A stretch of 64,000 nt of DNA from Symbiotaphrina buchneri (Eukaryota > Ascomycota > Symbiotaphrinales > Symbiotaphrinaceae), in the NCBI GenBank assembly GCA_001599915.1, contig BCIG01000020.1, forward strand, positions 332,046-396,045, written 5' to 3'. The notes under the pieces are model-generated. The model did not search any database. It was not told where the DNA came from and worked only from the letters and a program-made list of their open reading frames with translations. Numbering within the stretch: the first letter of the stretch is position 1; each line of letters starts with the position of its first letter. The translations under genes and the position numbers were made by a program. This document shows positions 1 through 64,000 of the stretch, piece by piece.

Positions 1-680
1 CTTAGTGTCCTTGACAAAGATTAGCCAACGGTGCATGGTCAACGGATGTTTGCCGAATCTAACGGCATCAAATGCCACCTCTGTAAGGACGCACATGAGA
101 TGTCCTTACCGTCATGGTTCTCTTTTCGGGACGACCCAGGTCCTCGCTGGAAGCTTTTCTCTTACCCAGCTTGAACGGTCTCGACACTTCAGTATGGGAC
201 GAAATGATGGAGTGTAAAGGTTGTATCGAGAGCCAGAGGCAGTCCGATCAGCTCGCCAAAAGATGACCAGGTAAAGACCGGGGAAGCTGCAGAGGAAAGC
301 AGAAACCTTCAGCCGAGCGGGGTTCTGCTAAAGAAGAGATGCCTGGTGGTAAGCTGGTGGATAGACCAGGATGAGACTGAAGCTGGCCTACAATGTAGCT
401 TCAGGTCCACGAATAAGGAAGGGTCAACTGAGAGTGTGGGATGGCAAACGTTGGACGAGACGGATGGTTTGGGTTTGAAATAGGAGGAGATTAGAGCTCT
501 CGCAATAAGTGTATTACTACTACCGGTATGATGCATGACGGACAACAACCTTCCAGAGGCAACTAGGCACCTTACCTTAGGTAAGGTAGGTAAGCACGGA
601 CGGGCTAAAGTACCTTAGGTAAGGTAAGGGTACTTCAAGCCAGCTCGGCTGGTTCGGTTACAGCTACCTTCCTAGGTCAA
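1..680. other. intergenic, no gene recognised
   Basis: Normal-GC sequence left of the Helitron. Short open frames are present but none resembles a known protein or has good splice structure. Around 570-590 and 611-629 there are dense copies of a CCTTACCTTAGGTAAGG-type palindromic motif that recurs in other intergenic regions of the window. A gene truncated by the window edge cannot be excluded. Confidence 0.5.
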
Positions 681-3600
681 TCTATAATACTACTACAAAA
701 CACCGCCAAGACTTTTAGTTAGATATAGCCGTTTAACTCTTTACAGTTAACTTTCTTCCCAATTAGGAACAAACTGTGCCGGACTTTTAACAGCCGAAGT
801 TCTGCGCTCTACCTACAGCTGAAACAGCTGTAATCACGCCAAAAATGCTGTGTACCAAGCACACCGTGGTATATGACCCTAGATTGCGGCCTAGCTATAG
901 TTGTTCACGTGTTATACCCCCTGGATTGCGCTATATCCATAGCTGTTATAGCTGTAATTAAACAAAAAGGGTCTTCAGTCAATACAAATCCTTCAAAGGT
1001 GTATATGTATATCCCTGGAAAATAATTTTACAAACGTAATCTTGCTAACAACTACTTGGTAAACAAGAAAACATGTACAACTGTAACAACTACAAAACCA
1101 CATTTTCTTCCCTTTAACCTGCCTCTTTTTTCTTCTCTTTATCACATATATTCTGAGATTTATTCAGTTCTTTCTTTAATTATTACTACTATTCTAATAT
1201 GTTACAGAATCATAGACATCAACCTCTTGTAAAGGTTGATATGAACGTGGATAGACCTGTAACCATACCTGATTCTATCATCATTAAACATCTATGATCC
1301 TTTTCAGCTTCTATTATTTTCTTATCTTCTTTACCATGTATGTATACTCCAGCTAAATAACTGTTTACTATATCATTCAGTATTATTTAAAATACAACAT
1401 TGTATACTATGTTTACAATAGTTTAATTCTTTTGTTTCCAGTTAATTTATCCTGAAACACCTTTCTAAGAGCTTAAAGCTGTTGTAAAGAAGGTTACAGT
1501 TGATACAGTTCAAACTATAAACATTATAACAACTATATCAGTTAATAACACTGTATAAACATCGTTTGACACAGGACCACTTAAGTAACCTGTATCTGTT
1601 CCTGATTGTTACTATGATATTTGATTCCAAGTCTTGTTCTTTAACACAACTATTAATGTTAAGAGTTTGTTGAATAAAGATAATACATCATTAAACATAT
1701 CAAACGTATTAAATAAAACCTATAATTCAATTAAAAAGAAACCGTTTTATCTGACAGATAATGACCAAGCGTTCAAAACAAACCTTATTCAGAACAATTT
1801 ATAATCAAGCTACTTAACAACATCATATACACCTAAAGGACCAGGGACATTCAAACCAGTTGTCTTTAATCCAAATAGTTATTATCCCTTAGGACCTTTA
1901 ACTAGATTACTGTTAATACAAGTAAAAATCTAACCTTCTATACATTGAACTGTAGATTAAATTCCATCTCTTTAGAAGCTTTTACTGTGTTAGGATAGTT
2001 AGGGATAGGTGGATAGCTATTGAATCAAGTAGGAAAATAGATAGGGAAATATACTATAAAGGAAACACCGTTATAAAACAATGGGAATAAAGTCTTTGTA
2101 CAGGTTGTTACATAGAAAAATCACATAGAAAACCATATAAAGAAATCATCTATTTAAAACAAGAAACAAACATCAGTAAAACAGGTTCTGAATTTACTAT
2201 CTAACATGCTGATCCTTTATCTTATTATCAAAAAAAGAGCTTTTATTTCCTGGAATACAGAACATCAGAAAAACGTTGTTTTATTCTGTTCTACTAGAGT
2301 TTAGACCACATCATGTAATGTTAGTACAAAAGCACAAATCATCTTCTGTACCTTTTGTACCTTCTATACCCTTTTTCCCATTATACTACCTAGCTACAAG
2401 CCCAGTATATCACAGATTTTACCCTGTTTTACAGACTGTAATCCAGGACTAATTACAGGTTAACATATCGATTTCTTACTGGTTACAAGTTTATACCATG
2501 TTATCAGCTTACCTTCAACTGTATCAACCTTTTTAAACACTTTAGATGAAATATACAGTTTCTAAGAATCCTTACCTGAGTTACCTACAGTTTCTTATTA
2601 TCAAAGACTTCAATTTAATGATTTATAACGTTCTTAATCATTATGTCTTATTATTAAACCTTTGTTTCTTTCTTTCTTTACAACTGTACCCTGTTATATA
2701 ATCATACCTAGGTTTCCAAGGGCTTTTAATTCAGTAAACAAAGGTATTAATTCACAGATTCATTATCTTAAACCTATAGATTAACAATGTTCATATTGTT
2801 TTATTCTGTATTATAAACACCAGGGTATACAAAATTAGGGGTCCTGTTGTAAAGATAATGATATCCAACTCCTAATGATTTGTAAACTGTCTGAGTATCT
2901 ATAAAACTTATTTACATTTTAAGAGACTTATGTTTATAAGTTTCATGATAATATTCATCAATATAACTGTATTCTGGCTTTTACATTCTTTAATTACACT
3001 ATTGACTTACATTTCTATACTAGTTATGGTCTGAATGTGTTTATAGTTCATAAAGAACTGTATCATGTACATAGATCATTGTAAACTATCTTAGATAGAC
3101 CATTACAATATATACAGCTGTTTATTTATAACTCTGTATATATAACCCAAGCTTGTTATCAATGGAATCTATAATTGAATCTGTATATCATCTACAATTT
3201 AACCAACATGTTATATAAGGTTAACCCTTTTATCAACATGTATTAAATTGTAAATGAACAAATATATAACTTTACAATTGTAACCCAGAATATTTATATT
3301 CTGTTTAATCTATAAATACAGTTTATTCTTAAATATAGTGTTGATTATCATTGTAAGAATTTGTTGATAACAATAGAAATCACAGCTGTTGTACCTGATA
3401 TGGACAATATTATCTTTTACAACCAGGAGATCTGTTTTATAAACTGAAACATCTTTGTTAAAGCATTTTAAACAATCAGTTATAGGTATCCAGTTTATAT
3501 TCTTCTTTATTATGTTCTCTTATTTCCATATGAAAACCAGGGATTTGATTGGAATATTCTTATTAAAGATCATTAAAAAACTTAAAAGATTACTTGTTTT

Positions 3601-4053
3601 CAACAATAGGAATATTATCATTACAGGCTATACAATCAGTTTAATTACTTCTTGATGTTCATTTATACTGAATGATTAGAACAACAATATTTGATTGATG
3701 TTTAATGTATATATAAATAATTAAAACTGGATTGGTGTTAAAATCACCAGAATAACATCCATGCTGATATCTATATTGATATTACAGATGTATTAAATTA
3801 TAACGATTTTAATCTAAGCTGTCTTAAACAACCTATTATTCTTTTCTTTACTTATGTTGACAATCTATGATAAATGATGTAATTGTATCAAGACTCCATA
3901 GTAATTGTTCGTTATTTTGGTTGTTTAATGTTCTTTATCACATTTACAATCAACTTAAAATGGAGAAAGATCCAAGAAGAACTGTTACCTGGCTAAACTG
4001 TAGCTGATAACCCTGTTTTAGTTGTAAGGATATTTTATACAAAATAAACTGAG

Positions 4054-4323
4054 TTGTTACATAATCTGAAAAAGAAACATGTCTTTGGTAAATATGTTGG
4101 TTATGTTTGGATAATTAAGTATCAGAAATACAAACTGTTACATATGTATCTGTTTTTATTCCTTGTTATAACAGATTGTTTTGATACACTTGAATACATT
4201 GATAAGATCATATCAACAGAGATACCCAATCGTTCTGATATTGAACTATATCAAATTGTAACAACTATAATGTTATATAGTCTGTGTGATATAGGTATAC
4301 ATTCCTTACTATCTTGTATATAA
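4054..4323 (+). pseudogene. Helitron Rep-domain remnant
   Basis: This open stretch reads like the Helitron_like_N / Rep endonuclease segment of RepHel proteins. Visible blocks are VGYVWIIKYQK, a hydrophobic LHMYLFLFL strand, YIDKIISTEIPN and ELYQIVTTIML, in the order known for the family. The catalytic HUH motif (normally H-M-H) reads H-M-Y at 4141-4149; a His-to-Tyr change is what a single C-to-T transition would give. Both flanks run into stops. The reading frame differs from that of the helicase remnant downstream, so a frameshift or an intron must lie between them. Confidence 0.78.
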
Positions 4324-6581
4324 CAAGATTGTCATCAATGTTATCATTGTTAAAAGGGTTTTTTAAAGACATTATATAATTATATAACCATCAGTGATAA
4401 TGGTTATCCACTTTACCAATGATGGAATAATAGTTAATATCTATAAGTTATCAATTTATCTGGGAACTTTATGTTTAATAACCATTGGATTGTTTCTTAT
4501 AATCTATATCTTTTACATAAGTATTAAGTATATATTAATGTTAAAGTTTGTATAATTGCCAAGGTTGTAAAATATATTTACAAGTATATTTACAAAGGTT
4601 CTAACCGGTTTACAATGGAATTACATCAAGATAATATAGTTGTAAACAGCTTGGATAAGATTTACAATTATTTACAAGCTTGTTATGTTAAACTGATAAA
4701 AGCTGTATAGTATCTTTTTGAGTTTGTAAATCATAAGAAAAATCCTTTTGTTTATCCTCTTAGTTATTATCTTCCTGGTTAACAACCTGTATATTTCTAG
4801 ACAAATAATACAATAGATGAATTACAAACACAAGTAAATATTATATGTTTTATATTTATAGTATTCTTTAAGTATAATGTTAAGAATCCAGATGATTGTA
4901 ACAAGTTCTATCAACAGTTTCCTGAATACTATACCTATAACAAATTTAATTGTATATAAAATATACATAAGGTTAAAGAAAAGTTTATAATTAACTGTAT
5001 GTATCACTGTATATCTATTGTAGATAAACGTTTTTTCCTATGGTTGTTACTGATCATTGTTTATAGATCATAATTATTTAAATACCTATATACTGTTAAT
5101 GGAATCTGTTACCCAATCTTTCAAGAAGTTTATCTTGTTCTTGGATTACTGGAGAATGATTAGAAGTAGATTACATGTTTTAAAAAGGTTGTACTCTTTG
5201 TATTTGAATAGATACTATGGACTTTATATACTATGATTCTCTTATATAAAGGTATGATTCAGTCTGTCTGTATCTAGAATCAGTTCTAGGATCAACTATG
5301 TAATGATCTTTCCTGAAAGCTATAACAACTGTAGATTGATACAGCTGGTTTTCAAGACTTACATTTTAATTATAGCCTGTATCTGATTTCACAGATCTTT
5401 AAAAATACATATAAATCACTTGTAGATTTTGGTTTCCTGACTTTTATCCATAATTAAACTGATTATAAGAATAATCCCTTGATTCTGAACAAAATAAACT
5501 ATGATGTTTAGGTTAAGACTATGTTTACAAGAAAATGATATCTACTTTTAAACCCTGGTTAAAAGTTTTATTTTTACTGTATTACAACGATAACAACTGT
5601 ACAACCATTTCATATGTTATTCTTTTTGAACAATGTTACAGGTATAAGGAAAACCTTCTTTTACAAGGTACTTTGTAATCATTTTTAAAGACAAGGAAAG
5701 ATTGTTATCTATGTTGTTTCTTCTAGGATCACAATCTTATTTCTTTCTAAAGGTTGTACAACCTATTCATGGTTTAAGATTCCTTTGGATCTTATTAACA
5801 ACAACCTGATTTGTTTTACAACCAATAGTTAGACTATAGAATTCATATATTGTACTTTCCTTATTATCTAGGATAAAGTACCTATATAAGACAAGAGATG
5901 TTTTAAAACTACAGATTTAACCCTTTGTTTTATTCTTGATAAGAACGAATTCTTTAATGGTATTCCAATGATTTTTAAAGATAACTTTGTTTAAATTCTT
6001 TCAATTATTGTACATGGAAACCAAAGGGTTATTGTACAAGTTTATTTTCAGAAGTCCATGTTATAGTTGTATTGTGAAAAACTACAGTTATCTTAGAATT
6101 ACAGATTATAAACAACAGGTTAAACAAATAATTATTACATTAGATATAGTAACTTTTCTATAATCTAAATCTTTATAACTGTATTCTAGTTATAAAAGGT
6201 ATCCAGTCTTTTCAATTACTTGTATGTTTTTATGAATATATATTCTCTCATGATATACTTGATCATATGTTAGAATACTTAGAGTTCTTTATTGATTGAT
6301 TAATTCTTAGTATATAAAATAACTCAGTTAATAAGTTCAATGATTTTCTTCTAAACCAGATACCAGGTAAAGTCTTTACATATTATTCTGTAAATATAAT
6401 AGATGTTCTGAATGATATAAATACAGTAGATATATTACTTTCTGAATTTCTTGTGATAATCAATGTTGTTATCATTCTTCCTGTGTAATTACGGCTTAAA
6501 GTTAATGTACCTGTTATGTTACTATGTAACCTTTATTTGTAAGAAGGTCTTTATAATGATACCTGGTTTTTAATCACTAGG

Positions 6582-6866
6582 TTGCAAACCAGATATATTA
6601 AGGCCTGTATCCTTAAGAATGAGTTTAATGATTATTTTAAGGTTTTACCCTGTATACCGTTAAATACAAAGGAGAATGATTTCCTCTCTGTTCTTATACA
6701 CAGACAATTTTCAATCTGTCTTTGTTTTGTTATAACTGTTAACAAGTCCCAGGGTCAATTATTCAATATAGTTGATATTGATTTACAGCTAGGAACATTT
6801 GTACACGGTCAGATATATGTTGTATTCTTATATGTTATTATTGTTACAGGTTTATCTGTTTTGTAG
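6582..6866 (+). pseudogene. Helitron helicase (PIF1-like) C-terminal remnant
   Basis: The translation carries the last helicase motifs of Helitron/PIF1 proteins: PLNTKENDF, HRQFSICLCF, the near-invariant NKSQGQ (6741-6758), then FVHGQIYV, which corresponds to the HGQLYVALSR block. The final SR arginine region is degraded. The surrounding sequence is AT-rich and closed by stops on both sides. It lies about 2.3 kb downstream of the Rep remnant on the same strand, as expected for one RepHel gene. Confidence 0.82.
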
Positions 6867-8386
6867 AATGAGAATCAGGAGTAAAAGACTGATAATATTG
6901 TTTACCCTAAGGTTTTATTACATCTATGATCTTAAACAACCAGGTAACAAAGACTATATACTGTATAGTACAGGGCTAGTAATTGTTTTGTATATAACAT
7001 TTATTAATATAAAAGTTTACATGTTGTTTTTGGTTCTTTCTAATAAGATATCTTTTTATATTAACTGTAATTGTTAACCGTTTCTTTATAGTTACTAAAA
7101 TTTTTTTAACAATAATACAAGATTTATTCTTGGATTTGATTCAAAATACAACTGTAAAAAAGAACAGTAGACAGAATACTGTTTTCTTAAAGCTGTTATC
7201 TGTAACAGGATAAGTACAGCTGTAACAACTAATTCTTATTAACCTTATGTTGTTTGATTTTTAAACAACTGTTTATAACAGAATGAATACAGTTGTAACA
7301 ACTATTTCTTTTTGATCTTATGTTCTTTGATCTTATCATGAAGTTTAGCCAGTTTAAAACATTTGTTGTTGATTTATCTTAGTAACTTGTTCATATCTGT
7401 TTAAATCACTTAAGGTTTATATTCTGTAGTCTTGGGTTTCTTGACAACAAATGAATCATCTGTATCAGTTTTAAGGGAATGTTTTTGTTTGTTTGATATA
7501 AAGTATGTAGTTTTCTTATTAAAAGCTGTAAAAAATGTTTAGTATTGTTTTATAAGATATTATAATTGTAACTGTAACAATTGTATATACCCTGTATAAC
7601 AGTATATAAACTGTAACAGGTTTCTGTAAAACTAAAGTAACAGTTTGTATATGATCTCTTAAGAGTATCAGATAATGTTATACATCAGGTATAAGGATCA
7701 TAAACCTTGATACAATGGTTGTAAGGTTTCAAAACAGCTGTACCAGTTGATTGTATTATAAAGGCCTTTATATTGACCAGCTGTTTTTTGAACCTATGTA
7801 ACTTGGTAACCTGTTCAGGATCTTGATTCAGTTTTCCTCTCTTTTAAGGATTACAGATGATAGATAGCTTTGTAACATGGTTAAGTACTTTATTCAATAA
7901 GAATGTATCCTTTAATCCTTGAAGAATGAATCCTGTCTTTTTGTACTATTATAACATTAGTAAAAACCGTAACAGAAGTAAGCTTTACATACTTTATCAT
8001 AAGATATCTTAACATGTTTTACAGCTATAAGGTTTATAATCCCTTTTTAATCTTTAATCCTTCTTGTAAATCAGCTAGCTGGTATGTTGTATTTGATTTC
8101 TTTATCTGTATCTATCATAGCCTTTAATAAATAACTAGATACAGGATGTTTTAATTGAAGTTCATTTATAAGTAAGTTTATATTGTTTACATTAATCATT
8201 GATATAATACATGTAACTTTTCTCTATGGTTTACAGGTTAATATTGATTTATAATCATTTGATTCATTTGATTCATTGCTTCTGTTTATAGAAACAGGAT
8301 TGTTATTGTCTAAGACTTTATCTATGATATAATATACAACTGTTTTCTCTTTGTCTTTATATCAGTTACCTTTTGTTAACATTATA

Positions 8387-8515
8387 ATCAATGTAACTAG
8401 TGTAGTTATACTTTGCTTAGATGTAATCAATATAACTAGTACAGTTATACCTTGTTTAAATATAGTTAACATAGTTGATATAGTTGTTCCTTGTTTAGAT
8501 ACAGTTAACATAGTT
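8387..8515 (+). repeat. 39-bp tandem repeat, about 3.3 copies
   Basis: Three full units start at 8387, 8426 and 8465, each 39 bp, followed by a partial unit from 8504. Units share a core of the type AACTAGTrCAGTTATACyTTG and differ mainly by transitions. The array is open in one frame, giving an Ile/Val-rich repeated peptide, but there is no reason to think it is a gene. It lies in the 3' third of the Helitron. Confidence 0.8.
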
Positions 8516-8817
8516 ACAGGTTACTTTGTTAATAGCTCTGATATCTTTAAACATGGTTTTATATATTCAAAAAAGATCTTAAAAATGTAATCATGTATAT
8601 CCTACGATAATAATTAACATTATTCAATGTTTATTTAGTAACATATGTAAAAACATACTATTGTCAATTGTTTCAACCTGATTCAATCCTGATTATAAAT
8701 TGTTTATATGATTTAGTTAATTTGTTACAATTGTTTCAATTGTATATAACCCTTTACTGTTATTTATAGTCTCTTTAGATTACTATTATTAAATAGGTAT
8801 AATAGCTATTGTTTAAC

Positions 8818-8943
8818 CATAATAGGTTATTAAAACATAATAGATTGTTAAGATACAATAGGTTATTAAATTGTAATAGATTATTGAGATACAATAGGTT
8901 ATTAAAACACAATAGATTGTTGATGTGTAACAGATTCTTAAGA
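8818..8943 (+). repeat. 18-bp tandem repeat, 7 copies
   Basis: Seven 18-bp units with the consensus yAyAATAGrTTrTTAArA run from 8818, with a degenerate eighth unit after 8943. Units ending GGTTATTAAA and GATTGTTAAG tend to alternate, which suggests a 36-bp higher-order unit. Because 18 is divisible by 3 the array is an open frame encoding an NRLL-type repeat; this is a by-product of the period and not evidence for a protein. Confidence 0.85.
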
Positions 8944-9645
8944 TATAATAAACTGTGTATTCTGTTATGTATTTATAATAGTTATTATTAAATATTCTAT
9001 AACCTGGATTTCCTTACTATCTTGTATTTTACTTTGTTACAGTTAGAAACTTTTTATAACTATAAAGAATATATATACAGGAGGTCTTTTATTCTTAACA
9101 TCTTTATTATCTTTCTCCAGGTCAATACTCATGTATTCAGTCTATATCAACTAAATTAGTTATGTTCTATTATTACAGTTATTACAACTACAAATACAAT
9201 GTTCATCATACAGGTAAGGAATTTGATTGTACTCTATAACCGTTTATTGATGTCGTAAAATCAATATATAAGGAGATAAGATAGAAGTAAGGATGTTTGC
9301 TTACATCATCAAACAGACGGTTCAGGTTGTTGATGTTGGATGACCCTGGGTCCGTCATTTTTCATGTCTTGATACCTAATCCTCATTAGTTTAGTTATCA
9401 AGATCATCAAAATACCATCTAAAATCATTATATTTTGATGAAAATCACGTTCTGATCAATGAAATGATGATAAAACTTACCTATCTGGATCACTAAAGTA
9501 GTTTCTTATTGTTAACTAACCTTCTGTTGGTGGTAAAGTACGTGGTAAGATAAGGATGTAGGAGAGAAAGTAAGGAAAGGTTTGATGGGTTTGTATACGT
9601 TATTGACTAGGAACTATTCCTGATTAGGATTCAATAGTCACATGA

Positions 9646-9680
9646 CCACCCTCGAGTAATCGAGGGTGGCATAAATCTAG
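9646..9680 (+). other. Helitron 3' terminal hairpin and CTAG end
   Basis: A perfect inverted repeat, CCACCCTCGA / TCGAGGGTGG, with a GTAA loop is followed 7 nt later by CTAG and then by T in the flank. This is the transposition terminator expected at a Helitron 3' end. It is GC-rich compared with the element body, so it seems to have escaped most of the point mutation. Confidence 0.88.
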
Positions 9681-10172
9681 TTCACATAATCAAAGTTGTA
9701 TCAGCCTTTATGGTAGTAGGTGTGTCAGATGCTGTCAAATGTATGATATGGCTGCAGCCAGGATGCCAGGCGCAAAGAGGGCATGGGTGTACGAAGGGGC
9801 TAGCCTGGCACCCGACTACTCTCAGTTACCAGTAGACCTTTTCAGAGTCCTGCGGTGCACATGACATTGATGCTTAAAGTGATTTGATATCGCCAAGCAA
9901 TTGTCGCGAACCCCACGAATTTAGGAGTTAGACGCGCCTCTGCTGGTGGTGTTCGCCGCGTTACACGACAACTGCCTACCTACCTAAGGTACCTTATGGA
10001 TTGCTTCTCTGACTTGACGTCCTAGCCCACAACACGGGTCAGATGCACGATCTAGACGCCGGTCATAATCACAAGAATTGTATCATGGGGCATTGGTGAG
10101 AACAGTATCGAAAACAGCCCCTGGCTGCTTCACGTCGATTCCTGCGATTGGACCATTGCAGCACAATTCAAG
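9681..10172. other. intergenic, upstream of the GCP4-like gene
   Basis: Normal-GC sequence between the Helitron and the next start codon. It contains a CTACCTACCTAAGGTACC motif cluster (about 9975-9996). No gene or RNA is recognised. It presumably holds the promoter of the downstream gene. Confidence 0.5.
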
Positions 10173-12587
10173 ATGCTACACGAAATCTTCCTCTGTCTTT
10201 CCGGCCATAATTCGACCCTTCTTTCAGCTTCAACTAGCCCTGAAACGGGTTCTCCTTTTCCAGGAAATAAGCTGCTATCACCACCAGAGCAAGCTCTGCT
10301 GGGGTCTATTGCACGTCTGAGCCGACTGCATCGCGACATATCCGCTCGTGCGACACGGATAACAACATCCCATCCCTCTGCTGTATGCAAGGCGGTCTCG
10401 ACAGCCATTCTGTCTACGTATCTCGGACAGTATCAGCGGAAGATCCTAGAGGTGGAAAGGAAGATTCTTCAAAATGACGCAGACTTGGTCGGGACTTTGG
10501 GCATCGTCCCTCTTTCCGCCGTGGTCAGAGAGTTCGACACCTGGATGAGACGTATGGAATGGTTTGCGCAATTGACAGATTTCATGTTGCCTGACCACGA
10601 AGCTGATGGGAGCACACACTCGCGGCAGAAAGTCGCGCCTACTGGCCACTTATGCGAAGGTGCTGCAATCATAAATAGGCTAAGGGATGAGGCGCGTACT
10701 GGGTATCCTGATATCGAAAAGGTTGTGAATCACCTGACTAAGGTGGCCGAAATGGCATGGTTGCGGCAATTGTCAAGTTGGGTCCTATACGGGAAGCTGC
10801 CAGAGTTTGGAGCGGACGACTTTTTCATACAGAAGTTTAGCCGGAGGGCGGAAGATGATGCTGGTGACAGGTCAACCTTCGCGATTCAGACCACGCTTCT
10901 GCCCGTTTTCGTGACAGCATCGACCGCTTCTTCAATTCTCTTTATTGGGCGTTCGCTGAACCTCATCCGGACACGAGCGGCCCAATTGATGTCCACTGGT
11001 GGACTTGGGGTGGCCTCATCTCCAGAGTTGGCTCTTTTACCAACTCATCTGCGCCAGTTATCTATGTTGGTCCCTCCAATCTCAGCCTCTTCGCTTTCAA
11101 ACGCTGTCGCAGCCATCCGATTATCTCTATCACAGAATACTCTTCAGCAGCTACTACCTTTGCCCAAGATCATTCAGGTACTAGAATTGCTTCGAAACTT
11201 CTTTCTCTTAGGTCGAGGAGAATTTGCGATCGCTTTGATTACCCAGGCGGACGAAGCTATACAATTCCGCCGTCCCCGGCCGTCCCTGCGAGAGGATTCG
11301 CGAAAACCGCTTCCGGGTCTGGACGCCGTCGTATTGAAGGACGGCGAGATCCTAGCTGTCCTTGCTCGTACATGGGCTGTTTTATCATTCATGCAGAAAG
11401 GTGAAGACGTCATCGACGATGAACTTGACCTCGCTCGCGACCTTATCAATCTCGAACGTTCCAAGGCCAACGACGAGACTATGGCCGCGTTCAATGGATC
11501 GGATACTGAGGAATCAAATTACGAATATCTTGAAACTTCCTTCAAAGACCTGCTTCTTCCTGTCTCAACCAGTCTAACCCTTAGTATACCGTCTCCGCTG
11601 GACCTGTTTCTTACCTCTACGGATGCACAGACTTATTCTACGATCCATGCATACTTACTCAGTATTCGCCGCGGCCACCACAGATTATCTCACATGTGGC
11701 GCAATACACCCATCCGGCGAGATCATCCGGCTCCACCGGGACCGCCGTACAGCAATACACCCCTGGGGCAAGCAACTTTGACAAAAAGGAGATTAAGATC
11801 TCATGGCCGCAATCTGTGGATGCGGCCGATTTGGGCAACTAGCAGCGCAGCGCTCTTCTTGTTGGGCGAGCTAGGCGCCTATCTTCAGCAAGACGTTGTT
11901 GAAGCCTCTTGGGAGGAGTTTCGATCATGGATTGAACAACCTCAGAAGCAATCATCGAGGCCTCCCACATCTGCTTCTACGATGTCCGGCCTCTCGATCC
12001 CGGATTCAGCTTTTCCTTCTGCAAGCGGTGACATGACAGGGTCAACTTCGGCTTTTGTCCAAGAGCGTCCTCCTCATGATCCTGAAACGCTGTCTCGTGC
12101 CCACAGCTCCTATCTGGCTGCTCTAGCACAAGCGATCTTGCTCACAGACTTCGTATTTACGAATACGCTACGGAAATTTCTTCAAAACCTCGACCTTTAC
12201 CTATCCCTAATCGGGCGACTACAGTCCGTTCAACACAATATTGATCTTGAATTAGATGATGGTGTAGTCGATGCATTCACCAATTTCGAAAGGGAGGAAG
12301 TAGATGTCAAGCAGCAGTTGCTGGGCGCACGCGGAGACGTCGAGCTCGGCATGCACAGGTTGGTGACACGGCTGAAAGAATTAGACAGGGACACCACACG
12401 GGGAGCCGGATGGGCCAGACGCCGACTACATACCGCTTTTAGCTCCGGGACACCGAATACGGCTCTGGAGTTTGCTCCAGGAAAGCCAGCAGGCATCGAT
12501 AGGTTGCTGATGAAGTTGGACTATGAACGTTTAGCTTATTCGGCGCTTGAAGAGAAAAATGCCGTGAGGGAGATTTCCCCAGCATAA
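10173..12587 (+). CDS. gamma-tubulin complex component, GCP4-like (Spc97/Spc98 family)
   Basis: An uninterrupted 804-codon gene. The N-terminus (MLHEIFLCLSGH, then LLSPPEQALL) matches the start of fungal GCP4 proteins, and the block YLGQYQRKILEVERKIL followed by GIVPLSAVVREFDTWMRR is typical of the GRIP1 region of the Spc97/Spc98 family. GCP4 is a gamma-tubulin ring complex subunit that caps or completes the ring at spindle pole bodies or septal microtubule organising centres. The C-terminal part (about residues 610-780) contains the helical GRIP2-like region. Length is in the range known for filamentous fungal GCP4, longer than animal GCP4. The start is the first in-frame ATG. No intron is needed. 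A GCP5/6 assignment is possible but fits the N-terminus less well. Confidence 0.85.
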   Translation: MLHEIFLCLSGHNSTLLSASTSPETGSPFPGNKLLSPPEQALLGSIARLSRLHRDISARATRITTSHPSAVCKAVSTAILSTYLGQYQRKILEVERKILQNDADLVGTLGIVPLSAVVREFDTWMRRMEWFAQLTDFMLPDHEADGSTHSRQKVAPTGHLCEGAAIINRLRDEARTGYPDIEKVVNHLTKVAEMAWLRQLSSWVLYGKLPEFGADDFFIQKFSRRAEDDAGDRSTFAIQTTLLPVFVTASTASSILFIGRSLNLIRTRAAQLMSTGGLGVASSPELALLPTHLRQLSMLVPPISASSLSNAVAAIRLSLSQNTLQQLLPLPKIIQVLELLRNFFLLGRGEFAIALITQADEAIQFRRPRPSLREDSRKPLPGLDAVVLKDGEILAVLARTWAVLSFMQKGEDVIDDELDLARDLINLERSKANDETMAAFNGSDTEESNYEYLETSFKDLLLPVSTSLTLSIPSPLDLFLTSTDAQTYSTIHAYLLSIRRGHHRLSHMWRNTPIRRDHPAPPGPPYSNTPLGQATLTKRRLRSHGRNLWMRPIWATSSAALFLLGELGAYLQQDVVEASWEEFRSWIEQPQKQSSRPPTSASTMSGLSIPDSAFPSASGDMTGSTSAFVQERPPHDPETLSRAHSSYLAALAQAILLTDFVFTNTLRKFLQNLDLYLSLIGRLQSVQHNIDLELDDGVVDAFTNFEREEVDVKQQLLGARGDVELGMHRLVTRLKELDRDTTRGAGWARRRLHTAFSSGTPNTALEFAPGKPAGIDRLLMKLDYERLAYSALEEKNAVREISPA

Positions 12588-13270
12588 CTCTGAAGCTTCT
12601 CCAAAAACGGCCATGCATGGCATAATTGCAGCAGTCCCTTTGGAAACCCTTGTGTAAAAGCCCCGTTTGCGGACTGGGGTCCATAGTGCGCCACGGAATT
12701 GGAGTCCCTGGACCCCTTCCATTCACACCTTATTTACACCTTCATGAGTACGTAAATTCTCTTAGCTCCTATTGCTTTTTTTAGACACTGACTGCCGTCT
12801 TCACAGAGATAGATTTGCAATGCGCATCCAATTTCGTAGTCACGCTGTCAGTCGAGGATGTCGCTATCGCCCCTATCGATTTACGCTACCTTGGTGGCTG
12901 CGAGACTCTCTTCCCAACCACCGCACCGCAAGCCCAACAACACCATCAGGAAGAGTCGCCAAGCCTAGTAATCTGTAAGTCGAAGCTGCAGGCGAGTACA
13001 CCGACCGCTTTGGGATACCTAATTATAGGTCAAGAGATCTTCTGTCCGCCTTCGTCACCTTCTTCGACCCGGTTGCAGAAACTCGGCGTGGCTTCAGCCC
13101 TACAGAAGTTGGACATGCAAGAGTTGATATCATATTTGCGAAGGATCAAACAATCACCCGGATGGATAGTACATTATAAGAAGGGTTGATCAACCCGGGA
13201 TGTCTAATCTGACATTGTCATCACTCGTTCTTTGCCTGCTATCACACTCGTTAGATCGTCGCCCCTAAAC
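12588..13270. other. intergenic / 5' region of the GPI protein gene
   Basis: An open frame of about 124 codons (12815-13189) is present but begins with TTG, has no ATG until late, and resembles nothing I recognise. I read the interval as 3' UTR of the GCP4-like gene plus promoter and 5' UTR of the surface-protein gene. Confidence 0.4.
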
Positions 13271-15036
13271 ATGAAGTTTCAAGCGGGATTCCTCGCCACC
13301 GGCCTTCTGGCCACTCTGGTGTCTGCTCAGACTACCACGGACACTGCTACCACTGATTCCTCATCCACGGTTTCATCTTCAACTGCGTATTATGGCAACA
13401 CAACCACGGCCTCCACGACTACTACCTCCGCTCTTGGAGGAGCCAGCGTTTCAGCCCCTCCTGCTGCAGCAGCCACGATAGTCATCTCGGTGAACGTCCC
13501 TGTCTCTAAACGAGGCAAGCGTCAGACCACTTTGACTTCCGGCACAAACTACATCACCTTCGTCAATGGTGTGGCGACGCTCTCGACTTCCCAGGCTGAT
13601 GCTGCTACCTTTGCCATCACTGCGGGCGTGCTCTTCAGCGACGGAGAGTATATTGGAGCTTCGGCGGCCGACTTGGCCATTGGATATGGGGCCGTGAGCC
13701 TTTCAGGCACCCCACCTGCAATTGATACCACCTGGGCCGCTCCAATTGGCTCAGCGGCAACCTTCACGAACACCACCTTCACTTACGGTGGCGGATCAGC
13801 GGTCTTCTGTGCTCAGAGCGATGGCACCCTGGTTGCGCAATACACCGCCGCTGCTGCAGACTGCGTCTCGGTTTCGCTCGAAGCTCAATCAGCCGGTAAG
13901 GCCTACACTTCCTCTACTTATATACATAGTTGTTGCTGACCAAGTTGCAAGCTACGACCACCTCCTCCAGCATGGCTAGCTCAACTACCTCCAGCATGGT
14001 CAACTCAACGACTACCATGATGAACACCACATCCTCTGCAACTGGTTACATGAACTCCACCAGCCTCTCAAGCACCGCCACCGCCACTGCTAGCGCCCTG
14101 CCCAGCAATGCCGCTTTCCTCGTCATCGCCAACTCGGCTGCTGCCAAGTACCGTCGTCGGACTACCGCTGGATCCTTCGTCAACGCTGCAGGTTTCGTCA
14201 CCGCTGACTGTGCCGATGGTGCCATCTTCACTGCTGCTGCCAATGGCCAACTCTTCAGCAACGGAAACGCTATCTCCACCGATGCTGGTGTCGCATATGC
14301 GCCTTTCGTGGGCAACGCTGTTGTTGGCGCTATCAGCACTGTCTTCGAGCTTGCCGGCGGCGACTTGGAGTGGGTGAACGCGGCCTTCACCAACGGTGCT
14401 GCTGAATTCTGCGAGCTTCCTACCGGCCAGGTTGTGTCTGTCTTCAACGTGGACGAGGCCCCGGCTGACTGCACGGCGATCACGCTGTCCATTGTGTCCG
14501 CATCCGTGTGCCCCAGCGCTACGAACACGGCTGCCGCCGCCACCGCCACCACCACCATCACGCAGAACATCTATGACCTCTTCCACGACAATGTCATCAA
14601 CTACTTCTCCTGCGAAAACTGCGCGTTCTACTACGTCAAGCTCTGCAGCACCTGCCCCATTCAAGAGGTGTCGGCTTCCAACAACATCTTCTCCACCCAG
14701 GCTTGCGATAGCTGCCCTGTGTCAGTGATGCAGATCGATACCCCCACCGTCACCAGCACGACCTCTACTGCTGAGGGCGAGTGCGGCTCGGCCGTTTACT
14801 CCGAGCCAAGCTGCGTCTCCTGCCCCTCAAGCACTGGCACCGCTACTACCAAGGCGACCGCCGGTGGTTCCACCGCTACCGGCTCCTCCTCTTCGGGGTC
14901 TGGCAGCTCTTCCGGAAGCTCCACCTCGAACGAGAGCGGATCTTCTTCGAGCTCCAAGTACACCGGTGAGGGTTCTGGTCTCAAGGCCCCTTCGGCATTT
15001 GCGGCTCTCTTCGCTGCCATGGTCGTCCTTTTCTAA
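13271..15036 (+). CDS. GPI-anchored Ser/Thr-rich surface protein with two repeated domains
   Basis: Two exons, 13271-13895 and 13952-15036, joined by a 56-bp intron (GTAAG donor, GCTGAC branch point, TTGCAAG acceptor); 569 residues. The chosen ATG gives a clear signal peptide (MKFQAGFLATGLLATLVSA). A Thr/Ser-rich linker follows, then two homologous domains of about 120 residues. Each opens with a short hydrophobic strand and a basic patch (SKRGKRQ in the first, KYRRRTT in the second) and ends with a Cys-containing block (FCAQSDGTL / FCELPTGQV) and ADC. This looks like the fungal family annotated as DUF7908 (from memory). After it come a Cys-rich stretch with CENC, CSTC, CDSC and CVSC pairs, a Ser/Gly-rich stalk and a hydrophobic C-terminus (FAALFAAMVVLF) of the kind replaced by a GPI anchor. 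It probably sits in the cell wall or plasma membrane; function unknown. Confidence 0.85.
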
Positions 15037-15301
15037 GGATAGAATGATCTCTCCTTGTTTGTGTCTGATTGGCAAAGGATAAGATGCAAGCAAGATGCGC
15101 CTCTACTGGACCGACCAGGACGGGTACGAACTCCCAAAGAGCGATTTTTGACATTCAATGTGGCTGTATCTACTAGAACCTAGCCTAATGTTTAATATGG
15201 CCCCTAAGGCCACCGTACTAATAATAACTACTGAGCACTCGACTGCGAGGAACATTGCCCAATATACCGTGAAATGATCATAGAATGATCGCCTAACAAG
15301 T

Positions 15302-16524
15302 CTAATCGATGGTGACTACAAGTTTGCCAAAATGCTTCTGGTCCCACATGTACTATGAAGGGGATCAGTGAATGACCTTGTCAAATAGCTCGCGCCTGCA
15401 GGCTGTTGCTTACCTGGTATGCATCCTTGAGCTGCTCGAGCTTGAACACCTTCTTGTCCACGACGGGCTTGATATTGTTGGCCTCGATGGCACGGTTCAT
15501 GGCCTCGAACTGGAGCCTGCTGCCAACGATGACCCCTCTCACCGTACACTGATGCTGCAGGCAATCCAGGAACGTGGGTTGCTTGTCCGTCTGGCCTACG
15601 AGAAATCCAATGATGGTGATCAGTCCTTCCATCCTCACCGCCTCCAAGCTTTGGGCCAGTGTCTTGGGCCCTCCCACTTCGACCACGTGCGTCACTCCTT
15701 CCTTGTCGGCCGTGAGGCTCTTGGCGGTCTTCCCCCAGTTGGGGTCCTCCTTGTAGTTGATCACATGATGAGCTCCCAGCTTCTTCAGCGTCTCGGCCTT
15801 CTCCTTGGACGACGTCGTGGCGATAACTCGGGCCCCGGCAGCAAGCGCAAACTGCAGTGCGAAGATGGAGACACCACCAGTACCCTGCGTCAGAACTGTG
15901 TCGCCTGGCATGAGCGGCTTGATGCCGTATAGAGCGTCCCATGCCGTCACCGCCGCGCAGGACAGAGTGCTGCCCTCCTCATAACTGAGGTTCGAGGGCA
16001 TCGTCACCAAGCCCTCCTCGTTGAAGACGCCGTATTCCCGGAGGGTGCCATCGAGAAGACCGCCCAATCCAGATGCGACGGTCTTGGAGTTGAGGGGTCC
16101 AGCCAGGTGCTTCTGATTGAAGAGGGTCAGGACCTTGTCGCCTTTCTGGAATCGGGACACGCTCTCCCCGACAGCGATGACCTCCCCAGCGCCGTCGCTA
16201 CCTGGAGTGACGCCATCCCTTGTACCTATCGGACACTTTTTAGATGTATATTCAGACCCGATGATGATGCCGCAGCAGACCTACCGAATGGGTATTGTCC
16301 CTATTTTTTGATCAGCCAGCGTCCGCGCAGAGATGAGCGCAAGGAGGGACGGTGCATACCTTTGCGATGATGAGATCCCGGTAGTTGAGCGAGGCAGCAT
16401 GGAACTGAACGAGGACATCGTTCTGTCCTAGTTTGGGGAGCGGGGCTGAGGCATGCCACTTGAGGTTGTCGAAGCTGCCCGATCCCTCAACGGTCCACTT
16501 CTTGGTGCTTGTAGGGATTGACAT
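15302..16524 (-). CDS. MDR-family NAD(P)-dependent oxidoreductase (zinc-type alcohol dehydrogenase-like)
   Basis: Four exons on the minus strand: 16524-16360, 16300-16285, 16225-15414 and 15352-15302, giving 347 residues. Introns are 59, 59 and 61 bp. The second exon has only 16 nt and encodes GQYPF plus one base; it restores the expected GQYPFGTRDGVTPGSDGAG segment. The N-terminal GroES-like part has LNYRDLIIAK, and the nucleotide-binding part has TQGTGGVSIFALQFA and IATTSSKEK. The last exon gives the family ending YMWDQKHFGKLVVTID. Members reduce quinones, enones or aldehydes using NAD(P)H; the substrate here cannot be told. The start codon lies about 120 bp from the MITE at 16646-16978, so that element occupies the promoter. 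A reading without the microexon would break the frame. Confidence 0.9.
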
Positions 16525-16645
16525 GTTGTTTCTTGATGCTACGGTAGAAGCCGATGGAGCTATTTGTTGGCGTATAGGGTCACAGAGGGGCAGGGATGTG
16601 GGAGAAGCAAGAGGGGCGAGGGACGAGAGATCGGTCATATATATA

Positions 16646-16978
16646 ATAGAGAGGTTTCTCAACGAATTATTCGATGTCGTTCTCTAGTAAATTTTAGCGT
16701 AGTTTGACATCGACTAGTTGCAAGTCGATCCCGATCGAATAATTGAGGTTTCTCTACAACTTGTACGAGCCAAGCCGCTTGATACTAATACAGACCTACG
16801 GGCGATCGAATATTGAATATTCGATTAATCGAATAATCGCAAGTCGATCTCTTAGAGATTGACTTGACGCTATACTGAATCGAATAGGTGGTGTGGAGCA
16901 GGTGGGTCAAAAAGTGGGCGCGGAATCAGTTTTTCCGGTTTGAACGACATCGAATAATTCGTTGAGAAACCTCTCTAT
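16646..16978. mobile_element. MITE with 37-bp perfect terminal inverted repeats
   Basis: The arms 16646-16682 and 16942-16978 are perfect inverted repeats of 37 bp starting ATAGAGAGGTTTCTCAACGA. Both are flanked by TA (16644-16645 and 16979-16980), the target duplication of Tc1/mariner/pogo elements. The 333-bp body has no open frame of note and is rich in CGAATAAT and CAAGTCGATC motifs. This fits a non-autonomous miniature element mobilised by a Tc1/pogo-type transposase located elsewhere. The intact arms suggest recent insertion. Confidence 0.9.
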
Positions 16979-19900
16979 TATTCTTCCACCTGTCGAAAGC
17001 AACAGGACATCTATGGTTTCTTACAAACCAGCCGGGCAGTGACAGCACTATGATAATGGCTCACGCAATCGCCGTGCCGTCGGGCTTCCTCTATGCATTT
17101 GTAACGAGAATCCTCATTATTAATGACTCCGTTGCTGGTTGAAGGGGCTTCATTTGGATTGTCCTGACATGCCTCGTTCCCCGCAAGGTCTAGTTGCCGG
17201 GCGCCTTGCAGTTGCCGAGCGGCTTCAGATGCCGAGCACGAGCTGCTGCCGGACCTCTAGGAGCTGTTCTCGAGTCCTCGACCACTCCACGATTCACATC
17301 ACAGCAAGATCATGACTGGTGAAAGCAGTCGCCGTCGCCGTTCGACTGATTTCCAAGAAGCTTAAGGACGACTTAATCTCAGGAGCCCAGCAGCAACCAT
17401 TCGTAGGAACAGGGCAAGCGCGCGGGCGGAGCTGGGCGGAGCTTGGCGGAGTTTAAATGTTTTAAGACCGCCATGATCCTCCAGGGGTTGCCAGGTGAAG
17501 ACTCGAAGTGTAGGAACGCAGTAGTGATAAAGCAGCCTGCTCGCCTGCATTACAATTTATTATTGCTTACACTTTCGCAAGAACTCGGTGAGTTGCTGAT
17601 TGACCAGTCCTTGTATTGTAAGACTCAGGGGGGTGAGGTGGGCTCATGTCTGTGCTGTACGATACTTTTGCAGAGACATCTTTGAATCCTTTCCCATCAC
17701 CTAGTGGGCAACCAGCAGCAGTTCTAGGTTGTCAGATGGCGATGGCTCGACAATAATGCCTCATGCGAGCGGAGGTGGATAGGCGTGCTGTGGAACGTTA
17801 CAGACAGACAGCAGCTGAACTTCGCCCTTCGACCGAACCAGCGAACAATCGACAGATTGAAGTATCGTTGTGATTGGCCCGGTCAGTCGGCAGCCATGAC
17901 CACGAACCGGTGAATGGACGTAGACAGTATTTGGCCGATAGAAATTGCGAAATCGGAGGTGCATGATCTAGGAAAGGAATACGGGACCGTAAAGAAGCGA
18001 GCAAGATACGAGCAAGATACGAGCAGAGCCATCTGCAGCCTCTATTTTCGAGGCCTCCGCCAGGAGAAACAGATAATATGGAGAGAAGCCCTCATCTTCT
18101 ACGGCACTGTAGGAAGCTACGGTCGTCTGGAGTGATCTGGGCCGGTTGTACCGGAGGGACATGGCCAGGTCACCTGCCCGCCGCCCTTGCGGATGGCTTA
18201 AGCCACAAAGGCAATAAATACAGGTCGCCAAAATCAACGAGTGCCTCTCTTGCTTGTATGCCGAATTAGGCTTTTCTATTTTCATTCACATTACTTATAG
18301 AATCTCGTTTGATTTCTTTTCAATTACATCTTATGCACTATATATTTTAATTGGACTTATTTTTTATCGAAAATCACTCATTAACATATTTACGGGAGTA
18401 GCAAGATGCTTCAACAACTACGAGATATTCGTCGATGCCGCTCGTTAAGGTGCGATAGTACTTTGTGCTTCTGGCGTGGAGCAGAGTGAGGACACCAGCC
18501 TGCTGCCACGTTTCTTGGGTGTTGCTCCAGTTCCTGATCGACGGACGCCGATAGGCGCGGCAGACAACCGTGCTCAGATCATCATTCTGCAACGGCTACG
18601 GTAGGTACTGCAGCTGAGCAGAGCTTGTCTTTACGAAGCCGCGCTCTTCGAAAAGAGAGCCTCACCACAGCGGCACAGCGGCGCAGCCAATGGGCCTTGG
18701 ACATGCTGCAACGAGGAGCGATGTTACTGTAGGTACCCAGCGAATGCGGGGAACGGCACGCATGGACCGTGGGTGGGATTGTCGTCCGATGCATGGCCGT
18801 GGGAACTGGTCGAAATTTCCCCGCTCCGTGGCTTGCTTTGAACCAAAAGCCCTTGGGCGGTGAAGCAAGGTGAGATGAGCGGTGATCGCAGGAAATCGGT
18901 CCGACAATGGACGGGCACGGTGAATGGTAGAATAATCGGTATGGAGCCCTGGAGAAAGGAGGGATTGCGGGGTCTAGCAGCTAGCTTGCGCATGAAGGGA
19001 ACGAAAAAGGAGCAATGACCGTCACACAATTACTCCCCCTGGCAGATGCTTGAAAGCTGCATTGCTCAATTCTTTTCGTGGTGCTCGGTAAGATGTTGAG
19101 AGGTAACACGATGATCCTTGTCGGTCATCCCGTCATCGTTAAACGAGTGAACTCAATAAGGTAATAATGTACCTCCTACCTCCTACCTCCTACCTCCTAC
19201 CTTAACCCTCTCTCACTTGCCTTCCATAAGGTGAAGTACCTTACATTACGTGCCCGTGCAGGACATCCGTAAGGTACCTTGCCTTACCTTTCTTTTCCTC
19301 AAGGTACCTCGGGCTTCATAATCCCCAACTACCGAAAGTGCTTCCCTTGTACTCCGTCACTGATACCTTACTGGAAGATACCTTCCCTTCCTGAAGGTAC
19401 CTGATCTCTGACCTAATCACGTTATTCATTTCGACTCCGCACTCGACTCGGCGAGAAAGCACAGATTTCATGATGATAATATTAATAAATAATTGTACGA
19501 GGAAATTAAAAGATCACTTTCGCAGGCAGTACCACAGCAGCTGAGGTATATGCTTCTCGTCCCCCAGCTGCTGCAGTGTGCGCGCATCTCATGATTATTA
19601 TCTTGCCCCCTCCACCTGCCCCAGCTTTTCTCGAAAAAGCCTTATGCGACTAGCGGCTGCCCACGGCTTTAGAGGTACCGTGCCTTAGCTTTTCTCACAC
19701 CGTTCCCTCTCCGTCACCTGAGGTAACTACCGCGACCATATACATATGTCTGGATCGACCTGAAGCGTAGCTGGGCGTCCTTTTCCGTTTTCATTTCCGC
19801 TTTCCATCTGTCGACGATCCATTCTTCTCGGACCTGCAGAGCAGCAATACTCCGGCGAGGCCGGGCTCCAACCGGACACAATCTTGACAGTTTCCTAGGG

Positions 19901-19998
19901 ACGCATACCATCTTGCCCGTCCGTTTTGTCTGTAGCTGTTGCGTTCACACCGAGAACGCCCCGCTACCCGACATACGTCCCATGGGTCGCGCGCTGCA
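16979..19998. other. long non-coding stretch and xlnR upstream region
   Basis: About 3 kb without a recognisable gene. Open frames of 60-105 codons occur on both strands but match nothing and lack splice continuity. The part nearest xlnR (19000-19998) is rich in pyrimidine tracts and TACCTT/AAGGTA motifs and probably includes the promoter and a long 5' UTR. CCCCAG hexamers at 19562-19567 and 19619-19624 fit the CreA carbon-repressor consensus (SYGGRG on the other strand), but such short sites are common by chance. Confidence 0.45.
19170..19202 (+). repeat. TACCTCC heptamer tandem repeat, 4.7 copies
   Basis: Four exact TACCTCC units plus a partial unit lie about 800 bp upstream of the xlnR start. 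This is a simple repeat in a presumed promoter or 5' UTR; no function is inferred. Confidence 0.85.
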
Positions 19999-20002
19999 AT
20001 GA
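19982..20002 (+). promoter_or_regulatory. 6-codon uORF overlapping the xlnR start codon
   Basis: An upstream ATG at 19982 opens a frame of six codons (M-G-R-A-L-Q) closed by TGA at 20000-20002. The stop shares bases with the ATG of the main frame at 19999-20001 (ATGA overlap). The uORF start has a weak -3 base (C) but G at +4; the main start has G at -3. This arrangement allows leaky scanning or termination-reinitiation. If translation instead begins at the in-frame ATG at 20008, the uORF would end just before it. Confidence 0.5.
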
Positions 20003-23000
20003 GCGGAATGATATCGGCCGCCTATCCTCCTCCAAATGCGCCGCCTTCACTGCCGCCCACTCCTAATATGATGTCGCACGGGGTCTATCTGCAGCCGCAA
20101 AACTTGGCTCCATCGCCCTTGGATACCCTTGCGCAGGGCTCACAGTACGTGCAGCAATTGCAGCATCGATCCGCGCAGACTCACTACTTGACTTCCCCGA
20201 CGAAAAGCCCGACCAAGAACAGGCATCATCCATATGGGAACGGGTTCGCGGGCTCGCCGAGTGCCGCTCGTAAGGCCGCTGGCGCTGAGGCTGGACATGG
20301 CTCGGAGACGAGTGGTGGCACAAATGTCAGAAGGAGGATAAGCAGAGCGTGTGATCAATGCAACCAGCTGCGCACCAAATGCGACGGTAAGAATCCATGT
20401 GCGCATTGCGTAGGTAAGGAAAGCTGGAGTGATTTTACGACCATGTGTTCCTTGCATCTAACTCCGGCTTTAGAGTTTGGCCTGCAGTGCGAATACGTCA
20501 GAGAGAGGAAGAAGCGAGGCAAAGCCTCTCGAAAAGATCTCGTTCAGCGTGAAGCCGCTGCTGCGGCCGCATTGACGGGTGGGAACAATGCGGGCCCAGG
20601 CAGTGTGCTCCCGCCCCATGATACAATATCAGCGTCAACCGTCCACGGCAACGCGCGGACCAACGGCCAAACGTCCGTCAACGACCTCCCACCTCCGCCT
20701 CTGCCAACTGGGCGGTCTCTTAGTGTTGGTAGCAGTATCCTGGGAAGCAATGGCTTATTGAATGATGTCGGTGCGATTGGCCGGACAGGTAGTCTAGGGA
20801 ACCTGCACGAGATCTCCAACAGTGCCCCGATCAATCATCACCACCATCAGCAGTTATCCAGCCAGCAGGAACACCTGATTGGCGAGAAGCCAAGCCACCA
20901 ACAACAACGACAGGGAGCAGCTGAGAATCCCATCGGTTTAGGGCTGGCTGCACTCGGGCCTGTGCAGGATTTTGATGCTTCGGGACCTGTGCCTGGACCG
21001 GGGGTTCCCAACGGGATGCCATCACACTTACTTCCCAACAACTCGGGCAATCAAGCAGCCATGACCTCAATAAATCCCAGCCATATCACTGGTTACGCCG
21101 ACAGGTCCTTCCCCATGCCGACCCCATCGAATCGTTTAACCCAAGTCCCTGGAATGCCCTTCGGTACTGGAGAGTCCCCGATGACTGCTTGGCTCGGGGC
21201 TTCTCCCACGGCTGGGTCACCTGGCTGGCTCTCCTTACCGTCACCTTCAGCATCTGTTTATGATCAGCAGCAACAACAGTACAACAATAGCCCGGCCCAA
21301 GGCCTTCGATACCCTGTCCTACGTCCATTGTTACCATACATCTCCCAGATTCTGCCGGTTTCGTTAGCATGTGATCTGCTGGATTTATATTTTGCGAGTT
21401 CATCTTCGGCTTATATACGACCATTATCTCCATATCTCCTCGGATATGTGTTTCGAAAGCGCTCCTTCCTAAGTACGACTAATCCTCGTCCCTGCAGCTT
21501 AGCACTACTAGCCAGTATGCTCTGGGTAGGAGCTCAGACCAGTGAAGCTGCTTTCCTCACGTCTCCGCCTTCAGCCAGAGGAAGGGTATGTCAGAAGCTG
21601 CTTGAGCTTACTGTTGGTCTCCTGAAGCCTCTTATACATGGTCCTTCAAATGGTGAGGCCTTTCCGAATCCTGCCGGGACTGTGATGAATGGGGTTGCAT
21701 TAGGCGGCTTGGGCGTCGCGAACCAGACCTCTGGGGATCAGCTGAACGGTCCCGAGGGAGCAGTAGGCGCAAGCGGCGCCCTCGATGACGTCGCCACTTA
21801 TATGCACCTGGCCACCGTCGTCTCCGCCAGCGAGTACAAGGCCGCGAGTCTTAGATGGTGGAACTGTGCTTGGACACTAGCTCGAGAACTGAAGCTCAAT
21901 CGAGAGCTTCCCCCAAACCCCGCGCCTCCAGCGGAGACCAGAAAAGGGGGAGAAGGACATCAAGAGCTTGATGCAGAGGGCGAGGCTGATATTGATATGA
22001 ACATAGCAGGAGCTGCTCAACAGTCCAATGGACTTGATGCCGCAAACTCTCCCGGTTTCGTAACAGAAGAGGAAAGAGAGGAAAGACGGAGAATATGGTG
22101 GCTACTCTACACCGTGGATCGCCATCTGGCTCTGTGTTACAACAGGCCACTATTCCTGCTTGACATGGAGTGTGATGGCTTACTACAACCAATGGATGAC
22201 AAGGACTGGCAGGCAGGCAATTTCACGCGCGACACTTCCATATCAGCTACTGGCGAACCTTTGCACTACAGAAGGAGAGGGCCCACTTTCGAGTGTACTG
22301 GCCACAGTATATTCGGCTACTTCCTGCCTTTGATGACAATGCTAGGGGAGATTGTGGACCTGCACCATGCTCGCAATCATCCGCGCTTCGGCCTTGGATT
22401 TCGCAGTGCTAATGAATGGGATGACCAAGCCGCCGAAATCACTCGCCAACTGGAAGCTTATGGTCGCAGCCTAAGGGAATTTGAGGCTCGCCAGACGCTG
22501 AAGCTGCAAGACAATGCGGACAACAACCATGGTGCGGAGAATCCCGATGGAGGGTCTCCATCTGTGCGGTCCGCCGGTAGTGCTGGTTCTCGAATGACTG
22601 AGTCAATCATGCAGACCAAGATTGTCGTGGCCTATGGAACCCATGTAATGCACGTCCTGCATATCCTTCTCACCGGTAAATGGGATCCGATATCGCTGCT
22701 CGACGACAACGATCTTTGGATATCCTCACAGTCGTTTATCTCCGCTACTGGCCATGCTGTGTCGGCAGCCGAAGCCATTGATGACATTCTCGACTATGAT
22801 CCTGATCTCAGCTTTATGCCGTTCTTTTTCGGCATCTACCTCCTTCAGGGAAGCTTTCTCCTTCTGCTGATCGCGGACAAACTGCAAGGCGAGGCAAGTC
22901 CGAGCGTGGTGAAGGCTTGTGAAACCATTGTACGAGCCCATGAAGTATGTGTGGTCACGTTGAACACGGAATACCAGGTAAGGTTGCAATCACTGTTTCT

Positions 23001-23176
23001 CTCTATCGCAGACGTTGACGCTCTTGGTGAAGAGAAATTTCCGTAAGGTTATGCGCTCTGCTTTGGCACAAGTCCGCGGCCGCATCCCCGAAGACTTTGG
23101 CGAGCAACAACTACGACGTCGTGAAGTACTAGCGTTGTATCGATGGACAGGTGATGGGACAGGACTCGCCCTGTAA
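19999..23176 (+). CDS. xlnR: xylanolytic/cellulolytic Zn2Cys6 transcriptional activator, XlnR/Xyr1 type
   Basis: Three exons: 19999-20413, 20474-22977 and 23033-23176, giving 1020 residues. Intron 1 (60 bp) splits the zinc cluster and is open in frame, so a naive translation would insert 20 residues; splicing gives CAHCVEFGLQC. The Cys residues are at about 118, 121, 128, 134, 137 and 144, preceded by [20 protein letters not shown] and followed by the basic block [13 protein letters not shown], both hallmarks of XlnR/Xyr1. The central region ([38 protein letters not shown]) is the fungal-specific transcription factor domain. Intron 2 (55 bp) leads to the conserved ending [20 protein letters not shown]. 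The protein activates xylanase, cellulase and D-xylose catabolism genes in response to xylose. The first ATG was chosen; 20008 is an alternative. Confidence 0.93.
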
Positions 23177-23457
23177 ATAGCGATGACTGGTTGGCGTTGT
23201 ATGATATGATTTCTCCAATCGGATCAGGAGTTGGAAAGGAGCGTTGTTCTGGAGAAGCGAGATCATCTTCTCGTACAAAAGGAAGCTTCAGTTCTTCATC
23301 GAGGGTTGGCTATAACGAAATGGCGTTCCTGAAGCAGCTATACCCGGTGGCGTCAATGTGAAAAGGGGTCTGCCTCCTCGCTTCTAGTTCGTAGATATGG
23401 ACATCTGCTGTATGTACCTACGATTTATGCAGCGGACTTGGAGGGAATAATATTATG

Positions 23458-24299
23458 TTAGTCTGTTTTGTTATACAGAGTCTGAACGTCCCGCACAAGG
23501 TCATGCGGTTCGTGACCTCTGTCACAGTCCTTCCATTTCCCTCCATCCCTGATGCACCAGATCTTATCATCAAGCCTTACCTACACAAGATTCAGCAACT
23601 CCTTAAGGACGATGGGGAAGGGCGCTGTCCGCTTACTGTGCAGCTGAGGGTAACGCCTGCGCTTCGAGACCTGGAGACACTATCACGTAGCAAGCCTATG
23701 GCAAAGGCCCCGTCGTCTCTGCTGACGCACTCGTTCAGTTCGTCAAAGCTGATGCCGTGTTCCAGGGCGCAATCCTGCACCAGTTCTTTCTTGGGAATGT
23801 CGGCATAGTTCTCGGTCATGCACATGGTGAAGCCGAGGTAGATCTTCGGATCAGGGTAGAGGTTGGCCGCACACAGCTCCAACATGTTCCCCAGACACTC
23901 GGCCGGACCGTGCTTGCAGGCCACCCCGTCATCCTCGTCGGTGGGCGTTCCGATATACGACAGCGTGAAGTTGACAAGCGGGGAGATGCGCTCCATGGCG
24001 GGAATCAGCAGGTCGTGCAGACAGTCGCGCGCATCGGGACATTTTGACATGATGTGTGCTTCCAGCTGAGGTTTAACCTGATCATCTGATGCCGGGTGCT
24101 CCGGCCTCACCACCCCGTTTTCAGTCCGGGACCAGGGACTACCAAAGGGGACGCCCGAACGCAGGAGGCCAAAGAGGATCAAGGCGCACAAGGCGCCGGC
24201 AAGGAAACGGGGTGCCAGGCGCCGCGGCGGTCGTGATGCCATTTGCCGAGCGCGAGGGAGAGGAAGGCGAAGTTCTCTTTCTCTGGCCTTCTCGTCCAT
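23458..24299 (-). CDS. GILT-family thiol reductase-like membrane/secretory protein
   Basis: Two exons, 24299-23637 and 23580-23458 (intron 56 bp), giving 261 residues. A single hydrophobic segment (about residues 32-48) follows a basic N-terminus, so it is a signal anchor or long signal peptide. CKHGPAECLGNMLELC at 128-143 fits the GILT signature C-x-H-G-x2-E-C-x2-N-x4-C. The putative redox site is CPDARDC (Cys87, Cys93), spaced C-x5-C and not the canonical C-x2-C. The second exon supplies CTVRLDDKIWCIRDGG. GILT proteins reduce disulfides in lysosome/vacuole-like compartments; whether this spacing is active is unknown. The gene converges on xlnR with 281 bp between stop codons. Confidence 0.85.
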
Positions 24300-24372
24300 G
24301 GCAGTTGATGTTCTGGATGGATGACTTGTTGAATGATTGACAATGCACAACGTACAATGTACGGAAGCAATA

Positions 24373-24496
24373 CCGGCGTGAGCAAAACCACCTTAACTTT
24401 TCGCTTGCGCGAACCACATCATTCGCACCCTCCTAGTAAATTTGTATGGGAGCACAAAACGCGTAAGTTCTCCACGAATAACCCGTAAGGCCGGTC
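24373..24496 (+). repeat. left terminal inverted repeat
   Basis: The 124-bp arm begins CCGGCGTGAGCAAAACC and ends GGCCGGTC. It matches the reverse complement of 27902-28025 at all but the third base. Confidence 0.93.
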
Positions 24497-24627
24497 AATT
24501 AAGCTGGTATTTGAAAGGCCTCAATCAGGAAATCTTGAAGCTATTCAGAAATCGCGTCTCTTCGAGCAGTTCGTGGCGTAGGAGGCAGTTTTAGGTGTCG
24601 CAGCCCCTCCAGGATCGCGTCTTGACC

Positions 24628-24966
24628 ATGCCACCAAAGCGCAAAGCCGCTCCAGCATGTGGTAGATGGACAAAGACGCCCCGGACGACCATCAAGAAGG
24701 TACCTAAGAAGCCTTCAAGCCCTGTCATGAACGGAGCTCTTGGTGGAGTTGTTCTAAGAGCAACTCCCATCGTGGACACCAGCGTCTATCAAGATAATCT
24801 ATTTCTGGTCTCTTTAGTAAGACGTTCACCGTCTGAAATCTTCTCTTCGTCACCTTTGAACAATCAAGAATATTTGTTAACCTCCTGTAGGTCTGAAAGG
24901 TTTTCTCCTGATCCTTTTCAGACATCTGTAAATTGTTCTATCCTGGTTGGTTTTGATTCAACATGA
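24628..24966 (+). CDS. small basic ORF in the left arm of the transposon
   Basis: An ATG at 24628 opens 112 codons with a Lys/Arg-rich start (MPPKRKAAP, then KTPRTTIKKVPKKP). It is not recognised and runs into the AT-rich core, where its composition changes, so the C-terminal half is probably degraded. It could be a passenger gene fragment, a second transposon ORF or a chance frame. Confidence 0.2.
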   Translation: MPPKRKAAPACGRWTKTPRTTIKKVPKKPSSPVMNGALGGVVLRATPIVDTSVYQDNLFLVSLVRRSPSEIFSSSPLNNQEYLLTSCRSERFSPDPFQTSVNCSILVGFDST

Positions 24967-27379
24967 TGGCATCTATAAGAACAGTTAGTTCAACCATCTT
25001 AACAGTTGTAAAGGTCTTATCAGTTTCAAAGGTTAAAGTTAATGTCTAGAACAACAAGGAAGATAGTCATAAAACCATTTATCTATATACTGTTCATATA
25101 TAAGATCTTTATAAAGAAGAAACAGTATAAACAACAGGTTACTGTTAGATTGTTAAAAGAAGTCAACTTTATAGAGTTTAAACAAGAGGTATATATGATA
25201 GATTTGAAATATTAAGACAACTATAAAGGTAAGGTATAGAACCATGTAATCAAAACCATTGTTATCTTCAGAAATCATAATAAAAAAGAATTAAAACATT
25301 ATAAAGTTAAATGTCTGAATAATAAAGATTAGTTTGATTTTATATAATATATTATATCAGTTTAAAAACCTAGATAAAGATAACTGTTTTTAAGATCTTT
25401 TTAATCAATTGATATAAATAAAAACCATTTATTTAAACAATATTAAAGATAAATAAAGTTAATAAGTTTCTATTATATATAACTTTAGTATCTAGTTTTA
25501 AAAATCTTAAAACTATCAACAAACTTGTTATAAATATCTTATAAACTTGTAAGATAACCATCAAGAAAGAACTTTAAATTATTAAAAAACAGAAAAAAAA
25601 GAATAAGATGTTTTCTATTATAGAAAAACTTTTAAACTGTTGGTATTATGATAAACAGTTTTGTAAAAGTCATGTTAATAAGTATTATATTTAGGATAAT
25701 AAATACTTTCTTATATATATTAAACTTATACATCAATAGATTACTAAGATATTAAAAGGTAAAACCACTTATACAGATGTTCTATAGAGTATCTTAAATA
25801 ATATTCTGGTTTATAAGTATCAGAAAAACGTTGTAATAACCAAAAAGAAGACAATGATGTCATTAAACATATTAATTGTATAAGGACTGTAGAATTATAT
25901 CCAGAACAACAATATTAATCAAACTATCAATCTATTACAGTTTTAACCAATAGTTTACAGTAGTTCTATTATTAAGATATATAATCTTGACAGTCAGATA
26001 AGGAACTATATTAATTAATAGATTCAATATCAACCAATATAAACCAGTAAGTTTGATAATATATATAATGTTTTGAAAAAAAAAGTATAACTGTTTTCTG
26101 ATTTATACCTATAAGAAGGTAAAATAAAAAGGTATAAGGATTCTAAAGGATATAGGAATCAAGTTTTAAAAACAGGTAAAACAGTTTCTTTTATTCTTAA
26201 TAATAAAGACCTTTAAAAATACTTAGATGGTTATAAACTGGTTTGTTAAACAGACAAAGGTTTATAAATAAATTAAACAAAGATAAAAGATAGTTTCAAT
26301 CTTTTTTAATGTTTAAAAAGAAATAATAAGTTTTATAGAGTTTGTTAACATTATTGATCTGGTTAGTAATAATCTTAAAGATCTTGATGTTAAAGTTTGA
26401 AAAGAAGTCTTTTATTTTATTTAATTAATGTTTTAGGAGTTAAAACTAAATTTACATATTTTAATATAAAGATCCTATTTATTAAAGTTTTCTTATTAGT
26501 TTAAAATGGTAAATTAGTTAGATAAGGTTATTTTAAGGTTATATCTTTATTTTTAAAACTGTTTTATCTTTAATATTAAGGTTTAAAAATATCAAAATGT
26601 AGTTATTAAACTTTCTATCTTAATACTATCTATAATAATTTTTTTTAAAACTTGTTAAATTATTTAATAAAACTTCTAGAATAGAATAATAACATATTTT
26701 AAGAAGAAAGAAAAAAAATCATTCTTAAAAGAATTAAAAATTATTTAAAGTTAACCTAAATATTCTTAAAATATAACCTTATAACAACATCTTTATTGTT
26801 GATAATAAATAAAGGATTAATAATAAGCTTTATAAACTTTATAAAACAATCTTTCTTAATAAAGATATCATTTATCTTATGATTCTTTTTTATTTAACTC
26901 TTTATTATAAAGAAAGACTTTTTAATTAGATTAAAATCAGATAAATAAAAAAGAAGATATACTAACACTATCCTATGTTCTTTACATATATAAAGAAGTT
27001 TTAAATTATAATGAATTAAAATGTTATCTATGATTAAAACAGAATATAATATTAAAAAGGTTTCTATATATAGAAAAACTTTGTTCTGAATAAAACAGTT
27101 AAATAGTTCCTTTGTATACTTTTTATAAAAGATCTTATATACAATATATCTATTGATTATATAAACAAGAAGGACATTCTACTGTTCAGACTGTTTCAAA
27201 GACTTATCTACCTTTTTCTGAACTCTTAGAGAAACCCAAGTTTTTTTCTTATCTTTAGTCTGTTTATTAACAACGTTTTTGTCTATAAAAATATTCTGAT
27301 TAGTAGTTCAACCAAGAAGACATATAAATCAACAGTTATAAAGATATTGATTTCTTTCAGACATCTGTTTCTTAACACC

Positions 27380-27754
27380 TTTCCTACTTTATTACCACAG
27401 TCTGAACATCCTAGAACAGGTATATCAGAAGATCACAAAACCGAACTTCATTCAAATATAGTATGCTATCTTATCTATGTATGCTTTAGAACTGTCAACC
27501 TTCAGCCAGTAGATCAAGCAATACTCCATCTCCAACGTGAGCTTCCTTGGACAGTCTACGGCAAAAGACAGGGCCTCAACTGCGGCCTATATGCAGAGGT
27601 TCTTCCGGATGTTGTATACGATCGGTTTGGATCTACCCAGCGTCTGTACAATACAAGGGACGCTGAATCCGGCTTCTAGGAAGGAGACGACCTTCTCCCG
27701 TTCCTGTTCAGTTAAATGGTGGCCGTTGGGGCGTAGCTTGCTGCAGACGGCCAT
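27380..27754 (-). pseudogene. Tc1-like transposase N-terminal remnant
   Basis: Reading from 27754 on the minus strand, the frame gives LTEQEREKVVSFLEAGFSV and QTLGRSKPIVYNI, a helix-turn-helix typical of Tc1 transposases. A TAG then interrupts where CAG would fit, a RIP-type change. The same frame continues past further stops with KLTLEMEYCLIYWL, IDKIAYYI, KFGFVIF and CSRMFRLW, the usual linker before the DDE_3 domain. The DDE core itself is not readable in the AT-rich part. The start codon is the first ATG in frame. Confidence 0.7.
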
Positions 27755-27901
27755 CGCGGGTTGGCTCTGTGGGGGGGAGACGCGTCGCAGAGCCTCAAAA
27801 CGATCTTCGGACGGCCACCACACCACCACGAAGTGGCTAGGAAAGCTCTTTTTCGTATAGCTTCAAAAATGCCTGATTTGGATTCAAAAACAGCTTTAAC
27901 G

Positions 27902-28025
27902 GACCGGCCTTACGGGTTATTCGTGGAGAACTTACGCGTTTTGTGCTCCCATACAAATTTACTAGGAGGGTGCGAATGATGTGGTTCGCGCAAGCGAAAA
28001 GTTAAGGTGGTTTTGCTCACGCAGG
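27902..28025 (-). repeat. right terminal inverted repeat
   Basis: This is the partner of the left arm, ending GCTCACGCAGG next to the TA target duplication. It is 124 bp with one mismatch to the left arm. Confidence 0.93.
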
Positions 28026-28991
28026 TAGTATGTATTGGAGGCGGGCACTAACCATAGACGGGGTGCAGCTGTCAGAGCTACCAGGTAAGGTCCGGTACCT
28101 TACTGTACTGTATAATCTGTACGGTACCGCCGTTCGTATGGCTGTTGTACTCCGTGCGCAGTACTGTACCTTGAGGTACTTCCATGTCCCATCTTAGCTC
28201 GCACAATTTCCCTTTACAGTGTAAACAAGGGCCAGCTGCAACGTTTCATCATCAAAGGCCGTAAAACCAATTCCCATCAACCAACGACCAACCGTCTTAC
28301 TTACCTTATCTACCTTACTCTGTGCGGGATTGGCCTTCAAATACTGCCTGGGTGCAGGAATCGATCTAAGAGTTTACTGATATAATTGTCGTTACATGCG
28401 CTTTCAATAATCTATCTCTTCCTGCAGCTGCAATTTGTTTCGCAAGTCTTCATCTTTTCGTTCATGCCGAGAATGCAAAGGATGATACAGTGCTGTGTAT
28501 AGGCAGGAGGTCGTCGTTCATAGGATTCTCGCATCAGCATGTGTCGGTAGCTATCAGATATTAGAGATCTGTGAATATTGTGAATACTGTGAATAGTAGG
28601 TTTCTGNCATATCTTACTAACAGTTTCCTTAGAATGAGTTATTGAAATAAACTTACATGTACCTTTTTTTTTACAATTAACCATAAATAATCTGAAGGTC
28701 CTTTTATTTTCTTTAAGTTTTCTTAATTTTTTTTTTAATCTTTTTACTTTTTTTACCCCTATTTATATTAATTAGTACTTTTAAATGGCATATTATTGTC
28801 AATAAGTGTAAATAAACCAAATAACAGTAATAATAGTAAACTGTTATCTTTTAGTAGATGTAGATGCATAAATCGCATCAAGATTGAATAAAATAATATA
28901 AATAACATGACCCAAACCTTTATAGCACTCATATTTAACCATTTAGGTTCTTCAATTTTCACCGATAGTAGCTTAGAGGCGGTAGCCGTTG
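28026..28991. other. intergenic with AT-rich segment and one N
   Basis: The first 350 bp have normal composition with several GGTACC/CCTTAC motifs (28081-28170). From about 28550 the sequence is AT-rich with T-tracts, and one undetermined base (N) sits at 28607. No gene is recognised. The last part must contain the promoter of the kinase gene. Confidence 0.5.
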
Positions 28992-30752
28992 ATGCACGAC
29001 GTAGATTCTTTCTTCAATCCTTTCCGGACAGACCTCCCCTCTCTGCTTCAACTCACTCAGCAGCTGTGCGAGACATTTCGTCAGTTGGCCCTGTCATCGA
29101 CTGAGCAATTCCTTCCTACCCCCGTCACCAGACTTCCCTCTGGTCGTGAGCATGGCCGTTTCTTGGCACTGGATGTTGGGGGCACCAATTTGCGTGTCGG
29201 CCTCATGGAATTGTCCCAACCCACAGTTGATGGTCACGATGCTTCTTTCGACGGTGATAGCAGCGAGTTCTGCACCGAGGGACCGGCCTGCCGGGAAAGA
29301 CTCGAGAAGAATTGGCCTATCGGTGATCATCTGAAATGGGACAATGGACCAGACCTGTTTGCATGGATAGGGAGGGGGTTGTATGGCCGAGGTCGTTGTG
29401 GACTACGTTCGATCTAACTGCGGCATACGTGGCGCCGATGGCATCTCGGAGGAGCTGCCTGTTGGCATCACTTTCAGCTTCCCCATGGCGTAAGCCCTTC
29501 CCCTGAGCAATTCCAAGGAGCCTCTTCATCGTGTTTGTTGCAACACTTAGTCATGATGCCATGGGTCCATTTTGTCTTTGTTTCCTAGCAACTGTTGATG
29601 CTCTGCTTTTCGAAGACAAGCTGACTGTAGTCGCGTGGCAGGCAAAAGTCAATAGCAGAAGCCACTTTGATGCCGATGGGCAAAGGCTTCACCATAAATT
29701 CAAGTGAGCTCGAGTTGGGTGCATTGCTCATGTCGGGCTACGAACGCCATTCCGCCAGGCTGGCCCTTCAGTTGGGGAGACCACTGCCCAGGCTCAAAAT
29801 CGCTGCCATAGCCAACGACACAGTGGCGACTCTTGCTTCCTTGGCGCCTACTGTAAATGCTAGGTGGAATAGCCGGGTGGTGATGGGACTCATTGTAGCA
29901 ACAGGCACGAACGCGGCCGTGTCTATGAAGACCGATCAAATTGGACCCTCGAAGAAGCTACCAGGAGCGGAGTCTGGCAACGCTGAGGTTGTCGTTAACA
30001 CTGAATGGTCGATCCGCGGAACCGCTGGTCCTCTCAAGCAGCTGGGCTTCTTTACAAGATGGGATAGCTTGCTTGACGAAGCCTGCGAGGCTCCTGGGTT
30101 TCAACCGTTTGAGACAATGACATCAGGTCGTTACCTTGGTGAGCTAATCCGCATTGCCATGGTGGATTTCTTAGAGCAAGTGGAACACTTGTCCGCCGAA
30201 GATTTCCCTGATGGCTTAAAACAGCGGAACTATCTTGACACAAGCTTTATCAGAGATTTGGTGATCAAGGCCAAGGGGAGAGGAGATGTGAGCGCTGAAC
30301 TTGAGAGGAAAATGCCTGCTCGGCCGGGCACTGGATGGACCTGGAGTGGTGCACACAGTCAGACATTCATGCAGATCGTCGACCTTGTCCAAATAAGATC
30401 AGCTGCAATGATCGCAGCGGCAATTCTCGGCCTTCTTGCTTGCACTGGTGAATTGCAATTGCCTTCCGAGACAACCCTTGAGTTAGCTCTGGAGTCTAAT
30501 GGGACAAGTCTGCCTGTTTTGGGCAGCAATGGTGATAAAGGCAAGGCCGTTGAGGAACTTGTTGTAGCTTGCACGGGAGGGATGATCACACATTATCCTG
30601 ATTATCGCACAATGTGTCAATCTTATGTGGATCAGCTGCTCACGGCTGTCCGAAACGTGAATTCTGGGAAGAAGATTGTGCTACAAGAGGTACTGAGTGC
30701 AGGGATAATCGGGGCTGCTGCTTTGGCCGCCACCTTCAAAGATTCCACCTGA
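28992..30752 (+). CDS. hexokinase-family sugar kinase with a frameshift
   Basis: Exons 28992-29489 and 29642-30752 (intron 152 bp, GTAAGC donor, GGCAG acceptor). Ignoring one extra base, the product would be 535 residues. The phosphate-binding block FLALDVGGTNLRVG, the family strand PVGITFSFPMA, KSIAEATLMPMGKGF, the ATP-binding AANDTVATL-like motif (read as IANDTVATL) and ATGTNAA are all present, so catalytic motifs are retained. The frame breaks at a G5 run (29374-29378): before it FAWIG, after it MAEVVVDYV in the +1 frame. One G too many explains it, either a true pseudogenising insertion or a homopolymer sequencing error. By memory of family sequences it is closer to fungal GlcNAc-kinase or atypical hexokinases than to glycolytic hexokinase; substrate not assigned. 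Confidence 0.82.
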
Positions 30753-31717
30753 GTGAAATCGGTTACCATCATATTCCGGATCTACAGCTGGGCGCTGTGC
30801 AGCCAGTCAAAAACGATGAGCTCGTAGTGCATCATACCGGGACGACAACAGGTTACATTGATATGAATCTCAAGCTGTGAAAGTCGACCACCGGTACACC
30901 ATCAGATGAGCGGCTCCAACTATGCCCTCCTCGGATTGGAACGTCGCCGGTCCCCAACGTCATTGACGCGAGAAGGCATTGGACATTTGGCCGAACATCA
31001 TAGCTCTGACAGCTTTAGCAAGATGCAGTTATCGTCTCCACGGTGGTCGCGCAACCCTCCCGACAGGCTGTTTGACAGGGTAACAAGCTTGTGACGGTAG
31101 GCGTCTGGCGACAGCGGGGGTTCGGACACGGAACAGTCGTCTCTTGCAGTATGAGGCACTCAGGGACTATACATTGTTCTGTGAAAATCGGGCACCCGGG
31201 ATACGTCGCAGTAACCGTCTTGGTGTAACAGCTACTACGGCCGGGGACATGCGCCGACCGGCTCGGAACACTTCAGAGAAGTCAGTCAAACACCCTGAGT
31301 CAGGAAGGCGGGCAAGCTTTACATGGCTATGCATGTCAGGCAAGCGAAGAGGATAGGGCGCGGTAAGATCATCGTGCGAGGTGCTCGGAGAGGTTGAGAA
31401 CGTGGAGAGAGATATCTCTGCTGGACAGAGATGTAATGGGCTTTAATACTGATGCCGCAGGCTAGCACAGACGGCATCGTTAAGCTACCTAGACAATAGA
31501 CTTGCGGAGCTGAGAATCCATTACGTTGCATTTTGAACGATTAACTGTTGCTACAGAGGCCGGTGTGACGAAGTACAAACTTTGTGTTCCCGCAGCAAGG
31601 CTGAGCTGAGACAACCCCGCACCATTACGCAAATCGCCAAACCAGCAGGACACACGGCCAAGAACTTGCTGCTGACCAGATAGGCATGACTGCAGGAGAT
31701 CATCTTGGCCAGGAGCG
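30753..31717. other. intergenic, convergent 3' regions
   Basis: This lies between the kinase stop and the stop of the minus-strand gene. Several short frames exist but none is recognised. No RNA gene or repeat is seen. Confidence 0.45.
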
Positions 31718-33147
31718 CTATGTCAACTTCAAGCTCCTCAACTTTCTCTTCGACATGACTATCTGCCAACCCTGGCCGTCATCCGTTTCCCCCCTGTTGT
31801 GCTGTGGTTCTCCCCTTTTGTGCTCTGGCTCGGGTGGTGTTTTGCTGACCAGTGAGGTGGAAGGCACGAGAGACGGTGCATCGCTCTTCCTCCTCAGCGC
31901 CCTCCCTCCCCTTCTGTTGTCTTTCACGCCTTCAAATCCAAGCGTCTGACTAGACGTGACATGTTCTGTCGACAATTTCGCAGGCGAAGACAGTTGATCG
32001 TCTGCTGGACTTTTGTTGCCCCCATCCTCCTCCTCGCCAGCCTCAGCCAATTTTTGCCCCGTGCGCCAGTCCACGATCGTCTTATTTTGGACCATGCGGT
32101 CATACGTCTTCTTGTTGACATAACGCCAATATCCGCTCATTCTTTTCATCGTCTCCATCTCTTCATTCGCGGTAGCTTGGAGGTCCGTCAGGATCTCTTG
32201 CTTGAGTTTATTGACAAGGGCGTTCCGCGGCTTTGAACTTTGTTCAGAGAAATTGGCAATCCCCAGACGTTTGACAAGGTCTGGTATGACCTGTTCGAAT
32301 GATTCTGTCGTTGGAGAGGTGGGTCCTAGACCCTTGCGTGTCGCCCGGTCGATCTTGTGATATTGGAACAAGCGACTTTGATACCCTATATTGGCAGCAA
32401 TTATGCTGCCTTCGAGTTCTTCATTCCTAGCTTGGCTTCCCGTTCCGTCGACGCCGTCTTTGGTTCCATGGAGAACATCTCCGACCTTTTCTACATCGTC
32501 TGGTCTAACTATATCAAGTTCTGGGTGCACTTTTGCACCTTTCTTCGGTGACTTGGTCTCTTCTTTGACACAACTCTCACAGGGTTGTGGACTGGCAGTG
32601 GAACCATCGGAGTTGGGTTCTTGGTATGTTGGTTGATGTCCAGGGTCTAACTTCTCTTGCTTTCTCTTACCCTTTCGACTTGTCTCTGCTACATCCTTAT
32701 TCTCTTCCGGCATGTCCATCTTGGTTATTTTCTTCACCAAATTTGCAATGCTCCTGTGCCTCTTTTCATGCTCCTGTTCTCCTTTCCGGCATCTATGGAG
32801 CGTCAGCAAGGATAGTTTTTGCATGCTGGGTTGGCTACAAACGGTTCACACTTATGTGATTCCCCTGTGCCTTCTAATCAGCTATCTCTATGTACTGCAT
32901 CACGCCAAGCAGTTATACTGACCAATCTGGAAGAGGGTCTTATGGTATTTTTTGCATACCTCCTCATGCACACCGAAACAAGTCTTCTTAGCCTTTTGAG
33001 ATGATAACACCGTGTGGCAAGTGCCACATTTATGATCTGGCACAGACGATGATCAGTATGTCTCTCTTGCACTAGCGACATCTCCAACATCTTCTTACCG
33101 AGAGCCTTGGTGTCTTCCCAGCGATACAGGATATTATTCGACGCCAT
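31718..33147 (-). CDS. uncharacterised protein, conserved-looking
   Basis: Exons 33147-32960 and 32792-31718, giving 420 residues. The 167-bp intron is long for this window but has a GGTATGC donor, a GCTGAC branch point and a CATAG acceptor, and it joins the frames as CMRRCRKGEQE. The N-terminus (YRWEDTKALGKKMLEMSL) and a central block (about residues 230-320: VIPDLVKRLGI, ALVNKLKQEIL, GYWRYVNKKTYDRMVQ) look like conserved helical regions. The middle and C-terminus are charged, Lys/Glu/Pro-rich and probably disordered. No signal peptide or membrane segment is visible. I recall similar hypothetical proteins in related fungi but no function; I assign none. Confidence 0.7.
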
Positions 33148-33734
33148 AACGATCAGACACTCTAAGAATCAAGATAAATGTCGTCGCGGGTTTCTCTGAT
33201 GGACTAGGGCAATGTATGAGATTGGGAATACAGAAGATTGATATCCTGAGTATTGACACCGGAGTTGAAGAAGTCGGACTTTCTCCGCAGCAACGGGATA
33301 TCTGCTGGAGTTTAAGTCCGTCAGGAAGGGAGGAAGAAGGACATATTCGGACGCGTAAGAGCACTTCAAGGACATGACGAATTCCCTGTCACACCGAGAG
33401 GCGCCTGACCGCGTGAATGTCCACGCCATCAGGGCAGTTTACGGATCATCTACTTGGCTGCGGAGTGAAAGCTAGGCGAGAAAGCCTGTTTAACTGGAGA
33501 GGAATATGGAAAGAAGATTACAATAGGCTCCTGTCAAGGGATGTTGGGAAGGGTAATATAGTCATCATAAGATTGCAACAAGACACAATGTCAAAGAACT
33601 TCGACACTACTGCTTGGAAAATGGATATTTTGGCCTGCTTCGATATGCAGAAGTAGGCTGAATGAAATGGAGATTGTCGTCGCACGCACTAGCTATCCTT
33701 CACAGAGGTGCTGTCATAAAGCAGAGCCTTCACC
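33148..33734. other. intergenic, no gene recognised
   Basis: This lies between the start of the unknown minus-strand gene and the stop of egt1. It presumably holds the promoter of the former and the 3' UTR of the latter. Nothing else is seen. Confidence 0.45.
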
Positions 33735-36700
33735 TCAGATGTCGCGTACCAGACGAACACCGGCCCAGACATACGGGTAGTTTCGTTGATACCAGTTGAC
33801 ACTAAGACTTGGTTAGTTCAAGGCTGCACGACAGCAAGGCGGATTCCATACAAAGATTTACGACCGGCTAGTCTTGGATGAGTCGCCCAAGAACCCCCGA
33901 GGACTATGTTGTGCTTCGTGTCAAAGAAGTCCGCTGCAGGCGATCAGTCCTGACCCATGAAGGCAGCGAGGTGAAACACAAACCGGTGTACCCGGGATAC
34001 AAGTCCATGGGCTTGAAACCTTCATAGCTCTCCAGAACCGAGCTTGTCCATTCCCAGACTCCTCCCATGTCACTTTGGCCGGCAAGCTTATTGCCGTGAG
34101 GAGTGACAGGGAGGGGATGCCAGTGCTTCAATCCCACATTGCAGTCCTGCAAGTTGATGAAGTTTGACAAGGGATCAAGGACATGCTGGGTCCTGGAGGA
34201 ACCCTGTAGCTCAGGCTTGGATGGCGGCGTCTCCTCGACGCCATCATTGGAGAGGTGACTACAACCCAACAGGTCAGCAAAACATCGCACAACATGGGAA
34301 AGTAGCAATACCCATTCACGGCCGAGATTGTCTTCGCGAGAACCTTCTCAACATCTTTCTTCTTCAGATCATCGACATATCGGTAGATACTACGCGCCTC
34401 TTCCATCGTGGGGATCCTTGCATCCATCCACTTTGCGTACCCTGCGAGCTCATCGTAGGAAGCAGTTACGGGCCAGTCCAGCGCATACTCTAGAGGAATA
34501 GGGCCATAGATGGTCTTCGCACTTTTGCCTTTCAAAAAGCGCGGGCTGGGCTGAGCGGTGCTGCCATTGGAATGGCCATTCTCAGACTTGGAAGACCCAT
34601 TGCGATACTCCCCGTTTGATGTTTCCTTGGGTCTCTCTATCCAAGAGACGGGAAGCTGACTTTCGTGGACTTGTTCCAGGTAGTAGCCATATTCGCCGTT
34701 TGTGACCGGTCTGGCCTTGGCCAAAAAAGCCTTGACCTCCACCTGCCTAGGGGGCTTCTCGTTGTCCCACCCGAAGTAGCGATCAAAAGTGTGGTCCTCC
34801 TCAGGATCTTCAATGCCCACGGTAATCTCAGAAGCCGGAATCTTGACCCAATCGTTTGTGACCGCTACACTCTTGGCTTGAGTGGCCAGCGCCTCGAAGT
34901 CCGGTGCAATAGTGCCCGGGGGTGGCAAAGTCTTTTCGCTTTGGATCAACATGTACAACAACGTCTCCAGATGCATGGCCTCGTGTTCAAACGCCAGCAA
35001 CAGAGCTCTCATCAGCCGCGGTTCTGAGAAGGCAGGCCCATCGTGGTAGCACTCCCTGACTCTGTTACGTACGTTTTCCTGAAACGCCAGAATCTCGGGA
35101 GTTGGCGGCCACTCATCGGGAATCTCACTATGAGCGTGGCAAAGCTCGGGATTGTCAACATCGGGATCAATGCCCCGCTCAAATATTTGGGAGTAGTAGC
35201 TGGGTTCTGTCGGAACTCCTCCCGTGGCACGAGTAAGGTGGATGTCAAGGAAGGTAGGAATATGCCCCAGATAGAAGATGCAAGCATTTCTCAACTTGAT
35301 CGGTTTGGAAAGCAATTCCTCCTCGGGAATCATTGAGCGTGTGACAATATCCCATGTCGACCACAGATCTTCCCATTCTTTGATGGATGGAACAGCTGCC
35401 TGGGCGTATTCATTGGGATGGCTCGGGAATAAAGCGGCAGGTTTGGATAGCATATGGATATCTAGGAGCAACGAAAGTGTGAGCAGTGGATACGCTATTT
35501 CGAGGCTGTCATAAGGACAAGCGCTGCATTTTTACAACGCTTGCCCCCTTCTTGCCTTGGGGATCAGGTCTTCCATGGGCGAACTAGGTTGACAAGGAAC
35601 TGCATGGTCTCTGGAAGGGAACACTTACTATACTCTCCGTTTCTAGTCCCCCATTTGGCTCCTTCGATCAGGCCGGCAGCTTCCCAAAGTTGAGCGCTTT
35701 CGGTCGCAGAATACTTGTAGCTTTCCTCCACGCGCACGGCTTCACCAGCTTTGAAATGAATATCGTCAAAGGAGACATCGCGAAGTGGCACATATGACGC
35801 TTGATGGCGTCCAGCAACTTCGTCGTATTCACCAAGCACCTTCCAATCCTGAAGATTGAACACATTCTTACCCAGAATTTGATTGGCCCTAGTTAGGCCA
35901 TTGAGGACAAACTTGTGGGTGACGCCATGGCGATCATTGTATGCATGAAACACCTTGTCCTTATCCTTACAGGCATCCAGGCCGACCAGCAAGCAATCTC
36001 CCTTGTTTAAAACCTGGGCAACTCGCGAAAGGAACTCAGCCGCCTCGTCACGGTCAAAATTGCCGATGCTAGAGCCCATAGACATGATGCATTTTGGTCT
36101 CCGCATGTTCTCCGGTCGTTTGAGCCAGTCGAGCCCATCCTCATATGTTCCATGCAAGCCGTAGCATTTCACATGCTTGTATCTACCTGCCGGTATGGCA
36201 GAGAGGGTCCGTTCGAGTTCACTAACGGAGAGGTCAAGCGCATAATATTCGACGTCCCTTCCAAGCCGGTCAAGGGCCTGCAACAAGATGGTCACTTTCC
36301 GAAGATTGCTAGATGGGCATTAGTATCTCTGTCAACAGTCCTCGGGGGAAAGAACGCGAGGCGGATTCGTGCTGCCCAACAAGCGACAGGAACCAATGCT
36401 GGGAGCGCTCCAAGGCACGTCATACCCGCTGCCCAGTTCGACCACCATGGACCCTGTGGGGATCCGCTCCGCAATGCGAGTGGCCGAAGCTTCGAGGACC
36501 TCGATCTCGTCGTTGGTCAAGTAATATTCATCGAGGTAGGTGATCTCTTCGAAGAGGTTGAGGCCGGCCTCGTCGTACAAGAGCAGAGTGGGCATGCGCT
36601 TCATGCCGCCGTCCTTGGGTCGCAGCTTCTCCAGCATGTCGTCTACGATGGAGTGTTCGAGGCGGTGCTGGGCAATGTCCAGGATGGTGATGCCATTGTT

Positions 36701-36766
36701 CGGCACGCTCTTCACGACCCTCTGGGCTTGGGCCAGGGGCCTCCCAGGCTGCTCAGATATCGTCAT
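33735..36766 (-). CDS. egt1: ergothioneine biosynthesis protein Egt1
   Basis: Six exons: 36766-36426, 36308-35629, 35461-34312, 34258-33984, 33933-33852 and 33801-33735. Introns are 117, 167, 53, 50 and 50 bp, all in frame; 864 residues, normal for fungal Egt1. The N-terminal half is an EgtD-like histidine N-alpha-methyltransferase with the SAM loop VVELGSGN (108-115), which makes hercynine. The second half is EgtB-like: a DinB-type helical part with the iron-binding H-x3-H-x-E (His500, His504, Glu506 in HEAMHLE) and an FGE-sulfatase fold ending WYQRNYPYVWAGVRLVRDI, which joins hercynine to cysteine as a sulfoxide. The last two introns are confirmed by the conserved DFFDTKHN and GRKSFVNWYQRNYP joins. 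No missing catalytic residue is seen. It probably acts in the cytosol with an Egt2 lyase encoded elsewhere. Confidence 0.93.
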
Positions 36767-38376
36767 GGTGTGAGAGGGTGGATTGCTTGTGAGCGCCAGC
36801 GCCAGCGTCTTGGGGACTGCAGAGCTTTTATAAGAAAGGCTCGGTGCCGTTCGGAATCGGGGTCGTAGTCAAGGTCAAGGTCAGGGTCAGGGTCAGTGTC
36901 AGGTCCCGACGAGGTCTAGCCAGGTAAGACAAGGCAAAGGTAGGAGGAGTAAGGTAAGGTATGGTAAGCTTGTGTCAAAGCACCAGGCAGGCCGAGGCGG
37001 GGCGCGGCGTTGTCGGGGAATGACGATGACGATGGCTGAGGTACCTTATTGGCCCTCGTGTTTGACGGAAGGTCACGTACTTTCTCAGATAAGGTAGTGA
37101 AGTCTGTTATGTGCGATAGGTAGCTTAACATTGTAATTATGTACTGTCTCCGGATGCAGGAAGTAAGCAGCTAAAATCAGCGTTACGAATCAGAGAATAT
37201 CACCATAATAGTACGAAACGAAGGTAATCAATAAGCAATATCGATAGGACTGGATGGAGCATGCACACATCCGTCCCTTCTCGCCCCTGCCGCCGAGCTC
37301 GCCGCCGCGCTAGTGGTACCGAGAGAGCGCGTACAGGTACCGCATAAGGAAAGCTAGAGACAAGGCTACAGCATGCCGGCAACTTTGTCCGCTCCTATCC
37401 CTAAGGTAGAGTCAGGTAATTAATAATAATACCTAGGAATTGAAAACAAGAACAACTTAATAATGTTATTATTAATGATACCTCATTTCATTGTTCCTAC
37501 TCTTAATCATTATTGGGATCCGACAAAGCGTCCGTTTCTGCATTGACATATCGTGACTTCAAAGGGAGCGGCTCGGCGGGGCATGCGCGGCTGTGGGGAA
37601 TCCAACGTGAGATTTAGGGTGTTTCGCAAGTACACCGTGTACTGTATGAAGTATTCGTACGGTGTACAGCGTCGTCCCTGTGATCGTCAGGAACCAATCA
37701 GCTTTGGCACGTCACACACGGATATTGGATTGTCTGTCGGTCGGTCTTTGTTTCTCTTTCCGAGTCTGTACCGAGGACGAACACCTAAAAAGTTCTTGTG
37801 CTTCGTACCTTGACCACAGGACAAAGTAGCTCTGCGGGGAAGTCCGATCATGACGTTGTTAGCGGGAGCACCAGTGCGAAACTACCTTAAGGTTCGTAGA
37901 TCTCTCTGGGTACAGATACCTCGTACCTGAGGTTCGTAGTACCTCAAAGGAAGCACAAGTTCTCCGTACCTCATGAGGTTAAGAAGCGTTGACAGGCTTG
38001 AACGTACGAGCGCATGAACTACTTTCCAGGTTGATACGACACAAGCCACGACCTCACAGACCTTTGTCCTTTTCCTTTCAAGTACATACCTTACTGTAAG
38101 CTGTACGATGTGCCCCAACAATGGACATAGAAATCATCTCATGGACCCTTTCATCCTTGTTCATTCACCCCTTCTCTATCTCTCGTCACAATTCTTTGTT
38201 TCTTCCAGGATGGATAGACATCTCTTGGATCGTCTTCGGTGTCCTTATATTGTCCACATACTCGGCGGTGAACATATAACCGGCGAGTGCTGTCGAATGG
38301 AACGCATGAATCGCCATTGATCGTTCAGCTTGGACTTCCGCATTTTTAGCAGAACAACTCACCCTTGCAGAATATC
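36767..38376. other. divergent promoter region
   Basis: 1.6 kb between the starts of egt1 (minus) and the helical-repeat gene (plus). It contains a GGTCAGG/GGTCAAG simple run near 36870-36900 and many GTACCT/AGGTAC motifs (36910-36960, 37880-37990). Short frames are not recognised. Confidence 0.45.
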
Positions 38377-39075
38377 ATGGAGAATGCTAAGCTGACGTCC
38401 ACGTTGCGTGAGCTCACAGAGCTGACTCGCCAGCTCTTGCAGGAACGCGACTCTCTTCGGGCTCAGCTGCAATTCTCCCAGCAAGTTATAGAGAATTACG
38501 AGCTGCAGGCTCAGGAGTGGGAACGCCTCTTCGTGCAGATCAAGCCCACCTCAAAGCCCTCGGCCGATGACGTCCGGCTAAGAGCTGAGCTGCAGGCCAT
38601 AGCAAACGATGATGAGTCGTTCATCAGAGGCTCTTGGTTACCTGTCGGCGGTGCTTTGGCCGATGCTGAAGGTGAGTATGCCAGGGGCAACGGCCAACGA
38701 GCCCTGACCATCCTGCAAGAGCTGCTGGCCAGTTCTTCAGTCACGGATGCGCTACTCGTGCAAGCCAACATTCTCATGTCGGTCGTCTGGCGCGGTGTTG
38801 GCAATGCGCAAGCCGCCATCAAGCACGCAGAGACGGCTCTAGCTCTGGCCAAAGGCCATGGTATGTACGACTTGGCAGGCGTTGCTAACTTCCATCGAGG
38901 TCTCGCCTTCTTTAACATGGAAGAATACGCAAATGCCAGCTTGTGCTTCATGCTTGCGTCCCATACCAAGCACTACGAGGACCGTGTCGCGATTTGGAAG
39001 GAGTCCGCCGAGGACAAATGCGGCGAGCTTCTCCCGACTGACAAGCGGCGGTTTGTGTCACTAATCCTTGCATAG
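38377..39075 (+). CDS. helical-repeat (TPR-like) protein with N-terminal coiled coil
   Basis: A single exon of 232 residues from the first in-frame ATG. Residues 1-60 form a heptad-rich Leu/Gln/Glu helix (LRELTELTRQLLQERDSLR), likely a coiled coil. Residues 85-225 are paired helices with TPR-like small/large residue spacing (EYARGNGQRALTILQELL, AAIKHAETALALAKGHG, FHRGLAFFNMEEYANASLCF). No membrane segment or signal peptide is visible. Such proteins usually mediate protein contacts; the partner and process are unknown and I do not recognise the family. Confidence 0.75.
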   Translation: MENAKLTSTLRELTELTRQLLQERDSLRAQLQFSQQVIENYELQAQEWERLFVQIKPTSKPSADDVRLRAELQAIANDDESFIRGSWLPVGGALADAEGEYARGNGQRALTILQELLASSSVTDALLVQANILMSVVWRGVGNAQAAIKHAETALALAKGHGMYDLAGVANFHRGLAFFNMEEYANASLCFMLASHTKHYEDRVAIWKESAEDKCGELLPTDKRRFVSLILA

Positions 39076-40025
39076 GGCGCTCCGTTTCACATTTTGGTAG
39101 ACAAAACTTCTTTTGATAGCTATCCAATCCATTGTACCGTTTCAATCAGACTGCTCAGAGACCCAACCGTGCAACGTGCTTCACAAGGACGTGTCTTTCG
39201 AACGTCTCTCCCCTGAGCCAAACCCCTCACATGTCTATCTACCTGTGATGTGTTGATCCAACCTGCTTGGCTGAAAATGTAGACATCTTGCTTGACTGTA
39301 ATCGAAATTATCGCGTGGTGAGCGGCTCGCAATGTGGACTGTAGATCTCATAGGTGATGTATCAGCTATTGTCCGTATGTCCTGACACCTTCTCCACTCT
39401 GCAACAAGCCAGAATTTCATCGTTTTGCTGCCAGTGAGCCCCGTGATTGGGAAAGAGCCCACTAAAATTCAGCATCTGCCAGAACCATGGCGACGACGTG
39501 TCACAGCCAAATTTGATCAGTCAACGCGGAGCTCAGGGTCGTCCACAGGTCGACACAATCTACTGACAGTCTCTTGTAGACAGACCAATCCAGTCGCTGA
39601 TCGAAGGAGCTACTACTCAGAGGGCCCGTCTTCGTGCCCCTGATGATCTCACGGAACGCTGATTACGAGCTGCCTAGACCTTGAGGATGTGGCTTTGGTC
39701 TACATTGGAGCTGCATTCGGGGCATTGTTTTCATGTAGATCACTTCCTAGGGGTACGGACCGATATAAAACGAACTATTAGCAAGCAGCGGCTTAACCGG
39801 AGAATGCCATGATGATGAACGTGATGCCATCTCCCGTGCACAACTCTAATGGTATAGAAATCGTGATATGGGTCCCCGCTGCGTTTTGCTTGCGAACATA
39901 TGCGAAAATCAACTCAAAAGAGATTTCGTGGTGTCATTGTGACCCATAGCGCCTGCAAGATGCCTCAACGAGAAGTAAAACGGTAAGATCAAGTGTTTTC
40001 CTTCTAGTACAAGACTATGCATGGA
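39076..40025. other. intergenic, no gene recognised
   Basis: This is the 3' region shared by two convergent genes (helical-repeat gene and ARF-GEF). Nothing beyond short unmatched frames is seen. Confidence 0.45.
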
Positions 40026-43000
40026 TCAATGATTGGAAGAAATTGTAGGCTCCACAAGGCTGCCTGCCGCCTCTTTTCCAATTGTTACTTGCTCCGGAAA
40101 CAGTTCATCAAGTAGATCTGGCAAAAACCTTTCCAAGCGCTGCCGTGTCTTGTCCCATAACTCATTGGATGGCTGGTCTTGTCGCGGAGGAATCAAGTAA
40201 CCGCCACTGGACATTACGAGCAAGACGTTTTTTAGACTTTCAGGCACCGCTTCCTCCTATTTCACAGGGTTCAGCAGAGTTCTGAGGGCCAGAGCTTGAC
40301 CAGAGGGAGGGCCGAACTTACAAGATTATCTCCCTGGCCACTGTTAATGAGCCTGTCCATGATGTCCAAAATCTTAAGCCACAAATCAAGCATTCCTTGC
40401 CAGTGGGAGAGGAATGTCAGGTAGTGCAGGAAAACTTTGCACAGCAATGTTGCTACTTGAACCCTTGTCTCACTCATACCCAGAGGATCGGACTGGTAGA
40501 TTTCAGGCTTGAGTAGACGATTGATCAACGGAAATAGAACTTCCGCAAATATAGCGATCCATTCCTCGTGATCACTGGAGACAATGTTCGGGGAGAGCAA
40601 GGATCGTTGAAGGGCAGTAAGCGCCTGATGTCTGATCTCGCGGCACGGATTCAAGCACTGACTGCTCAAAGCCTGGAGTATAGGAGACCAATAAGCGGCC
40701 CAAGCTGCGAATTCGTCAGTAGGACGCTAAAGTCGATTGACCGGGGATGGTACCTTCAGTCTGTTCCAGATGTGACTGGCTAATCAAGGTGGGCACTCGG
40801 CCGGAAAGATTGTAGATGGTATTCACAGCATTAACACCCCGGGAGACCGAATCATTGTTACTAAGAAAGTCAGACTACTCCCCCAAGGATTCCTGCTGTG
40901 GACTTACAGTGGGCTTGCCGGTTTCGCGGTCTTTCCTTTACGCGTAAGTTTGTCCTGTTTCTGTTCATATACCGCACCGACACTGCCCGCAGTTGCAAAT
41001 CTGTTCAGAAGCGATCCTACTGCTTCATAGTTGTCTGGAGTTATGGCGGATTGGACAGCGGTAGCCAGCTCCGTAACAATATCATAAACCCGGGGCGCGG
41101 TTTCAGAGGCGACGTGCATCCGATCTAAAATGGACCAGAAATCCGGTGAATTGGCCATCTCGTGCCTTAGCGAGCCGGAATCTTTGATGCATTTGTATAT
41201 ACCATTCAACAATGAAACTCCGATTTTCTCGAGAGTCTCCTGTTCAAAGCTGGATATAGTATGCAACACAACAGGCACGCGGATAAAAGCGTGGTCCTAC
41301 CGCACATTAGTCTTCATACCCCACCAAGATATTGGTAGATGGTGGCATACATGTGTTGCTTGCAGAATGCAAAAGAGATAGAAGACTGCTCTAGACAGGA
41401 CGATCTGGTGGATCCCGTTGGGGTCGCGGATTATTGTCTGCACTGCTTCTGCCACCTTACTCCCCAGTTGAGCCCGAGTGTCTTCATCTCTGAGCGCCAA
41501 CAGAGTTGCAGTCTCCAGGATGTAGACGATGGAAGGATCGTAAGGAGCAGTTCCTTGTGACACACGAAGGCCGTTAGATCTCATGGCGCCTGATGATGGC
41601 ACCTCTGGTTTGACAACAATCACAGCTGAGGACACGTCCTCCGGGAGCTTTTCGAAGAGAGCATCCAAGAATACCTCCAGCACATCTGCTGGCAATTGCC
41701 TGCGTCGATTAGCGACTCCAGATATCTAGGACGTTTGGGACCCACATTATATGAGAAAATATGTCGCCCATATAGCAAGCATTCACGCAGTCGACTGTAC
41801 ATAATGTACTCTCGATCTCCTCGTCCGAGGGTTCTGGCGGCTCATCCGCCGCGTAACTTGAAAGGTAGGACGTGAAAGCGGAAAATAATCCGTTCTCATT
41901 GGAGCGCTGATCGCGGTCGATGACTTGGGAAGGAGTTTGTAGCGGTATTGGAGACAGGCCGAGCTTCTCCATTGATGCAGGAGCAAACGGCGGCAGGAGA
42001 GAATTGATAAAGAGATTCAGCCATATCCTGACAAGCTTTGAGGCTGATTAGCTGGTGGTTTGCGTCACAGGGGAAGGGACTCACATGTCTCCAACCCTTC
42101 CGGATCATAGCTTCGTTACCAGAGACGACGCGAAACAGGACAACGGTTGCAAGCTGAGCCTTGAAGTCACGTCCAAATCCCACAGCCATCTCGCTGACCA
42201 TGACAGAATTGTCCCCAGCCTGCACCTCCGTGTTGAGAGCGGTACTAGGTGCTTTATCCACAGCTAAAGTACACATAGAGCTCAGACAGAAAATTATATG
42301 ATCAAGGGCTTCTGTAATATGGTATGCCGCAGCTATCCGCGCACACTGATCGAACCCTCCGACAATCCTTGAAAACACCGCATCGTCCGATGCGGACATA
42401 AAGACATAGGATAACGTAGCCACGACAGGTTTCCAAGTGGTCGTGAACATGTCTGCGTCGAAAATATTGGTATCGCAGAGAATGAGCTCGCCTGCGGATT
42501 CTGTCTTTGCGAGGAGTTCCCTCCAAGCGTAATCGAAAGCATGCTTATTGTCGTGCTCATCTGGCAATATGATCTCATGCGTTTTTATGGAATTGTATAT
42601 TTCCTGCAGATACTCAGGAGCAAAGTCTTGGCCGCCATTGACTCCGCGCAGATTTCTCGAGAAATCCGCAAACGACATACGATTTTGTGATTTCACATTC
42701 GGGTTGTGTTGATCTGTGTTCAACATTATGATTGCATAGGTGAGCACGTAGACGGCATCTTTGTTCGCGATCCCTTCAGGCGTCGAGTTCGCGCAGTACT
42801 TCTCTGAAAATACGGTCACAATGCGCTCTATGAGCGGAGATTCTCCAGGAAGGCGAAAAGATTCCAGAAGTTCTCTCAGTGCTTCATCCACACGCTTGTC
42901 TGTAAAGTCAAATAGATCAAGAAAAGCGCTGAGGATTTGTTCATTGGACTTCTTCGAGAGGTACTCTCCCAGCACTTTTTTAGACACACGCGAGGTTCCC

Positions 43001-45244
43001 CTAAGGAATCTCGCGATGGAGACTGGATCTTCTGGGTTATCAATAATTCCTTGGCTGGCAAGGAACAAGATACCACTTTTAGGGTTCTCGTTGAATTTAT
43101 CCGCACCCCGTATGATTACCTTTTTCCTCTTTCTTTGCTCCCTCAATCGTGACCTGTCTGGGTAGGAGGTTGTATCTCCTGGCTCATCAAGTCGGTCAAA
43201 GATAAACTGAATATAGCTCAGAAGTGCATCTAGGCAGAGAGGGGGAACATTGGTCGTGCTCCAAGTAGCTGAATCCGGAAACGCATTTCTTGAAAGCAAA
43301 CCGACCATGTCCTCGCACAGATCGGCGCGGTCAACCTCACAATCATAGTTCACATAGAGCTCCACCATGAAGCTGGGTATCCTTGCTAGTGTGGCGATGC
43401 TCTCTACCATTGCCTCTCTCGCGTCGGGTTTTCTTGAGCCACCTTCCATGCCGAGCCTTTGCCGTTCTTTTACTGGTACAGGAGTCGAGCGGCCGCTACT
43501 AGCCTGGGACGGTGCTGGCCTCGCAAGTTTAGGGGCTTGTGGTACCCCCTCGTAGAGGGCTGGGTCGATCCCAGGCTCCTGTGGGATCTCGACTTTAGGA
43601 TGCAGGCAGGTGACAAGGTAAGATAAAAATAGCTCTTGCTGTAGTTTGAGTACCCCTCTACAAGTTGCCAGGAGAGTACCAGCAACCCTTAAGGATTCAG
43701 TCAGAATGGCCATGTTGTCTGATCGGACCAACTGGAATAGGTGACGGCACAAGTTATCCTTCGTGAGCATTGCCAGACTGGGGTGTTTCGCAATCGACGG
43801 TCCAGCCACTTCAAATGCGACGTCTATGATCCTCATTGCCATAACCCTCATGGTATCAGTGTGTTGCCGGTCATGAGGATCAAGGAGATCAACAAGAACT
43901 CTAAAGAGTTCCCGTATGGATGGAAGCGAGTACGGCTTTACTTCCTCAGTCAGGAAGTTGCCAGCTGTACCAGTCAAGTCTACCGAACTGCTGTTCTCCG
44001 CATGTGATGACCGAACACCCAGCTCGGCCTGGCCGTCCAAGCCCGGAGATGGCTTTTCCGCGCTCTGCACTGCCTGGGCTGTGCCAACAGTGTTGCCATT
44101 GGTCGATGGGTCCATCTTCACGGTGTCAAGTTGATTGCGGCTGCTGCCTTCAAGCCCTCCCGGGACACCTTCCGCCTCGGCCTCGGCCTCGAGGTACTTC
44201 AATCGTTCGAAGATGACCTGGCACATCGCAACCATTGACATCTCCGCTGAGCGGCGCAGCAGTTCGGAGAGCCTAGTCTGGCAACACATACTAAGCCCAG
44301 TCTCCATCATTTCACAAACACTTTCATCGCCTAGCAGAGAACCACCGGGGCCTGACATCATGTTCTCCATGAGTTTCAATATCCGAAGTAAGACAATCTC
44401 ATCTGCGGCGGAATCACTGGCCTCGAAGCGACAGTGCGTTATTGCAGACGAGAGGAGTTGCATCGCTAAGGACAAGCGTGGTGATTCCGTGCTGATGATA
44501 TTGTATGAGAAGAATTTCGTTATCGCTATGAGGGCCAGGGACGTGATGGGCGCCGAAGTGGAAGATGACCTTATGACCTGCAGAAACGGTTTCAGAAGAG
44601 AAGGGGTATCAAACTTGCGAATATCTGGGTGACGTTAGCATCTCTCCACCTATTGCATGGTTCGCGGTGCTACCTTTACAGCCGACCAAGTCACTCCGTA
44701 ACCTCGCAAATGCTGACATCAGGGGGTTGTCTTGCATACTCCTGCCCTTCTTCCCTCGCAGACCCCAGCGGTGGGCTATGGTAGCATTACTATCATCGTC
44801 GGTTGATCCCGCAGCAGAGCTTCGGGTAGAATGACCTCTCCCAGAGCTCGACCCCGGCCTCGAAGGAGGCTGCCGCGGGTTGTCGAATGAATAAGCCGGG
44901 GAGGTCATTCCTCCTCCAAGGATAGCGGAGACCGATGAATGCGCCCATCGAGCATGTTTCCTCATCGCCGAAGTCACAGTGATGCATTCAGTAAGTATCA
45001 AGCTTACAGGATCAATGACCACCGAGACTGGTACGGGATCCCACTTTCGGGCTTGTCGTCTAGGGGTGGAAAGGCTTGCCATCTGTGGCCGAGCTCTGGC
45101 AACCTTCATCTCGGGCTGATCGCCAGTGCCGGATAGACTCCGACCGTCCGGCATCTCAATTGTGCCAAACCGAGGGCTGGCTGCGGCATCCGGTTCCTCG
45201 CTCATGCTGACTCGGTCGCTGAAGGCCGCCTCTACCTCAGGCAT
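40026..45244 (-). CDS. Sec7-domain ARF guanine nucleotide exchange factor, Gea/GBF1 type
   Basis: Eight exons: 45244-44674, 44624-42085, 42035-41746, 41699-41351, 41296-40908, 40860-40754, 40704-40322 and 40256-40026. The introns are 46-65 bp and all keep frame; 1619 residues. The Sec7 domain lies at about 690-880, with the catalytic glutamate in FRLPGE (Glu785) and the NTDQHNPNVK motif. The upstream DCB/HUS-like region has MRKHARWAHSSVSAILGGG. Downstream HDS-like parts include RHLVRIWLNLFINSLLPPFAP, which fixed the acceptor at 42036. The length and order match Gea1/Gea2/GBF1, which load GTP on ARF at the cis-Golgi to recruit COPI. The start is the first in-frame ATG; 45205 is another candidate, and an extra 5' exon is possible. 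Confidence 0.92.
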
Positions 45245-46224
45245 GCAACTGCCCTCAAAACCTTCCCCCGGCAATGACTATAGGCTTCTCAACATGTCCA
45301 GTGCTGGAGACAAAGGGGAGATGCGGACTTATGAGCAGTCGCGTATGGTCCTCAGGCGTCAATGGCATGCAGCCTTCGGTATACAGGATGACAGCATGTT
45401 GTAGGTGGTAATCGGTATGGGTGAGGTACCATACATTTCTCCGTACGGTAGCGGAGTTATTATGCACCGTGCATTGACCACCTTGCAACTCCGCGGTTAG
45501 AACTTACAGCCCTGTACGGCGCCCCACTTTGCGCATCTGCGCAGTTTAACCTTCTGAGAAGCTGCACCCCCTGAAGCCTAAATGGCTTGCCCCTTTACAT
45601 CAATGAAGCTACTCCGCGCTCTACAGGCAAATGATGCAGGATGGACAAATACTCGAATATTTCACATCTCCATAGAGTGGCAGACTATTCCTGGGATATT
45701 TTCCGCAATCCCGAGCGAATATGATGTCCACAATGAACGATTGCTCGCGACGCGCCGTCCTCTCCGCTTGTGCCGACTTTGACGCGCTGAATCAGGCTCC
45801 GAACAATGGACGGACAGAAGTACAAGTGTGCCTGAAACGACAGGACTGGACCACGATCGGGCACGGTCCATTCCATAAACTGCTTTCAAGTACCTTCCAG
45901 AATCTGGATAGCAAGTAAACAGGCAAAGGTTCCCCAAGAAAATCATTACATGCGTCGGCAAGGGACGGGTCTTCATCCCAGTTGGTCTGCCTCACATGCG
46001 GATGATCAGGGGGTCAGAACGCACCAAAGCCCATTGAATTATTATTGGCGAAATTGCGTAATAACATGTTCAACTCATTCTTCCCGTACGGGAGTCAGGC
46101 CAGAATATCAAAGGACCATTGATGATGCAAGGATTGATAATACCCGATCAATGCTCGCAAAAGTCTATAATTTATCGTAGGAATGTTCGGATGACGTCCA
46201 GTGTCGATCAATATTGTTCCGCGT
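45245..46224. other. intergenic, no gene recognised
   Basis: This lies upstream of the ARF-GEF gene and downstream of anp1, both on the minus strand. Frames of 60-100 codons have no recognisable content. Confidence 0.45.
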
Positions 46225-47729
46225 TCACCGCGCTTCATGCAGGGCGGCACCTTCTTTCGTTTCCTGGGGCTTTGAACCAATATGTGACTCAACGTTCTCA
46301 ACGCCGGCAACAGTATCGTCAACAACCGGGCTGGCCGGAGGATCCACCTTTGCCTCCTGTACAAGGTTTTGGATCTCCATTTTATCTTTCTCCCACTGAC
46401 TGGTGGGATCATTGTACTCTTCCTTGATCTTCTTCGCACTCTCGGCACGTTCTCGTTCCTCGTTCTCACGGGCTTTACGCTCCTGCTCCATCTCTTCCAT
46501 GTGGCGAATGTCGTCGACGCTAGGCTCGTAGAGATGCCAGATCGTGTAATGGGGAAGACCGACGACAGAGAATTGCATTCGCTTTGCCATCTATATTGAG
46601 AATTAGCTGCCTTAGCGTTCAAACACATGTCTAGCGACAGTATCATACCTTGCCAAAACCTTCTGTCTCTGCGTGCTTTTCAAAACTGAAGGCGGGAAAA
46701 TGGACACCTGCACGAAAGACCCGTGCTTTCGCAAGGATGCTCACACCTCCCACGCCATCAATCTCCATCTCCATATCCGGATCACCATAAGGATCCCGAA
46801 GATAGGCAAGATGGGGTCGCCAGGTTGCGTATTCTGCATAGCCTTCCACGATAACCGCATCTTCGTCGAGGGTATCTGCTAAGGCCAGTGCGGTCTCGGA
46901 CTCTTGCCAGGAGTTCAGGTCATAAGGCTGTTCTCCACCAAGCCAATCAGGTAAAGGCCGCCAAACATCTGTAGGATCAGATTAGCACATGCTCGGACCT
47001 TTGCGGCCGGCATCCTCCTGGGAACTAACTTGGAACAATCACGTCTTTATTGTGGCGCATCAAATCCTCGAGAATGGTGTATGGAGCGGTCTCAACATCA
47101 ACGTCTCTCCAGTAAACCCAGCTATGATACGGGCGCAAGGCTGCACTTAGAAGCCAGTTTCTCGCCTGTGCCATCAACTTCCTTCTACTAGCCTGAGCAG
47201 CGAAACCATGTCGACTCTCGACGTCTTGATTGACTTTTTGCCCGAAATCCTTTTCAATTATAGATATCTCTCCATATGGCTGTTTCGGATCCGGATCGGC
47301 TTGTAGTTCCGTGAGTAGTTGAGAAAGTAGCTCAAGCGTTCTGTCCTTCGAATCCGATACGAGAAAGGCAAGATCTATGAGGTGGTGCGGATATGTAAAA
47401 TTGCGAAGATGTGAGAAGAACATTGGAAGGTGCGACTCCGCATCGCGCAGAGGCGCACATAGCAGGATCCTTTCCTCTCTCTCCCAGCCTCTCGCCGTCC
47501 CTTGCATGTTCGAAAGATCATAATAACGGACAGTTTCCAGTTGGAAGTCGTCCGTCGCAGATAAGAGGCCCAGCGGGGAGAGATATATTACTGCAGACCG
47601 TAGAGAAGGGAAAAGCAGCATGAGGAAAAGGATCGATAAGACAGCAATGCCAGATAATTTTAGTATCATCAATCTCCGCTTGCGGACAGCAGATTGGGCA
47701 CGGGGTTGGAATCTGTGAAGTGTACTCAT
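46225..47729 (-). CDS. anp1: mannan polymerase II complex subunit Anp1 (Mnn9/Van1/Anp1 family)
   Basis: Three exons: 47729-47030, 46968-46649 and 46590-46225 (introns 61 and 58 bp), giving 461 residues. It is a type II Golgi membrane protein: short basic cytosolic tail, transmembrane helix at about 22-42, then a luminal glycosyltransferase domain. The family blocks YDLSNMQGTARGWEREERIL, NFTYPHHLIDLAFLVSDS and EKDFGQKVNQDVESRHGF are present, as is the acidic motif WRDVDVE (207-213) expected to bind the metal and GDP-mannose. YDLNSWQESE and the GLPHYTIWHLYEPS ending are diagnostic of Anp1 rather than Mnn9 or Van1. The C-terminus is a charged Glu/Lys/Arg helix. It extends the alpha-1,6-mannan backbone of N-glycans. 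Confidence 0.93.
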
Positions 47730-50700
47730 GTATTAGCAAATCCTCAGCAATGCATTCATCGGGCCGCGCAGGCACAACGCCAGCCCTAAGAAGACAGGTT
47801 GTATGCCAAACGAACCTATGTGGTGATATTGAGAAAGTCCCGCTGCTGGGGTATGCATGACTGTTGGTGTAAGGCATGCCATGATGCCGAGGCAACATCT
47901 TCTCCGACAACGAAGACTCATGCGTGTAAGACATAAGGACAGAGGCAGAGATGCAACGAGGCAGAGCTCCGAGTACCTAGGTATCGTACGCTTTCCAGCC
48001 GCGGTCGATCTCTTGCGGCGCGACTACCAGGAGTCGTGACAGGACGTTGACCGGAAGCTGATAGAAACGCTCGATCGGCCAGAAAGGAGTCGGTCAGTCT
48101 GTCGGCCGTTATATTCCCTTACCTATCGTTAACGGTGTCGATTGAGAAGGAGGCGGAAAAAAGACGGTTCGATCGATAAATGGGCGATGCTACCCCTTGT
48201 TCGCGTTGAAGTGGCCTCTTAAGGAATTAATGAAGATCGACGACGCAGGACTAGCTTATGAGAAGTCGATTGTACCGTAAGCTAAGGTAGCTGCACTGTA
48301 CTCGAAGGGTCGTCCTATCTTCACAAATAACGGTCCTGGAATGCTAGGTACTATAAGGCACCTACGAATAGACGGGAGGCGGAAGCCGCCTTTACTTAAA
48401 GGACAGAGATTACTCCGTGGTTTAGAGGAGAGTCAATTTTCCACTGCAACGCCATGATAATTATTGATTTGCCAGAAATTCACGGTCTAACCTTCATACT
48501 AAGGTACCCATCCCCTTACCAAGTCCACTAGCATCCATCATTGGCTCGCTTGTGACAGGTCCCAGATCCAAACAACAACTGTCGAACGATGACCAGGACG
48601 CGGACGGCGGAAGAAGGCGACCTTGCAGGTTGCAGAAATGAACGGAGGGGTGTTCATCAAGGTTAATGTTCAGGGCCCACGTCGACGTGAATCGCTACCC
48701 TCTCAATGCCTGAGATAGAGTGTCTAGCTAGCTCGCTCGCGTTGACCTAAAATCTTACCTGATCAGACATGATACTTCACAGCCTCCCTATGCCTCACAC
48801 GGCGGCTCACAGGGAACCTATCTTGGGATTCTTGGGCAAGTCCTGCGACGTAACTGAAAGGCATGTCGGCTTATCTACCTGTATAATCTTCAAAGCCTAC
48901 AGTCCAGGCATAATGCCTTGCCCCTGCATTACCTTGTTATGTTCAAAAAAGTCTTTAGGTTAAATGTGACACAACCATCCAAGCAGTACTCAGCGCATCA
49001 TCAAACCTGTCTAGGTCATTGGGCAAAGTCGAGTTTGGCTCTACTTGAAGAACAAATTAACCGTGGTTATTGTCACAGCCAGTTCCTATAGCCACTCGAG
49101 TCGTGCGTAACTTGTTTCGCAATTATTAGTCTATGTATAGTACCCCAAGGCCGCGTTGAAGCGCTGTTAGATGACCAGATCTCGAGTCACCTGTGGAGCA
49201 AATTCTGTTCTCTTTTGCCGGTGAAAGGAGTGCACTGAACGAATCGAAGATAATCAGGACATTTCACCCGGTAGAAGCTTATGAGTCTCCCAATTGTTTG
49301 GGGATTCCTCAGTATACAGAGCAACTCAGAGAGCAGCATGTAGCGGAAGTCCGACAATTCACAGGATGAGAAGACTTAGGTGTCCCAAAGCCTCTGGAAG
49401 ACAACACCTTGTCGTACTTACCTTGCGGAGCATCGGGATAAATCTGGTGGGCCCATATGCCAGCAAAAAGCTACGCCATAATCCGGCCAATCTATTGAAA
49501 ACATCAGTATATGAGCAGGACAGGGCGATCAATCAGTAGCGAAGGGTCAACAAGAAGCTCAGAAAAGCCGTTTAACTCAAGTCCCCTTGCCGATGACAGT
49601 CCTGAGCTACCCAAAACAGGTAAACCAAGACAAGCCACTCGAAAGCCAGCATTACGTGTAAACCTCTTGATCCTGAACAGATATACAAGTCAAGAAGTAG
49701 TACAGTAACTCCACAACCTATCATCCCTGTTCAAGCCAGGTCCGGTGTGGGAGGGTAGCTCGGCGTGAAGACACATCGTCGAATGGATACAACTTGGTTT
49801 TCATCCCTGCAAGAGAAATATGATAGATATCAAGATACTGACCAGGTTCAAGTCCCTAGAAAGAATATATGATGCTTCAGTGCGCCTGCTATAGTCATCT
49901 GTCAGCTTCTGCCTTCTGGACTGCATCAAGGAACAAGATCGACTTTGCTCAAGACAACTCAGAAATATTGGTAAGTATGGTATATAGGTTTCCTCAATAT
50001 GCTTCAGTAGCAGAACTGAAATGAATAACTCATCCTTGTGTCAGGCGTGTATGAAATAAGAACAGTTTGCCTTACCTGGCTACGACTCATACAGTATTCA
50101 TGGTGGTAAATGGATATCTCTTACTGATTAATTGTAAGCATCCACTCCAAAATGGTCTTGTATCAAAACCGGAAAGTGTGTTAATGTCAGATGGTAGTGC
50201 ATGTTGTTCAATGGCCCATGAGAGGTCGCCGGAACGAATGTGATAGGTTTTCCTCATTCAATGTGCAAGGAGGGGATGTATTGGAAGATATGGGGAGACG
50301 GGACACGTACCGAGTAAGTTCGGAACGACGAAGTGCGGGTTCTTCCAAGATCTTCACACGCCAGTTCCCAGGATGAAGGTTTCCATGTTGTTTGGCTTCG
50401 ATTATTGCGGCCGGAGGGCATTGTAGAATTTGAGACGGTGTGGAGATTTTTTGAACTGTTCGCCTAAGAGCCAGGTCAGAGCTCCCAACCCGAACGGCAA
50501 ACTCCGGTCTCTGAGGTGAAGAAAACGTTTGGCGGGTCCCAAGAGTGAGGTACCTACCTACCAAGGCTAAGATAGATGATGATATATGTACCTTAGCTAC
50601 GAATAGGTACTTTTACGGTAGGAACCACCAGACGCAGCTCTCTAAGGTTAAATTTACAAACCTTTGCCCAAACCGAGTGCATATTTGCGCCCAGATATCA

Positions 50701-50755
50701 CATACTTGGTACAACAGGTTGGATATGAGGATCCATCTTGCAGTGTAGTATAGCT
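47730..50755. other. 3-kb intergenic region, no gene recognised
   Basis: This stretch lies between the divergent starts of anp1 (minus) and mtr3 (plus). All open frames are under 120 codons and none looks like a protein I know. I checked for tRNA-like T-loops and saw none with a matching acceptor stem. Composition is ordinary. It may hold long promoters, a non-coding RNA or a decayed gene. Confidence 0.4.
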
Positions 50756-51857
50756 ATGACTGACAGGAGGCGCGTCAATGCACCAGCGGGTGGCACTGCA
50801 CCTCCGGTGTTCACAGCACAGTTTCCACGCCTTGAAGACCTTTCGTCGCAAAGGCCGGCCAGAACAAGAACGCCAGCAGAGTTGCGAAAGATATGTAAGT
50901 GCAACAACGTACTTGGTCATGGTCAAACTGACCGTATCTGCAGTTCTTAAGACTGGCCTTACTCCGTCAGCGTCGGGGTCTGCCTATCTTGAACTTGCAC
51001 CTCCTTCAGCTAGTAATGGAAACCTTGGCTCCTTGCTATCCTCTTCGTCATCGCTGAAACTGACTTGCACCGTCCACGGTCCACGGCCACTGCCAAGATC
51101 TGCACCGTTCACGCCGCATCTTCTTCTGTCAACTCACGTGAAGTTCGCTCCATTCGCAGCAAGACAACGCCGAGGGTATATTCGAGATGCGAGTGAGAGG
51201 GACTTGGCTGTCCATCTAGAGTCAGGTTTGAGAGGAGTGATAATTGGCGACCGATGGCCCAAGAGCGGGGTGGACGTCGTCATCACCGTACTCGAAGGGG
51301 AAGAGGATCGATGGTGGGGCGACGAGCCCATAGCCAGTACGGCCTCTGCGCAAACTCCCGGTCCCTGGGGCCTGATGAATATTCTGGCAGGCTGTATCAC
51401 AGTCGCGTCTGCGGCCATTGCAGATGCAGGGATTGACTGTGTTGACTTGGTCAGCGGAGGTGTGGCCGCCTTTGTCGTAGACCCCACACTGCCACATGGA
51501 CCAGGACTTGAATCTGCAGTGGGGTCAAAGATGGTACTGGATGTCGGCGGAGAACGGAAAAATGCCGTATTGGTGCTTGATCCCAACCCATGTGAGCACT
51601 TTCAGATCCTGGCGGCCTGTGTAGTGGGCTACCTGCGCGAGAGAGATGAGGTCACGGAGTTGTGGGTCAAAGGCAATCTCCCGTCCTTCAGTGGTCCTGC
51701 GGACGTCAAAAGCGGTGGCCGGCACACTGTTGTCGATTCCGTTATTGATGGTGCAGTTGAGGCTGCAGCAGGTGCGCACACCGTACTCGCGGAAGCCGTC
51801 AGGGAGGCTGGAGAATCCTCGAAAGACAGCGAGGAGGAAGGAAAGGAGATTCGCTAA
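50756..51857 (+). CDS. mtr3: exosome complex subunit Mtr3 (RNase PH fold)
   Basis: Two exons, 50756-50894 and 50944-51857, joined by a 49-bp intron (GTAAGT donor, CTGCAG acceptor); 350 residues. Splicing joins ELRKI to FLKTGLTPSASGSAYLE, the conserved start of fungal Mtr3. RNase PH-type blocks follow: VKFAPFAARQRRGYIRDASE, then the strand-rich GVDVVITVLEGEED and GPWGLMNILAGCITVASAAIADAGI. Mtr3 pairs with a Rrp42/Rrp43-like subunit in the catalytically inert six-subunit ring of the nuclear and cytoplasmic exosome. The C-terminal tail is acidic. The start was chosen as the ATG that heads MTDRRRVNAPAGGTAPPVF, which is typical of orthologues. The longer frame starting at 50778 would translate intron sequence. 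Confidence 0.9.
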
Positions 51858-53164
51858 AGCCATTGGACCAGCACAGCATCCTTCCAGACTACGAGATGTC
51901 TAGTACGGATCATACTCCGTTTGATTCATTGGACCCAATTCTACATTCAGCACGCGGTACCGCTCAAGAGTGGTATAAGGTATTACCGGCGCATTGGAGT
52001 GCTTATCGGATCAAGACAAGATCCGAGAAACAATTCTGCACCCAGAATCTCCAAAGTGAGAAACTTGGCGCCAAAAGAAGATGCAAGGGAGGAGACATCC
52101 GTCGATGGAGCGGCAAATCAGTAGCGGAGTGCACCGGAGGAGGTCACACCGCAGTGCCTGATGGTAATAGAGGATTACAATGGTCTGCAGGAGCTGTCCA
52201 GCTTAGCAGCACCGGGCCAAGGGTACCTAGGTAGGCACCTGATAGAGACGGGCTGTGACTCGAGAGACACAGCATGGACGTGCAGCAGAGTTGGAGCGAT
52301 TCCTAGAGCAGCGCCGGCCAGAAGTCGTACTCTTACTGTAACTTGAGTTGCACCGTATGCAGTAATCGAAAATTCCTGCTCACACAACATCTGAACACCA
52401 GTTTGCGTGCTTGAATATACCGTAGAGGATGGAATAACATTGGTGAATGGAGTGATACTTTGCTGTGTTGCCGTGGAAGCGCTCCCGCACAGGTAGGTCA
52501 GCTCGCATATATCGCGCCACAGGTCTTCGGAGTGGGCTGGTATCGCCGCTGTACGAGTTACGCTGATCTGGTCTGATGAAACGGCATTATCGGCTTGACC
52601 TGAAAAGGACCTACCCCTGAAGTACCTGGAGTTGGTTCAAAGTCCAATGTGGCATGATTTGGGAATCGTAAGATACTGAGTCAGCGTACGGTTTAGCGTC
52701 CACCGAGGGCGGTAAGGCTTTGGCGGGGTAAGGTCCCTAAGGTAGGTATCTTGAAGAAAGCAACCAATCATCCCGCGTCCATTACCGGTGGAAGTCGCCA
52801 TTTTTTTTTCCCTCGTCCAGCGGCTAAGAACAATGTACGAAGTACCTAGTCGAAAGTACGGAGTACCTAGGCAAGTTCGGCGGACGCATGAGGTACCTAC
52901 TACTCCGATCCTCCTCTTCGCAGCGAAACACTCTCCGAAAAAGACCACTAGCGATAGTTATTACTGTTCGCCTTTTTCATTCCTCTGACGGGCTCAACCA
53001 CCAGCAATCCCTTCTTGCCCCTTCTCTCTCATCGTCAGATTGATCTGTACTGGTCAGCCATGCCAATACAGGTGAATTGTTGAGCTTGATTTCGGTTTCA
53101 GATCTGCGGCGCTCCAGGCTTGAGGGCCTTTCACCGATCGAAGTGACCCCACCTGCCAGCAGCA
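51858..53164. other. intergenic / sulfite reductase upstream region
   Basis: No gene is recognised. It has repeated GTACCTAGG/AAGGTAGG motifs (52221-52237, 52729-52750, 52845-52905), a T9 tract near 52800, and a short upstream ATG at 53060 opening a 7-codon frame (stop at 53081) before the met5 start. Confidence 0.45.
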
Positions 53165-56100
53165 ATGGCTGCCATCTCTACACCTGGGGAAGCAGGTATG
53201 TCATCGCACTCATGATACATTCTCGTGCTAATTTGACTTGCTTCATAGTCACGAGACTGGCATACCTGTGCAGCGATGTGGTTATTTCTGTGAAGCCGGC
53301 CTTGGCCAGAGACTCGGATTTCTCTAGTCATTTGGATGCACTCTCGAGCAGAAACGCGCCAGGCATTGTCTGCGACGGAACACCAGAGGTATTGACCATC
53401 GACGTCTTGTCCTAGATAATGCTAAATCCTCCCAAGATACTTGCCGTCAGGCAGAACGCGGATCCTCTGCTCTCTGTGTATGAGTCCATGCGATTCGGCA
53501 AATTTGTCAGTGTCACCGCGAGTTCATCGATACTGTTGTCATCCATCCCGCATCTGTATAAAATTGCTCAATATCCTGTTGTGATCCATGTGTCACTTCA
53601 ACCTTCCGAGTTTCCGGACTATTCGGAAATCACCTCCATCCGGCAGGCCGGCTTCGTCATGCTTCAATCGGAAACTCTTCAGGAGTCTCAGGATATGGCA
53701 TTGACCGCGCATGCTCTGTCGATCAAATCTGGTAGAGGTGTCATCCATTTCTTTTGCTCGTCTACTTCATCTGAGGATGAACCGATCCAGCCCGAAGATC
53801 GTACCCTTGTGGGGCGCATTTTGGACGTCAACGCCATCCGCGACTATCATGCCACAAAGATCGGCGGTTCCACAATATATGCCGAGGATGGTAAGCCCAC
53901 TATCTCGCCTATTGCACTACATCCCTCCAGCAACAAACAGAGTGCTACCGATGTGTTGAGTCCCCTCCCGTCCAAGCCTGCAAGCACGGAGAATTCGTCT
54001 GTGGGGTCTTCGCGTCGCGATAGTAGCCAGGATAGCAGGCATACTGCGTCATCTGCTACATCCGTAGGCTCCACATCGCCTCGGAGCCTTACATCGCAAG
54101 AAATCTGCCAGATTACTTTGGATATCTGGTCCCAGTTCAAATCAGCAACTGGTCGCACGTATGCTCCATTTCATTACAGAGGGCCGTCCAATGCAGATTG
54201 TGCAATCATCATCTTTGCGGCGCACGCGGGTCTATTCTCCGAACTTGTTCAAACTGCAAGTCCCGGAGATGAGTACGCAAGGACTGGAATAGTTTCGGTG
54301 CGTCTGTATCGTCCGTGGATTTCAGATGAACTCTTCAAGACGATCCCTGGTTCAGTCAAGCGGGTAGCGGTTCTCGAACAGTTAAAGAGAAAGACTACCA
54401 AGTGGGGACCGACATTTCTAGACCTCCTAAGTACCTTCAAATCCAGTGTGCGTGGTAAAGACGTAGCAACCATCGTCGGCCACCAGCTCCATCACATTGA
54501 ACCTGCAACTGTGCGTCAAGCCCTCCGGGGTATTTCGCAGAATCTACGCTCTGAGAGGCCAATTCAAAATCTGGAAATTGGTCGTCCTCAGGGGCTTACG
54601 GGTCGTATCACAGACCGCTTCGTCGAACAACCAAAGGTCGAGTCAGCATACATGAAAATCCTCGAACAGCTATTCGGCGAACGGCTGAATATAGCTAATC
54701 GGTTAGGAGCCGATACAGCTGGTGTGCCTACAGGCGTATCTTCTAGCCCTGAGTACGGTTTTGGATCACTTATTGCTAGACAAGAGCATCGTCAAAGATT
54801 TATCAAACAAGTTGAAGAGGCCGTCAAATCCCGAGATTTCATAACCGACGCGCCTCAACAATGGCTGTCTCGTTGGGCACTCAACGCAGAGAATGTGCCC
54901 ATGGTCAACTCTCTCGCACAGGAAGCCATCGCGCGGCTCAACACGGATGGTTCTAAATTAGCATCTCAATTGCTCTCCTCTAAATCTCTATTCTTCAAAG
55001 AGTCTCAGTGGTTGATCGGCTCTGATGCCTGGGCTTACGACTTGGGAAATTCCGGTGTACACCATGTTCTGGCATCCGGCCAAAACGTGAACATGCTCAT
55101 CATTGATTCTCAGCCATATTCAAAACGTGCTGCCGCTGATGCGACCCGGAGAAAGAAGGACATAGGCCTCTATGCCATGAATTTCGGCAATGCCTATGTC
55201 GCTTCCGTGGCTGTCTACAGCTCCTATACCCAAGTCTTGGAAGCCATGATCGAGGCAGACAAGTTCGATGGCCCCTCAGTAGTGGTGGCGTACCTGCCCT
55301 ACAACAAGGAGGACGACTCCCCGTTGACCGTTTTGCAAGAGACCAAAAAAGCCGTGGATCTTGGATATTGGCCATTGTATCGCTGGGATCCTTCGAAGGA
55401 GGAGAAGGGGGAGCCGAGCTTTTCGCTTGACTCTGAGCGCATTAAGCAAGAGCTCGAAGATTTCCTTCGTCGTGACAATCATTTGACGCAGTTAATGCGA
55501 AAGGACCCACAATTTTCTGCCGCTCTCTCGGAATCCTATGGTTCCGAGGTGAGAACGTTGCAAAAGAGAAAGGCAAAAGACGCTTATGCAAAACTACTTG
55601 AGGGGCTTTTCGGGGCTCCGCTGACTGTGTTGTTTGCTTCGGACAATGGGAACGGAGAGAATCTTGCGAAAAGACTCGGAAATCGAGGGAAAGCTCGAGG
55701 CCTAAAGACCATGGTTATGGCAATGGATGACTATCCTCTGGAAGACCTCTCAAATGAAGAAAATGTGGTCTTGATCACAAGTACTGCTGGGCAAGGTGAA
55801 TTTCCGCAAAATGGGCGAGCATTTTGGGAGGGAGTCAAAAACTCGACGGACCTGGATCTTGCATCTGTCAATTACGCTGTATTTGCTCTTGGAGACAGCC
55901 ATTACTGGCCCAGAAAGGAAGATAAGATCTACTACAATAAGCCCGGCAAAGATCTCGATGCAAGACTAGCAACTTTGGGAGGCAAACGTCTGACAGAAGT
56001 CGGTTTGGGCGACGATCAGGATCCCGATGGTTATCAGACTGGATATAACGAGTGGGAACCGAAGCTCTGGAAGTCGCTCGGAGTGGACAATGTTGAAGGA

Positions 56101-57900
56101 CTTCCAGAAGAGCCGCCACCACTCACCAATGAAGATATCAAGCTCCAATCTAACTATCTTCGAGGCACGATCGCAGAGGGGCTGAAAGACGAGAGCACCG
56201 GCGCTATCTCTGCAAGTGATCAGCAACTCACCAAGTTCCACGGCACCTACATGCAAGACGATCGTGATCTACGGGATGAACGCAAAGCTCAGGGGCTGGA
56301 GCCTAAGTATATCTTCATGATAAGATGCAGGCTTCCTGGTGGGGTTGCTACACCGGATCAATGGCTCAAAATGGATGCTATCAGTGTTGAACATGGTAAC
56401 GAGACCATGAAGCTGACTACTAGACAAACGTTCCAATTCCATGGAGTGGTAAAAGGGAAGCTCAAGCCTGCCATGAAGGCCATCAATAGGGCGCTCATGA
56501 CGACCATTGCGGCCTGTGGCGATGTCAATCGAAACGTTATGTGCAGTAGCTTACCAGAACACTCACGGTATCACAAGGAAGTGCACGCCATTTCGAAAAG
56601 GATCAGTGACCATTTATTACCATCCACGACAGCGTACCACGAGATCTGGTTGAAGGACGATGACGAAGGAGACAAGAAGACGCAAGTAGCAGGCAATGCT
56701 GTACAGGACTATGAACCTCTATATGGCCCCACATACCTCCCTCGGAAGTTCAAGATCACAATCGCCATACCTCCGCATAATGACACTGACGTATACGCGC
56801 ATGACATCGGTCTTATCTCCATCAAGGATGCCGATGGTCAACTCGAGGGATTCAACGTCCTTGCCGGTGGTGGTATGGGTGTCACTCATAACAACAAAAA
56901 GACGTATCCTCGTACAGGGAGCATGCTGGGGTACGTCCCCGCGGACGTGGTTCATATAGTCTGTGAAAAAATCATGCTCGTTCAAAGAGATCATGGTGAT
57001 CGCAAAAACAGGAAACATGCCAGGCTAAAGTATACCATTGACGATATGGGTCTGGACGTTTTTCGGTCGAAGGTGGAAGATCTTTGGGGCCAGACATTCC
57101 AAGAGTCGAGGCCATTCAAATTTGACAGTAATATCGACACCTTTGGTTGGCAAAAGGACGAGAACGGTCTGAACCATTTCACGTTCTTCATCGAGAACGG
57201 CCGTATCGAGGATACTCCAGAATTCCCGATGAAGACTGGTCTGAGAGAAATCGCGAAGATTCATAAAGGCGAATTCCGCTTGACTGGTAATCAGCACTTG
57301 ATTCTTAGCAACGTGTCAGATGAGGACTTGCCCGCTATGAAGGAGATGCTCGCGAAATACAAGCTTGATAATACAGACAAATCTGGTCTGCGGTTGAGCT
57401 CTTCGGCTTGCGTCGCTTTCCCAACATGTGGTCTGGCCATGGCAGAAAGCGAGCGTTACCTGCCAGAGTTGATTACGAAGCTGGAGAGTACCTTGGAAGA
57501 GAACGGTCTCCGCCATGATTCAATTGTCATGCGTATGACTGGTTGTCCGAACGGATGCGCGCGTCCTTGGCTTGCAGAAGTGGCATTCGTCGGCAAGGCA
57601 TACGGCGCCTACAACATGTATCTCGGCGGTGGCTATCACGGGCAACGTCTCAATAAGCTTTACAGATCCTCCATCAAGGAGGAAGAGATACTGAGCATAA
57701 TGAAACCCCTGCTCAAACGGTACGCTTTGGAGCGGAGGGAGGGAGAGAGGTTTGGTGATTTCGTAATCAGAATCGGAATGATCAAACCGACGACCGAAGG
57801 GAAGACCTTCCATGACGATGTAAGTACTGCTCAGGGCACCGACCGCGGAATGCAAAGCTGACTGGATTAGGTTGCCGAAGTCGAATCCGAGGAGGAGTAG
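53165..57900 (+). CDS. met5: sulfite reductase [NADPH] beta subunit (siroheme hemoprotein), Met5 type
   Basis: Four exons: 53165-53195, 53249-53388, 53437-57819 and 57871-57900 (introns 53, 48 and 51 bp), giving 1527 residues, normal for fungal beta subunits. The first joins give GEAVTRLAYLCSDVV and GTPEILAV, matching orthologue N-termini; the last exon gives VAEVESEEE. The N-terminal ~750 residues are the pyruvate-ferredoxin-oxidoreductase-like region. A flavodoxin domain begins near 783 (VLFASDNGNGENLAKR). From about 1020 comes the hemoprotein part with two ferrodoxin-like halves. The 4Fe-4S/siroheme cysteines are at about 1382, 1388 (C-x5-C) and 1427, 1431 (C-x3-C, in TGCPNGCARP). It reduces sulfite to sulfide for cysteine and methionine synthesis, with a Met10-type alpha subunit encoded elsewhere. 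Confidence 0.94.
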
Positions 57901-58499
57901 ATGACGAGTTGAAAAGTTATTTGATGCATCATCGGCTTGGGTCGGGCTACGCATGCGCGGGAATCTGTTGTGTCTTCTATAGCGTGCTTGGACAGCCTGT
58001 GATTGTTCATACGGCCATTGCTCCTGTACATATATTCGCGCGCGTCCGGTGGGAGTCCATCCAACAATGTATAGCGGATCTGTGCGGAATCTGCGCCGTA
58101 CGTATGCCGGTGGCGGATCAGGGCTGACGGTCTGGAGATGGTCAGCGAGAGCCTCCCTTACCCTAGAATATTGATTTGGGATAAGATACACCTGGGTACT
58201 ACGAAGTATTATTTATTATGCTTGTAATCTGACACTCGCTGGATCATGTTGTGCTTGTTCCTTCCGGTCCCCGCTTAGACACAGGCGTTTGCCCAGCCAA
58301 TTTGAAAAGATACGCTACTTAAAGTCCGTACAGGTTACCTACATCTTCGTTTCTGATTCGCCCAACTCTCCCTCCCTCCCTAACTCCCTCTTTATTTTCT
58401 CCGCCTCTCTTCTTCGCAACGCCATCCTCTCTCCCGCAGCCTCCAAATCCGCTATCCCAGCTTGGCCAGTGCTACATCCCGTACATTGCGCCGGTGGTC
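57901..58499. other. intergenic between met5 and kei1
   Basis: This is the 3' UTR of met5 and the promoter and pyrimidine-rich 5' leader of kei1 (CT-rich tract about 58365-58440, common before fungal start codons). No other feature is seen. Confidence 0.5.
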
Positions 58500-59520
58500 A
58501 TGATGGCCATCTCTGAGCGATTATGGTCTTTAGTGCCTAGACCAAACGTATGTCTTAACAATCTGTCTACCCGAGCCTTCCGACTGACATGGTCATATTT
58601 CACAGTCTTTCCTCTATGTCATGTCCCTTCGAACTGGAACGGAGTTGATTGCGCTCACTCTTATTTTGAACAAGATCTCCGGAATCTATGGCCTCCTGGC
58701 CCTGCTGACTGGCTTCCATCTTTCCACCCTGCAGCTTTCCATGTATACGTACTCCTTGTTCGCTCTGATTCTGACGGCTCTCCTCGCACCACATATTCGC
58801 AAGGAGTCTCCATTTCAGTGTCTTATACTGGCTTGGTTTTATATCATCGACTCCATAATCAATGCTGCCTATACAGCTGCGTTCGCCGTGACATGGTTTC
58901 TCGTTGTCAGTCAACATCAAGTCAATAGCAACAGTGCTACCGCTCCGGGAGGCAGCACCATGGAGGACACTGCCGGATTCACCAACCCGAAATTTAACGT
59001 CTCGCATGTAGATGTGATCGCAAAGCCTGCCGCCGGGTTGTCCGCAGGTCAAGACGCTGTCGCTTTCGGTCAAGCTCAGGCCACTCCAAGTTTCGGCGAC
59101 GGTGTTTTCCAAGCCGAGAGTGGCACGAGCATCTTTATGATTTCGGCAATGTGGGCGGTACGCTTTTATTTCATCCTGGTGGTTATGAGCTATGCTCGGT
59201 TTGTACTCCGGCAGCAGGCTTTTTCAACACCTCGCTCGGATTCCAGCAGCTCGGGTGAGCCTTTCGCGATTGGCACTGAGGCGGGAGCAGGTTGGAAAGG
59301 AAAGGTCGGGAGATGCCTTGTCAGATTTGGCCGGGGTTATTGGCTCAGAGGCGAAGAGGACGATGCCTGGGTACGCGGCCTTGATGGACGATTCAAAAAG
59401 AGTGGCATTAATCTGAACGGGCCTATGGAGAGGGAAAGGAGAAGACGCAGCGGTACCGGTCCACCACCACCACCTGCACAAGGGATTCCTCTACGTAACT
59501 CGAAGCCGGAAACTGTGTAA
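58500..59520 (+). CDS. kei1: inositolphosphorylceramide synthase subunit Kei1
   Basis: Exons 58500-58547 and 58606-59520 (58-bp intron), giving 320 residues. The join gives PRPNSFLYVMSLRTGTELI, the diagnostic start of Kei1 proteins. Four hydrophobic helices are visible: about 27-50, 55-80, 88-112 and 190-212. The loop between the third and fourth is Ser/Ala/Gly-rich, and the cytosolic tail is basic and ends in a Pro-rich stretch (GPPPPPAQG). Kei1 is the Golgi partner that localises and activates the Aur1 IPC synthase of sphingolipid synthesis. Two adjacent ATGs (58500 and 58503) could both start translation. Confidence 0.9.
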
Positions 59521-59909
59521 GATTGGTTCAGGGCAATTTTCCCCATGTATCGGAATATGACGGTTGTTGGGCTTTTGCTGGTTATAGCATACTGGAGTTT
59601 AGGCTAGGCCGCGGGCCACTACCACGATTAATGCCCCGAGACATTCTTTGTTGAGAGTCATGGGTGTCGAGAATGCAAATGTGTTCGTGCAATGCTAGTT
59701 TGAAAAACGCTCATGATGCTCTTGCCCGCGAAAGTGGACTTGCAGTGCTTGGGTTGAAACGCCAGACATCCCCAACCCATGCCGTAGTTTATTCCCAATA
59801 TCATCAGAAGAAATGGAACATCAACGCGTATGACGATACAAGTCTTATTAAATAAATCGCGGGCCATCTCCAGAGACGCTGCTCTGTAGAGAAAACGCAA
59901 GCGAGCGGC
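59521..59909. other. convergent 3' region of kei1 and ypt6
   Basis: 389 bp between two stop codons on opposite strands. No gene or repeat is recognised. Confidence 0.5.
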
Positions 59910-60854
<945 letters not shown>

Positions 60855-61268
60855 CTTGGACCAGAAGACAAGATCTGTCGTCGCGATGATCAAGGTCCTG
60901 TCTGGTGTGAGAGGAGCAGGGAGCAGGAGGCAGACTGCAGTGGCAGACAGAGTGTGAGAGGCCAGTGCCCCTTTGTTATGCACACCTGGTGGTACCCGCA
61001 GTTGGTACCGGTCCCGCCGCATATACTGGTGTACCGATGTACGCTCCGCAGTGCTTACATAAACCCGCACATGGTCGGTGGTCCCATAGGCTCGATGTCC
61101 CGCCGCTCTCGGCAAACTCCAACGAGAAAACCCAAAAGGTATTAATTAATTATCATTCAATTCGTACACCTACCTATCAATCCTGATCGTACTCGGACAT
61201 CGTCTTTGCACAAATATTAAGTCTACGGTAGTAGACCTCAGGACACCTTGCGGGCCATCAACTTGACC
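60855..61268. promoter_or_regulatory. bidirectional promoter between ypt6 and nop53
   Basis: The start codons of ypt6 (minus) and nop53 (plus) are 414 bp apart, so this interval must hold both promoters and 5' leaders. It contains a GGTACC-rich section at 60990-61040. No specific factor site is claimed. Confidence 0.5.
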
Positions 61269-62651
61269 ATGGCCACTGCAGTCTCTGCACCTAGCCAACA
61301 TAAACAGCCGTCCAGGAAGGGCAAAAGGGCTTGGAGGAAGAATGTCGACATATCAGATGTCCAACAAGGACTTGATGAAGTTCGGGAGGAGATAGTGAGA
61401 GGGTGAGAAATGCACCCGCTTTTGGTCTGCAAAGCTTACTCTTAACCCGTCTTACAGTGGCGTGATTTCCGAGAAGGCATCAGTGGACCTGTTCACTGTC
61501 GATGTATCCGGCGATCAGAGCATTCAAAAGGCTTACAACAAGAGTCGCAAGCCTTTGAAATCAGATGAGATCCTCGCCCGACGGTCGGGGGTCCCTGCTG
61601 TTGCTGGCCGAAAGCGGTCCGCTTCATCGAGGACTACAGATGGTGTGCTCGAATGCGGAACCAAGCGTCCCAGGGGCGGCGTCTCGCATAAGGAGCTGCA
61701 ACGTCTGAAGCAACGTGCCTACGGCGGTGAGGGGGTGCCAAAGGCTGTTGTGGAGGCACCAGAAACTATCGACCACGATCCTTGGTCCCAGTCTGCTCCC
61801 GTGCCAACGACATACACCTTCTTGGACCCTCCCAAGCCAGTCCGTGAGCCAGCCACGTTGAAACAGGTGCCTATGTCAATGCTGGCTTCTGGCAAGGAGG
61901 TTCCCGCTGTTAAGAAACCAGCGGCCGGGATAAGCTACAATCCAGCATTCAATGACTGGGATGAGCTGTTTGTCAAAGAAGGGGAGAAAGCTGTCGCGGC
62001 GGAAAAGAAAAGGCTACAGGAAGCTATGGAGGAGGCTGAGAGGTCCGAAAGAATAGCGGCTTCGGCCCGGGAGGCAGATCGGGCGGAACTTGACGACGAT
62101 GAAGAAAGTGCCTGGGAGGGTATCCAGAGTGAACTGGAGGACGAGGACCGGATGACCAAACGTCCGCGGAGGAAGACAAAGGCGGAGAGGAATAGGATCA
62201 AGCGGCGAAAGGAAGAAGAGCGGAGAAGGCGTTGGGAGGCGCAGATGAAAGACAAGGAAAGGCAGGCAGCGAACATTGAAAAGATAGCCAAGGCTGTCCA
62301 GGCCAGGAAGGGACGTGCGGCTGATGTCAATTCGGAAAGCACTGAAGAGGACAATGATGAGATGTTGCGGCGCCGAATTGTCGGCAAGGCTCCGTAAGTT
62401 AACCCCATCTCTGTGGGTACGGTAACAATTGACATCATTGCAGGATCCCGGAAGCACCTCTTGAGCTTGTCCTTCCAGAAGAACTTCGAGATTCACTTCG
62501 TTTACTCAAGCCGGAGGGGAACCTACTCAAGGAACGGTTCAGGATGATGCTTCTAAGGGGGAAGATCGAATCACGACGCCCAATCTCTCAAGCTAAGAAG
62601 GCGAAGCGCACTTCAACCGAGAAGTGGAGTTACAAAGATTTTGTCATATAA
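61269..62651 (+). CDS. nop53: 60S ribosome biogenesis protein Nop53
   Basis: Exons 61269-61402, 61458-62393 and 62444-62651 (introns 55 and 50 bp), giving 425 residues. N-terminal KRAWRKNVDISDVQQGL, then ISEKASVDLFTVDVSG and the LARRSGVPAV region match Nop53/GLTSCR2 proteins. The PSYNPAFNDW-like ISYNPAFNDWDELF block, a long charged Glu/Lys/Arg helix (about 240-350) and the C-terminal LPEELRDSLRLLKPEGNLLKERF and EKWSYKDF motifs complete the family pattern. Nop53 acts in the nucleolus on pre-60S particles and brings the Mtr4 helicase and exosome to the 7S pre-rRNA (known for yeast). The exosome gene mtr3 lies 10 kb away, which is probably coincidence. Confidence 0.92.
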
Positions 62652-62695
62652 CTTTCCTTTGGGACGTCTGTATGGAGGTACTGATCATATATGAT

Positions 62696-62800
62696 CAGGC
62701 TTGCAAGTGGTCGAATGTGGTATGGTGTTTCGACTTTTTAAGCTCAACCGCCAAGAAACTCGAATGAATATGATAGTTCAGACCCTAGTACCAGATAATA
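62696..62800 (+). repeat. dispersed repeat A, copy 1
   Basis: Starts CAGGCTTG and includes TTTTTAAGCTC, CCAAGAAACT, AGTTCAGACCC and GTACCAGATA. Copy 2 is at 63499-63602. Differences between the copies are mostly transitions. It begins 45 bp after the nop53 stop codon. Confidence 0.65.
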
Positions 62801-63327
62801 AAGCTGTTTAGAATATCAGCCATACCTTTTATGAATTTATAATATGCAAATTAATCTTTGGAACAGATTTACACAGTACTCAGAGAACCAGGCTTGCCGT
62901 TGGTATGGTATATACCACTGAATATAAATATACCACACCAGCGCTAAATGTGGTATATACCAGATTACCAGATCAAAAAGATAAGATAAGAATTTTTTTT
63001 CTTTTAGAATTACTGTTTTGGAAGGGATATAGAACTAGTACTTGGTAAGTTCTATAACTATATTTATAATAATAAACTATTTCTAATCAGGTTTAATATA
63101 CAAGGTAACTTGTATTCAGGCTTGCCACTGATATGGTGTTTACCAGTTGGTATGGTTTACCAAACCGGTATTAAGTACAGGTTGGTGTAGAAATCTGATA
63201 CCAGACTACCAGCTGGTTTGGTATAATAGTGTTTTTCCCTGGGTTGGTAAAAAACAAAAAAACCGGATTGTACTTAGGAAAAATATTTTTCCGGTAATAT
63301 TCGATAATATCTGATAAGATAAACGTC
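62801..63327. repeat. AT-rich RIP-like block with CAGGCTTG repeats
   Basis: More copies of a CAGGCTTGCC(GT/AC)TGRTATGG motif start near 62889 and 63117, each followed by palindromic TGGTATATACCA-like sequence. No coding potential is visible. This looks like a decayed repeat family. Confidence 0.5.
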
Positions 63328-63493
63328 TAGTAAACATCTTTAAACAAAACCTTAATTTTATCTCAATAAATAATCAACCTTTTAAAATAATAAAGACATT
63401 GTTATATAACAAATTCATTGTTGAATAATACCCTTTTTAAAGTTTTAAAATCTAATTAAGATAGGAATGGTTAAGATATTATTATTTTCTACT
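63328..63493 (+). repeat. direct repeat B, copy 1
   Basis: Matches 63663-63822 with an offset of about 335 bp. Shared blocks include TTGAATAATACCCTTTTT and ATTAGG/AAGATAGGAATGGTT. Differences are mostly C/T and G/A, consistent with RIP. Confidence 0.65.
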
Positions 63494-63498
63494 GTAAC

Positions 63499-63602
63499 CA
63501 GGCTTGTCGTTGGTATGATATAATATGGTATTTGGACCTTTTAAGCTTGCCCACCAAGAAACTTAAATACATGTGGTAGTTCAGACCCCTGGTACCAGAT
63601 AC
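63499..63602 (+). repeat. dispersed repeat A, copy 2
   Basis: Partner of 62696-62800, placed between the two B copies, so A and B together may form a larger duplicated unit. Confidence 0.65.
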
Positions 63603-63662
63603 CACTAGTTATGAATACGAATACTACCACCAAGTATTCATTATGCATTACTAGTAAGTATT

Positions 63663-63822
63663 TAGTAAGCAACTTTAAACGAAATCTAATTTTATCTTGT
63701 TGAATAATCAACATTTTAATATAAAAAAACACGGTTGTATAGCAAATTTTTTGCTGAATAATACCCTTTTTGAAAATTCAAAATCCGATTAGGAATGGTT
63801 GAGATATTAGTATTTTCTTATT
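63663..63822 (+). repeat. direct repeat B, copy 2
   Basis: Partner of 63328-63493. After it composition returns towards normal up to the window end, where an imperfect inverted repeat lies at about 63902-63958. Confidence 0.65.
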
Positions 63823-64000
63823 TCTAAGTCCTACGGTGGCCAGGAACTGCAGGATAGCAACATATTGGAGGTGCTGAAAGAGCTTGAGGTTTGAACTTCT
63901 TGCAGGTTGGTTAGAATACAAGATTATACGAAATATGATCGTATTCCAACTGACCTGCCTATTTGGACCTAGCTTACCTCGTATTTATAAGCACTAACAA

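Follow-up and report, generated by a model that had tools for sequence, protein, structure and literature searches.

The 64,000-nucleotide stretch of Symbiotaphrina buchneri contig BCIG01000020.1 analyzed here (the window, to which all positions refer) contains, at 681–9680, a segment of 9,000 bp, described in an earlier note, made from the letters alone, as a near-complete Helitron ruined by RIP. Two questions are raised by this locus: whether the segment is a complete element of this kind, and which process destroyed its gene, leaving its ends in better condition.

The borders may be read directly from the sequence. The 5' end (681–951, plus strand) starts with TC at 681–682, preceded by A680; at the opposite border, CTAG, an end of the CTRR type, occupies 9677–9680 on the plus strand, 7 nt past a hairpin, and is followed by T9681. 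The hairpin, at 9646–9669 (plus strand), consists of a perfect 10 bp stem with a 4 nt loop, and retains two intact CpG. All three features had been reported in the earlier note, and are found as described there. When 9641–9685 is folded as DNA, a z of -8.2 is obtained, and none of 200 shuffled sequences is equally stable. In the 64 kb, both strands included, a perfect stem of 10 bp or longer, with a loop of 3–6 and placed 4–15 nt before CTRRT, occurs once, while 60 sequences simulated by a first-order Markov model contain on average 0.017 each. Canonical Helitrons, in the passages of PMC5148889 which define them, carry a CTRR end and a short hairpin 10–12 nt from the 3' end: here 11 nt separate the hairpin end (9669) from the element end (9680), and the TC start, the CTRR end and the hairpin spacing are all present. 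The segment is flanked by A680 and T9681; among the 25 inverted pairs listed, out of 39, none joins both termini. Each end is present in one copy within the window, when up to 3 mismatches are allowed.

Between these ends, the remnant of a RepHel gene is recognized. In a phmmer search against PDB, residues 122–1223 of Helraiser (PDB 7lcc), a bat Helitron, match 2779–6117 on the plus strand (6e-90): this region includes the Cys-rich start, Rep and the first helicase part in one frame, interrupted by many stops. The C-terminal part of the helicase follows in another frame at 6297–6842, plus strand (Helraiser residues 1280–1460, 6.8e-21). One frame kept over 3.3 kb, and a single shift of frame located between 6117 and 6297, are what point mutation with few indels predicts. 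Stops are 53 in the 1,113 codons of the RepHel frame; the other two plus-strand frames contain 65 and 123. A Pfam scan of the six frames, with E up to 1, revealed Helitron_like_N, corresponding to Rep, at 3613–4149 (PF14214, 3.2e-28), the PIF1-like helicase at 5614–6159 (PF05970, 1.7e-27) and, just below its cut-off of 23.9 bits, Pif1_2B at 6444–6584 (PF21530, 1.2e-4, 22.1 bits), all on the plus strand and in order. Rep and PIF1-helicase motifs had previously been read in this order between the ends, with the warning that the reading should be abandoned if their similarity vanished in profile searches; the similarity held, and both components of RepHel are present as homologs. At 4141–4149 the HUH site reads H-M-Y, as already noticed, opposite to H-A-H in Helraiser, and the Walker A residues are also altered relative to Helraiser. 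This copy is dead for transposase. Termini and ordered Rep/helicase remnants confirm the earlier observation: as far as ends and protein can tell, the element is a dead autonomous Helitron of canonical type, 9,000 bp long.

On the minus strand, the scan returned only a weak match to DUF3716 at 7619–7765 (PF12511, E 0.0023–0.0027, 18 bits, with a cut-off of 22 bits). It may derive from an opposite-strand gene, and is best taken as a tentative, unproven lead: a firm second gene was rejected, the match being below its cut-off, with LEDGF appearing at 0.016, noise level, in the same scan. The word DUF3716 did not occur in the literature text search.

The direction of mutation was evaluated by comparison to Helraiser. 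Differences which fit C>T or G>A only are 241 out of 922, versus 126 ± 9 in 60 shifted registers, while those in the reverse direction are 37 versus 40 ± 4.5, i.e. at background; the bare ratio of 241 to 37 overstates the direction, since about 126 to 40 is reached simply because the query is AT-rich. Decay in the C-to-T direction only is well supported, and the inactivation of RepHel by C-to-T change is likewise supported by what the comparison shows; at single sites inference is noisy, owing to the distance from Helraiser (identity at 334 of the 1,256 codons aligned).

This decay is not evenly distributed over the element. GC content is 0.27 in 932–9636, versus 0.48 in 1–931 and 0.51 in 9637–12000. 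The 5' changepoint is placed by GC at 932 (support 922–959) and by CpG/GpC at 952 (support 943–974); forcing the boundary to 681 costs 8.4 and 25.7 lnL units, respectively. The C-to-T mutated body, at 952–9636, features a GC of about 0.27 and about 0.010 CpG/GpC sites per base, while 27 such sites are kept in the 271 bp of 681–951: composition shifts at about 932–952, not at 681, and about 250–270 bp of the 5' end are spared. On the 3' side the clearly spared part is essentially the hairpin, 9241–9636 being intermediate. Under the body rates, survival of the hairpin has a log10 probability of -10.2, and none of 1,172 body windows is as low. The sparing of the ends is real: the previous statement that both termini are less mutated than the body holds for each of them, with the qualification that at the 3' end it extends little beyond the hairpin.

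A second element of the window shows the same behavior. A Tc1/mariner-like transposon is located at 24373–28025, on the minus strand: terminal inverted repeats of 175 bp, 91% alike, a TA target duplication on both sides and a DDE transposase are all present, the combination which identifies Tc1/mariner. DDE_3 matches at 26867–27292 (4.7e-10) and HTH_23, under its cut-off, at 27599–27715 (7.8e-4); no PDB sequence matches the transposase up to 0.05. That the Helitron and the Tc1-like core are one repeat was rejected, as blastn of the former against the rest of the window gave no match at 0.01. In the Tc1-like element the core (24849–27441) is mutated and the ends are spared, over a zone which extends about 480–590 bp inward and takes in the HTH-coding part, GC then dropping gradually. 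The CpG/GpC boundary (27426–27465) falls between the HTH and DDE matches, in one frame, and a sparing confined to non-coding DNA was rejected on this ground. The transposase frame contains no stop from 27862 to 27590, one at 27587–27589 and many from 27454 on; because the stop at 27587–27589 lies inside the spared zone, light mutation of the spared part, or an interruption of the gene at this point, is possible.

Different explanations may be given for the spared ends. They could reflect the reach of homology, if the triggering copies lacked the ends or carried different ones: this is a possibility to be taken seriously, if not a probable one, as the sharp 5' boundary in CpG/GpC density is what it predicts, while the sparing of two elements of different classes, and a Tc1-like GC which falls by degrees, along several hundred bases, and not in a single step, are at odds with it. 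Selection for the ends, with the Helitron moving on as a non-autonomous passenger after the ruin of its gene, is unlikely. A hairpin and about 250 bp at the 5' end are approximately the sequences which a Helitron transposase would require, and these are the spared parts; yet the wide spared zone of the Tc1-like element, with its gradual GC fall, is better fitted by an edge effect or by limited homology. Since the Tc1-like element is spared too, with a boundary between its HTH and DDE parts, selection for mobilisable ends is not enough, by itself, to account for the sparing. Mobilization of the Helitron in trans, which its ends had been taken to allow, is only weakly suggested by them, as the Tc1-like neighbor is spared also in non-end sequence.

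The sequence context of the changes bears on the process itself. In the Helitron body, the observed/expected ratio is 0.16 for CpG, 0.39 for GpC and 1.14 for CpA. Scored against Helraiser with rounded weights, 55 of 57 CpG and 55 of 61 GpC sites are changed, and 176 of 335 elsewhere. When Ala columns are left out, the GpC test gives 11 changed and none kept (p = 0.0012). Restricting the test to the 133 columns with local conservation yields 9 out of 11 (p = 0.17), and one site if Ala is again excluded. Simulations, which use flanking gene DNA as a proxy of the ancestor, point in the same direction: in two-parameter fits C changes about 3x faster before G and 2–3x faster after G, Helitron and Tc1-like element being in agreement. 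Six-parameter fits leave residual deviances of 73 (Helitron) and 22 (Tc1-like), and a mild CpA effect, 1.3–1.5x of CpT. In the Helitron they assign to C after G 1.6x the rate after T and 3.6x the rate after A, where C is slow: the GpC preference of the Helitron is thereby softened, and is in part protection after A; in the Tc1-like core the 5'-G effect stays at 2.9x. Within these limits, a mutator which prefers C next to G (CpG, GpC), and not CpA, is supported by two kinds of analysis.

Slow, undirected AT-biased decay, joined to ordinary loss of methylated CpG and involving no defence mutator, is an improbable account of these data. Methylated DNA is generally poor in CpG, but a simulated CpG-favoured change leaves GpC at 1.04–1.08, and fits worse than a joint CpG and GpC preference (deviance 210 vs 112 for the Helitron, 76 vs 33 for the Tc1-like element); moreover, the frame is preserved over about 1,100 codons, and the flanking DNA has normal GC. 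Conventional RIP indices of the Helitron are nominally positive by the usual thresholds (TA/AT 1.10, substrate index 0.93; 0.67 and 1.28 in 29500–62000). Yet classical CpA-directed RIP, put forward by the earlier note and compatible also with the C-to-T decay, the one frame change and the sharp GC shift, is very improbable, given the CpA ratio of the body, an ACA which is its best-kept trinucleotide (2.0x the level of 29500–62000), similar changed shares for CpA and CpC/CpT (77/157 vs 99/178, p = 0.27), and a simulated 10x CpA process which would leave CpA at 0.13. In a one-parameter CpA model, the rate of CpA relative to other contexts is 0.86x for the Helitron and 1.28x for the Tc1-like element, with hardly any gain over uniform C>T (deviance 339 vs 346 and 113 vs 114). 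C-to-T change is found, CpA preference is not: of the RIP claim the former part stands, while RIP in the usual, CpA-preferring sense is not supported. RIP is further defined by its trigger, DNA present in repeats, which it hits ahead of meiosis and with a requirement for RID.

In a literature search on fungal Helitrons and on RIP which prefers GpC or spares ends, the matched text, including that of PMC12543289, PMC4858203 and PMC9910759, reports neither GpC preference nor spared ends, and none of the terms searched occurs in PMC11969663. In the text matched in PMC12542154, a lichen genome is described with abrupt transitions from gene space to transposons, a picture which gives no support to edge-fading in that genome.

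Very probably, then, a canonical Helitron was inserted here, and its interior was later ruined by C-to-T changes with a preference for C adjacent to G, the ends being less hit. Rolling-circle transposition driven by Rep and helicase is established for the Helitron family; from its anatomy, this Helitron1-type element would have been inserted between A680 and T9681 in this way. Later a fungal C-to-T process, probably repeat-directed or methylation-linked, turned many interior G:C pairs to A:T, destroying the RepHel gene; it appears to favor C beside G (CpG about 3x, GpC about 2–3x in the two-parameter fits) rather than CpA, and is weaker at the element ends, as seen in the Helitron and in one other element. 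The agent is likely a cytosine methyltransferase pathway of the RID/MASC1 or DIM-2/MASC2 class, which would act in an unusual context. The more specific proposal of a repeat-directed mutator of CpG and GpC, not of CpA, which would be of a type absent from the literature consulted and would fade within a few hundred bases of the edges of each element, keeping transposon ends intact even in coding sequence, is rather doubtful.

A full-length element with canonical ends is added by this locus, whose flanking genes also point to a fungus, and the mutation pattern is the more useful point: two unrelated transposons of one window share a CpG and GpC bias, and spared ends. Should this apply genome-wide, CpA-based RIP indices would give a wrong picture of how this lineage defends itself, and the possible persistence of mobilisable ends on ruined elements would be explained by edge-sparing. 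If the edge-fading mutator were true, ruined transposons with working ends would represent a standing supply of non-autonomous elements.

Relatives were searched for by protein and by ends. A 287-residue stretch of Helraiser, a single-protein query whose reach is limited to close relatives, gave 9 pattern matches in viral_contigs and 89 in genome_contigs, none of them confirmed. The 16 bases of the 5' end matched 22 viral contigs, by estimate about as many as chance would give with a word of this length; at the 3' end, the final 20 bases had no match in viral_contigs, and a 19-base version matched one Nitrosopumilus contig, taken as chance. A plant-type 5' consensus was absent from the papers among the matches listed.

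Among known systems, Helraiser shares with this element the RepHel protein, along the two stretches aligned above; unlike Helraiser, the present Helitron is fungal, 9 kb long, and carries a stop-ridden gene with altered HUH and Walker A. HELPO1 and HELPO2 of Pleurotus ostreatus, fungal Helitrons of canonical type, in the sections of PMC4289320 devoted to them, feature an AT site, a T[C/G] start, a subterminal hairpin and a CTRR-type end (CTTG in HELPO2), with Rep and helicase in one ORF and, in HELPO1 copies, further genes downstream of RepHel: by this description the end anatomy is alike, while the gene of the present copy has been destroyed. In Mycosphaerella graminicola, the Helitron families 98 and 765 also end with a hairpin followed by CTRR; compared by description, they differ at the 5' end, where the relevant lines of PMC4522978 state the dinucleotide TA, instead of the TC found here. 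FoHeli elements of Fusarium, as presented in parts of PMC5148889, are non-canonical: their ends are different, and their terminal inverted repeats asymmetric; they share the RepHel protein, and FoHeli1 in F. solani is also C-to-T changed, but the C-to-T change of FoHeli is stated to favor CpA more than 3-fold, unlike that reported here. For C-to-T decay of fungal transposons, CpA, CpT or CpG signatures are described in the portions of PMC4352252 on this subject: the extra GpC preference of the present element is not among the signatures given there, while its CpG signature is shared with the decay found in Tuber or Microbotryum.

The Helitron, a 9.0-kb unit at 681-9680, begins with TC, preceded by A, and ends with CTAG, followed by T. 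Its terminal stretch features a hairpin (9646-9669), with a perfect 10-bp stem, a 4-nt loop and CTAG 7 nt downstream; the corresponding pattern (CTRRT within 4-15 nt after a perfect stem of 10 bp or more) has a single occurrence in the window, compared with 0.017 on average across 60 simulated sequences. By the criteria for the ends of canonical Helitron1 found in an excerpt of PMC5148889, both ends are, at sequence level, of this type. Since Rep and PIF1 matches also follow in order, the Helitron call of the earlier note is sound. Palindromic CCTTAGGTAAGG-type runs are seen to the left, at 570-629, and a similar-looking run to the right, at 9981-9999.

Three forward and three reverse frames of the whole unit were scanned against Pfam (stops read as X, E up to 1). 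The forward frames give three matches in total: Helitron_like_N at 3613-4149 (3.2e-28), PIF1 at 5614-6159 (1.7e-27) and Pif1_2B at 6444-6584 (1.2e-4, slightly below its cut-off). The sole reverse match, a weak one to DUF3716 at 7619-7765, lies on the other strand from RepHel, within the Helitron's downstream 2 kb, and possibly represents a second gene that it carries. Short tandem arrays, with units of 39 nt and 18 nt, also lie in this downstream part, at 8385-8950; judged by eye, their copies differ chiefly by C/T and A/G.

Helraiser, a Helitron transposase (PDB 7lcc), is the sole PDB sequence matched by phmmer (6e-90, E up to 0.01), in a single frame, 2779-6117. The rest of the helicase is found in a different frame (6297-6842; Helraiser top at 6.8e-21, plus 14 weaker PIF1-type chains), indicating about one frame change in ~4 kb. 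The main frame contains 53 stops in 1,113 codons, the HUH site of Rep is now H-M-Y, and the Walker A region reads NVTGIRKT versus GPGGSGQT in Helraiser, whose PDB chain carries a K-to-Q mutation there.

The alignment to Helraiser covers 1,256 codons, with 334 identities and 57 stops; of the 922 differences, 241 fit only C>T/G>A and 37 the reverse kind. Because an AT-rich query by itself favours the former, the background was set by shifting the alignment register by 1-30 codons both ways: the 60 registers yield 126 +/- 9 (maximum 153) and 40 +/- 4.5, respectively. The C>T/G>A excess is real and one-directional.

Both ends are spared, as the earlier note had proposed; its further suggestion, that an active relative might mobilise the copy in trans, stays a hypothesis. 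GC changepoints fall at 932 and 9637, while separate one-break fits of CpG/GpC density place the breaks at 952 (support 943-974) and 9653 (support 9638-9751). Moving the 5' boundary to the element edge, 681, costs 25.7 lnL units (8.4 for GC alone); moving the 3' boundary to 9681 costs just 4.2 (GC, 5.6), so that the evidence for 3' sparing comes down to the hairpin. At the rates of the mutated body (952-9636), assuming flank composition for the ancestor and independent sites, the log10 probability of survival is -10.2 for the hairpin, none of 1,172 same-size body windows being as low, and -65.9 for the 5' 251 bp (minimum among 395 body windows, -20.6). In an intermediate zone, 9241-9636, some CpG is retained, GpC scarcely; the 30 CpG in 960-9636 are closer to the ends than by chance (mean distance 1,644 vs 2,169, P = 0.010).

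A Tc1/mariner-like transposon on the reverse strand (24373-28025) is flanked by TA and has intact 175-bp terminal inverted repeats, 91% alike. One reverse frame matches DDE_3 (4.7e-10) and, weakly, HTH_23 (7.8e-4, below its cut-off). Its core, 24849-27441, has nearly no CpG/GpC (0.002 per base), its ends being normal; GC is ~0.5 for the first ~400-500 bp from either end and ~0.2 by 1,000 bp. The two CpG left in the core show no trend toward the ends (P = 0.38). The transposase frame is open near the HTH, with one stop (27587-27589) in the spared zone and many past 27454. Sparing limited to non-coding DNA or to sequence needed for movement is rejected, since the right CpG/GpC boundary (27426-27465) lies inside this frame, between its HTH and DDE parts. 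More likely, either the mutator weakens at element edges or the triggering copies shared only limited homology with the element, and both readings fit.

Next to this element, 28552-29023 is a short AT-rich stretch (GC 0.27) retaining 6 CpG and 8 GpC, and including the sole N of the window (28607). A third AT-rich tract (62619-64000, GC 0.32), with internal direct repeats, runs off the window end; six frames gave no Pfam match at E up to 1. Nine of ten flanking ORFs scanned within 10056-62397 match ordinary families (gamma-tubulin complex protein, Zn2Cys6 regulator, GILT, hexokinase, FGE-sulfatase/DinB_2, Sec7, Anp1, nitrite/sulfite reductase with flavodoxin, Nop53); the tenth, 31718-32845, has no family match.

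In the Helitron body, observed/expected ratios are 0.16 for CpG, 0.39 for GpC and 1.14 for CpA. Sites scored as changed in the Helraiser alignment are 55 of 57 CpG, 55 of 61 GpC and 176 of 335 others, with similar shares for CpA (77/157) and CpC/CpT (99/178; p = 0.27). The GpC effect leans on alanine columns, 11 of 11 sites being changed when these are excluded (p = 0.0012), and is not significant in 133 locally conserved columns (9/11, p = 0.17). In an independent test, gene DNA from the flanks was mutated C>T in silico down to the GC of the Helitron; GpC remained at ~1.0-1.1 under uniform, CpA-favoured and CpG-favoured processes alike.

Relative rates were also fitted to NCN frequencies, separately for the Helitron and the Tc1-like core. 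Deviances are, respectively, 346 and 114 for a uniform process, 339 and 113 for CpA (fitted at 0.86x and 1.28x), 210 and 76 for CpG, 112 and 33 for CpG plus GpC (3.0x and 2.1x; 3.1x and 2.7x), and 73 and 22 with six free neighbour rates. The latter leave CpG unchanged at 3.0-3.1x, set CpA against CpT at 1.3x and 1.5x, and put C after G at 1.6x and 2.9x the after-T rate; the Helitron also has a low rate for C following A (0.44x). Both elements therefore point to CpG and to faster change after G, with less agreement on how much faster. Within these limits, a G-flank context is shown.

Most likely, rolling-circle transposition inserted the Helitron, which would then have undergone at least one round of C-to-T change linked to repeats or methylation and favouring cytosines flanked by G, a process whose agent, timing and repeat trigger we infer. 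The decay had been labelled RIP (repeat-induced point mutation): the C-to-T part of this label holds, its CpA preference does not. In the excerpted text of PMC4352252, C-to-T signatures are given as CpA, CpT and CpG, and that of PMC12543289, a survey across the kingdom, reports a common CpA preference; the label needs changing, the Helitron decay being better named a C-to-T process without CpA preference.
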